From a virus, in the IMG/VR virus record IMGVR_UViG_3300020190_005437, positions 1 to 42,540 of that record: DNA of 42,540 nucleotides. One strand, 5' to 3'. Numbering within the stretch: position 1 is the first letter of the stretch; every line of letters starts with the position of its first letter. The notes under the pieces are model-generated. The model did no database searches, was not told the DNA's origin, and was given only the letters and a program-made list of their open reading frames with translations. Below are positions 1 through 42,540 of the stretch, piece after piece. The position numbers and the translations under genes are program-made.

Positions 1-2498
1 CTGGATCTTCCGGTACTAGAGGAACCTCTGGTTCTTCTGGATCATCCGGTTCTTCAGGATCATCAGGTTCTTCAGGATCATCAGGTTCTTCAGGTTCTTC
101 AGGATCATCTGGATCATCAGGTTCTTCTGGAACTTCTGGTTCTTCAGGTTCTTCAGGTTCTTCAGGATCATCAGGTTCTTCTGGAACATCAGGTTCTTCT
201 GGAACATCAGGTTCTTCTGGATCTTCCGGTACTAGAGGAACCTCTGGTTCTTCTGGATCATCCGGTTCTTCAGGATCATCAGGTTCTTCAGGATCATCAG
301 GTTCTTCTGGATCATCCGGTTCTTCTGGATCCTCTGGAACATCTGGCTCATCGGGAACATCTGGTTCTTCTGGATCATCAGGTTCTTCTGGATCATCCGG
401 TTCTTCAGGATCTTCAGGATCATCGGGTTCTTCTGGATCATCCGGTTCTTCAGGATCTTCAGGATCATCGGGTTCTTCTGGATCATCCGGTTCTTCTGGA
501 TCTTCTGGATCATCTGGTTCTTCTGGATCTTCTGGATCATCTGGTTCTTCCGGATCATCAGGTTCTTCAGGAACTCCTGGATCCTCTGGAACATCTGGCT
601 CATCGGGAACATCTGGTTCTTCTGGATCATCAGGTTCTTCTGGATCTTCTGGATCATCTGGTTCTTCCGGATCATCAGGTTCTTCTGGGTCTTCTGGATC
701 ATCCGGTTCTTCAGGATCTTCAGGATCATCGGGTTCTTCTGGATCATCCGGTTCTTCAGGATCTTCAGGATCATCGGGTTCTTCTGGATCATCCGGTTCT
801 TCTGGATCTTCTGGATCATCTGGTTCTTCTGGATCTTCTGGATCATCTGGTTCTTCCGGATCATCAGGTTCTTCTGGTTCTTCCGGATCATCAGGAACTT
901 CTGGTTCTTCGGGAACAAGAGGTACTTCTGGATCATCAGGTTCTTCTGGATCATCAGGTTCTTCAGGATCATCAGGTTCTTCTGGATCATCCGGTTCTTC
1001 CGGATCGTCCGGTTCTTCTGGTTCTTCTGGATCATCAGGATCTTCGGGAACATCTGGTTCTTCTGGATCGTCAGGTTCTTCTGGATCTTCTGGATCATCT
1101 GGTTCTTCTGGATCATCCGGTTCTTCTGGATCTTCTGGATCATCTGGTTCTTCCGGATCATCAGGTTCTTCTGGTTCTTCCGGATCATCAGGAACTTCTG
1201 GTTCTTCGGGAACAAGAGGTACTTCTGGATCATCAGGTTCTTCTGGATCATCAGGTTCTTCAGGATCATCAGGTTCTTCTGGATCATCCGGTTCTTCTGG
1301 ATCGTCCGGTTCTTCTGGTTCTTCTGGATCATCAGGATCTTCGGGAACATCTGGTTCTGTCACCTTATCTGGAACAACTGACAATGGTGTTTTAACCCTA
1401 AATGGTTCTTCTCCTAATGTATCTGTTGAATCGAATATAACTTTTTCTTCCCCGACTTTAAATCTTCTTGGAACCCCAACAAATGCTTTAGGTGGCGGTC
1501 AAATTCATCTTTCAAATACAACATCAAATAGAATAGAGTTTTCTCCTTATCCTAATGCATCGGCGGGGAATGCTGGTCCTACTCCCACTAATGTTTCCAC
1601 CGGAGAAAAGATAACATTGTGGTCTGGTATTAATGCTTCTAATGTAAACTACGCCTTTGGTACATATCCCCTCACTGGAAGACTTTGGTATTCTGTTCCA
1701 CAGGCAACCTCTTCTTTTGTTCATGCTTTCTACGGGGGAACAACAGAATTATTTAGGATTCAAGGAAATGGACAAATTCAATTAACGGCAGGAAGTGTTT
1801 CATTGCCTTCTATCTCTGCTGGTTTAGCAAATTCTTCAGACACCAACACCGGAATTTACTTTCCGGCTGCCGACACAATTGGATTTGTTGAAGGTGGCGT
1901 AGAAGCGATGAGGATAGATTCTAATGGAAGAATTAATCTTCTGGCAGGGTCTGCTGCTAATCCGATCTTAAACGCTGGTCTAAATTCTACAGACACCAAC
2001 ACCGGAATTTACTTTCCCTCAGCCGACAATATGGGTCTTGTGGCTGGTGGTACCGAGACTCTCAGATTGAATACAACGACCAACGCCAATATCCAGTTGG
2101 TTGCAGGATCTGCCACCGCACCAGTTCTTAACGCTGGTTTAAATTCTTCAGACACCAACACCGGAATTTACTTTCCGGCAGCTGATTCGATTGGATTTTC
2201 AACAAATGGTACCAGTAGAGGTATTATTAATAACACAGGTTATGGAATTCAAACGTCACCAAGTGCATGGGTACATATATCATCAACACCATCATCCTCT
2301 AAATGGATAAGATTTGATGCCACGCGATATAGTAATACACCGCCCGTAAATCAGGTAGTTCCGCCAGAATATGCTATAGGTAGTGATGGTAGCGCTGAAA
2401 TGTATCTCAAAGAACCAGATGTTTGGATGGAAGTTATACTTGATTCAGCTGGTAAAGGTGGTGCTGTAGTTTTAATCCCTTGTTACAGGCCAGGTTAA
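1..2498 (+). CDS. Collagen-like tail fibre protein (5' end outside window)
   Basis: The reading frame is open from the window edge (first full codon at 3) to the TAA at 2496-2498; the true start lies upstream. The first 450 or so residues are uninterrupted Gly-X-Y triplets, nearly all Gly-Ser-Ser or Gly-Thr-Ser, with rare Gly-Thr-Arg and Gly-Thr-Pro. Such collagen-like rods are known from phage tail fibres and form trimeric stalks. After the last triplet near 1353 comes a globular part with three copies of a segment containing DTNTGIYFP, each followed by a turn like ADxIGF and a short strand such as EAMRI. This is a pattern I associate with phage fibre C-terminal domains. The end (about residues 740-831 of the visible part) is probably the tip. 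Glycosyltransferases lie downstream, so the Ser/Thr residues are candidate glycosylation sites. The fibre role is a confident inference; the receptor is unknown. Confidence 0.85.
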   Translation, partial: GSSGTRGTSGSSGSSGSSGSSGSSGSSGSSGSSGSSGSSGSSGTSGSSGSSGSSGSSGSSGTSGSSGTSGSSGSSGTRGTSGSSGSSGSSGSSGSSGSSGSSGSSGSSGSSGTSGSSGTSGSSGSSGSSGSSGSSGSSGSSGSSGSSGSSGSSGSSGSSGSSGSSGSSGSSGSSGSSGSSGSSGSSGSSGTPGSSGTSGSSGTSGSSGSSGSSGSSGSSGSSGSSGSSGSSGSSGSSGSSGSSGSSGSSGSSGSSGSSGSSGSSGSSGSSGSSGSSGSSGSSGSSGSSGSSGSSGSSGTSGSSGTRGTSGSSGSSGSSGSSGSSGSSGSSGSSGSSGSSGSSGSSGSSGTSGSSGSSGSSGSSGSSGSSGSSGSSGSSGSSGSSGSSGSSGSSGSSGTSGSSGTRGTSGSSGSSGSSGSSGSSGSSGSSGSSGSSGSSGSSGSSGSSGTSGSVTLSGTTDNGVLTLNGSSPNVSVESNITFSSPTLNLLGTPTNALGGGQIHLSNTTSNRIEFSPYPNASAGNAGPTPTNVSTGEKITLWSGINASNVNYAFGTYPLTGRLWYSVPQATSSFVHAFYGGTTELFRIQGNGQIQLTAGSVSLPSISAGLANSSDTNTGIYFPAADTIGFVEGGVEAMRIDSNGRINLLAGSAANPILNAGLNSTDTNTGIYFPSADNMGLVAGGTETLRLNTTTNANIQLVAGSATAPVLNAGLNSSDTNTGIYFPAADSIGFSTNGTSRGIINNTGYGIQTSPSAWVHISSTPSSSKWIRFDATRYSNTPPVNQVVPPEYAIGSDGSAEMYLKEPDVWMEVILDSAGKGGAVVLIPCYRPG
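3..1352 (+). repeat. Gly-Ser-Ser collagen-like triplet array (150 x 9 bp)
   Basis: The Gly codon recurs in exact 9-base phase from 3 to 1344 and once more at 1353, giving 150 triplets. Larger blocks are duplicated within it: 1 onward recurs at 217 (offset 216), the block around 331 recurs at 583 (offset 252), and about 830-1061 recurs almost perfectly at about 1127-1358 (offset 297). All offsets are multiples of 9, so the frame and the Gly periodicity survive. This suggests growth by recombination or slippage under selection for the triplet phase. Confidence 0.95.
1837..2176 (+). repeat. Three identical 28-bp direct repeats in the fibre C-terminal domain
   Basis: Identical 28-base segments encoding a DTNTGIYFP-containing stretch lie at 1837-1864, 1990-2017 and 2149-2176 (spacings 153 and 159). 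They mark three tandem, roughly 51-53-residue modules. Identity at the DNA level suggests recent duplication or ongoing gene conversion. Confidence 0.9.
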
Positions 2499-2501
2499 TT
2501 T

Positions 2502-3062
2502 ATGATAACTGATCCTCAAATAATTCAAAAAATCAAAAATAGCGGAGCTATGGTTATAACAGTTGACTTAGAAGATTTTAAAAAGAAAATAAAGGGATAT
2601 CACCACCTAGGTGAAAATTACACATTGCCTGAAAATGTCTTTGTGTCAAAAGAAAAAATTTCACAATTAAGATCAGAACCTCCTCCACAAATAAATGTAC
2701 CAACAAAAATAGAAATTAAGATATCAGAAGGAAAGGGAATGGGAGTTTTTGCAACTCAAAAAATTTCAAAGGGAGAAATAATTGAAACTTGCTATCTATT
2801 AAAAATACCAAAAGAAGGTGATCTTCTCACTGATTATAGATATCTTTATCCAAAAAGAACACTCTCCGAGTATGTTATTCCACTTGGATATGGATGTATT
2901 TATAATCATTCCAATTCACCAAATGCTGATTGGATAGACCATCCCGAATATAAAGCTTTCAATTTCTTTGCTTTGGAAGATATAGAAATAGGAAAAGAGA
3001 TATGTATTTATTACGGGGGTGAAGATTATTGGAATTCGAGAGAAAAGAAAAACATAATATAA
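2502..3062 (+). CDS. SET-domain protein (putative protein lysine methyltransferase)
   Basis: This 186-residue protein starts three bases after the fibre stop. Residues 68-175 look like a SET domain. There is a GMGVFA motif near residues 79-84 (the usual G-x-G-VFA entry), the S-adenosylmethionine/knot motif NHSNSPNA at 135-142, and EICIYYG at 166-172 in place of the usual ELxxxYG. The post-SET cysteines are absent, as in many bacterial and viral SET proteins. The first 65 residues match nothing I recognise. SET enzymes methylate lysine side chains using S-adenosylmethionine. Tight coupling to the fibre gene suggests a virion protein as substrate, or a host protein; that is inference. Confidence 0.82.
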   Translation: MITDPQIIQKIKNSGAMVITVDLEDFKKKIKGYHHLGENYTLPENVFVSKEKISQLRSEPPPQINVPTKIEIKISEGKGMGVFATQKISKGEIIETCYLLKIPKEGDLLTDYRYLYPKRTLSEYVIPLGYGCIYNHSNSPNADWIDHPEYKAFNFFALEDIEIGKEICIYYGGEDYWNSREKKNII

Positions 3063-3076
3063 AAAAATATAAAAAT

Positions 3077-3385
3077 ATGGCAATTCAAGTTACAGGACTT
3101 TTTAAAAGTCCAACATCGCTTCTCATTCACGAGTCTCCTTTGTTGAAAATAAATGCACATCTTTCTTATAAAGGAGATTTAATGGTGGATCTTTTTGTTA
3201 CCTCATCTGATGGAATTTGTAGGGATACAGTGGTTTACCCCGATTTAAACAGAGAGACATTAACTTTCGACGTCAATATTTCTGATCCTTATGATCGGTT
3301 GATAAACGGATTGGAAACTTTTCTTATAACGGAACTACAATCTTCAAATTCTATCAACTCCACTTCTACTTTCAGCAGGGTATGA
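3077..3385 (+). CDS. Small hypothetical protein, probably structural
   Basis: I do not recognise the family. The protein is 102 residues if started at the ATG at 3077, which follows an A-rich leader. An in-frame start at 3029 would overlap the SET gene by 34 bases and add a Lys-rich tail that looks like read-through of the neighbour. The sequence is beta-rich, with alternating hydrophobic residues (LLKINAHLSYKGDLMVDLFV), and has no membrane segment. Its stop overlaps the next start as ATGA at 3382-3385, so the two are probably translationally coupled. It sits between fibre-linked and coiled-coil genes, so a small virion or fibre-associated role is plausible. Confidence 0.6.
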   Translation: MAIQVTGLFKSPTSLLIHESPLLKINAHLSYKGDLMVDLFVTSSDGICRDTVVYPDLNRETLTFDVNISDPYDRLINGLETFLITELQSSNSINSTSTFSRV

Positions 3386-3648
3386 ATACAACAGATTCCA
3401 CACAGCAAACAATTACCTCCGAAGAATTAAATAAAATTCAGGATTTGAAATCCACCGGTGAAAAATTTATAATTGAGTTTGGATCTTTGGAATTGGAGAT
3501 GTTGGTTCTATCTCAAAGAAAAAAAGATTTAGAGGATAAATTCATGAAATTCAAAATCGAGGAAAAGAACTTCATGGGAATGATGGATTACAAGTACGGA
3601 AACGTTAATTTGGATATAGAAACAGGAATTCTCACTCCTAGAAATTAA
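3382..3648 (+). CDS. Coiled-coil protein, paralogue 1
   Basis: This 88-residue protein has a heptad-rich centre (about residues 14-65) and a distinct C-terminal signature, YKYGNVNLDIETGIL. The same layout (SEEL-x-K-x-Q-x-L near the N-terminus, coiled coil, KYG-x-x-x-LD-x-x-TGI at the end) occurs in the protein at 4896-5186, so the two are paralogues. I recall comparable coil-containing proteins with a KYG..D..TG ending in T4-like marine phages, with unknown function. It overlaps the gene before it by four bases. Confidence 0.7.
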   Translation: MNTTDSTQQTITSEELNKIQDLKSTGEKFIIEFGSLELEMLVLSQRKKDLEDKFMKFKIEEKNFMGMMDYKYGNVNLDIETGILTPRN

Positions 3649-3659
3649 AGACATCAATT

Positions 3660-4805
3660 TTAATTCAGGAGTTCACGGTAAACTTCTGCCATTTTTTCTC
3701 CAGCCGAAAACCATGTATATTTCTGGCATGTTTTTCTTCCCTGCTCTCTGAAATAATCTTTTCTTTCTTCCGACAAATTCAAGAATTCTAAAAATCCTTG
3801 TTCGATCCCTTCTACCGTGGGATCAACAAAAATAGAATTTTCTGAATTAACGAAATCTGATAACCCGTCTCTTCTGGAAGAAAGTAAAACGCAATTAGAG
3901 GCCATCGCCTCCAAGGCAACCAGTCCAAATGGTTCGTGAACAGATGGCATAATAACTCCATCGGCATCGTTCAAGACATGAATTTTTTCTGAACCGTGTT
4001 TTGGACCCAAATAAAACATGTTCTTTTTTCCCTCCTGAAGTTTTTGATCCAAAAGTTTATTGCACAATAAATCTCCCCCATCGGGAGAACCAATGATCCA
4101 AAGTTCAATGCCGTCTGGGATATTGGCTTCCAATAATTTATCCACTCCCTTCATCTCGCAAAACCGTCCGATATAAACAATTTTATTTTTTTTCTTTTTG
4201 GGATTTGGGTTGTTTGATTTCCATTTTTTAAGGTCAATTCCATTTGGGACCAAGGACATCTTGGACGAAAATTCTGGAAATATATCGAGATAAAATTTAG
4301 ATATGGTGATAATTCGATCGGACCATCTCAAAAATCCAGTTTCCATTTCCAATAAAGTTTCTTGAATTGTTTTCCCGTCTTTTGTTGTTGGATCAAGGGC
4401 AATATTCAAATTCCTATGGATCTGCCCTCTTATTGCCAAATTTAAAGAGCACACCAAAGGAACATTGAAGTGATTAGACAAATGTCCACCGGGCATGTAT
4501 ACCGGCCAGTCGTACGCGTGCACCAAATCTGGTTTTGGCATACCCAATGATGTGACAAAGAAATTAATTTGATGTGCCAAATTGAAAACCAAAGGGTTTA
4601 TATTTCCACCGTTTGTTGGAACAAAACTCGGAAAAATTTGTTTGGTATTTGGAAATTCAAAACCAGAAGAAAGATGGGGAAAGCAAATGGTGTGTAATTC
4701 AAATTCGGAACTCAATTCATCGTGTAAGGCTAAATATTGATAGCCTAATCCTCCCATAGGTTTTTCCAATCTATCTGGAATTAAACTTAAAATTCTTTTT
4801 TTCAT
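3660..4805 (-). CDS. GT4-type glycosyltransferase
   Basis: This 381-residue GT-B glycosyltransferase has an N-terminal acceptor domain with a Gly-rich loop after the first strand (MGGLGYQYLALHDEL). The C-terminal nucleotide-sugar domain begins at NKIVYIGRFCEMKGVDKLL. It carries the EPFGLVALEAMA motif, the E-x7-E signature of retaining GT4/GT5 enzymes, and ends with the usual HKYTW-like helix (QKYTWFSAGEKM). It resembles glycogen-synthase-like members of GT4; the sugar cannot be read from sequence. It is the only minus-strand gene, convergent with 3648 and divergent from 4896, and it sits between two paralogous coiled-coil genes. It could modify phage fibres or host surface glycans. Confidence 0.88.
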   Translation of the reverse strand: MKKRILSLIPDRLEKPMGGLGYQYLALHDELSSEFELHTICFPHLSSGFEFPNTKQIFPSFVPTNGGNINPLVFNLAHQINFFVTSLGMPKPDLVHAYDWPVYMPGGHLSNHFNVPLVCSLNLAIRGQIHRNLNIALDPTTKDGKTIQETLLEMETGFLRWSDRIITISKFYLDIFPEFSSKMSLVPNGIDLKKWKSNNPNPKKKKNKIVYIGRFCEMKGVDKLLEANIPDGIELWIIGSPDGGDLLCNKLLDQKLQEGKKNMFYLGPKHGSEKIHVLNDADGVIMPSVHEPFGLVALEAMASNCVLLSSRRDGLSDFVNSENSIFVDPTVEGIEQGFLEFLNLSEERKDYFREQGRKTCQKYTWFSAGEKMAEVYRELLN

Positions 4806-4895
4806 TCTTCCATTTGAACTTTTATGAATTTGAAAAATAAAAATTTCAAAAGAGGGATGAAATAATTACCCAATTTCAAAATAAAAGAATTTGCT
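4806..4895. other. Divergent intergenic region
   Basis: This 90-base AT-rich gap separates the minus-strand glycosyltransferase from the + strand coiled-coil gene, so it must hold or sit beside promoters for both. I see no GATATATA box in it. Several TTTG tetramers are present, including one just before the ATG at 4896, but no spacing fits a promoter convincingly. Confidence 0.5.
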
Positions 4896-5186
4896 ATGGA
4901 AAATCAAATTAAATTAAGTTCAGAAGAACTAGAAAAGGTTCAATCTCTAAGAAACGAGGCTCGTGAAAACGTTGACAAAATAGGTCGCATGAACATCCAA
5001 CATCATTTTCTGACCGAGGAAATCAGATTTGTTGAAGAACAACTTCAGTCTTTATATGGAGAAACGTCGGATATCAAAAAAAGAGAACAAGAATTGGTGA
5101 ACAATATTGTATCTAAATACGGTGAAGGGCAATTGGATTTCAACACCGGAATTTATTCCCAAAACCAAGATGAAAAGCCCAACTGA
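4896..5186 (+). CDS. Coiled-coil protein, paralogue 2
   Basis: This 96-residue protein is built like the one at 3382-3648. SSEELEKVQSL lies near the N-terminus, followed by charged heptads to about residue 70 and the terminal KYGEGQLDFNTGIY signature. No enzymatic motif or membrane segment is visible. Its last 17 bases overlap the next glycosyltransferase if that gene starts at 5170, which suggests coupled expression. It is probably a structural or assembly component; function unknown. Confidence 0.7.
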   Translation: MENQIKLSSEELEKVQSLRNEARENVDKIGRMNIQHHFLTEEIRFVEEQLQSLYGETSDIKKREQELVNNIVSKYGEGQLDFNTGIYSQNQDEKPN

Positions 5187-6231
5187 TACCCTGCGAAGAA
5201 CAAAATATCACCTTCATAGAATTTTAAGTTCTGTTGAAAATTCTATCCTCGAAGAATCTGGAAATAAACCCAGAATTCTTTTTGTTGCTCCGCACCTTTC
5301 AACTGGGGGGATGCCTCAGTATCTTTATAAGTGCATCGAGAAACTTTTGCCAGAAGGAGAAATCTATTGTGTAGAATACAATAACCTATCGGACGAATTT
5401 GTAGTTCAAAGACAAAGAATACAAAATTTATTGGGGGAAAATTATTTTAGAATAGACACAGAAGACAAAAGTGAATTTCTAGAAATTGTGGAAAGGGTTT
5501 GCCCAGACGTCATCCACTTCCAAGACTTTGTGGAATTCTTCGTTGGTGATGATATTTGTCGAAAAATATTCTCCCCAGACAGACCTTGGTTTATTTTTGA
5601 AACGTGTCACTCTTCAAATGTTAAAATTTTGGACAAATTCTGGGCTCCTGATAAATTGGTGATGGTAAATAAATGGATGACCGAAGTTTTTAAAAGTTCT
5701 GGTTTCGAATTGGATATCTTGGAATATCCCATAGAAGATTTTATCGGGATTGGAAAAGAAAGTGCCAGGGAACAACTTGGTTTAGACCCAAACAAAAAAC
5801 ATGTTATTAACATCGGTCTTTTCACCCCAGGTAAAAATCAAGGGGAACTCATGGAATACGCCAGACTACTAGAAAATGAACAAATAGAATTTCATTTCAT
5901 TGGTAATTTGGCGGGTAACTTTCAAGAATATTGGGAGCCTCTGATGAAGAATGTTCCAAGAAATTGCAGAATTTGGGGGGAAAGACACGATACTGACCTA
6001 TTTTATGAAGCATCCGATTTGTTTGTTTTCTCCTCGATTTGGGAATTGAACCCGATTGTTATAAAGGAATCTCTTTCTTGGAATTTACCCATACTAATGA
6101 GGAGATTGCCTTCTTACATGGACGACTACGACGAAACCCCCTTAGTTCATTTTTATTCAAACCAAGAGCCTGTGACTGATCATGAATACAATGTTGAACT
6201 AATTCGAAAAATTTTGAATTTACCATCATGA
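5170..6231 (+). CDS. GT4-like glycosyltransferase
   Basis: This protein is 353 residues from the ATG at 5170. An upstream in-frame start at 5107 would overlap the previous gene by 80 bases. It is a GT-B fold protein: RILFVAPHLSTGGMPQYLYKCI is the N-terminal Rossmann strand and Gly loop, PDVIHFQDF the acceptor-domain strand, and NIGLFTPGKNQGELMEYA the start of the donor domain. DLFVFSSIWELNPIVIKESLSW is the E-x7-E-type donor-binding segment. It is divergent from the minus-strand glycosyltransferase. Its stop overlaps the next gene as ATGA (6228-6231), placing it in one unit with the heptosyltransferase-like gene. Donor and acceptor are unknown. Confidence 0.8.
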   Translation: MKSPTDTLRRTKYHLHRILSSVENSILEESGNKPRILFVAPHLSTGGMPQYLYKCIEKLLPEGEIYCVEYNNLSDEFVVQRQRIQNLLGENYFRIDTEDKSEFLEIVERVCPDVIHFQDFVEFFVGDDICRKIFSPDRPWFIFETCHSSNVKILDKFWAPDKLVMVNKWMTEVFKSSGFELDILEYPIEDFIGIGKESAREQLGLDPNKKHVINIGLFTPGKNQGELMEYARLLENEQIEFHFIGNLAGNFQEYWEPLMKNVPRNCRIWGERHDTDLFYEASDLFVFSSIWELNPIVIKESLSWNLPILMRRLPSYMDDYDETPLVHFYSNQEPVTDHEYNVELIRKILNLPS

Positions 6232-7409
6232 AAAAAAGTGGGATAGAAATTTACAGAAATATCAACAAAAATAAAAACGTACACGTTCCTGAACAAATCC
6301 AATTTCAATTTTCTTATGATTATTCTCCAAAAATAGATTTGAAGGGAAATGATCCAAAGAGTGAAAGAAATATAAAATTCATTGATCCAACCACTTCGGA
6401 GTGTGTCCACGAAAGTACTTTGAAGCCTGGTCATTTTACCTCCCTTTTTCGAAGATGGTTTACCCCCTGGTTAGTGGAAGGTTATGATCGTGAAAATAAG
6501 GTTTGGTCTTTAGATTTCGAGTCTACTTTGTTTGGGGGAAAAATTTTGATATCAATAGATTCTTCTTCATTAGGAGACACAATTGCATGGTTACCTGTGA
6601 TTGATCAACTAAGAAAAAAATACAAGGCACAATTAATCGTTACAACATTTTGGAATGAAATTATGTCACACTTTTTCCCCCAAATTAAATTTTCACCCCC
6701 TGGATTTAGGGATCCAGCTGCCAATGTGGTGTTTGGGGTAGGATGGTATGAAGAAGACGATAGGAACATACACCGGCGTGATCCGAGATCAATTTCTTTG
6801 CAACAAGTTGCAGGTGACTTAATTGGTGTCGAAGTAAATTCGGATATTTTACCTTCTCAAATTCCGGGATGGCTGGAGACAACTAAATCGAGGTTTGAAG
6901 GAAAATATGTTTGTATTGCCACCGAGTCCACGGCAAATGCAAAACATTGGCACTATCCAGGAGGTTGGCAAACTTTGGTTGATCATCTCGAATCAATTGG
7001 ATATGAAGTGGTGGTGATTCACAGCCAACAAAATACTTTGGATGGAGTTGTTGATAAAACCGGAACTATAGACATGACCGACCGAATGATAGATTTATAT
7101 CATGCAGATTTTTTCGTCGGTATTGGATCCGGTTTATCTTGGCTGGCTTGGGCTTTGAGAAAACCAGTGGTAATGATTTCTGGATTTTCTTCTCCCCATT
7201 GTGAATTTTCTCATTTGAATTATAGAGTAATTAATTTCGATGTGTGCCATGGGTGTTTCAACGACGTTAGACACAAATTCGATCGTGGAGATTGGAATTG
7301 GTGTCCTAGACTCAAGAACACAGAAAGAATGTTTGAGTGTACAACACAAATCACCCCCGATATGGTAATTTCAAAAATCCAAAATTTAATGTCCGAACAG
7401 AAATTGTAA
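6228..7409 (+). CDS. TibC/BAHT-type protein O-heptosyltransferase
   Basis: This 393-residue protein matches the bacterial autotransporter heptosyltransferase family (TibC, Aah), which moves heptose from ADP-heptose to Ser side chains. Visible family features are the loop SSLGDTIAWLPVIDQLRKKY (residues 113-132), the donor-domain motif ATESTANAKHWHYPGGW (231-247), the GIGSGLSWLAWAL helix (298-310), and the C-terminal iron finger with Cys340, Cys343, Cys359 and Cys371 in the frame CHGC...DRGDWNWCPR...FEC. The first 95 residues probably correspond to the family's N-terminal domain. Start ATG overlaps the previous stop. With the Ser-rich fibre upstream and an HldE-type kinase at 33826, protein heptosylation is the best inference; acceptor and exact sugar are unproven. 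Confidence 0.87.
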   Translation: MKKSGIEIYRNINKNKNVHVPEQIQFQFSYDYSPKIDLKGNDPKSERNIKFIDPTTSECVHESTLKPGHFTSLFRRWFTPWLVEGYDRENKVWSLDFESTLFGGKILISIDSSSLGDTIAWLPVIDQLRKKYKAQLIVTTFWNEIMSHFFPQIKFSPPGFRDPAANVVFGVGWYEEDDRNIHRRDPRSISLQQVAGDLIGVEVNSDILPSQIPGWLETTKSRFEGKYVCIATESTANAKHWHYPGGWQTLVDHLESIGYEVVVIHSQQNTLDGVVDKTGTIDMTDRMIDLYHADFFVGIGSGLSWLAWALRKPVVMISGFSSPHCEFSHLNYRVINFDVCHGCFNDVRHKFDRGDWNWCPRLKNTERMFECTTQITPDMVISKIQNLMSEQKL

Positions 7410-7428
7410 CCTCTGTTAGATATTTGGT

Positions 7429-7436
7429 GATATATA
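7429..7436 (+). promoter_or_regulatory. Late-promoter-like GATATATA box
   Basis: The box lies 36 bases before the ATG at 7473, in the 63-base gap after the heptosyltransferase gene. It resembles the T4 late -10 element TATAAATA and recurs before many virion genes here. Use by the gp55-type sigma factor is inferred. Confidence 0.55.
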
Positions 7437-7472
7437 CAAGAAAAGCCCTCCTTTTCGAAGTAATCGCCTTAC

Positions 7473-10022
7473 ATGTCAGCCATTCCCCCTAACAAAGCTA
7501 TCTTTACTGGACTTCCCGTATATAATGGGAATGGTCAACAGAGAAATTTATCGGATCCTAGATATAGATATCAGGACGATTTACCTAATACTGCCAAGGT
7601 TCAAGAGACAAGCACGGATAATCTTTACGGAACAACCGGTGCTGCTTTGGCCAGAGCAATTCAAATAGGTTGCAATGGTTATCATACGGTTTTGGCTTCA
7701 AACGGAACGTATTATTATGCTCCTTGTCAATCGCAGGAATGGCTAATTGAAAGGTTGACCCAGTTAGACTCTGCCCTGAATTTTACCTATATAGGAAACT
7801 ACAGAGTTCTAAGTTATGATCAACCTTTTTATTATGTTAGTTCTTTCAATGGATGGATTATTGATTCAGCTTCATCTTTAGAGGGATATAGTGTGAATTT
7901 AAATTCCGTATCGAACGCAAATGTCTCCAATGGTATTGCAATTGATTTTAGATATTCCGTCGATGGTGAAACTTGGTCTCTTTGGGTAAATATGGGGTTT
8001 GCAACAACGGGATTACAAAATTCTTATGAGTCAGGTGAAGGAGCAGAAGTGTTTACGATACAATTGGATCCAAGCAAGCCATTTTACCCCGAGTTTAGAT
8101 TCACGTCCGTTGTCGTAAATCCGGACGGGAGTATAGCCTATCAATCAGAAGAACCAATCAGTCCAAATGTAGTCATTGTTAATTTCGATTTGAATTTAAC
8201 TTATGATGCTAATGTGCCGACTGGCCCTGATAATTTAGTTATTAGAAACCCAGTTCCTCAATGTTCTCCTGAACAATCAAATCGCCCTGTGGTATTTAAC
8301 GAGTGTGGACCTTTCACATTCAATCCTTATAACATCAATAAGGCAATCAATCTTTACAAGGATCTAAGTTTGATTGTCAACAAAATGTTTGGATTTGAAA
8401 CCAATTACTATTCTGTTCAACCTCAGTCCAGATCAAAAGACGTGGTACTCAAAGAATGGACTTTGTATGACGTGGTGGAAGAAAGATGCGTTAAAGTGCT
8501 GGTTCCGCAAAACCAATTTCCTGACAATAAACCCAACTATGACCCGTTTGGCATTTCTTTCGAAGAGCCATTCGAAATACACATTGACAAGGTATATTTT
8601 GAAAGTCTTTTTGGTCGTGGTTCACAACCCCGTAAAAGGGATATCCTTTATTTTCCTCTCACCAATAGAATTTATGAAATCAATTCTACCTATTTGTTCA
8701 GAGACTTCATGTATTCCCCGATTTATTTCAAAATTGAATTGAAAAAATATAATCCGAAATCTAACACTTACTTCAGAGATCCTGCCTACAAAGAAGAACT
8801 AGACGGAATAGCTTTAAATTCTCAAAAATTGTTTGGTGCGGAAACCGAGGCTCAGGAGGAATTAATCACCAAACCCCAGCAATACGAAACGACCACGATC
8901 GACCGAGGGAACGACCCCACCCGATCGTACGTGTACGAAAAACTTCCCATTGTAAGTTACGATTTGAACAACAACTGGACTATTGTGTTTAACAATTATT
9001 ATGATTTATATGATGCTTTCCAATCTAATCCAGAATTTGTATTTGAACCGAATAAATATAGAAATGGGGTGAGATATTTAACTACCCCTAAATTAGATTC
9101 TGATGGAGAAATAGCTTTTACATGCTGGTTTTCAATTAAAAATTATGTAAACGAAAATTCTCTAACTAAAAAACCTTATCCCCCTGTCCCGATGGCTCAG
9201 GAAACGGTAACCCCAACAAGAATTGTTTACAACACTACTCCTTATAAACATGGACTTTCTCCGTGGCTTGGCTATGCTGAAAATCCAGATGGATATGTTG
9301 CAATAAAATCAGATTTAAATCACTCCGGTGGATTTCAGGTGGCTTCTGTGATTGACCAATTCAAATTTTCCGTCGTCAATCCTAATTTACCTTTTTCATT
9401 AGATACCCCTACCCTTAAGATGCAAAAAGCACAGGCTAGAAATTTGATTGCAGGAGATTATTTGGACCCAAATGATGGACCACAAGGTCTTAGAGTAGAT
9501 TTAATTTATTCTGGTTCACAAGAATACAACAACACGAATTTTCTTCAGGAGGGCAGCATTCAAATAAATTTGAATGATTTTGTTTTCAATTCGAAGCTAC
9601 AATTCATACCAGAAATAGGGGAATGGTATGGATTGGTTGTAAATATTTCTAATAAATATCACCAGATGGGTGTCAATATGTGGAAGATGAGTTACGATGT
9701 GAATAACCCACAGGAACAATCTTCTAATCTAATCCCGGTCCATGAAGATTTTAGAACTTTGTCCCAAACATATACTTTCGACTTACCTAAAGATATTGTT
9801 ACTAATCCAGCCAACCCCCTATATGGAACAGACAACAATGCCTATAGGATATATACTTCGCCCGTTTTGCTTTCCAATATTCGAATTTTCAAATCGATGA
9901 TAGATATAAACAAACAATCGATTGTGTTGAACCAAAACATCGTGAGGGATGCACAACTGGCTCACATAATCGACAACGCCAAACCAACTTTGGCAATTCC
10001 TAAAATTCCCAGAAAGGGTTAA
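7473..10022 (+). CDS. Large virion structural protein with LamG-like domain
   Basis: This 849-residue protein has no signal peptide or membrane segment and is beta-rich with many Tyr, Asn and Pro. The C-terminal third has features of a concanavalin A/LamG-like jelly roll: SDGEIAFTCWFSIKNYV near residue 545, GEWYGLVVNIS near 712, and LLSNIRIFKSMID near 806. It follows a GATATATA box and precedes the terminase small subunit, so it is expressed with head and tail genes. It may be a neck, whisker or fibre-attachment protein; T4 has gp13-gp15 in this position, but I cannot align it to any of them. The coding call is solid, the role inferred. Confidence 0.75.
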   Translation: MSAIPPNKAIFTGLPVYNGNGQQRNLSDPRYRYQDDLPNTAKVQETSTDNLYGTTGAALARAIQIGCNGYHTVLASNGTYYYAPCQSQEWLIERLTQLDSALNFTYIGNYRVLSYDQPFYYVSSFNGWIIDSASSLEGYSVNLNSVSNANVSNGIAIDFRYSVDGETWSLWVNMGFATTGLQNSYESGEGAEVFTIQLDPSKPFYPEFRFTSVVVNPDGSIAYQSEEPISPNVVIVNFDLNLTYDANVPTGPDNLVIRNPVPQCSPEQSNRPVVFNECGPFTFNPYNINKAINLYKDLSLIVNKMFGFETNYYSVQPQSRSKDVVLKEWTLYDVVEERCVKVLVPQNQFPDNKPNYDPFGISFEEPFEIHIDKVYFESLFGRGSQPRKRDILYFPLTNRIYEINSTYLFRDFMYSPIYFKIELKKYNPKSNTYFRDPAYKEELDGIALNSQKLFGAETEAQEELITKPQQYETTTIDRGNDPTRSYVYEKLPIVSYDLNNNWTIVFNNYYDLYDAFQSNPEFVFEPNKYRNGVRYLTTPKLDSDGEIAFTCWFSIKNYVNENSLTKKPYPPVPMAQETVTPTRIVYNTTPYKHGLSPWLGYAENPDGYVAIKSDLNHSGGFQVASVIDQFKFSVVNPNLPFSLDTPTLKMQKAQARNLIAGDYLDPNDGPQGLRVDLIYSGSQEYNNTNFLQEGSIQINLNDFVFNSKLQFIPEIGEWYGLVVNISNKYHQMGVNMWKMSYDVNNPQEQSSNLIPVHEDFRTLSQTYTFDLPKDIVTNPANPLYGTDNNAYRIYTSPVLLSNIRIFKSMIDINKQSIVLNQNIVRDAQLAHIIDNAKPTLAIPKIPRKG

Positions 10023-10033
10023 AAAAATGAGTT

Positions 10034-10819
10034 ATGCCAAGACGTAAACCAAAGCCAGAGAAGGTTGTCCAGGAGAGAATCAAGGCAAATTTAGATTCCA
10101 TTCTAATGGAAGAAAATTTGGAAATTGAATCGTTGACTGTAGACAACCTTCCCCGTATGAAAACTACAGAGGTTATGGATTTTCAGGTTCAAATCCAGTC
10201 TACCGGTACAGACTCTAGGGATCTGCTAGAGTCATTGGTTAAATTTTATGTGGATCAAAATCTAATTGATGAATCAGAATTCCTTGAATACAAGAAGAAA
10301 ATAGATGCCATGAACGTTGGATCGATGATGCTTCAAATAAAAACTGCACAACACGCCATCACAAAATTGGTAGAAGAAATTGATTTAGGAAGTGCTTCTG
10401 CTCGAATGTTCGAGGTTCTTGCACAATTACAGGGACAAATTATGCAAATGTCCAAGGATCACCAGACCTATCTCGAAAAGACGGAAGCCAGCTACAAGAA
10501 TATAAGAAAAGAATTGGAGATGAAAGCTTCATCGGGTTATGTTCCCATGCAACAAAATCAAGGTTCGGATACTTCTTTTTCTCCCAGTCCCCCTCCACCT
10601 GCCCAAGGAATAAACTCTGCATTGAAGGTTAGAGGAACTAAAAGTCTAATGGAAGGACTCAGAGACATTTTGGGTGCTGAAATTCAGGATGTGAAAGTCG
10701 AAGAAGTGAATGAAAATGCGGTGGTTAATGCCAGACAAAAAGCAAGTCAAGATGCCTCTAAAAATATAAGTCCCGAAAGCGAAGGAACTTTCGAAATCGA
10801 CGATGATTTATTCCAATGA
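10034..10819 (+). CDS. 16: Terminase small subunit-like protein
   Basis: The small terminase subunit binds the packaging substrate and regulates the motor. This 261-residue protein has a Lys/Arg-rich N-terminus, then a central helical segment at about residues 60-165. That segment contains SARMFEVLAQLQGQIMQMSK followed by a coiled coil, a pattern I recognise from T4-like gp16 proteins (a residue run like xARAYEVxxxLIK before the oligomerisation helix). A Ser/Pro-rich linker and an acidic tail (FEIDDDLFQ) follow. Its stop overlaps the large subunit start as ATGA at 10816-10819, the same order as T4 16-17. It is longer than the roughly 164-residue T4 protein. Confidence 0.7.
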   Translation: MPRRKPKPEKVVQERIKANLDSILMEENLEIESLTVDNLPRMKTTEVMDFQVQIQSTGTDSRDLLESLVKFYVDQNLIDESEFLEYKKKIDAMNVGSMMLQIKTAQHAITKLVEEIDLGSASARMFEVLAQLQGQIMQMSKDHQTYLEKTEASYKNIRKELEMKASSGYVPMQQNQGSDTSFSPSPPPPAQGINSALKVRGTKSLMEGLRDILGAEIQDVKVEEVNENAVVNARQKASQDASKNISPESEGTFEIDDDLFQ

Positions 10820-12615
10820 GCAAACATGAAGATGACCCCCTAGATTCCAATTATTGGTCTACCAAAAGGGTAGACGACCTTATGAGGAAGGTTGAGGATG
10901 AAGGTTTAGATTACAAATCTGTTGATAATCCATTTCACGAAGGTGACCCTTCTTTAAAAAGATCAAATTTGCTTTGGGAGTATACACCAGAGGAATTACA
11001 AGAAATGCAAAAATGTGCCTTAGATGTGGTACACTTTGCCCAGTACTGTCAGGTTATGACCGATGATGGTCTCCAATACATCACATTACGAGATTACCAA
11101 GAATCTGTATTGAGAGAATATCAAAATAATCGTTTTAATATTTTTCTTGCACCCCGTCAAGTTGGAAAATCCATCACTTCATCAATTATTTTGGTGTGGT
11201 ATTTGCTTTTCAATCACGATAAAAACGCAATGATTTTGGCTAACGTTGGATCAACTGCCGAAGAACTCATGGATAAAATCAAGGCTATTGTGAAAGGTTT
11301 GCCTTGGTTTTTGAAGCCAGGTATGATTGTGAACAACGTTATGTCCATGAAATTCGATAACGGATGTAGGGCTATAGCCAAAACCACAACGAAAACAACC
11401 GCGATTGGTTTTACAATTCACTTTTTGTACATGGATGAGTTTGCACACATTCATCCGAATTTTATTGAGTCTTTCTTCCGCTCTTCTTATCCCACTGTTT
11501 CATCATCTAAGGTCTCGAGGATTATCATTACTTCTACCCCAAATGGAATGAATAAATTTTATGACATTTATCAAGGAGCACTGACAGGAGAAAATTCATT
11601 CAATCCTGTTCGAGTTGATTGGTGGCAAGTTCCAGGTAGAGACGAAGAATGGAAAAAACAGGAAATCGCCAATCTTGGCAGCGAAGAGCTTTTCAATCAG
11701 GAATACGGAAACCAATTTCTAAGTTCAACCTCCTTGTTGCTCGGATCGAATGAGCTGAAGAAAATAAAATCAAATGAATCTGAATATGAGTGGAGAGAAA
11801 TAGATGTTCTAAGTGATCTAGGAATTTTCTATGAAAATTTTAGATGGCATCCAAAATTTTCTTTAGATTCGGCATCTTTAGATGATAAAAATTTTGTTTT
11901 ATCTGTCGATCTTGCAGGAGGGGGCAGAGGAGATTTTACGGTTATCAATATTTTTAGAGTTGTTCCTTTACCCAAAAAATTAATTGAAAGCATAGATGAT
12001 TTCAAGGACGAAGGTGATTTTTTTAGTTTACTCCAGGTTGGGGTTTTCAGAGACAATGGTATTCAAATTGAAGATATTAAAAAAATGATTGAGGCCTTGA
12101 TTTTAAATATATTCAATAAAGAAAGATTGACTGTTTTACTCGAAATGAATTTTAGAGGGGAGCTCCTATTAGACAAATTGATTTCCAACGATGAGATTTC
12201 TCTGGATATGTTTTTACACACCAAACACACGGAGTCTGCACGAACTGCAAAACCTGGCATCAAGTACAACGAAAAAAACAAAATGAAGTACTGTGAAATG
12301 TTGAGGGCATCGTTCAGACAAAACAGAGTCATTATCAACGAAAAAGCATGGACAATTCCAGAAATTTTTTCTTTTGGATTAAACAATAGCGGAACATATT
12401 CATCACAATCTGGACACGACGATGTCGCCATGACTTTGGTGAATTTGTCTGCACTTTTTGAAACAACAGCTTTCTACGATTTGATTGGGGATCTCTACGA
12501 TCGAATGGACGAGGACTATAGAAAATTGATTGAAACCAAATTAAATGACAAGGAAACCGACGGAAAAACTAAAGAAGGAAGCTTCTATGATTCATTTAGC
12601 AAGCTAATGTCATAA
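10816..12615 (+). CDS. 17: Terminase large subunit (ATPase and nuclease)
   Basis: This 599-residue DNA-packaging motor is close in length to T4 gp17 (610). The N-terminal ATPase has Walker A APRQVGKS at residues 112-119, Walker B FLYMDE at 203-208 (Asp207 with catalytic Glu208), and the coupling motif TSTPNG at 239-244. The C-terminal RNase H-fold nuclease starts at VLSVDLAGGGRGDFTVI with Asp365 as the first metal ligand, then LLEMNFRGELL and the terminal SGHDDVAMTLV carrying the last acidic pair. It pumps DNA through the portal and cuts concatemers. All key residues are present. Start overlaps the small subunit gene. Confidence 0.97.
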   Translation: MSKHEDDPLDSNYWSTKRVDDLMRKVEDEGLDYKSVDNPFHEGDPSLKRSNLLWEYTPEELQEMQKCALDVVHFAQYCQVMTDDGLQYITLRDYQESVLREYQNNRFNIFLAPRQVGKSITSSIILVWYLLFNHDKNAMILANVGSTAEELMDKIKAIVKGLPWFLKPGMIVNNVMSMKFDNGCRAIAKTTTKTTAIGFTIHFLYMDEFAHIHPNFIESFFRSSYPTVSSSKVSRIIITSTPNGMNKFYDIYQGALTGENSFNPVRVDWWQVPGRDEEWKKQEIANLGSEELFNQEYGNQFLSSTSLLLGSNELKKIKSNESEYEWREIDVLSDLGIFYENFRWHPKFSLDSASLDDKNFVLSVDLAGGGRGDFTVINIFRVVPLPKKLIESIDDFKDEGDFFSLLQVGVFRDNGIQIEDIKKMIEALILNIFNKERLTVLLEMNFRGELLLDKLISNDEISLDMFLHTKHTESARTAKPGIKYNEKNKMKYCEMLRASFRQNRVIINEKAWTIPEIFSFGLNNSGTYSSQSGHDDVAMTLVNLSALFETTAFYDLIGDLYDRMDEDYRKLIETKLNDKETDGKTKEGSFYDSFSKLMS

Positions 12616-12710
12616 TTGATTAAAGATATATAGGATGGAACCCTAGTAATATCCTCATTTGTGGTAATTCATTTTGATATATACTAGGAAAAAATATCTT
12701 TAAAACGATA
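12616..12710 (+). promoter_or_regulatory. Intergenic region with two GATATATA boxes before the sheath gene
   Basis: Two copies of the late-promoter-like box lie at 12625-12632 and 12676-12683; the second is 27 bases before the sheath ATG. A doubled promoter would fit the large amount of sheath protein needed. No convincing terminator hairpin for the terminase gene was seen. Confidence 0.6.
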
Positions 12711-15700
12711 ATGGCTAAGAAAATCAAACTCGATTTATCACAATTCAAAGCTTCCGGCGTTTATACGTTGGAATTTGATGCCTCTGAAAACATCATTCTA
12801 ACCTCCCAAACAATTCGTCTGGTGGTTGGTTTTTCGAATAAGGGTCCTTTCAATGCTCCGGTTTATATCCCAGACGTCACAACTGCAGTTGCAATTTTTG
12901 GTGACATTGATAAAAATCTAGAATCACAGGGATCGTATTTTCAGAGATCAATTTTAACCTGTCTTTCAACAGGACCAGTTTTTGCCTTGAATTTGCTTCG
13001 ACTCAACAACGATGTTGATTCACCAACTGCAGACAAAGTAGACTATTTTGGTTTCTCTGTTGCTACCGATGAGCCCAATGGAGTTCTAACTTCCCGTTTG
13101 TACTCGTCTTTTTACAACAAAGAAAGATTTTGGTTTGCCGATGTCGATTATTTTCTCGCCACAATGTCTGTGGTGGATCAGGGAAGAATTTTCAATTTGG
13201 TGAATTTAGGACAACAGTCTATGTCTGTCATTGTTAGAAAATCCACTGATGCTACACCCCCTCTTCAGGGATACGACGTATTCGCGATTGATTGGTATGG
13301 TGCAAATAATGTACCCAGTTATGTACACCCATATGACTACATTTCCGATTGGTTTATTGATATTATTGCGGTTTCGGGGGATTGGACGGATTACCAGGCT
13401 CTATCTAAAGATCCAGAATGGTCTGCTTTCTTCACCCCAAATGGATTCATAAAAAGTCAAATCAATAATTTTCTGAGCCAACAAAACGTGAACATCGTCA
13501 CCCAAATAACTGGGTGTTTGATTGTTGATTTTGTCGATCTAAACGGTAACAATCAATTCATTGAAACTCTGGTTAACAACAACACTCCTTCCTCTGGACT
13601 ATTTTGTGCAGTAGATGCAGAAGGATTGGAATATCTATGCCAGAATAGATTCAAAGTAGATTTGGTCGGTAACTTTTTGATCGATGAGCTCACTTCAGAT
13701 AGAGACCTTCAAGATCCTACTTTGAATTTTTTAAGTTACGATCAACAGTTGATTCAGGATTATCTTTATACGCAAAATTCGATCGGAATAACTGGAGCAT
13801 CGGGGGTAACGGGAGGAACAGCGGGTGTTGATTATAACCAATTAAATGTTGGAACTTTGTTCAATCTAGGCGGTCCGACCGGACCCACTGCTGGAGTTCC
13901 CGCATCCGCATTGGAACCCTATAACCCAAGTTTAACATTTGGTGGTCTTCATTATCTCCGTACCAATTCTGGTGTTACTGGGGGTGCAGTTGTAAATGTT
14001 TATATTACCAACGGCGGTTCTGGTTACATAAGTGCACCAACGGTATCTTTCTCCGGGTCTGGAACTGGTGCTGCTGCCACTGCGGTCTTAACCTCGGGTG
14101 CTGTATCTAGCATTGTTTTAATAGATGGTGGATCTGGATATACGTCCAACCCATCAGTATCCATCTCGGGGGGTGGAGGTGGTACGGGAGCAGCGGCTTC
14201 TGCAGATATCTTAACTGAACCTTCTCTTACCTCTGCAGAAAAATTGAGGCTGAAGGATTTTGTTACCCCCACTTCTTCATACAGCCCATTCATTGTTGGA
14301 ACAGTTACAATTCCAGCGGGAGCTTCGGGAAATATCATAAATCAATTTACAACCGGTGATTTAGTAAAACTAAAAATCTCCGGTGTTAGAGAAATTGCCG
14401 GAAATTTGACCATTACATTTACTCATCCTTTGGATTCACCAGTTTATGCTTCACAGGGAATTGAAGTAAGACCAACTTCATTTACCGAAAGTACTTCTAG
14501 TGTAGTTGCTGGATATTATCAACAATTCGGTGCTTCCGATTATTTAGACATTGTTAATGTTGCTTCAATAACAGGTGGGACAGCTAGTTCTAATGCTCTA
14601 ACTGGTCAAATTTCTACCAGATTATATCAAAATATTTTATACCGAGAAATAGAAGACGGGGACACAGTTTGGCTGGACGAAGACGGAACAGACATTTTAT
14701 ATCTGGACACACAGAATACGGTCGACAGAGACCAATTTAATGTTTCTTTTGTCAGAGCTTTTAATAATATTGCTAGACAAAGCCCATCTGATCTGGTTGC
14801 CTATCCACCTTTTGGAGATGTTTATGCCTCTGATAATATCGGATTCCCCGTTGGGTCAAACCAGACGGACATTGTTTCGAGTGTTGCATCTATCAACCAA
14901 TTCTTAGATGTATTGGGCACAACTGGTCCAAACAGTTTTACGTTCGTTCCTGATCAGATTAACAATAAAATAATTTCCGTGGGAGATTATTTAGTTTCCA
15001 CTGACCTAGAATTGTGTGAAACCGTAGGAGCCAACAGACAATCTAGATTGACTAAAGTAACCGCAGTGGCACGAACCACTACTTCTGGAGTTGTTAGAGT
15101 TGTTTGCGCTAGGCCTATTTTCTTTTATTCTGGATCCCCAATTCAAGTTCAAAAGTTTAAATCAATTCCCCAATTCACCAGATCATTCGATTTCATTTAT
15201 TTGGGTGGTTACACAATGAGAGATGCTCAAAGACCTAATGGAACAGATTTGAGAGTGGATGAAATTTTAAACGTTTTGTATGACACAAATTTGGCTGCAA
15301 CCTTGGCTACTAAGGACGTTATTTCATTCCGTTATATCGTAGATACTTTCAGCGGAACGATTCAACCGAATTCTAAATACCAACTTTCAAAGCTTGCTAT
15401 GATGAGACAGAAGGCTTTGGCATTTATCAATGCTCCTTCTATGGCTCAGTTTAGAGCCAGCACGGATCCAAGATTTACTAATGCTCCAACAGCTGTAGAT
15501 CCGTTCCCTCCCCTAGAAGCACAATACATTGCAGAGGGTGGAAATTTATCTTTGAATCCAGCTTACACATTCAGCCTTCCTACCCAAGATTTGGGAGCTT
15601 CTTTTGCTGGTTATTTCACTCCTTATATTACTGTTAGGGAAAATAACAGAAACGCGAATGTTCCACCAGCTGCTTATGTCTCTAACAATTTCGTAAGAAA

Positions 15701-16247
15701 ATTCGCAAACGGAGAACCCTACAACATCATAGCAGGTCAAAAAAGAGGTACGATTTCCGGAGGTAATATCGTCGGAGTTGAATATGATTTCACCAACGAA
15801 GATCGCGGATGGCTAGAACCCTTTGGATTGAATCCTATTATTAAGAAAAGAGGTTTTGGTGTAGTTATCTTTGGTAATCAAACTGCTTACCAGACTGTTA
15901 ATTCCGCCTTTGGGTTGCTTCACGTCAGAGATTTATTGATTAGTCTGGAGAATGACGTGGAAGAAATACTATCAAACTATTTGTTCGATTTCAACGAGGA
16001 TTCTATCCGTCTTGAAATCAAAACTCTGGTCGATACCTATTTAGATGGAGTGAGAGCAGGTGGAGGTATTTATGCCTATCAAGTAATTATGGACGCATCA
16101 AACAATCCTCCTTCTGTTATCGACATGAATATGGGTATTATTGATATCATCATAGAGCCTGCTCGAGGAATTCAGAAATTCATCAATAGAATCACGGTTA
16201 CTAAAACTGGTGGTATTGCATCTGGTGGTTTCATCAACTTTGTATAA
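12711..16247 (+). CDS. 18: Contractile tail sheath protein (gp18-like), enlarged
   Basis: This 1178-residue protein compares with 659 residues for T4 gp18. The N-terminal part (NIILTSQTIRLVVGFSNKGPFNAPVYI) and the C-terminal part (about 880-1178, with QLSKLAMMRQKALAFINAPS, FGLNPIIKKRGFGVVIFGNQTAY and EPARGIQKFINRITVT) are typical of phage sheaths. The C-terminal core forms the contractile lattice. The extra length lies in the middle: about residues 425-500 contain two tandem GGSGY...P.VS.SG.G.GTGAAA repeats, flanked by further surface-domain sequence. Two GATATATA boxes precede it and tail-tube genes follow, as in T4 18-19. The insert probably decorates the outside of the sheath. Confidence 0.93.
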   Translation: MAKKIKLDLSQFKASGVYTLEFDASENIILTSQTIRLVVGFSNKGPFNAPVYIPDVTTAVAIFGDIDKNLESQGSYFQRSILTCLSTGPVFALNLLRLNNDVDSPTADKVDYFGFSVATDEPNGVLTSRLYSSFYNKERFWFADVDYFLATMSVVDQGRIFNLVNLGQQSMSVIVRKSTDATPPLQGYDVFAIDWYGANNVPSYVHPYDYISDWFIDIIAVSGDWTDYQALSKDPEWSAFFTPNGFIKSQINNFLSQQNVNIVTQITGCLIVDFVDLNGNNQFIETLVNNNTPSSGLFCAVDAEGLEYLCQNRFKVDLVGNFLIDELTSDRDLQDPTLNFLSYDQQLIQDYLYTQNSIGITGASGVTGGTAGVDYNQLNVGTLFNLGGPTGPTAGVPASALEPYNPSLTFGGLHYLRTNSGVTGGAVVNVYITNGGSGYISAPTVSFSGSGTGAAATAVLTSGAVSSIVLIDGGSGYTSNPSVSISGGGGGTGAAASADILTEPSLTSAEKLRLKDFVTPTSSYSPFIVGTVTIPAGASGNIINQFTTGDLVKLKISGVREIAGNLTITFTHPLDSPVYASQGIEVRPTSFTESTSSVVAGYYQQFGASDYLDIVNVASITGGTASSNALTGQISTRLYQNILYREIEDGDTVWLDEDGTDILYLDTQNTVDRDQFNVSFVRAFNNIARQSPSDLVAYPPFGDVYASDNIGFPVGSNQTDIVSSVASINQFLDVLGTTGPNSFTFVPDQINNKIISVGDYLVSTDLELCETVGANRQSRLTKVTAVARTTTSGVVRVVCARPIFFYSGSPIQVQKFKSIPQFTRSFDFIYLGGYTMRDAQRPNGTDLRVDEILNVLYDTNLAATLATKDVISFRYIVDTFSGTIQPNSKYQLSKLAMMRQKALAFINAPSMAQFRASTDPRFTNAPTAVDPFPPLEAQYIAEGGNLSLNPAYTFSLPTQDLGASFAGYFTPYITVRENNRNANVPPAAYVSNNFVRKFANGEPYNIIAGQKRGTISGGNIVGVEYDFTNEDRGWLEPFGLNPIIKKRGFGVVIFGNQTAYQTVNSAFGLLHVRDLLISLENDVEEILSNYLFDFNEDSIRLEIKTLVDTYLDGVRAGGGIYAYQVIMDASNNPPSVIDMNMGIIDIIIEPARGIQKFINRITVTKTGGIASGGFINFV
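13980..14215 (+). repeat. Tandem GGSGY repeats within the sheath gene
   Basis: Two copies of a roughly 36-residue unit (strand, GGSGY, P-x-VS, Gly-rich turn, GAAA) lie around sheath residues 425-500. Similar Gly-rich beta repeats occur in secreted and phage surface proteins. They lie outside the conserved sheath core. Confidence 0.75.
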
Positions 16248-16273
16248 CATATTTTGTGAATTTTAGAAGGTAA

Positions 16274-16281
16274 GATAAATA
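16274..16281 (+). promoter_or_regulatory. GATAAATA late-promoter variant before tail tube 1
   Basis: The box is one base from GATATATA and one base from the T4 late TATAAATA element, 19 bases before the ATG at 16301. It lies in a purine-rich leader without a Shine-Dalgarno. Confidence 0.4.
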
Positions 16282-16300
16282 AAAAAAAGAAAAACAATTA

Positions 16301-16855
16301 ATGGCCGGTTTACCACATTACCAAAATTCATTGTATTCGATCAATAAATACGAACCAGTTTATCTCAATCAATTTGAGGTAACGGTAATTCCCCCTGCAG
16401 CTGTTCTAGGGGGTCAAATTTTGTTACAACAGGTTATGAGTGTACAAGGAATGGACGTGGATAAAAACCCATCTTTTATTTTTCAGAAATACAAGTTTGC
16501 CAAAAGAAACTATGCGGGGGGTAAACCAGATAAAACCAGTTTGGATTTGAGCGTGAAATTTACGGTTAATTTGAATGACGATAATTCGATGTACACGTTT
16601 AAAACCCTAAGACAGTGGACCGATTTGATTTACAATCCACTCACGGGAGCTATGGGGATCAAAAGGGATTACACTGGAACGGTTATCATTTCTATTTTCA
16701 ACAAAAACGGAGATGTTTTCAGGAGAATTACCTGCAAAGACTGTTTCCCTATGAAAGCTATTGATCCGATGGAGTTGGATTATGTGAATGGAACTACTTT
16801 GTATGAAATCACCATGACATGGGCGGTTGATTATTGGGATGATCTATTTACTTAA
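16301..16855 (+). CDS. 19: Tail tube protein, copy 1 (gp19-like)
   Basis: This 184-residue protein has the T4 gp19 layout. It starts with MAGLPHYQNSLY and YLNQFEVTVIPP, has a central YKFAKRNYAGGKPDKTSLDLSVKF strand pair, the highly conserved RQWTDLIYNPLTGAMG loop, and an end like LYEITMTWAVDYWDD. T4 gp19 (163 residues) stacks as hexameric rings to make the inner tail tube through which DNA passes. The leader is A-rich. It is followed after 15 bases by a second, paralogous tube gene. Confidence 0.95.
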   Translation: MAGLPHYQNSLYSINKYEPVYLNQFEVTVIPPAAVLGGQILLQQVMSVQGMDVDKNPSFIFQKYKFAKRNYAGGKPDKTSLDLSVKFTVNLNDDNSMYTFKTLRQWTDLIYNPLTGAMGIKRDYTGTVIISIFNKNGDVFRRITCKDCFPMKAIDPMELDYVNGTTLYEITMTWAVDYWDDLFT

Positions 16856-16870
16856 AAATTAAAAAAATAA

Positions 16871-17452
16871 ATGGCAGGTTTACCACACTTCAATAATTCT
16901 CTAGCGGCTCGCAACAACTTCGAACCAGTTTTTCTTAACCAATTCGAAGTTCTGATTACACCTCCGGCAGGAGTGACATTAGGTAATGTGAGATTCAATG
17001 GGGAATCTATTATGACGCAGCAGGTCAAAAGCGTAACCGGATCTCTTGCAGTTGATATTCAACCTGCTGCCCCAGTAACTCAGTATTATAAATTTGCCGA
17101 AAGAAGATATGCAGGTGGTGAACCTTCAACTTCCGATGTTCAATTTTCGATTTCTTTTGAGGTGAACTTAAACGAGAATAATTCAATGACCATTTTTAAA
17201 ATCTTGCGTCAATGGTCAGATCTGATTTACAATCCTCTGACTGGTGCTATGGGATTGAAAAAAGATTACACTGGACAAATTGTTGTTTCAATCTACAACA
17301 AACAAGGCGATGTTTTTCGCAGATTAACTTTAAACAACTGCTTTTTGATCGAACCTTTGACCACAATGGCATTAAGTTATGATTCTGGGGATGCTTTATA
17401 CATTCTAGATACTACCTGGAAATCTGATTACTGGCAAGACCAATTCCTATAA
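16871..17452 (+). CDS. 19: Tail tube protein, copy 2 (gp19-like)
   Basis: This 193-residue protein is a paralogue of the one upstream, sharing MAGLPHxxNSL, FLNQFEVLITPP, YKFAERRYAGGEPS, RQWSDLIYNPLTGAMG and the YWQDQF end. It carries an insertion of about ten residues near 35-60 (around NVRFNGESIMTQQVKS). Both copies look intact, so the tube may be mixed, or one copy may form the tube ends or a connector. The start follows an A-rich run with no separate promoter box, so it is probably co-transcribed with copy 1. Confidence 0.95.
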   Translation: MAGLPHFNNSLAARNNFEPVFLNQFEVLITPPAGVTLGNVRFNGESIMTQQVKSVTGSLAVDIQPAAPVTQYYKFAERRYAGGEPSTSDVQFSISFEVNLNENNSMTIFKILRQWSDLIYNPLTGAMGLKKDYTGQIVVSIYNKQGDVFRRLTLNNCFLIEPLTTMALSYDSGDALYILDTTWKSDYWQDQFL

Positions 17453-17468
17453 TTTTAGTTTTTTTTCT

Positions 17469-17503
17469 GTCACACATATATAAGGAGCACATTTATGTGT
17501 GAC
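17469..17503 (+). promoter_or_regulatory. Perfect 10-bp inverted repeat with Shine-Dalgarno in the loop
   Basis: GTCACACATA at 17469-17478 pairs perfectly with TATGTGTGAC at 17494-17503. The 15-base loop holds TAAGGAG (17481-17487), one of the few clear Shine-Dalgarno sequences in the window, and a CATATATA box (17475-17482) overlaps the 5' arm. The 3' arm contains the ATG of a five-codon mini-ORF. It may control the gp26-like gene, or be an operator. There is no T-run after it, so it is not an ordinary terminator. Confidence 0.5.
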
Positions 17504-17512
17504 CTAATTTGA
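17495..17512 (+). CDS. Five-codon leader mini-ORF (MCDLI)
   Basis: ATG at 17495 lies seven bases after AAGGAG, an ideal spacing, and the frame stops at TGA 17510-17512, five bases before the ATG of the gp26-like gene. No function in the peptide itself is implied. Its placement suggests translational coupling or leader control of the next gene. It could be chance, since the ORF is tiny. Confidence 0.3.
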   Translation: MCDLI

Positions 17513-17517
17513 ATTAT

Positions 17518-18612
17518 ATGGATCCAAAAAATTTATCACCAGAAAAAATTTTACAAGAAAAAGAAAAACTTGGCGGAATTTCTTTTGATGATGGCGTAGC
17601 CGATCTAAACCCAATCAATCCTTTAGAGGAAAGGGCAGAGAAAGAAGCCAATGCCTTATTCCAACAGGCACAAGAAAAAACCGAAGGCCCATCTCAGACG
17701 AGATTGGCTGAGCAAATAAAATCTGAGCCTATTCTCACCACAAGTCCAGAAAATTCCATCCCAAGGGATTTCGGACCTTCTGATTTGGGTTGGAAAAATT
17801 TACCTCCTTCACTTCTTCCCTCTGGCGGACTATTTTACCCGGAAGGAGTTCAGATCGCTATACGTCCTGCAGAGGTAAAGGAAATAAGACACTTTTCAAC
17901 CATCGATGAAACAGATATGCTCGACATTGATGCCAAATTAAATTTGATTCTCGAAAGATGCTGTGTAATCAAGTTTCCACAATACGGAGTTGTGTCCTAC
18001 AAAGAAATTAAACAGGAGGATCGCTTTTTTATCCTTATGACGATCAGAGATTTAACCTTTGTACGGGGAGAAAATATGATTGTTTTAAAACCTAAAACTA
18101 ATTGTGTAACTGGGGATTGTCCGTTTCAAAATGGTGTTGAGCTAAGGACTGGGGTTTTATCCAAATATGCTATAGACGAGAAATTGATGTCCTATTATTC
18201 CAAATCGGATAGAAAGTTCGTTCTGAATATTTCAAAGTTATCTAGAACCATCAAATTAACAGTTCCTTCAATAGGTGTTGTAGATGCAATCTCTACTTAT
18301 GTTCGAAATAGGATTAGAAAGGGGATGGATGTAGACGAAAGTTTCATCAAAATAGCACCGCATCTCTACGAAGATTGGAGAGGTTTAGATGAAAACCGAT
18401 TGGCCGAACTTGAAGAGGCATCAAATTCTTGGTCCAAGGAGGAATTTTCTATTTTATTTCAAGTAGCAGACTTACTTAAGATAGGTACGAAGTTGGAGGT
18501 GAATTTACCTTGTTCTAAGTGCGGTGCTCAGGAGGTCACCGCCCCAATTTCCTTTCCCGGAGGGATCAGATCTCTTTTCGTTATTTCAGATATCTTTGGA
18601 GAACTACTTTGA
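17518..18612 (+). CDS. gp26-like baseplate hub/tail-assembly protein
   Basis: This 364-residue protein starts at the ATG at 17518; a TTG three codons upstream is less likely. Residues 95-260 resemble the T4 gp26-type baseplate family: LPPSLLPSGGLFYPEGVQIAIRP, then DMLDIDAKLNLILERCC, then FFILMTIRDLTFVRGENMIVL, then a C-x4-C pair. Near the C-terminus is a second CSKCG motif. The N-terminal 90 residues are charged and probably disordered. It ends in CTA CTT TGA, an RF2-like +1 shift context, just before an overlapping +1 frame ORF. It lies between tail tube and tape-measure-like genes, where tail assembly chaperones (lambda G/GT) sit, so it may act as a chaperone. Confidence 0.65.
   Translation: MDPKNLSPEKILQEKEKLGGISFDDGVADLNPINPLEERAEKEANALFQQAQEKTEGPSQTRLAEQIKSEPILTTSPENSIPRDFGPSDLGWKNLPPSLLPSGGLFYPEGVQIAIRPAEVKEIRHFSTIDETDMLDIDAKLNLILERCCVIKFPQYGVVSYKEIKQEDRFFILMTIRDLTFVRGENMIVLKPKTNCVTGDCPFQNGVELRTGVLSKYAIDEKLMSYYSKSDRKFVLNISKLSRTIKLTVPSIGVVDAISTYVRNRIRKGMDVDESFIKIAPHLYEDWRGLDENRLAELEEASNSWSKEEFSILFQVADLLKIGTKLEVNLPCSKCGAQEVTAPISFPGGIRSLFVISDIFGELL
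18598..18612 (+). promoter_or_regulatory. Candidate RF2-type +1 programmed frameshift site
   Basis: The gp26-like frame ends GGA GAA CTA CTT TGA, with CTT at 18607-18609 and TGA at 18610-18612. CTT TGA is the shift site of bacterial prfB, where tRNA-Leu slips +1 at a slow UGA stop. A Shine-Dalgarno-like GGAG at 18598-18601 lies five bases upstream of the CTT, similar to the stimulatory element of prfB (three-base spacing there). A +1 slip enters the open frame that runs from 18611 to 18784. Confidence 0.6.
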
Positions 18613-18784
18613 TTTGAAGTTTCGCCTTTGGAACGAACACAAATTAGATCCGGAATGGATAGAAAAAATTCCATATTACGAGTTCCAAATTTGGTTGGAT
18701 AAAATTAACAAGTCTGTAGAAAAACAAAACAAAGAAAATATGGAGGATTCTGGCCAATCTGAGGTTTTTAATTTTTCGAAATGA
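18611..18784 (+). CDS. +1 frame extension of the gp26-like protein
   Basis: This open frame has no ATG. Possible non-ATG starts are GTG at 18524 and TTG at 18596, and neither has a good ribosome site. Read through a +1 shift at CTT TGA it adds 57 residues, starting DLKFRLWNEHKLDPEWIEKI and containing PYYEFQIWLDKINK. That segment reads like a small helical assembly-chaperone domain. Codon use and the clean end at 18784, 41 bases before the next gene, support real coding. A separate small protein with a rare start is the alternative. Confidence 0.6.
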   Translation, partial: DLKFRLWNEHKLDPEWIEKIPYYEFQIWLDKINKSVEKQNKENMEDSGQSEVFNFSK

Positions 18785-18804
18785 TTTCCATTTTGCAACA
18801 ATTA

Positions 18805-18812
18805 GATATATA
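18805..18812 (+). promoter_or_regulatory. GATATATA box before the tape-measure-like gene
   Basis: The box lies 13 bases before the ATG at 18826, so a transcript from it would have a very short leader or none. Confidence 0.5.
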
Positions 18813-18825
18813 AATTAGTTTTATT

Positions 18826-20595
18826 ATGGCACAGGACACAGCTAGCATTTTGAAGGAGCTATCTTCTCTTTCCAACAATTTAGATTCTTTAGCTCGGGAG
18901 CTCAAAGAACAAAATAAAATTTCTGCAGAAACCAACAAAAATACGAACCAACTTGTCAATGAATTAAAGCAGGAAAACAAATCTGGGTCACAAAATTCCA
19001 CCGAAGAAAAGGAAGATCCAAAAAAGTTTGAAAAAATGGTTGGATCTTTCTCTAAAGAATTAGAAAAAACTTTAGGGAAGCAGGCAGAGAAAAATTCGAA
19101 GACAGCAAATTCTAATAAATCCGATGGCGTAGGTTCTAAATCTAACGTATCTGATTTATTGAAAGAAATGAAAGAATCCATCGCAAAAAATCAGACGAAG
19201 CCAGCAGAAGTGAAACCAAATATTCCAAATTTGGATTTGACTAAAATTTTAGGTTTGGGTAATTTAGGTTTGGATAAGTTAGGTTTGGATAAGTTAGGTT
19301 TGGGTAATTTAGGTTTGGATAAGTTAGGTTTGGATAAGTTAGGTTTGGGTAATTTAGGTTTGGATAAGTTAGGTTTGGATAAGTTAGGTTTGGATAAGTT
19401 AGGTTTGGATAAGTTACCCAAACTAAAAGACGGAGGACAAATTGAAAAGGATGGGATGGCTATTGTAGGCGAAGCAGGACCAGAAATTGTAAAGTTGAAA
19501 AAAGACCAGAAAGTTATCAATCAAGATGAACTTTATAAATCCGCTCTAGAAGAAATGGAGGAAGACAGAAAAAGACGAGCTAATCCAGAAAAACAGGATT
19601 TGTCTGTGGTTGCCCCTCAGCAAAGATTGGCAGACATAAAAAAAACAAAACAAAAAGAAATAAACACAGCAAAATCCCAAATAAATGAAGTTTCGTCTGA
19701 AAAAAATTCTAATTTTCTGCAGGATATTGTTACCCAAATGCCTACACTAGAAGGGTTCATAGAAAATAAATTTGGTGTTAAAGTCCCAAAAGCTGCTATT
19801 CAAAAAGAAAGAGAAGATCTTTTGAAATCCGATCTAGATTACTACACCAAATATCCAGAAGATCTTCAAGAGGACCTAGATTATTTTATAGAGTCCTATA
19901 ATGAAGCACCCGAACCAACCGAAACCCAACCAATCTCTGTTTTATCATCTCTCACACAGAAAGAACAAGGGCAAAAAATACCTACACAGAAAGAACAAGG
20001 GCAAAAAATACCAGGGCTTACGGACGGAATGAAACCAGAAACAGATTCAAAAATTAAATCTAAAAAAGAAAATAAGAAAAATCAAGAATCTGTAATTTCC
20101 CCGACTAAGCCTAAACTTTTGGAATCATTAAAGGCCAAGGGAAAAGAATTTGGTTCAAAATTCAAGGAAAATTTGACTAAAGGAATCAAAGATTACCAAC
20201 AATCTTTATCCCAAAAAACTCCAGAAAGTGGGGACCCAACGATGGATTATTTTTCCAAACAAGCGGGAAACTTAGTTGAAAAATTGGATTCATCCAAACT
20301 AAATAAAGAAACTCCAACTTTAAAAAAGTCAGACGAAAAAAGTCCATCCGCATCTTCACCCCAACAAGCTGAACCATCACCAAGCACATCAACCCCCGAT
20401 AAAGTAGAAAACACACCCCCACAAGCTCCAACAAAAACAAATAAAACCCCTAAAGGAACAAAAGAAGGCGAAACTTTATCCTCTTCAGACATTAAAGAGA
20501 TAAAAGGACTTTTGGCAGGAATTTATAAATCTTTATCGGGTCCTTTAAGGATAGCAAATGACACGCCATTCAGACCAAGTTCTAATATAATTTGA
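18826..20595 (+). CDS. Tape-measure-like repeat protein
   Basis: This 589-residue protein is very rich in Lys, Glu, Ser and Pro, with no membrane helix. The N-terminal 60 residues form a coiled coil (SILKELSSLSNNLDSLARELKEQ). Residues 142-196 are a pentapeptide repeat array (LGLDK and LGLGN). It is followed by DGGQIEKDGMAIVGEAGPEIVKLKK around 205-225, the GEAGPE(I/L)V motif common near the ends of phage tape-measure proteins. A ten-residue unit TQKEQGQKIP is duplicated near residue 385. Position after the tail tubes and the chaperone-like gene fits a tape-measure or tail-interior role. Length equals T4 gp29 (590), but I see no clear gp29 similarity, so the name is tentative. Confidence 0.55.
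   Translation: MAQDTASILKELSSLSNNLDSLARELKEQNKISAETNKNTNQLVNELKQENKSGSQNSTEEKEDPKKFEKMVGSFSKELEKTLGKQAEKNSKTANSNKSDGVGSKSNVSDLLKEMKESIAKNQTKPAEVKPNIPNLDLTKILGLGNLGLDKLGLDKLGLGNLGLDKLGLDKLGLGNLGLDKLGLDKLGLDKLGLDKLPKLKDGGQIEKDGMAIVGEAGPEIVKLKKDQKVINQDELYKSALEEMEEDRKRRANPEKQDLSVVAPQQRLADIKKTKQKEINTAKSQINEVSSEKNSNFLQDIVTQMPTLEGFIENKFGVKVPKAAIQKEREDLLKSDLDYYTKYPEDLQEDLDYFIESYNEAPEPTETQPISVLSSLTQKEQGQKIPTQKEQGQKIPGLTDGMKPETDSKIKSKKENKKNQESVISPTKPKLLESLKAKGKEFGSKFKENLTKGIKDYQQSLSQKTPESGDPTMDYFSKQAGNLVEKLDSSKLNKETPTLKKSDEKSPSASSPQQAEPSPSTSTPDKVENTPPQAPTKTNKTPKGTKEGETLSSSDIKEIKGLLAGIYKSLSGPLRIANDTPFRPSSNII
19249..19413 (+). repeat. Eleven tandem 15-bp repeats (LGLDK/LGLGN)
   Basis: Eleven 15-base units run in frame, followed by a partial twelfth. 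They encode LGLGN-LGLDK-LGLDK three times and then two more LGLDK. Unit sequence is almost invariant, so the array is likely to vary in copy number between relatives. Confidence 0.95.
19953..20012 (+). repeat. 30-bp direct repeat encoding TQKEQGQKIP
   Basis: Two adjacent 30-base copies lie within the tape-measure-like gene, identical at the protein level and essentially so at DNA level; boundaries are approximate. It is a recent in-frame duplication. Confidence 0.8.
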
Positions 20596-20615
20596 AAAAT
20601 CAGGTTAAATTTTTA

Positions 20616-20641
20616 TTTGTCAAAGAAGTTGGCTATATTTG
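20616..20641 (+). promoter_or_regulatory. Bacteroidota-type promoter candidate (TTTG / TATATTTG)
   Basis: TTTG at 20616-20619 and TATATTTG at 20634-20641 match the Bacteroidota -33/-7 elements (TTTG, TAnnTTTG). The 14-base spacer is shorter than the usual roughly 19. It precedes the dCMP deaminase ATG at 20664. A host-type, early promoter is inferred. Confidence 0.35.
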
Positions 20642-20663
20642 AACTTTTCAAACCGAATTCCTT

Positions 20664-21242
20664 ATGAGCACCAATAAATTTAAATTCAAAGAAATACCTG
20701 TGGATGAGTTTTTTCAGGATTTGGGCTCATATGAAGAATTTTCCTGGGTGGCAAAACCTAACCTGAGAAATGTTTTTATTTTTAGTGAAATTGAAAATTT
20801 AAAAGACGAAACCTTTTATAAACCAAAAGATATTAAAACTGATCCTGTATATTTGGCCATGGCTGAAATCTGGGCACAAAATTCACATTGCAGAAGAATG
20901 AAGGTAGGTAGTCTAATTGTAAAAGATAAATCAATTATATCCGATGGTTATAATGGATCTCCTACGGGATTTCCAAATGAGTGCGAAGATGAAAATTTTG
21001 TGACTTTGAGCTATGTGCTACATGCCGAAGCTAATGCAATCACCAAACTTGCCAAGAGCACACAAAGTTCAGAAGGATCAACTATGTATGTAACCGTTTC
21101 TCCTTGTTTTGAATGTTCTAAATTGATCATTCAATCGGGAATCAAAAAAGTAGTTTTCGGCAAGGTCTACAGAAAACCTGAGCCCCTGTCTTTCTTATTG
21201 GAGGCAGGTTTAGAAATTGTAAAATTGGGAAAAAAAATCTAG
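20664..21242 (+). CDS. cd: Deoxycytidylate (dCMP) deaminase
   Basis: This zinc-dependent enzyme converts dCMP to dUMP, supplying thymidylate synthesis. The 192-residue protein has the zinc motif HAEAN with His120 and proton-shuttle Glu122, and PCFECS with Cys148 and Cys151. The substrate-side segments SHCRRMKVGSLIV (74-86) and SDGYNGSPTGFPNECE (93-108) are typical of the dCMP/T4 cd family and separate it from cytidine deaminases. It has an extra N-terminal segment of about 55 residues of unknown role. A sigma-factor gene follows after 11 bases. In an AT-rich phage it probably helps shift the nucleotide pool toward T. Confidence 0.95.
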   Translation: MSTNKFKFKEIPVDEFFQDLGSYEEFSWVAKPNLRNVFIFSEIENLKDETFYKPKDIKTDPVYLAMAEIWAQNSHCRRMKVGSLIVKDKSIISDGYNGSPTGFPNECEDENFVTLSYVLHAEANAITKLAKSTQSSEGSTMYVTVSPCFECSKLIIQSGIKKVVFGKVYRKPEPLSFLLEAGLEIVKLGKKI

Positions 21243-21253
21243 GGAACAAAAAA

Positions 21254-21871
21254 ATGGCAAAGGAGAAAAACATTCAGGTATTAGCAGAAAATTTTATTCA
21301 AGGTAAAGACGATATGTCTTTTAAATTTTTATTTGAAAGGTTAAAACCGGGGGTCTTGAACCACTGTTTCACCATCCTCAACGACATGGAATTAGCAGAG
21401 GATGCTTTTTTAAATTCTATGTCCAAGGTCTGGCAAAAAATAGATCAATATGATGCGGAGAAGGGAAATTTTTCAACTTGGTGCTACAATATAGCCAAAA
21501 ACGAATCTTTACTTTTACAAAAAAGTAGAAAAAGGCTCGTAACAAAAACCACAGAAGAAATCGAATTGGATTCAACCAAGATGGACTCAGACTCAGTGGT
21601 TTATTCGGTGGAAGAAGATCCTATCTGGAGTTTCCTATCAGGCGGATCTGATATTGATGAAGTTTATGAGCAGGTTGTAGATGAAATTAGAGATCTCCCG
21701 GAACTTTATAGGGATATCATGATTGATAGAGAGATCTATGGTATGAAGTACAAGGACATAGCTGACAAGTATGGAATTAAGAAAAGGTCCATCGCTACAA
21801 GAATAAGAAGGGCCAGAACAAAAATTCGTAAGAAAATCGAGACCTTGACGAAAAAAAATTCAAAAAAATGA
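21254..21871 (+). CDS. ECF-like sigma-70 family factor
   Basis: This 205-residue protein has a sigma region 2 at about residues 15-95, with AEDAFLNSMSKVWQKIDQYDAEKGNFSTWCYNIAKNE matching the ECF pattern of an acidic helix followed by F-x-x-W-x-Y-x-I-A. A linker and region 4 at about 145-200 follow, with LPELYRDIMIDREIYGMKYKDIADKYGIKKRSIATRIRRA, the helix-turn-helix that reads the -35. The C-terminus is Lys-rich. It probably redirects host RNA polymerase to a set of phage promoters. It is distinct from the gp55-type protein at 29111. The next gene overlaps its stop (ATGA, 21868-21871). Confidence 0.85.
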   Translation: MAKEKNIQVLAENFIQGKDDMSFKFLFERLKPGVLNHCFTILNDMELAEDAFLNSMSKVWQKIDQYDAEKGNFSTWCYNIAKNESLLLQKSRKRLVTKTTEEIELDSTKMDSDSVVYSVEEDPIWSFLSGGSDIDEVYEQVVDEIRDLPELYRDIMIDREIYGMKYKDIADKYGIKKRSIATRIRRARTKIRKKIETLTKKNSKK

Positions 21872-22350
21872 TTGACTTTTTAGGTAGAATCATAGTTACC
21901 CTTCGATTATGGGATGTTCTCAAGGACCTGAAATTATATTCAGATTATCTCACGATTATTAAAAAAGAGTCATTGAGTTCTCCTCAGTGGAGCAAACTAA
22001 GATTGAGAAAAGATTGGTTTGGTAGAATTTACACGGTGGTAAATCTTCCGCCAGAGGTAACACAATCCAGAGATTTCCCCGACGATGCCAGGCCAGCTTT
22101 TGTTTTCGAAGAAATCAGACCTATCAACGAATACCTAACCCGCCTTAATTTGCACGAAATAATTGCTCCTTGGTTGCAGCCTATCAAAGAAACTGGCGGT
22201 GATTCATTTTTGGTTATTTATTATTTTGTATATAGGGAATTGAGTTGGATTTGGTTGCTAAGATTCTGTTTAGAAATGGTAGCTCTTGGTTATGTGATTA
22301 GGAATTGGGAACAGATCATGCAATTTGTAAATTCATTCATATCGTGGTAA
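21868..22350 (+). CDS. Hypothetical protein, possibly membrane-associated
   Basis: This 160-residue protein is not of a family I recognise. The N-terminal half is basic with aromatic residues (LRLRKDWFGRIYTVVNLPPEV). The C-terminal region from about 113 to 147 is strongly hydrophobic (FLVIYYFVYRELSWIWLLRF then LEMVALGYVIRNW) and could contain one or two membrane helices. It overlaps the sigma gene start-to-stop, and the nuclease gene on its other side overlaps it by seven bases, so it is co-expressed with both. Confidence 0.7.
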   Translation: MIDFLGRIIVTLRLWDVLKDLKLYSDYLTIIKKESLSSPQWSKLRLRKDWFGRIYTVVNLPPEVTQSRDFPDDARPAFVFEEIRPINEYLTRLNLHEIIAPWLQPIKETGGDSFLVIYYFVYRELSWIWLLRFCLEMVALGYVIRNWEQIMQFVNSFISW

Positions 22351-23144
22351 ATTGGGAAGAAGTATTAAATGAATATCAAAAAAAATTGGATTTTTTCAAA
22401 GATCCATATTTTATTTTTGAAGAAAACAGCCACTCCTATTCTTACCGAGGGATAACATACGATTCAGTAACAACTTTTCTAAGGAGATTCAAAATTCCCT
22501 TCGATCGTGATTATTGGATCAAAAGAAAAGCTTCAGAAGCAGGTGTTGATCCTTCTGTAATAGAAAATGATTGGACACAAAAAGCAGTTACTGCAGCTTC
22601 ACTTGGAACCCGTGTTCACAAATGGATCGAAGATTTTTGGTCTGGCGATAATCCAGAAATGCCTGAGAAAGAAGAGGATATCCGGAGAGTTCAGTCTTTT
22701 CTGAATTTATACGAATCAAGATTGAAAAAATTGAAGCCTTTGAAATCAGAGCTAAAAATTTTTTCTAAAAAATGGAAATTGGCTGGAACTATCGACCAAC
22801 CTTTTTTAATGTGGGACGAGAAACAAAACAAGCTTTTGTTTCTTATCGGTGACTGGAAAACCAACAAAGAGTTCAAGGATGACCACCACCCTAAAGGAAG
22901 ATACAAAAAACTTCTTCATCCATTTGTTGATTTATACGAAAATTCACACAACGAGTATTCGATTCAAATTAGCTTGTACCGTTTGATTTTAGAGGAAGAA
23001 CTGGGGATAGAAACTCATGGAGGTTTTTTAGTTCACATTGGACCGGAATCCGATGCCAAAATTTACCCAGTAAAAGATCTGAGGGAAAGGCTAAAAATTT
23101 ATTTACAACAAAATCGGGAAGATTTCGATGTTTTTAAGGTCTAA
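22344..23144 (+). CDS. PD-(D/E)XK nuclease family protein
   Basis: Started at the GTG at 22344 it is 266 residues. The longer in-frame version from 22305 would overlap the gene before it by 46 bases and reads as antisense-like sequence. Visible RecB/Cas4-like nuclease motifs are GTRVHKWIEDFW (88-99, His92), LAGTIDQP (147-153, metal ligand Asp151), LIGDWKTNKEF (168-178, the D-x-K pair Asp170 and Lys172), and YSIQISLYRLILEEELG, the QxxxY motif. This is an exonuclease-type active site for processing DNA ends. No helicase partner lies beside it. It may serve recombination, host DNA degradation or packaging. Confidence 0.85.
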   Translation: MVNWEEVLNEYQKKLDFFKDPYFIFEENSHSYSYRGITYDSVTTFLRRFKIPFDRDYWIKRKASEAGVDPSVIENDWTQKAVTAASLGTRVHKWIEDFWSGDNPEMPEKEEDIRRVQSFLNLYESRLKKLKPLKSELKIFSKKWKLAGTIDQPFLMWDEKQNKLLFLIGDWKTNKEFKDDHHPKGRYKKLLHPFVDLYENSHNEYSIQISLYRLILEEELGIETHGGFLVHIGPESDAKIYPVKDLRERLKIYLQQNREDFDVFKV

Positions 23145-23194
23145 TTGTTGAAACAAATTTAGAATCTCATGTAAGATCAATAAAAAATTTTATC

Positions 23195-23719
23195 ATGGGA
23201 AAAAAGATTTCAACAAAAAATTCGGAAGTTGTCACTCAGGTTCTTCCAGTTAATTCAAACGATTTTGAAGGATTAGATGTTCCATTCCAATTGGATCAAA
23301 AAAGAATACAAGAATGTGAAAAAAGATTACAGGAAGCAAAAGAAAAATTTTCCAGTAAATTGTATGCAATCAAATTCGAAAAATCGGAACACATTCAGAT
23401 TTTCTATAATTACATGTTGGAAGAAGCCGAATGGAAAGAAAGAGAAGCGGTTGGAATTATCGAAATTAATAAATTGATTACAAAATTTAAGAAGGAAAAG
23501 ATAAAAGAAAATACCTTATTCATTGAGGCAACCCCTTTGGATGCTATTTATTATTTCCTATCTAAAAAAACAGGAAAAGGTTTGAAAGATGCCGAAAATT
23601 TTGTTTCTGTTCTTAGACCCTTCGGAATTGGATTAGAAATTTCTAAACAGGATGCACAAATTATTGCTAACTTAGAAAAAGAATTAGCCGCTGCACAGCA
23701 AGGTATAGATATAGTCTAG
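23195..23719 (+). CDS. Hypothetical protein
   Basis: This 174-residue protein is not recognised. A basic N-terminus is followed by a charged helical region (about 35-105) that could form a coiled coil (QECEKRLQEAKEKFSSKL). An Ala/Leu-rich end (IIANLEKELAAAQQGIDIV) follows. It stands alone, with 50 bases before and 77 bases after. No membrane segment or catalytic motif is visible. Confidence 0.7.
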   Translation: MGKKISTKNSEVVTQVLPVNSNDFEGLDVPFQLDQKRIQECEKRLQEAKEKFSSKLYAIKFEKSEHIQIFYNYMLEEAEWKEREAVGIIEINKLITKFKKEKIKENTLFIEATPLDAIYYFLSKKTGKGLKDAENFVSVLRPFGIGLEISKQDAQIIANLEKELAAAQQGIDIV

Positions 23720-23768
23720 AAAAATCTAGGATTGTGATTTCATCCAGTAAAAGATTTTAGTTTTTAAA

Positions 23769-23776
23769 GATATATA
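23769..23776 (+). promoter_or_regulatory. GATATATA box before the membrane-protein pair
   Basis: The box is 20 bases before the ATG at 23797 and would drive the run of genes 23797-26158, which are spaced by zero to two bases or overlap. Confidence 0.5.
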
Positions 23777-23796
23777 CTTGAAGAAAAATTGAAATT

Positions 23797-24144
23797 ATGG
23801 AAAGGATAAAAGTTTTTTTCTCTAAACACGGGTTTTTGGTTTTTGTGATGATGTTTTTTCTCATGTTCATTCATAATTGTTCAAAGAACAGTGAAATAAG
23901 AAAATTAAACAAAGAAAAAACGAATTGTACCGGCCAGCGGGACAGTTTAAGTAATTTGGTCATTTCTCGGGAAAATCTTGAAAAAATTAAGATTGAATCA
24001 AAATTAGAATTATATAATTATCTAAATGATGAAATTTCTAAAAAGGATAGAAGTCAGCAAATGATGCAATTTCAAAAAGAACATATATTGCCGGGAAAAA
24101 AGGATTTGGAAACCAAAATAAAATTGTTGAAACATGAACAGTAA
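23797..24144 (+). CDS. Small single-helix membrane protein with coiled coil
   Basis: This 115-residue protein has one N-terminal membrane helix (about 11-26, FLVFVMMFFLMFIH) preceded by basic residues, then a Cys and a long charged coiled coil to the end. The layout is like an inner-membrane spanin (Rz) or a signal-anchored structural protein. The Cys at residue 28 follows FIHN, which is a poor lipobox. It overlaps the next gene by 11 bases, and that gene also encodes a membrane protein. A lysis role is possible but unproven, and no endolysin lies nearby. Confidence 0.65.
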   Translation: MERIKVFFSKHGFLVFVMMFFLMFIHNCSKNSEIRKLNKEKTNCTGQRDSLSNLVISRENLEKIKIESKLELYNYLNDEISKKDRSQQMMQFQKEHILPGKKDLETKIKLLKHEQ

Positions 24145-24934
24145 AAAGTTGCATTGGTTTATTATTTCAACCTTTGTTTCTCTTTATGTTGTGGTTAGTG
24201 TGATCTCAACCATCCACGTAATTGAGTTTTTTAAGTTGTCTAATCCAGAATGGTTGGCAATTTTTTTGGCTATCGCCTTTGAGATAGGAGCAGCAGCTTC
24301 TTTGGCTTCAATTATAACTTTGGAAAAGATGAACAAAAATTTGATTTGGCTCTTATTTTTTGTTTTGACTTTCATGCAATCAATGGGAAACACCTATTAT
24401 GCATTTGTTAATTTGGAAAATTTCGAATCATGGAGTCAACTTTTTGGATTAGAAGGGGAAGAGTTAATTTTTCAAAAAAGAGTTCTAAGTCTAATTTCTG
24501 GAGCTATTTTACCCTTGGTCGCTCTCGGATTTATAAAATCCCTTGTTGATTATCTTAAACCGACCGAAAAAATTGAAGAAGATCAAAAATTCGAACAACC
24601 TGAGACCAAAACTTTTCAGAATATTTCATTTACTCACGATTACTCTAATCAAGATGAAGTGATTATTGATGGTGGAGGAATTCTTGTTAAATCTGTTGAT
24701 GATAAAGTAAATCCGGAAAATGAACACTTTAACCCTGATGAAATACAAAATCTATCCTCTGAAGAAAATTCTAACCAAGAAATTTTGGAATTAGAAAAAT
24801 CCGAAACAGAACAAGAAAAAAATTTAGAAAGCAATATTGATTTTTCAAACCAGCAAATTCTTTATACAAATTCCAATAGACCAAAAATAAGTGATCCTCC
24901 AAAGAAACCTTGGGTCGATCCGACCACATTATAA
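24134..24934 (+). CDS. Four-helix membrane protein with long acidic tail
   Basis: This 266-residue protein has four predicted membrane helices in its first 140 residues: about 8-30, 38-62, 68-90 and 112-136. A charged, Glu-rich, low-complexity tail of about 120 residues follows, ending in PPKKPWVDPTTL. I do not recognise the family. Overlap with the small coiled-coil membrane protein suggests a two-component membrane complex. It might be a holin-like, superinfection-exclusion or ejection-related protein; nothing in the sequence decides among these. Confidence 0.7.
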   Translation: MNSKKLHWFIISTFVSLYVVVSVISTIHVIEFFKLSNPEWLAIFLAIAFEIGAAASLASIITLEKMNKNLIWLLFFVLTFMQSMGNTYYAFVNLENFESWSQLFGLEGEELIFQKRVLSLISGAILPLVALGFIKSLVDYLKPTEKIEEDQKFEQPETKTFQNISFTHDYSNQDEVIIDGGGILVKSVDDKVNPENEHFNPDEIQNLSSEENSNQEILELEKSETEQEKNLESNIDFSNQQILYTNSNRPKISDPPKKPWVDPTTL

Positions 24935-24936
24935 AA

Positions 24937-25614
24937 ATGTCCAATGGGAATAATTCAATAACCGGCGGGGATCTTGATATTTATGGAGGAAGTTCTCCTG
25001 CGATAACGGGTGGAACATATTTTGGTGAAGGGTCTTCACAGATAGGATTGGACCCAGGACCATCGGCTAATTTCGATACTAGGTACACTTTGATTGCTTT
25101 AAATCCTGGTGGTTTAGAAAGAGTTAATTTGACTTTTTCGAATTTCAATGACCCTAAAAAAATCAGGTTCTATAATACATCTATGAATGTTGCGTGGCAA
25201 GACGTTACAGAACAAAAGTTGGATCTGGTTGATTTTTTCTATCCGGTGAGAGATTTCTCTGGGTATCAACAGCAGACTTTTGTTATAGCTCCTTATACAT
25301 CGGTTAATCTAGATCAGGGTGACTTTGACACAACCTTGGGTGAAATTGGTTTATTTATGGCAAGAGCACAATTTTATGCAGATGCTACACCAGATCAAAG
25401 AATGCTTTACTGGGAATACAAAGGTTCAAGATTCATTATGGCTGATTTTATGATGTTGACCGGGCAGGTAAAAAATGGTAGAATTTGGAAGGGGTGGCAA
25501 ACAAGCAATGATGTTAGTTCAGAGATAGGATACACCGGAGCTGCAACCGGGGGGTTTGTATTTTCAAATCCAACCGAGTATAATGTAAAATTAACGGTTC
25601 TAACCGCAAGTTAA
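24937..25614 (+). CDS. Virion-associated-like protein A
   Basis: Started at the ATG two bases after the previous stop, it is 225 residues; an in-frame upstream start inside the neighbour is rejected. The N-terminus is Gly/Ser-rich with no signal peptide. The rest is beta-rich, and the C-terminal part (LYWEYKGSRFIMADFMMLTG ... GGFVFSNPTEYNVKLTVLTAS) matches the end of the following protein. The two are therefore paralogues, probably small fibre, fibritin-like or decoration proteins. Both follow the late box at 23769. Confidence 0.65.
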   Translation: MSNGNNSITGGDLDIYGGSSPAITGGTYFGEGSSQIGLDPGPSANFDTRYTLIALNPGGLERVNLTFSNFNDPKKIRFYNTSMNVAWQDVTEQKLDLVDFFYPVRDFSGYQQQTFVIAPYTSVNLDQGDFDTTLGEIGLFMARAQFYADATPDQRMLYWEYKGSRFIMADFMMLTGQVKNGRIWKGWQTSNDVSSEIGYTGAATGGFVFSNPTEYNVKLTVLTAS

Positions 25615-25615
25615 A

Positions 25616-26158
25616 ATGGCTACCAGACCTATACTCTGCCCTCCAATTCCTCCCAATGGTTGGATTTTCTTCAAAAACCAATTCGTGTTGGAGGAAGATT
25701 TCAACTATACAACTTTTTTTAATTTCAAAGATTTATTCTTTGATGTTGAGGATTACTCAAGATTGATGATCACACTCAAAAGAACTAAATCAATAAAACT
25801 AAGTCAAACCGATATTGGAACTGAAGGATTTGTGAGATGGATAGCAGTCAAAGTTCAATATCCAGCTCCTAAAAATCCAATATTATTCGCTTCACAAACT
25901 CCAATTATTCCCGGCGTTCCAACCCCTACTAACGGTACACCTCAAATTCAAAAATACATTCATTGGAGCTATCAAGGAAAAAATTACAACCTAGGAGAAC
26001 TTATGGTGTTGAGCGGAAACCCCCTCGGATCTACCGATTCCGATGTAACTGGATGGAATTTGAGCGAATATGATTTACTTTATTCTGGTGGGGGAATCAC
26101 TTTTACTAATCCCCACCCCGACTTTGATGTTAAGCTACAAGTTCTTGTTGCTAAATAA
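25616..26158 (+). CDS. Virion-associated-like protein B
   Basis: This 180-residue protein starts one base after the previous stop. The C-terminal half follows the same plan as protein A: HWSYQGKNYNLGELMVLSG, a variable loop, then GGGITFTNPHPDFDVKLQVLVAK. The N-terminal half is different (PPIPPNGWIFFKNQFVLEED), with alternating beta strands. No enzymatic motif is visible. It is likely a structural partner or a tandem duplicate that has diverged at the N-terminus. Confidence 0.65.
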   Translation: MATRPILCPPIPPNGWIFFKNQFVLEEDFNYTTFFNFKDLFFDVEDYSRLMITLKRTKSIKLSQTDIGTEGFVRWIAVKVQYPAPKNPILFASQTPIIPGVPTPTNGTPQIQKYIHWSYQGKNYNLGELMVLSGNPLGSTDSDVTGWNLSEYDLLYSGGGITFTNPHPDFDVKLQVLVAK

Positions 26159-26186
26159 AAAAATTCGGAAAACGAAATTTCTGAAT

Positions 26187-26194
26187 GATATATA
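26187..26194 (+). promoter_or_regulatory. GATATATA box before the 888-residue repeat protein
   Basis: The box lies 24 bases before the ATG at 26219, followed by an A-rich leader without a Shine-Dalgarno. Confidence 0.55.
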
Positions 26195-26218
26195 GAACGT
26201 AAAAAAATTCAAAACAAA

Positions 26219-28885
26219 ATGGATTTACTGAATAAACTCAAAACACTAAGAAATACAACAACCTCTCCTGAGGTAAAAGCTATCTGCGAATCAAACATTC
26301 AAAAGATAGAAAGGGGGGATTCTAATATCAACACCGATCTGATTATGGAATCTATTCAAAATATTGAAACTGTGAATACACCAGCACAAGATCCCTTTCA
26401 GTTGATAAGAGAACAAGAATTGGCTAGATCGAGAAACTCAGCTAGTAGAATCATGGAATCTTGGGGTGGTGTTGGAAACGGATTATCCAAAAACTCAGGA
26501 AGCTATGTTGAAAGCGAAAAGTCGCAAACGTCTAAAGTAGACTATTCTAGTTTGAACGAAAATTTAGCCGCTCTTTCTTCACACGACAAAGGGGTAGAAG
26601 CTTTCATGAAATCCGAAGAAGTACACAATCTAGGTGTTTTAGAAGGTATTAATATTATTCGTAATTCTGGCATTTTCGAGCATCCTTCTATCAAAATTAT
26701 TTGCGAAAAATATTATCATTTGCTCAAAACCAAAAACATGCCAGAATTTCTTGTTGCAGAAGGATTTCTACAAGAAATGAAGAATTTCGATTGGGATGAA
26801 AGAGTTCAGGAAATTACCGAATCTATAGAAGACCTTTTAAATGATCTTAGACCCGAAATTGAAGTTTCAAAAGCATTGTATGCAATTTCTAGCAATGCCG
26901 GATCCGACTTTTACTCGCCAGTAACTGAATCCTTGAACAATTGGTTGGTTTCCGAAAATAAATCAATTTCTCTTTTGTCGAAGGAAATTTCAAGATGGCA
27001 ATTTAATCCAATCGTGAGAAATTTATTGAATAATCTTTCTCTGATGGAGAGCGATTCGTCCAAATTAAATATTCCAATTCATTCTGGTAATTCTTCGGTG
27101 AGAAGAGTTTTCTCACCTGTTCTCGTTGAAGGAGGTAAAACAATATTTACTATAGGGTCAAATGTTTTCGAAGGATCTAATCAAGGATTGAAGAGGTTGA
27201 ATCGTGGCCAAGTTGCTGTTTTGCCTAAAAATTATCTTTCTATTTTGGAATCTTTTTATGCTCCTTATGTGAAAGCTGATGAGCATGGTTTAAATGTTTT
27301 TGTAGGTAAAAATAAATTCTCATTGGTCGAAGAAGGGGAAGGCGTATCGGTTCTTTTCAATGGAAAATCGATGAGATTTCAAGATAAAATCAATCTTTCA
27401 AAAGCAATCGGATTAGAAATTTCTGGATCACTGGGAATGAATGAAAATAAAATTGTTTATGACATTCTGAATTTGTATGAAAACTTCTTTTCTATCGTAG
27501 AACTTGATTTTGCAAAGAGAATCGAATCTAAAGTTTACGAAGGTGCTTCTGTTAATTTGATCAAGTGGGAAAACAAAATTTTCCTAAATCGAATCAACGA
27601 GTCAATGTCAGATAATTCCGTATTCGAAGTTAACGGAACACAGGCAACTAATATGGTTAAGGAATTCCTAAAGTATGACATTTCAGAAGGTTTAACAGAA
27701 TTCTTAGAGGGAGAATCTAGAATCAAATCTATTATGATTAATGATAGAAAAAAACTGATGGAAAATATCACAGTTTTAGAAGGACAGCTTCGAAAAGTTG
27801 AATCTCAAATGGGTTTAAATCCTTTGTTTGCTAATTCGGACGAACTTCAAAGAGCACAAAATTTGTTAGAAAAAGAACTTTCTTCGTTGCGCAAAAAATG
27901 GTCTGCTGTTAACAGCGAACTGGATAAAATTGAAAACCAAGCTCTTGCTTTCGAGGAAGTTTTCGAGGATGATAAATTCAATGTGGGAGAATATGTTAAA
28001 GTTTTAGAGAACGGTAATACGGGAAAAATTATTTCTATTGACAGCACCTCTGGGTCCTACACTGTTTTGATGGATAACGGCAGAACCGGGGATTTTAAAA
28101 TCGATGAGATTGAAAATTTAGATGATGCTTTATCCAGAGCAGGGGATGAGAACGAAGCAGATTCAGAATCACAAGAGGAATTAAAAGAAGCTTCGCAGCA
28201 AATGGCAATTGCCCCTGGAAAATCTTCGAAAGAAAAGAAAGATTCAACACCAGCAAACACGATGAGAAAAAATACCGAAACTGCTCCCAAGGGAAAGGAT
28301 AACGATAAGTCTGGTCAAAAAGATTTCGAAAATTTGAAGGATGCTAATTTAGAAGAAGCTCCAGAAGGAAATGAAAAACACACCAAATATAAGGCAAATA
28401 AAGGTGCAGGTTATAATTTGTCCGAAGATACAACATTTAGCAAATCTGATGTTAAACTCATGAGATTGGCAGAAACCCCCGGATCCGAAGAAGGAGATGC
28501 AGATTATGATGTAAAAGGAATTAGATACAAAGCAAAAAATCCACAAGTCATGAAGACAGATCCGAATTTTGCTTCTGCCCCCGGAAATGAAAAGGGAAAA
28601 CAACCCCATTACAAAGTAGACGATGAAATGGGTTACAATGTTGATGAAAAAACTGGACTAGGAAAAATAAATCAAAATTTTGCTGTTGCCCCGGGTAAGG
28701 CTGAGGGAGATGCCGGGTATGGAGTAAAAACCATCAAAGGTAAATCACACAGTCCGCAGGTACAAAAAACAGATCCTAATTTTTCGGTTGCACCCTCTAA
28801 AGGAGCAGACGGTAAACTTGATTATAAGTCAAACAGTGAAATGGGTTACAATATCGACGAAAGCGAAGAGTCAAAAAAAAACTAA
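26219..28885 (+). CDS. Large protein with KOW-like domain and C-terminal APG repeats
   Basis: This 888-residue protein is mostly helical in its first 590 residues, including a strong coiled coil near 510-585 (LRKVESQMGL ... LRKKWSAVNSELDKIENQ). Residues 593-635 look like a KOW/SH3-like barrel (FNVGEYVKVLENGNTGKI then GSYTVLMDNGRTGDF). From about 660 it is acidic and repetitive: at least five units share a core like N-F-x-x-A-P-G/S-K followed by Y-K-x-x-x-E-M-G-Y-N-x-D-E. No family is recognised. The late box and neighbours suggest a virion or prohead-interior protein. The frame stops directly after a -1 slippery heptamer. Confidence 0.75.
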   Translation: MDLLNKLKTLRNTTTSPEVKAICESNIQKIERGDSNINTDLIMESIQNIETVNTPAQDPFQLIREQELARSRNSASRIMESWGGVGNGLSKNSGSYVESEKSQTSKVDYSSLNENLAALSSHDKGVEAFMKSEEVHNLGVLEGINIIRNSGIFEHPSIKIICEKYYHLLKTKNMPEFLVAEGFLQEMKNFDWDERVQEITESIEDLLNDLRPEIEVSKALYAISSNAGSDFYSPVTESLNNWLVSENKSISLLSKEISRWQFNPIVRNLLNNLSLMESDSSKLNIPIHSGNSSVRRVFSPVLVEGGKTIFTIGSNVFEGSNQGLKRLNRGQVAVLPKNYLSILESFYAPYVKADEHGLNVFVGKNKFSLVEEGEGVSVLFNGKSMRFQDKINLSKAIGLEISGSLGMNENKIVYDILNLYENFFSIVELDFAKRIESKVYEGASVNLIKWENKIFLNRINESMSDNSVFEVNGTQATNMVKEFLKYDISEGLTEFLEGESRIKSIMINDRKKLMENITVLEGQLRKVESQMGLNPLFANSDELQRAQNLLEKELSSLRKKWSAVNSELDKIENQALAFEEVFEDDKFNVGEYVKVLENGNTGKIISIDSTSGSYTVLMDNGRTGDFKIDEIENLDDALSRAGDENEADSESQEELKEASQQMAIAPGKSSKEKKDSTPANTMRKNTETAPKGKDNDKSGQKDFENLKDANLEEAPEGNEKHTKYKANKGAGYNLSEDTTFSKSDVKLMRLAETPGSEEGDADYDVKGIRYKAKNPQVMKTDPNFASAPGNEKGKQPHYKVDDEMGYNVDEKTGLGKINQNFAVAPGKAEGDAGYGVKTIKGKSHSPQVQKTDPNFSVAPSKGADGKLDYKSNSEMGYNIDESEESKKN
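28320..28885 (+). repeat. Degenerate ~30-residue APG/GYN repeats
   Basis: At least five degenerate units encode a core of A-P-(G/S)-x-x-K/E, about 15-20 residues, then (M/A)GYN. TDPNF and NPQV segments recur too. The +57-codon frame beyond the stop carries two more SFAP/AFAP cores, which indicates that the repeat region once continued or still continues past the stop. Confidence 0.75.
28876..28882 (+). promoter_or_regulatory. Candidate -1 programmed frameshift heptamer (A AAA AAC)
   Basis: The 0-frame reads TCA AAA AAA AAC TAA, so the canonical heptamer A AAA AAC sits immediately before the stop. This is one of the most efficient -1 slip sequences in bacteria. A -1 slip enters an open frame ending at 29052. 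A perfect 14-base palindrome (28922-28935) lies 40 bases downstream, farther than a typical stimulatory hairpin. A run-length polymorphism or sequencing error in the A9 run is the alternative. Confidence 0.6.
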
Positions 28886-29052
28886 AAAAAATCCTTAGCA
28901 GGGTTTGGGCTTTTGCACCATCTGATCCGGATCAGGATAAAAAACCAAAACCTTTTGTAGATGACTACAAAAAAGGAATGAGTTTTGCTCCGACTGGAAA
29001 ATCTGAAGACAACAAACTTTCTGATGATTCACCAGAGGAAAATAAGTTTTAA
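28882..29052 (+). CDS. -1 frame extension of the APG-repeat protein
   Basis: The open frame from 28882 to the TAA at 29050-29052 lacks a start codon near its beginning. After a -1 slip it would add 56 residues including VWAFAPSDPDQDKK and MSFAPTGKSEDNK. These carry the same AP core as the repeats upstream in the other frame, which is strong evidence that this is genuine coding sequence tied to the upstream protein. It could be expressed by programmed frameshifting, or be the remnant of a frame broken by an A-run indel. Confidence 0.6.
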   Translation, partial: LKKILSRVWAFAPSDPDQDKKPKPFVDDYKKGMSFAPTGKSEDNKLSDDSPEENKF

Positions 29053-29110
29053 ATGAAACTAACCCCGAGGTTAAAACTAAGATTCTAAGTTAGCAATTTT
29101 TTAACATTTA
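28886..29110 (+). other. Gap after the APG-repeat protein
   Basis: Most of this 225-base stretch is the -1 frame extension to 29052. The remaining 58 bases include a short TAACC-CCGA-GGTTA stem near 29059 and a T-run near 29095, which together are too weak to call a terminator. No GATATATA box was seen before the gp55 gene. Confidence 0.6.
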
Positions 29111-29470
29111 ATGACGAAAGTTTACGTTACCAACTCCAGTTTAATGGATGCTATTTTAGAATCTAAAAAAAATGGACAGCTGACTGTAGAGGCCATTGAA
29201 ATGTTCAATTTAATGATTGCTGGAATTTCCAAGAAAATGGCTTACAAAGATCCAGACGACAAAGCTGATTGTATGGCTTTTGCCATGGAGGATCTTTGTA
29301 AATATTGGAACAGATTCGACCCTACTAAATCAAATAATCCATTTGCATATTATACACAAATAGCTAAAAACGGATTTGCAAAGGGCTGGAAAAAAATACA
29401 TCCCCCAAAATCACCCAAAACCATTCCATTTTCTTATATTACAGGAGAAGACAATTCCTATAATATTTAA
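29111..29470 (+). CDS. 55: gp55-like late sigma factor
   Basis: T4 gp55 binds host RNA polymerase and recognises the late -10 element. This 119-residue protein matches gp55 in the first part (VYVTNSSLMDAILESKK, like the T4 VNNKELLQAI start) and in the sigma region 2 core (YWNRFDPTKSNNPFAYYTQIAKNGFAKGWKKI, like T4 NFDETKYKNPHAYITQ). It lacks most of the C-terminal part of the 185-residue T4 protein, which contacts the sliding clamp, so clamp-dependent activation may differ. One base separates it from gp4. It is the best candidate to read the GATATATA boxes. Confidence 0.85.
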   Translation: MTKVYVTNSSLMDAILESKKNGQLTVEAIEMFNLMIAGISKKMAYKDPDDKADCMAFAMEDLCKYWNRFDPTKSNNPFAYYTQIAKNGFAKGWKKIHPPKSPKTIPFSYITGEDNSYNI

Positions 29471-29956
29471 ATGACTGACATCAAGAAAATAAAACCCAAC
29501 GGTGACTACAAATCTGGTTTGTATGTACCCGTTAATCCAGAAAAATATGTTGGGGATATTCACAACATTATTTGTAGATCAAGCTGGGAATTCAGATTTT
29601 GCAAATATTGTGACAACAACGAAAAAATTTTAAAATGGAGTTCTGAACCAGCGGCAATTCCTTATTACAATCCACTAGATAAAAAAGATCACAATTACAA
29701 CGTTGATTTTTACTTGAAAGTTCTTCAAGATGATGGAAATGAGCAGGAATGGTTGGTCGAGGTGAAGCCAGAAAAACAACACCAAAAGCCAATATACGAA
29801 GGAACATACACAGTAGAAAAATTAAAATCTTACAATCACAAAATGCAAATTTGGATTACAAATCAAGCAAAATTCAAAGCTGCAAAACACTGGGCAGAAA
29901 GCAGGGGTATGAAATTCGGAGTTGTCAACGAGAAATTCCTATTTCAAAGCAAATGA
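29471..29956 (+). CDS. 4: Head completion nuclease (gp4-like)
   Basis: This 161-residue protein is similar along its length to T4 gp4 (50/65, 150 residues), needed to complete filled heads before tails attach. Conserved features are YVPVNPEKYVGD, then RSSWEFRFCKYCDNNEKILKW, then SEPAAIPYYNP, then YNVDFYLKV and LVEVKPEKQ, the D...E-x-K arrangement of a restriction-like nuclease fold. KFKAAKHWAESRGMKFGVVNEKF follows at the end. It starts directly after the gp55 stop and overlaps the next gene by four bases. Confidence 0.93.
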   Translation: MTDIKKIKPNGDYKSGLYVPVNPEKYVGDIHNIICRSSWEFRFCKYCDNNEKILKWSSEPAAIPYYNPLDKKDHNYNVDFYLKVLQDDGNEQEWLVEVKPEKQHQKPIYEGTYTVEKLKSYNHKMQIWITNQAKFKAAKHWAESRGMKFGVVNEKFLFQSK

Positions 29957-30555
29957 TAGACTTTCCTGAACAGGCTAAAAAATTGAGAAGTCAATTTTCC
30001 TCTTTATCTGAACTTAATTCCTCCGTAAACCAAGAATTCTCGGAGAAGTATGGTCCCGACTCGAAAAATACCGGTGAAAAATTCACAGCCTTCAAAAGTG
30101 GAAAAATTTATTTTGGATTGCATACCACAAAATCAAAAACAGGAGAAAAAAATTCTTTTGTGAATAGATACCCTTGTTTTCTTTTTTTATCCGAAGAAAG
30201 AATTGGAAATAGGATAATTTGTAAAGTTATGGATTTAACAATTATCCCACCCGATAATCTCGCAGAAATTTTAACACGTTTGACCACGACTTTTTCGGAA
30301 ATACTTGAAGAAAATGTGAGAAACATTTCCGAATCTCAGATGCCATTGAATCTAAAAGGGGAAAATTTACAAAAAATATTTAAAGGAACTGGATATGAAT
30401 TCGCAATTTTTGGATTCGAAAAGGAAAATTTGCGAGGAATGAAAATAGTAGATTATTCAGATTGGGTAAAAATTCCATATTTTAGCCAAGCAACTTTAGA
30501 GGGTCTCTCTTTGGATCAGATATATAAAGAATATAAATCGAAAATAAAAATTTGA
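29953..30555 (+). CDS. Hypothetical protein downstream of gp4
   Basis: This protein is 200 residues from the ATG at 29953, which overlaps the gp4 stop as ATGA. An upstream frame start at 29749 runs through gp4 and is rejected. The middle (SGKIYFGLHTTKSK, RYPCFLFLSEERIGNRIICKVMDLTIIPPDNLAEILTRL) resembles a phage protein family in which a YPL/YPC strand is followed by LxxIPP and a helix. I recall such proteins beside gp4 in T4-like phages, without a known function. It is not similar to T4 gp53, which follows gp4 in T4. Confidence 0.65.
   Translation: MIDFPEQAKKLRSQFSSLSELNSSVNQEFSEKYGPDSKNTGEKFTAFKSGKIYFGLHTTKSKTGEKNSFVNRYPCFLFLSEERIGNRIICKVMDLTIIPPDNLAEILTRLTTTFSEILEENVRNISESQMPLNLKGENLQKIFKGTGYEFAIFGFEKENLRGMKIVDYSDWVKIPYFSQATLEGLSLDQIYKEYKSKIKI
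30519..30526 (+). promoter_or_regulatory. GATATATA box before the portal genes
   Basis: The box lies inside the end of the preceding gene, 59 bases before the portal ATG at 30586. It is weaker support than the intergenic copies because it overlaps coding sequence (QIYKEYK). Confidence 0.35.
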
Positions 30556-30585
30556 TTTTGTCTATAAAACCAAATTTCTGACTTC

Positions 30586-32211
30586 ATGGCAGGATTTAAT
30601 GAGAACCCAAACACCAACCCTGTATTCCAAAGAATTAGGGACTCGATCAAAAATCTGAGCAATTTCGGATTGAGATATGGAGACATGGTGGTCAAAAATT
30701 CACAGGCAATTGGTACCACAGAAGCAGAATTTTTAAAGAAAGGTCCGATTGAAGATGAAACTACACTTTTCTCTTTAGGTAGACAAGATACGACTACCAG
30801 ACAGTATATTTCATATTTTGATAAAGACTATGCAGGAAAAAGAGATTATCTAAGAAAATTTTCTTTAAATCCTGAGATTGAATACATTTTGGATACGGTC
30901 TGCGACGAGGCAATTTCCTATGATGGATTTAATTTTTTCGCATATCCAGCCTTCTTAAACATTATTGGAATTAAAAAAGATGTTTCAGATAAAATTGATT
31001 CGACGTACAAAAAATTGTACGACATGTTTGGTTTCAATGACGATATTTCTGCATGGCAATATTTCAGACAACTCCTTGTTGATGGTTTCGTTGCTTTCGA
31101 AATCGTATACGATGACAAGGGGAAAAATATTATTGGTTTCAAAGAACTAGACGCAACCACCCTTATGCCTTCCGTAGAAAAGCAAAAAGATGGAACCTTT
31201 TTAAATGTTTGGTATCAATATCCTAAGGACGAAAGAAAAAGGAGAATGCTTTACGATTCCCAAATCATTTATCTTTCTTATGCCAAAGGCAATACTGTTT
31301 CAAGAGTAAGTTATTCAGAAAGATTGATTCGTCCGTACAATGTTCTCAGGATCATTGAATACACCCGTGTTATTTGGTCTGTGATGAATGCATCATTCCG
31401 TCTAAAAATGACAGTCCCAGTGGGGTCCAGATCGCAACAAAAGGCTATGCAAACCCTTGGCGAGTTGATGTCCATATACAAAGAAGATATTCAATTCAAC
31501 GATGAAAGTGGGGAACTTTCGGTAAATGGTCAGCCAAAAATTCAATTTTACAAAAATTATCTTATGCCTAAGGGAGCTTTAGGTACTCCAAATATTGAAC
31601 CCCTTAACACCGCCGGACCAAATTTGAATGATCCAGCTCCTTTGGCTTATTTTTTCGACAAGTTGGTTCAAGAATCTAAAATTCCATTTTCTAGATTCCA
31701 AGGACCAGATGGTGGATCGATTGGTAAATATGCCAATGCAGCCGAAGGATTGGATAAAGAGGAAATTAGATTCGCAAAGTTTATCATGAGATTAAGATCC
31801 GTTTTCCAGGACATTCTTATAAAACCTTTGTGGATTCAATTGTGTAGAGATTTTCCGCAATTGGAGAAAGATTATATGTTCAGAAGTCAACTTGGATTAA
31901 CTTTTGTTTCGGATAATCCATTCAGAGTGAATCAGGAAATAGAAACGATGAACAAAAGGAAAGAATCCATAGATGCCATGTATGGATTGGTGGACGGAGA
32001 AGGACAGCCTTTCTTTTCTTTGGGTTATCTAATTGAAAATTTTCTAGGAATGACTGAGGATGATATCAAAGCCAATGAAGAAGCTAAAGAGAAGACCAAG
32101 AATAAAAAATCAAAAGAAACTCCAGAAGGTGGAGAAGGCGCTGAAGGTGGTGATTCAGAAGCAGGAACTGAACCAGAAGGATCCCCGCCAGAAACAGAAA
32201 CACCGGCATAA
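30586..32211 (+). CDS. 20: Portal protein, copy 1 (gp20-like)
   Basis: This 541-residue protein is close to T4 gp20 (524). Portal rings form the head entry pore and dock the terminase and the neck. Conserved segments include ISYFDKDYAGKRDYLRKFSL, EIEYILDTVCDEAI, AWQYFRQLLVDGFVAFEIVYD, QIIYLSYAKGNTVSRVSYSERLIRPYN, and the clip/stem region QFYKNYLMPKGALGTPNIEPL. The C-terminal 45 residues are a Lys/Glu/Gly-rich tail. It is followed after two bases by a second, full-length portal gene. The start follows an A-rich leader. Confidence 0.95.
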   Translation: MAGFNENPNTNPVFQRIRDSIKNLSNFGLRYGDMVVKNSQAIGTTEAEFLKKGPIEDETTLFSLGRQDTTTRQYISYFDKDYAGKRDYLRKFSLNPEIEYILDTVCDEAISYDGFNFFAYPAFLNIIGIKKDVSDKIDSTYKKLYDMFGFNDDISAWQYFRQLLVDGFVAFEIVYDDKGKNIIGFKELDATTLMPSVEKQKDGTFLNVWYQYPKDERKRRMLYDSQIIYLSYAKGNTVSRVSYSERLIRPYNVLRIIEYTRVIWSVMNASFRLKMTVPVGSRSQQKAMQTLGELMSIYKEDIQFNDESGELSVNGQPKIQFYKNYLMPKGALGTPNIEPLNTAGPNLNDPAPLAYFFDKLVQESKIPFSRFQGPDGGSIGKYANAAEGLDKEEIRFAKFIMRLRSVFQDILIKPLWIQLCRDFPQLEKDYMFRSQLGLTFVSDNPFRVNQEIETMNKRKESIDAMYGLVDGEGQPFFSLGYLIENFLGMTEDDIKANEEAKEKTKNKKSKETPEGGEGAEGGDSEAGTEPEGSPPETETPA

Positions 32212-32213
32212 TT

Positions 32214-33815
32214 ATGGCAGGATTTAACGATGATAACAGTCAACAGCGTTCCTTTTTAGGAAATCTGTACCGAAACCTATCTAAAATTGGAAGGTTTGGT
32301 ATGCAGTACGAGGATATGGTTATCCGGAATTCTCAGGCTATAGGGGCAACCGAATCTACCTTTTTCAACAATGAAGGAACTGGATTTACCGAGAATGACG
32401 CTTTCTTCTGGACTTTAGGTTATCAAGATACTAGAGTAAGAAAATACATAGCCTATTTCGACAAGGATTATCTCGGGAAAAGAGAATTCTTAAGAAAATT
32501 TGCTTTAAACGGAGAAATTGATTTCATTCTGGATACTTTATCAGACGATGCTATCAACTACGACGACAAAAATTTCTTCGGGTATCCATCTTTATTAAAT
32601 GTTGATTTAAAACCCGAAGTCCGTTCTAAGGTAGAAGAAAATTTCAGAACTTTGTACATGCTGTTTGGTTTTCAACAAAGTACTCTTGCCTGGCAGTATT
32701 TTCGTCAATTTCTAATTGATGGTTTTTTGGCTTTTGAAATTGTGTACTCGACAGATGGAAAAAAAATTGTTGGTTTCAAAGAATTAGATGCCACCTCTCT
32801 TCAACCTGCAACTGAACAACAGCCCAACAAAGAATTTCAACAAATCTGGATTCAATATCCGGGTGATCCTAGAATGACCAGAAAATTAAAGGCAGAGCAG
32901 GTCATTTATCTTTCCTATGCCAAGGGTAATTCCGTTTCCAGAGTCAGCTACACTGAAAGGCTGATCAGATCTTATAACATTCTGAGAATCATGGAAAATA
33001 CTCGGGTAATTTGGAATGTCATGAACGCTTCGTATCGTTTGAAATTCGTTATTCCTGTTGGAACACAATCCGGACAAAAAGCTATGCAAACCCTGGGACA
33101 GCTGATGTCTCAGTATAAAGAAGAAATTCAAATTAATGATACTTCCGGGGAATTGACTGTCAATGGTGCCCCCAGAGTACAGTTTTACAAAAATTATCTC
33201 TTTCCGGAAAAAGACGGGGAATCGCCAGACATTAACACTTTAAATCCAAATGGTCCCGATTTTAACGTGATGGAAAATGTTGTTTATTTTTACAACAAGC
33301 TAAAATTAGACTCCAAAATTCCATATGCTAGGTTTGCTGGGAGAAGTGGTCCTGCCACCTATCAAATATCAATCGACCAGTTAGAAAGAGACGAAATTAG
33401 ATACGAAAAATTTGTTACCCGTTTGAGATCTATTTTCCAAGAACTTTTGGTTAAACCTCTTTATATCCAAACTTGTTTGGATTTTCCTGCCTTGTCTGAA
33501 GACAGATCATTTAAAGTAAATTTGGGTTTGAACTTCGTTAAAGAAAATGTTTTCGAACAACTAATTGTTTTATCTAACTACACGAAAAGAACGACATTTA
33601 TCACCGCATTGGGAGATATGAAACAAAAAATCGGAGAAGAGGAAGTTCCATATTTCGATAAGGAGTGGTTAATAAAAAGATGGCTTGGTTTGAGTATGGA
33701 CGAATATAGAGAGAACGAAAAATTCAAAAAAGACGAAAAGAAACAAGCGGACAAGGCCAAAAAGGATAAAGGGGAAGGTGGGGAATCAGCAGATGCACCA
33801 GATTTCACTCTTTAA
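32214..33815 (+). CDS. 20: Portal protein, copy 2 (gp20-like)
   Basis: This 533-residue protein is clearly paralogous to copy 1 along its whole length. It shares MAGFN at the start, IAYFDKDYLGKREFLRKFAL, AWQYFRQFLIDGFLAFEIVY, VIYLSYAKGNSVSRVSYTERLIRSYN, and QFYKNYLFPEKDGESPDINTL. Differences cluster in the N-terminal 50 residues, the region after the stem (GRSGPATYQISIDQL) and the C-terminus (KKDKGEGGESADAPDFTL). No frameshift or loss of a conserved segment is visible. Both copies could form a mixed 12-mer, or one may have a distinct role such as an initiator or a neck element. Confidence 0.94.
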   Translation: MAGFNDDNSQQRSFLGNLYRNLSKIGRFGMQYEDMVIRNSQAIGATESTFFNNEGTGFTENDAFFWTLGYQDTRVRKYIAYFDKDYLGKREFLRKFALNGEIDFILDTLSDDAINYDDKNFFGYPSLLNVDLKPEVRSKVEENFRTLYMLFGFQQSTLAWQYFRQFLIDGFLAFEIVYSTDGKKIVGFKELDATSLQPATEQQPNKEFQQIWIQYPGDPRMTRKLKAEQVIYLSYAKGNSVSRVSYTERLIRSYNILRIMENTRVIWNVMNASYRLKFVIPVGTQSGQKAMQTLGQLMSQYKEEIQINDTSGELTVNGAPRVQFYKNYLFPEKDGESPDINTLNPNGPDFNVMENVVYFYNKLKLDSKIPYARFAGRSGPATYQISIDQLERDEIRYEKFVTRLRSIFQELLVKPLYIQTCLDFPALSEDRSFKVNLGLNFVKENVFEQLIVLSNYTKRTTFITALGDMKQKIGEEEVPYFDKEWLIKRWLGLSMDEYRENEKFKKDEKKQADKAKKDKGEGGESADAPDFTL

Positions 33816-33825
33816 ATTTCAATAA

Positions 33826-34815
33826 ATGAATTTCAAAGAATTATTTTCAACACAAAAAATTCTTGTTGTGGGTGATTCCATTTTGGATCACTATGTGTAT
33901 GGAAAAGTTCACAGGGTATCTCCAGAAGCACCAGTTCCGGTTGTTCTTAAGAACAAAGAAGAATTTTTCCTGGGCGGGGCGGCAAATGTAGCACAGAACA
34001 TCACGACATTCGGAGCCAATTGTACCCTGTTATCTTTGGTTGGTGATGATGAAGATGGAAAAATTTTGTTTGAAAAATGTATCGAGAAAAAAATCAATCC
34101 TATTTTTATCGAAGAAGAATCCAGACCAACAACAAAAAAAACCAGAGTAATAGGGAACAAACATCAAATCGTTAGAATTGATGTTGAAACAACTTGTGAT
34201 TTATTAGAAAACTCAACTTCAAAAATTATTGAAATTTTCGACGAACAGATTCAATTTCACGATGGAGTTATTTTTCAAGATTATGGGAAAGGATTACTAA
34301 CGAATTATGTTTTAGCGTCTCTAATTGAAATAGCGAAAAAATACTCGAAAAAGATTTTGGTAGATCCTAAAGTGGCAGATCTTGGGCGATATCAAGGAAT
34401 CGATCTGATCAAGCCAAATCTGAGTGAATTTAAGGCTATGGTGAATATCAAATCTGAAGAAGATTTAGAAATTGACCAGATTGTAAATTATGCCCAATTG
34501 GTGATGGAAGAATTCGACTACCAATATTTCCTAATTACTTTATCAGAAAATGGCATGTTATTGGTTGGAAGACATTTTTCTCATCATATCCCTGGAATTA
34601 GTGTGGATGTTGCCGATGTCTCTGGGGCAGGGGATACCGTTTCTGCCGTATTTGGATTGGGATTCTTTTCTGGGGAGAACGGGGTTACATCCAATGATGA
34701 TTTAATTGGTGTGGCAAAACTCGCTAATTTGGCAGGATCTTTAGTGTGTAGGCACCCGGGAGCGGTTTCTGTTGATGCTGAAGAATTATTCGAAAAAAAC
34801 CCAATTTTTTACTGA
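33826..34815 (+). CDS. hldE: HldE-type D-glycero-D-manno-heptose-7-phosphate kinase
   Basis: This 329-residue PfkB-fold kinase is close to the kinase half of HldE (RfaE). It has VVGDSILDHYVYGKVHRVSPEAPVPVV (14-40), FFLGGAANVAQNI (47-59), LVDPKVADLGRYQGIDLIKPNLSEF (178-202), and the catalytic signature DVSGAGDT (264-271, base Asp270). The RxSPEAPVPVV segment marks heptose kinases rather than ribokinases. The C-terminal adenylyltransferase domain of bifunctional HldE is absent, so this makes heptose-1,7-bisphosphate and needs host GmhB and adenylyltransferase to reach ADP-heptose. It sits after the portal genes, far from the heptosyltransferase at 6228. Confidence 0.9.
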   Translation: MNFKELFSTQKILVVGDSILDHYVYGKVHRVSPEAPVPVVLKNKEEFFLGGAANVAQNITTFGANCTLLSLVGDDEDGKILFEKCIEKKINPIFIEEESRPTTKKTRVIGNKHQIVRIDVETTCDLLENSTSKIIEIFDEQIQFHDGVIFQDYGKGLLTNYVLASLIEIAKKYSKKILVDPKVADLGRYQGIDLIKPNLSEFKAMVNIKSEEDLEIDQIVNYAQLVMEEFDYQYFLITLSENGMLLVGRHFSHHIPGISVDVADVSGAGDTVSAVFGLGFFSGENGVTSNDDLIGVAKLANLAGSLVCRHPGAVSVDAEELFEKNPIFY

Positions 34816-34844
34816 TTTAATTTTTTTTTTGCGAGGTTTAGTTC

Positions 34845-34852
34845 TACATTTA
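34845..34852 (+). promoter_or_regulatory. TACATTTA box abutting the DNA ligase start
   Basis: The box resembles TAnnTTTG and lies five bases before the ATG, with TTTG at 34828-34831 upstream (13-base spacer, close to the 14 of the box at 20634). Leaderless transcription is possible; weak on its own. Confidence 0.3.
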
Positions 34853-34856
34853 CATC

Positions 34857-36194
34857 ATGATAAACGAACTAAAAATCCTATCGGCACTCGAATCGTTAAC
34901 AGGTAACGGGTCCCAAAAAGAGAAGCAAAGACTGCTCTCAGAAAATCTCACCGAAGTGATGTCCTACCTTCTGGACGTGTGCTTCAATCCTTTTGTAACG
35001 ACCAAGTTACATAAGTTGGACCTACAACCAACCCCCACCGGGGAGTTTCCTGGATTCGAAATCTTCAAGTCCGTTATGGAATCCCTGAAATCAGCTCCGG
35101 CTGCCAACGATAACCTTAGGGGTCAGGCCACAGCACTCATCAATTCTCGTCTTTCTGAGGATTCAATCGAAGACAGACAACTTCGGGATATTCTAATGAA
35201 AATTTTCACGAAGAGAATGAATTCGGGGATTGGTGCCAAGCTCATTAACAAGGCCTTGGGCAAGGAATTAATTCCGGACCCCTCTTTAATGTTGGCCACC
35301 GACGATCAAAAAGAAGTTTTGGGTTGGGATAAGATCTACTGTGAGGAGAAATACGACGGTGTTAGGGTAATTGCTGTAGGAGACAAAGAAAAAGGTTTTC
35401 AATTTTACACCAGGGCCTTTAACGAGCTGGACAAAACCAGACTTTCCTCTATAGAGCGAGACCTAGTTCAGATTCTCCACAATTCCAACATTGTAGAAGA
35501 AGTATTTTTTGACGGTGAACTAACAGATCTCAACCGAAAGTCTGTTTCTGGAAAGGTAACCCAAATTCTGAAGGGTACAGCTCCTAAGGGAATCGACAAG
35601 GAATTTATGTTCAATGTTTTCGATTTGGAAAAGTCTTCGGTTCTGAAGGTTGGACACGGAACCACTCCATTCATTGAAAGAAGAAAAGAACTAGAGGTTT
35701 TGACCTCGTTCTTGCCTTCAAACTCCCAAGTTAAACTAGCCCGCCAATGGGTGGTAGATTCCATGGAAGAAACCCAAAAGATTTATGGACTAATTATTTC
35801 TCTGGGAGGAGAGGGGGTAATTCTCAAACCAGGGCACCACGTGTACGAGTGTAAACGCAGTAAAAGTTGGGTCAAATTGAAGCAGGTTCAAGATTGTGAT
35901 TTGGAAATCACTGGATGGTATCCAGGCGAGGGTAAGAGAGAAGGATTCATAGGGGGTTTCATTTGTACTGATGCCTCTAGAACTTTGGAAGTGAAGATAG
36001 GATCTGGATTTACAGATGCCGATCTGAAAACTCTTAGTGCCAATCCTGATCAGTGGATTGGTCAGGTAGCTGCCGTTCAATTTAACGAGCCTATCACTGA
36101 CAAATTCGGAAATAGAAGCCTATTTCTTCCCCGCTTCATTGAGGTTAGGTCGGACAAAAATCAGGCAGACGACATGACCTCTTTTTTCAAGTAA
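34857..36194 (+). CDS. 30: ATP-dependent DNA ligase (gp30-like)
   Basis: This 445-residue ligase seals nicks in replicating and recombining DNA. Motif I is EKYDGVR at 164-170, with nucleotidyl-Lys165. Motif III-like FDGEL lies near residue 220, GGEGVILKPG is motif IV, and KSWVKLKQVQDCDLEITGWYPGEGKREGFIGGF carries motif V and the start of the OB-fold domain. The N-terminal 150 residues are the ligase DNA-binding domain region, as in T4 gp30 (487). The start is set by an ATG that abuts a TACATTTA box, so the transcript may be leaderless. Replication genes follow. Confidence 0.95.
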   Translation: MINELKILSALESLTGNGSQKEKQRLLSENLTEVMSYLLDVCFNPFVTTKLHKLDLQPTPTGEFPGFEIFKSVMESLKSAPAANDNLRGQATALINSRLSEDSIEDRQLRDILMKIFTKRMNSGIGAKLINKALGKELIPDPSLMLATDDQKEVLGWDKIYCEEKYDGVRVIAVGDKEKGFQFYTRAFNELDKTRLSSIERDLVQILHNSNIVEEVFFDGELTDLNRKSVSGKVTQILKGTAPKGIDKEFMFNVFDLEKSSVLKVGHGTTPFIERRKELEVLTSFLPSNSQVKLARQWVVDSMEETQKIYGLIISLGGEGVILKPGHHVYECKRSKSWVKLKQVQDCDLEITGWYPGEGKREGFIGGFICTDASRTLEVKIGSGFTDADLKTLSANPDQWIGQVAAVQFNEPITDKFGNRSLFLPRFIEVRSDKNQADDMTSFFK

Positions 36195-36239
36195 GGGGAA
36201 ACCTTTATTTGAATTTTCATAAAATTTGAAAGAGGAATT

Positions 36240-37190
36240 ATGGTTAATCAATTGTTGACTGAAAAGCTTAGGCCCCGGGATCTAAAACATATGATTTTGC
36301 CGGATCGTATACGGAATCTCTTTGACGGCAAGCCATTGGCACAGAATGTTTTGTTGGCAGGATCACCCGGTTGTGGCAAAACAACCCTAGCAAAAATTTT
36401 AGCCACTGGTTCTCCCCACCTGTTTATCAATGTTTCAGATGAAAGCTCGGTTGATGTTATTCGAACAAAGATTAACGATTTCTGTTCAACATTAAGCATT
36501 ATGGATGGTAAATCTGCCTTGAAGGTGGTAATATTAGACGAGTTTGACGGTGCTTCGGATCAATTTTACAAGGCTTTAAGGGGAACAATTGAGAAATTCG
36601 CTAGAAATGCCAGATTTGTAGCAACGTGTAATTGGATTGCCAAGGTGCCAGAGGCAATTCAGTCCAGATTTGAAGTTATCAATTTCGACCCAGTAAATTA
36701 CGAAGAAGAACAGGAATTGAAGGAAGAATGGAGAAGAAGGATCACTTTGATTTTGGGAAAACTTTCCATCTCAATAGATTCTGAAGCTTTGGATGTTTTC
36801 GAAAGGGATTTTTTTCCAGATTTAAGATCTGCTTTGAACAAAATCCAAGCATGGTCAATTGAGGGAATTCAAAATGTAGACGCCAAAAAAGTTAAAGATT
36901 CCTCTTATTCCCACGAGGATCTTTACCTTTTAATCTGTGACGGAAAAAATCCCGTTGAAAATTATCAGTTTGTCGTGTCACAATATGCCGGTAAAGTTGA
37001 CAGCGTGATGTTGGCTATGGGTGATGAATTTGTAAGTTGGATCCAGCACAACCGACCAGAACTCGCCAAAATAATTCCCGGAATAATCGTGATGGTTGCC
37101 GAACACCAGGCACAGAGAATGTTGGTCATAGATCCCATAGTTTCTTTGCTCGCCCTCGTATTTAAAATTCAAAAACAAATTCAAGCCTAA
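36240..37190 (+). CDS. 44: Sliding-clamp loader ATPase (gp44-like)
   Basis: This 316-residue AAA+ protein is almost exactly the T4 gp44 length (319). Walker A is GSPGCGKT (41-48), Walker B VVILDEFD (96-103), sensor 1 VATCN (127-131), and the arginine-finger region QSRFEV near 141-146. The C-terminal collar domain follows. The complex loads the clamp onto primer ends for the phage polymerase. A Shine-Dalgarno-like AGAGGA precedes the ATG. Its stop overlaps the next start as TAATG. The small subunit gp62 is not adjacent; 39249 is a possible candidate. Confidence 0.95.
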   Translation: MVNQLLTEKLRPRDLKHMILPDRIRNLFDGKPLAQNVLLAGSPGCGKTTLAKILATGSPHLFINVSDESSVDVIRTKINDFCSTLSIMDGKSALKVVILDEFDGASDQFYKALRGTIEKFARNARFVATCNWIAKVPEAIQSRFEVINFDPVNYEEEQELKEEWRRRITLILGKLSISIDSEALDVFERDFFPDLRSALNKIQAWSIEGIQNVDAKKVKDSSYSHEDLYLLICDGKNPVENYQFVVSQYAGKVDSVMLAMGDEFVSWIQHNRPELAKIIPGIIVMVAEHQAQRMLVIDPIVSLLALVFKIQKQIQA

Positions 37191-37501
37191 TGGATCTTTT
37201 GCCTAATGAAATAAAAAAGAACACCTTTATCTACCGACTTGTTAAGAGGGGAGAAAGGGCTATGATGTATGAACAATTTTGTACGGATGCCGAAAGGGTA
37301 ATCGCCTGGGAAGTGTTCAAAAGAAAAATTGACCCACCAAAAGAGGTTTTCGGGGTTAAATTAGGAGAAAGAGAAATCTTTCCTGGAAATGAGGATTTTG
37401 GTAAATGGGCATGGGCTCCTTCCAGTCAGGAAAAGGCAGAATTTATTTTCAACCAATTAGAACAAGGTTTAAATCACAGGGGTTACGAAGATGGAGAATA
37501 G
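37190..37501 (+). CDS. Conserved small protein of unknown function
   Basis: This 103-residue protein overlaps gp44 by one base. YRLVKRGERAMMYEQ, then AWEVFKRKI, and EIFPGNEDFGKWAWAPSSQEKAEFIFNQL recall a small conserved family common in phage and bacterial genomes, with alternating Tyr-Arg and W/F-G features and no known activity. No membrane segment or Cys motif. It overlaps the kinase gene downstream by 11 bases. Confidence 0.65.
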   Translation: MDLLPNEIKKNTFIYRLVKRGERAMMYEQFCTDAERVIAWEVFKRKIDPPKEVFGVKLGEREIFPGNEDFGKWAWAPSSQEKAEFIFNQLEQGLNHRGYEDGE

Positions 37502-38120
37502 AAATCCAGATCCAAAAATCCATATAGATTTCAACCCCAACCGATCTGATGGGTGGCTGTATGCCAGTAGTTTGTTTTACTCCAAAAAAATAAAAAGAAT
37601 AATCCTGTGTGGTAAGGGTGGAGCGGGAAAGGATCACCTCCGTCAACTTTTAGAAGAAAAAGGTTTCAAGTACTGTGTGTCTCACACAACACGACCTCGT
37701 CGAACCAAAGAACAGGAAGGCAAAGACTACTTCTTCGTTAAAAATTTGGAAGATTTTGAAATTCTCAAAGGAATGTTCGAAAGGAAAGAATTTTACGAGG
37801 TGAATCTTTTCGCCGGATGGATTTATGGTACTTCTATTCAGGAATTCAATTCGAGCGATTTAATGATTCTAACACCTTCTGGTATTGCTAACCTTAAACC
37901 GGACGACAGAGAAGAGTCTTTCATTATTTTCTTAGATATAGACCCAAAAACTAGAAAATCCAGATTGTCTTTAAGAAAAGATGCGGATTCTGTGGACAGA
38001 AGACTTCGAACAGACGAGGAAGATTTTTCTAATTTCACTGATTTTGATTTCAAAATAACCGATCCCAATTTTGTTGTGGGTTCAGAAATTTGGTTTGATT
38101 TAAAGTATTACCATGATTAA
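37491..38120 (+). CDS. Guanylate kinase-like nucleoside monophosphate kinase
   Basis: This 209-residue protein carries a P-loop CGKGGAGKDHL at 40-50 and the GMP-binding SHTTRPRR (64-71) and EGKDYFF (76-82) segments of guanylate kinases. The lid-like SLRKDADSVDRRLRTDEEDF follows. The family transfers phosphate from ATP to GMP or dGMP. The P-loop is slightly changed from GxSGxGKS, and the N-terminus has an extra 33 residues. In this replication cluster it probably feeds dNTP synthesis, like T4 gene 1. It overlaps the next gene by eight bases. Confidence 0.83.
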   Translation: MENRNPDPKIHIDFNPNRSDGWLYASSLFYSKKIKRIILCGKGGAGKDHLRQLLEEKGFKYCVSHTTRPRRTKEQEGKDYFFVKNLEDFEILKGMFERKEFYEVNLFAGWIYGTSIQEFNSSDLMILTPSGIANLKPDDREESFIIFLDIDPKTRKSRLSLRKDADSVDRRLRTDEEDFSNFTDFDFKITDPNFVVGSEIWFDLKYYHD

Positions 38121-39246
38121 CATTCTCATCGACGGAAATTATATTTTCCACAAAACTTTTGGAATCTTCGGAGGTTATGGATCAAAAGATCCAGGAGAAG
38201 TGCTAAAAACTAAAAATGAGCAGGCCATGTTTATTCGGAAGATAGCCACTGATCTTTGTGCCGCCCTTAGGGAGCTTCCTACCGGAGGAAGATTAATTTT
38301 CACGGCTGACTCAAGAAGCTGGAGAAAGGACGTGGTTATTGAAGGCGGAGGTTACAAGTCTAACCGTATTAAAGACGAATCTGTAGACTGGTCAATTTTT
38401 TTTAATTTACTTGACTCTTTTGGAAAACAACTTGAAAAAATGGGATTCGTGCACTCTCGGGCTGACGGGGCCGAGGGAGATGATTTGTTGTATTTTTGGG
38501 CAGACTATTTCACAGCCAAATCCCAAGATTGTATCATCGTTTCCGGCGACAAAGATCTACATCAGCTTTCAAGATGGAAGGGAGACAATTGGACTTTAGT
38601 TTGGTCAAATAATTCCAAAAACAATGTTGTTTCATGTCCAGTTGGATGGAAAGAAAGGTGGCTAGACCACCAACCACAAGTTTCAATTTTTGATATGCCG
38701 GATTTGAATCAAACCGACAAAGAAAAATTAAAAAAATGGATACAAAATCTAACCGTAAATGAAATCAAACCAGAAAGTTTCATTTTCACAAAAATGCTGA
38801 TTGGAGACGAAGGGGATGCTGTTCCGGGGGTCTGGAACTTTGAGGCAACCCCTGGTAAGATGTCAAGAATGACTCCAAAAAAGGCAGAACAACTTTTGGA
38901 ATCACTTCAGCAATCTAAATGGTCAGGAAGTTCTTTTGGTGATTTACTACAGGACACAGAATTTCTTGATTGGGCCGGAGGTTACATTTTGAGATTAATG
39001 AAAGACATAGATTCCAAAGAAAATAGGCAGAAGGCATCCGAAAATTTAAAAAGAAATTATCAACTGATGTGGTTGGATAAAATGGTTATGCCCTCTTGGG
39101 TAATTACGAATTCTGTGGCAGAAATTAGAAGAGGAATTAATCTTGAAAGAAGGTCAATCACCCTCGATAGAATTAAAATTTTAGAGGGTACAGAGTGGGT
39201 AACATCTACTGCTGTACCTAAGATGTACAATCCTTTTTCCGAATAG
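38113..39246 (+). CDS. rnh: RNase H / 5'-3' flap exonuclease
   Basis: This 377-residue FEN/PIN-fold nuclease removes Okazaki primers and flaps. Metal ligands are visible in ILIDGNYIFH (Asp7), FTADSRSWRK (Asp66), GAEGDDLLYFWAD (Glu121, Asp123, Asp124) and IVSGDKDLHQLS (Asp146, Asp148). A helix-hairpin-helix-like ML-IGDEGDAVPG segment lies near residue 235. It is longer than T4 RNase H (305), with an extra C-terminal part of about 60 residues. The gene two bases downstream is the gp62-like candidate. Confidence 0.93.
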   Translation: MINILIDGNYIFHKTFGIFGGYGSKDPGEVLKTKNEQAMFIRKIATDLCAALRELPTGGRLIFTADSRSWRKDVVIEGGGYKSNRIKDESVDWSIFFNLLDSFGKQLEKMGFVHSRADGAEGDDLLYFWADYFTAKSQDCIIVSGDKDLHQLSRWKGDNWTLVWSNNSKNNVVSCPVGWKERWLDHQPQVSIFDMPDLNQTDKEKLKKWIQNLTVNEIKPESFIFTKMLIGDEGDAVPGVWNFEATPGKMSRMTPKKAEQLLESLQQSKWSGSSFGDLLQDTEFLDWAGGYILRLMKDIDSKENRQKASENLKRNYQLMWLDKMVMPSWVITNSVAEIRRGINLERRSITLDRIKILEGTEWVTSTAVPKMYNPFSE

Positions 39247-39248
39247 AA

Positions 39249-39674
39249 ATGGAACTTTTCGATGTTGTAAATTCTCTTTTTGGATCAGATAAAAAGTGGG
39301 AATCTGTGGGCAAGGCAGACAAGTCTCGAAATTTTTTCATGGTCAATAGGTTCATGTCCATCCAATTCCCGGTTCAGGCCCACGAGTTCAACCACACTAA
39401 GGTCGTCCCGAATTTGGTTTTGGATTGGTGGCATTCTGCCTTGGGCCCAAAATTTGCAAAAACACCAAAGTGGGTTTTCACTTCCACTGGAAAAAAAGAA
39501 CAAAATAAATCGAACCAAAAGATTCCAAATTTCCAGGAGGTAGAAGATTTCATCAGGGAAAGAAATCAACTTAGCAAAAGACAACTTCTAGAATTGAAAC
39601 AATTTTTTCCTACGTCATATCATGATTGGATGAAATCCCTATCCCAGCAGATGGGCAAGGAAAATCAGAAATAG
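39249..39674 (+). CDS. Possible clamp-loader small subunit (gp62-like)
   Basis: This 141-residue protein has a segment NFFMVNRFMSIQFPVQAHEFN (29-48), which faintly matches T4 gp62 [22 protein letters not shown]. It also matches a phage family I recall with F-M-x-N-R-x-x-S near its start. A basic linker (KKEQNKSNQK) and a helix-rich end (FIRERNQLSKRQLLELKQFF) follow. gp62 pairs with gp44 in loading the clamp. The protein is shorter than T4 gp62 (187) and three genes away from gp44. The call is tentative. Confidence 0.4.
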   Translation: MELFDVVNSLFGSDKKWESVGKADKSRNFFMVNRFMSIQFPVQAHEFNHTKVVPNLVLDWWHSALGPKFAKTPKWVFTSTGKKEQNKSNQKIPNFQEVEDFIRERNQLSKRQLLELKQFFPTSYHDWMKSLSQQMGKENQK

Positions 39675-39682
39675 GATATATA
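39675..39682 (+). promoter_or_regulatory. GATATATA box
   Basis: The box overlaps the base after the previous stop region and is 23 bases before the ATG at 39706, so at least part of this replication end of the window is also read late. Confidence 0.5.
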
Positions 39683-39705
39683 AGACAGAAAATAATTTTA
39701 AAGTC

Positions 39706-40242
39706 ATGGAGAAAGGTATTCAAAAAATTGTTGATAAGTTAGTTCAGAGTTTGGATTGGAATTCTATCCTTCTAATTCACCAGGCATTTAAACATGGTAC
39801 CGGTCAGGGTAGCGAGGTAATACCCGGTTTAAAAAGAAAAAATTACGATCAAAACCTAAGTGTGAAGGATTTGAAACACGAATTGAAAATAATTTTGAAG
39901 TATGTAGTGGAAAACGATTACCAATCTTTCACCTATGGCAATTGGATCGTCACGTGGTACAATCAACAATGGAACGATGAAACCGTGATTGAAACACTGA
40001 GCCAAGACGACGAGGAAACAGAATTTGAAATTGAAATGCCCAACACCAAGCTTGAGGTGATTTATGCTCCACAAAGAATTTGTATTACGATGGATACGGG
40101 CGAAGGATCTAATCCAGCAACTACTTCAGATACCGATACCCTAAAGATGATGTTGGAAAATGCCTTGGCCGAGGAAAATTACGAGATGGCACAAAAGATC
40201 CAGGACATTCTAAAGATGTCCCAAAAACCGGAAGAGATTTAA
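39706..40242 (+). CDS. Hypothetical protein with UVR-like C-terminal helix pair
   Basis: This 178-residue protein is not recognised. The C-terminal segment TDTLKMMLENALAEENYEMAQKIQDILKM resembles the UVR interaction motif (L-x-x-A-x-x-E-E-x-Y-E-x-A-x-x-I-R-D), used in UvrB-UvrC and McsA contacts. The N-terminal 90 residues have aromatic residues (YGNWIVTWYNQQWND) and no catalytic signature. The GATATATA box at 39675 suggests late expression. Role unknown; a protein-protein adaptor is the best guess. Confidence 0.6.
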   Translation: MEKGIQKIVDKLVQSLDWNSILLIHQAFKHGTGQGSEVIPGLKRKNYDQNLSVKDLKHELKIILKYVVENDYQSFTYGNWIVTWYNQQWNDETVIETLSQDDEETEFEIEMPNTKLEVIYAPQRICITMDTGEGSNPATTSDTDTLKMMLENALAEENYEMAQKIQDILKMSQKPEEI

Positions 40243-40252
40243 GATACATATA
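40243..40252 (+). promoter_or_regulatory. GATACATATA box, a divergent late-type element
   Basis: The box is 14 bases before the TTG start at 40267. It differs from GATATATA by an inserted pair, so it is weak support. Confidence 0.3.
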
Positions 40253-40266
40253 AAAAAAGTTGTCTC

Positions 40267-40749
40267 TTGAAGTACATCCTTACTTTGAATGAATTTTTCG
40301 ACACCGGGGTTTTCGGTGACACCTATGGATATGGCGGGGCAAACGGAATTTTCAAGGTCCAATATAAGCCATACAAGGATCTTTCTGTTTCCGTTGGACC
40401 TGATCCCAGAGTTCCTAGAAACATTCCTGGTTCTAAATTTCAGGTTGGTGATATTGTTATTGGAGAACCCATCAATGATGATAAGAAGGTGGCAGGTATG
40501 GTTGTTAAAAATATCCTGGCCCCAGATCACAAATCATATCGTTTTTTTGTTCAGATCCATACCAAAGGTAAAAAGGATCAAAAAGTTCTAGAACTTAAGC
40601 CTGACACGGTTGAGTTTGTAGACATGGGGGACAAAGGCCACCGTCAGGTTGTTTCTCAGTACAAATTCAATGATATTACGGGTGATGCCTACAATTCTAA
40701 AACTGTTTATAACAATCCTGGTTTAGGGATCGAAGCAGTCGGAGGTTGA
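40267..40749 (+). CDS. Hypothetical protein with TTG start
   Basis: This 160-residue protein starts at TTG 40267. The frame reads MKYILTLNEFFDTGVFG, a short start pattern common in small phage proteins, and no ATG is near. Residues 55-115 hold a beta-rich stretch (GSKFQVGDIVIGEPINDDKKVAGMVVKNI) that could be a small barrel. No known family, membrane segment or catalytic motif. Confidence 0.6.
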   Translation: MKYILTLNEFFDTGVFGDTYGYGGANGIFKVQYKPYKDLSVSVGPDPRVPRNIPGSKFQVGDIVIGEPINDDKKVAGMVVKNILAPDHKSYRFFVQIHTKGKKDQKVLELKPDTVEFVDMGDKGHRQVVSQYKFNDITGDAYNSKTVYNNPGLGIEAVGG

Positions 40750-40767
40750 GAAACTTTTACCTGTTCT

Positions 40768-40784
40768 TCCTGTAAAGCACAGGA
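40768..40784 (+). promoter_or_regulatory. Small hairpin over the UvdE-like start
   Basis: TCCTGT (40768-40773) and ACAGGA (40779-40784) form a perfect 6-bp stem with a five-base loop. It includes the A of the ATG and the AGG just before it, so it could reduce translation of the UvdE-like gene. The stem is short, so chance is likely. Confidence 0.25.
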
Positions 40785-41665
40785 TGATTTTAAGCAAAAC
40801 CCCACACAAATTAGGTTCTATTGCTTCCAGCATGAATTTTCCAAAATCTGGAGAAATTCATGCCGATGAATTCATAAAATACATCTCAAAAACGGTTGAA
40901 ACACACGTGAAGAATGGAATAGATGTTACCTGTTTTCAATTGTCAGAATCCGATTTGAATTTTCCGGATTTTTCCTCCTTAGAAGAGGAACATCCGGATC
41001 TCGTTTCTCTGGACGAATTGAGTCAATCAATTAGAATTAAAGGACATAGGATTTTATTTTTCCTGTCATCGTATTTCTTCTTGGGATCAAGATTACCAGA
41101 TTCGGTCCAACAAACACACACGATGATTGGCAAGCTGGCTTCTCTGGTTGAAGGTCTTGGCATTGCCGAACCTTGTATTTTGCTCCGGGTTGGAAGCGCC
41201 TATGGAAACCGAAGGGAAACCGCCCAAAGATTTTGTGAGGAGATTTTCAAATTTCCAATCACAATCCGAAACATGTTGGCCGTGACGAATGATGATAAGC
41301 CAAGTTTATTTTCGGTTACAGATTTGCTATCTGGAGTTTTTTATCCGGCAAAAATTCCAATTTGTTTTCGATCTTTGCCACATCAGTTCAATACGGGTGG
41401 TTTGAATTTTAGAGAGGCTTTATTTTTATCCTGTTCTACCTGGGAATCCCCACACAAACCAATTTATTTTCACGGTGAAAGTTCGATGATAGACGAGAAG
41501 GGAATTTCACTTTCATCTTCTCCAACTTCACGTTTAACCCACAGGATTCCAACCTTCGGGTTAGACGTAGATGTGGTTATAGAATCTTCCGATTCATTCA
41601 AAACTTGTGTCCAATATTTATCGGAACATAAATCATTAATCCCATTAGTAATACCCAAAATTTGA
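40784..41665 (+). CDS. UvdE-like protein with altered active site
   Basis: This 293-residue protein follows the TIM-barrel plan of UV damage endonuclease (UvdE). It has LRVGSAYGNRRETAQRFCEEI (134-154), RNMLAVTNDDKPSLFSVTDLL (162-182), IPICFRSLPHQFN (191-203) and LDVDVVIESSD near the end. Metal-binding positions differ from the family: the usual Glu of LxLENDD is Thr168, the Asp of FDxxHH is Arg196 and only His200 of the His pair remains, and the His of the VIHxGG strand appears to be an Arg. It is either a degraded copy or a divergent, perhaps non-nuclease relative. A repair glycosylase gene follows. Confidence 0.6.
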   Translation: MILSKTPHKLGSIASSMNFPKSGEIHADEFIKYISKTVETHVKNGIDVTCFQLSESDLNFPDFSSLEEEHPDLVSLDELSQSIRIKGHRILFFLSSYFFLGSRLPDSVQQTHTMIGKLASLVEGLGIAEPCILLRVGSAYGNRRETAQRFCEEIFKFPITIRNMLAVTNDDKPSLFSVTDLLSGVFYPAKIPICFRSLPHQFNTGGLNFREALFLSCSTWESPHKPIYFHGESSMIDEKGISLSSSPTSRLTHRIPTFGLDVDVVIESSDSFKTCVQYLSEHKSLIPLVIPKI

Positions 41666-41686
41666 TCTATAAAAGGATATTTAAAT

Positions 41687-41694
41687 TACTTTTA
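41687..41694 (+). promoter_or_regulatory. TACTTTTA box abutting the glycosylase start
   Basis: The 15 bases ending at the ATG (41687-41701) match 13 of 15 of those ending at the ligase ATG (34845-34859), both of the form TAC-n-TTTACAT-n-ATG. The TAnnTTTA part resembles a Bacteroidota -7 box, which would put the transcript start on or near the ATG. Confidence 0.3.
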
Positions 41695-41698
41695 CATT

Positions 41699-42496
41699 AT
41701 GCCAGAACTAGCCGAGGTAAGATTAACTTCCGAATATGTCCACAGACTTTCTGAAAAAAAAACTTTTCACTCCGTTTGGAAAAACCCAAATCACAAGGGT
41801 AATTCTTTTGAAATTCCGTATCCTTTCAATTTGAGTTCGGTGGCGAGAGGCAAAGAAATGATGTTAATTTTCAATCTCGCCCAAAATTTTTTTTCTGACT
41901 CTTCTAGGTCAAAAAAACCAATTCATCTTATGATGACAATGGGAATGTCTGGTCATTTTAGGTGGATAAAAAAGGAGGACGAAAAACCAAAACATACACA
42001 TTTGAGTTTTATTTCTAACTTAGGACAACTTTGTTTCGTGGATGTAAGAAGATTTGGAAGATGGGCGTTTGGAACCTGGAATCCTAAAAGAGGTCCAGAT
42101 CCGACTCAAGAGTACGAATCCTTTTTAGCTCACGTTTATTCCAATTTGGAATCTAAATCATTCGAACGTCCTATCCACGAGGTTTTGATGAATCAAGATT
42201 ATTTCAATGGGATTGGCAATTATCTGAGGGCTGAAATTTTATATAGAATTGACTGCAGCCCTTTCTTACCAGCCAGAGAATTCATTCTTCGACATCCGGA
42301 AGTTTTGTTGCTCTGTCGAGATTTACCAATTGTAGCATATGGGTTAGGCGGGGGTAGATTTAAAGATTGGAAAAATCCAGACGGGCAAACTCCCACAAAC
42401 TGGGATGAATTTATGTTGTGCTACGGAAATAGATCTATGTCTAAAATAACCGATAAAAAAGGGAGAACTTTTTGGTTCGACCCTAAATGGATTTAA
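41699..42496 (+). CDS. NEIL1-like zincless Nei/Fpg DNA glycosylase
   Basis: This 265-residue base-excision repair glycosylase/AP lyase has the catalytic N-terminus MPE with Pro2 and Glu3, RGKEMML with conserved Lys52, MGMSGHF (81-87), FVDVRRFGRW (113-122) and NGIGNYLRAEILYR (170-183). The C-terminal zinc finger of Fpg/Nei is replaced by CYGNRSMSKITDKKGRTFWF (241-260), which looks like the zincless finger of vertebrate NEIL1, including the Arg at the position of R256. The match to NEIL1 around residues 113-190 is striking for a phage protein. It would remove oxidised pyrimidines. The start is chosen for MPE. Confidence 0.92.
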   Translation: MPELAEVRLTSEYVHRLSEKKTFHSVWKNPNHKGNSFEIPYPFNLSSVARGKEMMLIFNLAQNFFSDSSRSKKPIHLMMTMGMSGHFRWIKKEDEKPKHTHLSFISNLGQLCFVDVRRFGRWAFGTWNPKRGPDPTQEYESFLAHVYSNLESKSFERPIHEVLMNQDYFNGIGNYLRAEILYRIDCSPFLPAREFILRHPEVLLLCRDLPIVAYGLGGGRFKDWKNPDGQTPTNWDEFMLCYGNRSMSKITDKKGRTFWFDPKWI

Positions 42497-42506
42497 AATT
42501 TAAACC

Positions 42507-42540
42507 ATGATTCCAATTAATACCTTGAAAAATTGTTTGT
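42507..42540 (+). CDS. Start of next gene, cut off by the window edge
   Basis: ATG at 42507 follows an A-rich leader ten bases after the glycosylase stop; 11 codons are visible (MIPINTLKNCL) and run off the edge. Too little for a family call, but the spacing matches the other genes. Confidence 0.5.
   Translation, partial: MIPINTLKNCL

Follow-up and report, generated by a model that had tools for sequence, protein, structure and literature searches.

The window analysed here is the whole stretch of 42,540 nucleotides of a viral record, and its left end carries a collagen-like fibre gene followed by a cluster of glycosyltransferase genes; a heptose kinase gene lies further along. The features are:

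3..2498, + strand: collagen-like tail fibre, truncated at its 5' end by the window edge (Pfam Collagen, PHROG tail fibre)
3..1361, + strand: Gly-X-Y rod of 151 triplets, proposed to be O-glycosylated (triplet count)
2502..3062, + strand: SET-domain protein of the variable cassette (Pfam SET, 5.9e-12)
3660..4805, - strand: GT4a, a GT4 glycosyltransferase, accessory and possibly glycan-extending (Pfam, few related loci)
4896..5186, + strand: small conserved ORF upstream of GT4b (36-56% identity in less close clade members)
5107..6231, likely start 5170, + strand: GT4b, the conserved GT4-type partner of TibC (Pfam, adjacency to or fusion with TibC, predicted GT-B fold)
6228..7409, + strand: TibC-like heptosyltransferase of a thumb-less branch, proposed fibre O-heptosyltransferase (TIGR04414, model fold, iron-finger Cys)
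33826..34815, + strand: heptose-7-phosphate kinase, HldE domain I only, a possible precursor booster (TIGR02198, 4e84, GAGD motif)

The fibre ORF (3-2498) runs off the left edge of the window and is thus a truncated gene. Its product matches Pfam Collagen above the cut-off (7.1e-65) as well as PHROG tail fibre families, and is predicted to be a virion protein with a long Gly-X-Y run. The earlier note on this DNA had described a fibre with 150 such triplets, nearly all Ser/Thr, and the count bears this out: the 151 strict triplets are GSS (130), GTS (15), GTR (4), GTP (1) and GSV (1), with Ser at 276 (91%) and Thr at 20 (7%) of the 302 X and Y positions. This number is a lower bound because the gene is truncated and the run reaches 308 triplets in near-identical contigs (L001-L003, L005). 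Pro is almost missing, the single GTP triplet being its only occurrence in the run, and given this near-absence the stability of the putative triple-helical rod is uncertain.

The product of 6228-7409 scores 261.9 bits against TIGR04414, the profile of the TibC/AAH autotransporter heptosyltransferases (BAHT; PMC4358343), for a cut-off of 200, and matches TibC (4rap) at 1e-56 in phmmer. Its predicted model superimposes on TibC (4rb4) with a Z of 38.7 over 356 residues (rmsd 2.2), a fit that spans residues 23 to 392 and includes the N-terminal barrel; Z falls to 21.2 for a GT9 protein and to about 20 for LPS heptosyltransferases. In TibC itself, D110, T226, K230, R286, W305 and four iron-finger Cys are reported to be needed or to bind the sugar (PMC4358343). 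Alignment to 4rap places their equivalents at D117, T235, K239, R286 and W305, with the iron-finger Cys at C340, C343, C359 and C371; the assignment as TibC-like made in the earlier note stands. D117, K239, W305 and the four Cys are invariant in 27 of 27 phage rows, and D117 and the Cys also in 31 mixed rows; R286 varies in many other phage rows of the 27-row alignment. At the position of P300, the TibC stereoselectivity residue (PMC4358343), the window enzyme has Gly. The beta-hairpin thumb, which the TibC dodecamer needs (PMC4358343), is shortened to 9 residues versus 18 in autotransporter-type rows and appears as a gap against 4rap. Among the window proteins scanned with Pfam, a subset of the ORFs, no autotransporter domain was found, a collagen-like fibre standing in its place.

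Both GT4-type glycosyltransferases that had been noticed in the same 7.4 kb are indeed Glycos_transf_1 proteins (Pfam, 5.4e-11 for GT4b and 9.9e-22 for GT4a); of the glycan-extending role first suggested for both, the part given to GT4a is the less well supported. The GT4b gene probably starts at ATG 5170 rather than at 5107, because pLDDT stays <50 over the first 20 residues of the ORF and residue 22 is Met, and its 3' end overlaps the start of the TibC-like gene. A 20-row alignment of GT4b holds 42 invariant columns. The fold is predicted to be GT-B, with HepE (4xsu, Z 25.8) as the best PDB match and the T4-type DNA alpha-glucosyltransferase 1y8z (Z 21.0) among the other matches, although a sequence search against the sequences of solved structures returned no match. 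GT4a lies on the opposite strand and is the best match in just 10 of 79 related loci, 5 of them near-identical to the window. GT4b is the conserved TibC partner and GT4a an accessory. The SET-domain gene is unmatched at its site in most relatives, and the small ORF at 4896-5186 has no Pfam match.

The kinase gene encodes 329 aa with a GAGD motif and without an adenylyltransferase domain. TIGR02198 is its best family match, yet at 318.2 bits it remains below the cut-off of 345; the best solved relative is the D-beta-D-heptose 7-phosphate kinase 4e84 (1.2e-52), and the HldE-type kinase assignment made earlier is therefore sound as far as the kinase domain goes. Of the 20 window-clade records extending as far as the place of this gene, 19 contain it, versus none of 22 other TibC records, which rules it out as a general TibC partner; a short kinase form occupies the same place in four window relatives. 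A related kinase occurs in 34 phage records, mostly cyanophages, and TibC in only 4 phage records, none of which is a kinase-bearing cyanophage. Neither the adenylyltransferase (TIGR02199) nor GmhA (TIGR00441) was found in any of 17 window-clade records, which are mostly fragments. A further 9 TibC records gave matches to TIGR02199 in G038 and, weakly, in G043, and to GmhA in G025 and G027. With neither enzyme found in the clade, the phage could therefore at most boost one step of the host pathway. Of the earlier suggestion that it makes or boosts ADP-heptose, what survives is this possible boost, confined largely to the window clade; the kinase by itself does not amount to a complete pathway.

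Across phages, the association of TibC with GT4b and with Ser-rich repeats is broader than this clade. In 46 phage TibC clusters, GT4b is adjacent to TibC in 23, fused to it in 7, in the same locus in 1 and not found in 15; 12 of these 15 have <1.2 kb upstream, and 3 (W01, G132, G134) carry GT4b elsewhere in the record. In 42 of 48 loci with a collagen-like run close to a phage TibC gene the run is Ser-rich (18 of 20 clusters once dereplicated), versus 19 of 118 background collagen loci; the other 6 TibC loci have mostly GAQ- or GDK-type runs. The same tie appears when the search starts from collagen: in 120 collagen-bearing viral contigs, TibC is found in 6 of 20 Ser-rich contigs versus 0 of 100 others (Fisher 1e-5, a test that counts related contigs as independent), and in contigs of at least 20 kb in 4 of 11 versus 0 of 50. 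The 6/20 versus 0/100 rests on an any-run classification adopted after the first result had been seen, the first rule (dominant frame) having given 5 of 18 versus 1 of 102; the single exception (L171/G128) has, beside its GPQ-type repeats, a long ORF with GTS-rich repeats (2,020 residues within the fetched stretch). It also counts as TibC a 113-aa end fragment (L155/G122) at 129 bits, below the cut-off, without which the figures are 5/20 versus 0/100, and counts as no TibC a weak match of 20.9 bits (L161/G124); two of the 120 contigs (L160, L210), which lack any run of 10, were placed in the group that is not Ser-rich. On 14 of the 20 Ser-rich contigs there is no TibC, and Ser-rich repeats there therefore do not require it. 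Neither is GT4b universal, since 4 of the 6 TibC-bearing collagen contigs have no GT4b profile match. The possibility that GT4b replaces TibC beside Ser-rich fibres was ruled out: GT4b was found in 0 of the 14 TibC-less Ser-rich contigs, and in 0 of 30 low-Ser records.

A DNA pattern of the GSS/GTS type, whose WSN codon also admits Arg and Cys codons, occurs in 15 of 33 TibC records versus 0 of 17 low-Ser controls, in a hand-picked set that joined TibC records mostly repeat-free in their fetched flank, named phages, six collagen-first records and the 17 controls; once the six collagen-chosen records are left out, the count is 9 of 27. The pattern is missing from 6 of the 19 TibC records of at least 50 kb (G014, G024, G032, G038, G044, W02). 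An enzyme without a Ser-rich fibre, named earlier as the case that would speak against the proposal, thus exists as a minority, and the co-occurrence in relatives that the earlier note suggested looking for was found for TibC with GT4b and Ser-rich repeats but not for the kinase outside the window clade. The sole named isolate found with the system is the Microcystis phage Mel-JY01 (PP395634), in which TibC and GT4 domains share a protein annotated 'methyltransferase FkbM', with Ser-rich triplets nearby. Neighbours in other loci include GT2 pairs, sulfotransferases and FkbM methyltransferase domains. The terminase relatives of the window are at most 38.7% identical.

A similar repeat lies beside most of the nearest bacterial relatives. 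The genes next to these TibC-like genes encode small proteins, secreted or resembling lipoproteins, whose tails are of the (GTS/GSS)n type, and in five genomes of this kind (G177, G180-G183) each of the 60 whole-genome pattern matches lies in those neighbouring genes; in thumb-less G179 the repeat is on a contig number different from that expected for TibC. Phage and nearest bacterial enzymes form a mostly thumb-less clade apart from the autotransporter enzymes (SH-aLRT 100), and the five scanned neighbours of thumb-bearing bacterial enzymes are all AIDA/autotransporter proteins. At the whole-genome level the pattern occurs in 8 of 13 thumb-less versus 7 of 25 thumb-bearing bacterial genomes (p 0.08), the G191 match being of the Arg/Cys-codon kind. 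The loss of the thumb goes back in essence to a single split in the tree, so its association with the repeat does not count as an independent line of evidence; an independent-pairs test was not significant.

We propose, with a probability of roughly 0.7, that the fibre and the GT4b-TibC pair form one phage-encoded protein O-glycosylation module that uses heptose from host ADP-heptose. At the level of sequence, the gene identities, the catalytic and metal-binding residues, the adjacency and fusion, and the statistical tie to Ser/Thr-rich triplet repeats are established; we infer which reaction takes place, which sugar is transferred, in what order the steps run and what the glycan is for. The TibC-like enzyme would transfer heptose from host-made ADP-heptose to Ser hydroxyl groups along the (Gly-Ser-Ser)n rod, and GT4b would add a second sugar or work on the same acceptor. 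The variable neighbours, here GT4a and the SET protein, may diversify the glycan, and in the window clade the kinase may raise precursor supply. The glycan itself could stiffen a proline-free rod, shield it or tune receptor binding. The earlier proposal that the phage O-heptosylates its own fibre is in this sense retained, on the adjacency and fusion, the Ser-rich repeats and the bacterial (GTS/GSS)n neighbours, and tempered by the repeat-free large records.

Alternatively, the same two enzymes might glycosylate the fibre but begin with a sugar other than heptose, the kinase having nothing to do with it. The TibC-like enzyme could use another activated sugar: the Gly at the P300 position, the loss of R286 from many phage rows and the lack of the kinase in all 22 TibC records outside the window clade point that way. 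We nevertheless consider this unlikely, given that the equivalents of T226, K230, R286, W305 and D110 are all in the window enzyme and that its closest folds are ADP-heptose-bound TibC and GT9/LPS heptosyltransferases. It is less likely still that the glycosyltransferases modify host LPS or surface glycans, for example in superinfection exclusion, and lie near the fibre only as part of the usual hypervariable region. Glycosyltransferases of the pelagimyophage tail-fibre region have been so interpreted (PMC7029224), a similar role has been proposed for freshwater actinophages (PMC10202952), and the predicted GT-B fold of GT4b is a general one, akin to that of LPS and polysaccharide enzymes. However, the window enzyme keeps the N-terminal barrel and the iron finger, which with the thumb is described as a module unique to TibC beside WaaC and MurG (PMC4358343), and the tie to Ser-rich repeats holds from both search directions and beside bacterial (GTS)n proteins.

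The variable tail region of aquatic phages frequently holds collagen-like fibres and frequently holds glycosyltransferase cassettes as well, and the two might co-occur by chance, without any functional link, all the more as the contigs are fragmentary and related loci do not count as independent. This we regard as very unlikely in view of the 6/20 versus 0/100 distribution, the GT4b-TibC fusion and the same repeat beside bacterial relatives. The enzymes might instead glycosylate phage DNA, giving hypermodified bases. Phages are known to glycosylate DNA (PMC12619734) and 1y8z is among the GT4b fold matches, but a DNA target scarcely merits credence: it leaves the adjacency to Ser-rich fibres and bacterial (GTS)n proteins unexplained, and the reported TibC substrate is protein Ser (PMC4358343). 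O-heptosylation of the fibre is thus our preferred reading.

Collagen-like triplets bearing O-glycans are known in bacterial proteins such as BclA, which differ from the window system in their transferases and sugars and in their Pro-containing triplets. With the TibC/AAH enzymes, the window enzyme shares family, predicted fold, catalytic Asp, ADP-heptose pocket residues and iron-finger Cys (PMC4358343), but its thumb is shortened, it belongs to a separate clade and its neighbours are a phage collagen-like fibre and GT4b, not an autotransporter. Mycobacteriophages also carry glycans on virion proteins, with phage glycosyltransferases implicated (Freeman et al., 2023, via PMC10955285 and PMC12619734); the modified sites there are described as capsid and tail-tube C-termini (PMC12619734), and on that description the system is set apart from a TibC-type enzyme and a Ser-rich fibre. 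Mimivirus glycosylates its own collagen-like proteins (Luther et al., 2011, via PMC4691112), but L230 is a giant-virus bifunctional hydroxylase-transferase that places glucose on hydroxylysine (PMC4691112), whereas Ser is the proposed site here. Cyanophages and pelagimyophages carry RfaE/HldE-like kinase genes (PMC7029224), a phage-borne heptose kinase as in the window; they differ in that the four TibC phage records include no kinase-bearing cyanophage. In the portions of the open-licence PMC literature available to us, we found no phage TibC-type system.

More tentatively, the mostly thumb-less TibC branch, usually with GT4b, might be a dedicated O-glycosylation machine for proline-free (GSS/GTS)n rods, common to distant phages and to bacterial surface or lipoprotein-like proteins. 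The rod would then owe its stiffness and solubility to dense glycan and not to proline, while its surface would be varied by an exchangeable cassette of extra transferases, methyl- and sulfotransferases. The phages concerned are the T4-like clade of the window, records >200 kb, the Microcystis phage and a 735-kb phage. If fibre heptosylation is borne out, many environmental phage lineages have a heptose-based protein glycosylation of their own that serves receptor-side fibres, which would account for tail-fibre-region glycosyltransferase genes often interpreted as LPS or DNA modifiers. It would also provide a directly testable substrate rule, the GSS/GTS triplet, and a small enzyme set for producing glycosylated collagen-like rods.

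All parts that the earlier note had named (fibre, heptosyltransferase, two GT4 enzymes and kinase) are confirmed in the window sequence:

Left edge to 2498, + strand: collagen-like tail fibre (Pfam Collagen, 7.1e-65; PHROG tail-fibre matches)
3660-4805, - strand: GT4a, a GT4-type glycosyltransferase (Pfam Glycos_transf_1)
5107-6231, + strand: GT4b, a GT4-type glycosyltransferase (Pfam Glycos_transf_1)
6228-7409, + strand: TibC-like heptosyltransferase (TIGR04414, 261.9 bits against a cut-off of 200)
33826-34815, + strand: heptose-7-phosphate kinase domain (TIGR02198 at 318 bits, short of its 345-bit cut-off)

The 42,540-base virus record has T4-type portal and terminase matches, its closest terminase relatives in the phage collection being at most 38.7% identical. 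It also carries two tandem portal-like genes (30586-32211 and 32214-33815; Portal_T4 for the first, pairing by eye), two tandem tail-tube-like genes (16301-16855 and 16871-17452; paired by eye, from resemblance) and adjoining genes for a UvdE-like UV endonuclease and an Fpg/Nei-type DNA glycosylase (40784-41665 and 41699-42496). The fibre has 151 Gly-X-Y triplets at 3-1361 (130 GSS, 15 GTS, 4 GTR, 1 GTP and 1 GSV); its ORF is incomplete at the left edge, and near-identical contigs (loci L001-L003 and L005) carry a 308-triplet run.

Judging from sequence, the window enzyme would work like the bacterial autotransporter heptosyltransferases (BAHT; TibC/AAH), whose profile and catalytic residues it shares. 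It matches TibC (4rap) at 1e-56 by phmmer, an alignment in which TibC D110, T226, K230, R286 and W305 correspond to D117, T235, K239, R286 and W305, and Cys 339, 342, 358 and 370 to Cys 340, 343, 359 and 371; functional roles of these TibC residues are reported in PMC4358343. Alignments of 27 phage rows and of 31 rows including 11 bacterial ones show no change at D117, K239, W305 or any of the four Cys, and R286 varies in both. The AlphaFold2 model (mean pLDDT 89.5) superposes 356 residues on TibC with ADP-heptose (4rb4) at Z 38.7 and rmsd 2.2, followed by a Veillonella GT9 protein (Z 21.2) and LPS heptosyltransferases (Z ~20). In contrast, the thumb, the beta-hairpin that TibC needs to form its dodecamer, is missing (9 residues against 18 in autotransporter-type enzymes), and Gly occupies the position of the stereoselectivity residue P300 (both TibC roles as reported in PMC4358343). 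Because it lacks both thumb and autotransporter partner, we place the enzyme in a sister branch and do not call it a BAHT.

The earlier note had tied three gene types together; in relatives, GT4b usually and Ser-rich repeats often accompany TibC, and the kinase is largely confined to the window clade (the window's T4-like relatives). Gly-X-Y runs of at least 10 triplets occur in 48 of 79 TibC loci; 42 of those loci have Ser at 30% or more of X/Y (hereafter Ser-rich), as do 18/20 dereplicated clusters with a run. Among background collagen loci the figure is 19 of 118 (at least 118 were listed by a scan whose pattern left X and Y open). The six exceptions (L016, L021, L022, L038, L065, L073) have GAQ- or GDK-type repeats, with GSSGTS islands in the inspected stretches of L016, L021 and L073. 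A DNA pattern of five GSS/GTS-type triplets was found in 15/33 TibC records (9/27 without six records chosen by their collagen) and in 0/17 low-Ser collagen records without TibC; among TibC records of at least 50 kb it occurs in 13/19, being absent from G014, G024, G032, G038, G044 and W02.

The converse search started from collagen: long Gly-X-Y runs gave a sample of at least 120 viral contigs, and all 120 among the matches listed were searched for TibC. TIGR04414 was found in 6/20 contigs with a Ser-rich run versus 0/100 others (Fisher 1e-5), counting a partial match below cut-off in L155, and in 4/11 versus 0/50 for contigs of at least 20 kb. An earlier dominant-frame classification gave 5/18 versus 1/102, and its single exception also has GTS-rich repeats, in a long ORF. 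The search found no TibC on 14 of the 20 Ser-rich contigs, and the repeat alone thus needs no TibC on the same contig. A second Ser-rich collagen-like type (GYS/GFS) occurs in L136, L142, L195 and L226, without TibC on the contig.

Bacterial enzymes were taken as the best 80 of 580 relatives (90 TibC rows) from a genome scan whose patterns favour DW[ND]WCP-type enzymes. In this set, the fetched locus holds a Ser/Thr-rich triplet protein for 10/13 rows with a short thumb stretch (9 or 14 residues) versus 0/75 rows with 18-19 residues, many of the latter being close Burkholderia-group relatives; L249 and L250 (17 and 20 residues) fit neither group. Thumb-less enzymes mostly have small partner proteins with a (GTS)n or (GSS)n stretch at the C-terminus; by eye, the N-terminus of several looks lipoprotein-like. 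Of the scanned neighbours of thumb-bearing enzymes, 5/5 are AIDA/autotransporter proteins. In five Gammaproteobacteria-type MAG genomes (G177, G180-G183), 60/60 genome-wide matches to the repeat pattern fall in genes beside TibC; counting against the tie, the pattern occurs, across whole genomes, in 8/13 thumb-less versus 7/25 thumb-bearing ones (p 0.08). In a quick 89-row tree excluding the thumb columns, 28 thumb-bearing bacterial rows split from 46 phage and 15 bacterial rows (SH-aLRT 100); with this one split, the thumb-repeat tie is essentially a single event, and an independent-pairs test on the tree was not significant. The phage side holds bacterial GSS/GTS rows on separate branches, and also longer stretches (20-22 residues in L234, L235 and L250; 17 in L249).

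Small secreted or lipoprotein-like (GTS)n/(GSS)n proteins adjoin a thumb-less TibC relative in L241, L242, L244-L247, L254, L275 and L280, possibly a bacterial surface glycoprotein system. Phage-like contigs binned in Chloroflexi, Winogradskyella and Rickettsiaceae MAGs (L249, L250, L252) carry TibC with GT4b and/or a collagen-like fibre, the L252 partner being fibre-like; these are perhaps binned or infecting phages.

GT4b is the usual partner of TibC. Across 46 TibC clusters at ~80% identity (79 viral loci, named phages and later loci), 23 have it next to TibC, 7 have the two fused and 1 has it at another place in the locus. It was not found in the other 15; 12 of these have less than 1.2 kb of upstream sequence, and three of the 15 (W01, G132, G134) have it elsewhere in the record. 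It is not universal, since 4/6 TibC-bearing collagen contigs lack a GT4b-profile match. An FkbM methyltransferase domain is fused to GT4b in L042 and to TibC in L056, and a different GT4 domain to TibC in L042, L064, L229 and L234. The predicted GT-B fold of GT4b (HepE 4xsu, Z 25.8; SdgB and GtfA, ~23.5; T4-type DNA glucosyltransferase, 21.0) leaves the acceptor unfixed. Genes between fibre and GT4b-TibC pair vary among phages: GT4a, best match in only 10/79 loci, and a SET protein lie there in the window, L036 has a pair of GT2 proteins, and L014 and L015 have sulfotransferases; 4/10 scanned ORFs of this kind had no Pfam match. In the isolated Microcystis phage Mel-JY01 (PP395634.1, 4750-8430; L229), the annotation 'methyltransferase FkbM' is misleading: the protein so named has TibC-type and GT4 domains and did not match FkbM at E 0.001.

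The kinase, described earlier as HldE-type, has the kinase domain and lacks the HldE adenylyltransferase. Of the 20 window-clade records that reach its site, 19 have it, at 27-28 kb from TibC (3/23 end before the site; G013 spans it and lacks the gene). The gene is incomplete at the contig end in G001 and G019, and it was found in 0/22 TibC records outside the clade. TibC and GT4b also occur in the 735-kb phage LR756501, together with a kinase of 39% identity at a distant site. Cyanophages have related kinases, and the one cyanophage among the TibC records is the Microcystis phage, itself absent from the kinase-bearing organisms. Four of the 19 (G016, G018, G021, G023) have a short form, with a GAGD motif in the three inspected (L096-L098). 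This shorter heptose-kinase-like protein of four relatives (kinase site, L095-L098 and L100-L103) is perhaps the cyanophage type, lengths being alike, and a gene replacement is possible. Profile searches found adenylyltransferase and GmhA in 0/17 window-clade records, most of these being fragments, so that of the proposal that the phage makes or boosts ADP-heptose, boosting of the precursor may apply in this clade. Confined mainly to the clade and without these partners, the kinase does not define the system.

Already known are the heptosyltransferases of the TibC type that act on autotransporters (PMC4358343), glycosylated virions of mycobacteriophages (cited in PMC10955285 and PMC12619734) and the glucosylation of viral collagen in Mimivirus (PMC4691112); a phage TibC-type system was not found in the open-licence PMC papers searched, in keeping with the earlier note. 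The best-supported mechanism is one in which the host would make the ADP-heptose donor, Ser residues of the fibre rod would be O-heptosylated inside the infected cell ahead of assembly, GT4b would add a second sugar, and capping of the glycan would be optional.

Such a glycan may have a structural purpose, with protection of the fibre or tuned host binding as alternatives. Proline stabilises collagen triple helices, and its median share of X/Y is 0.003 in TibC-associated runs, against 0.15 in low-Ser and 0 in Ser-rich background collagens. Given this near absence, dense glycans may substitute for proline in the fibre rod.
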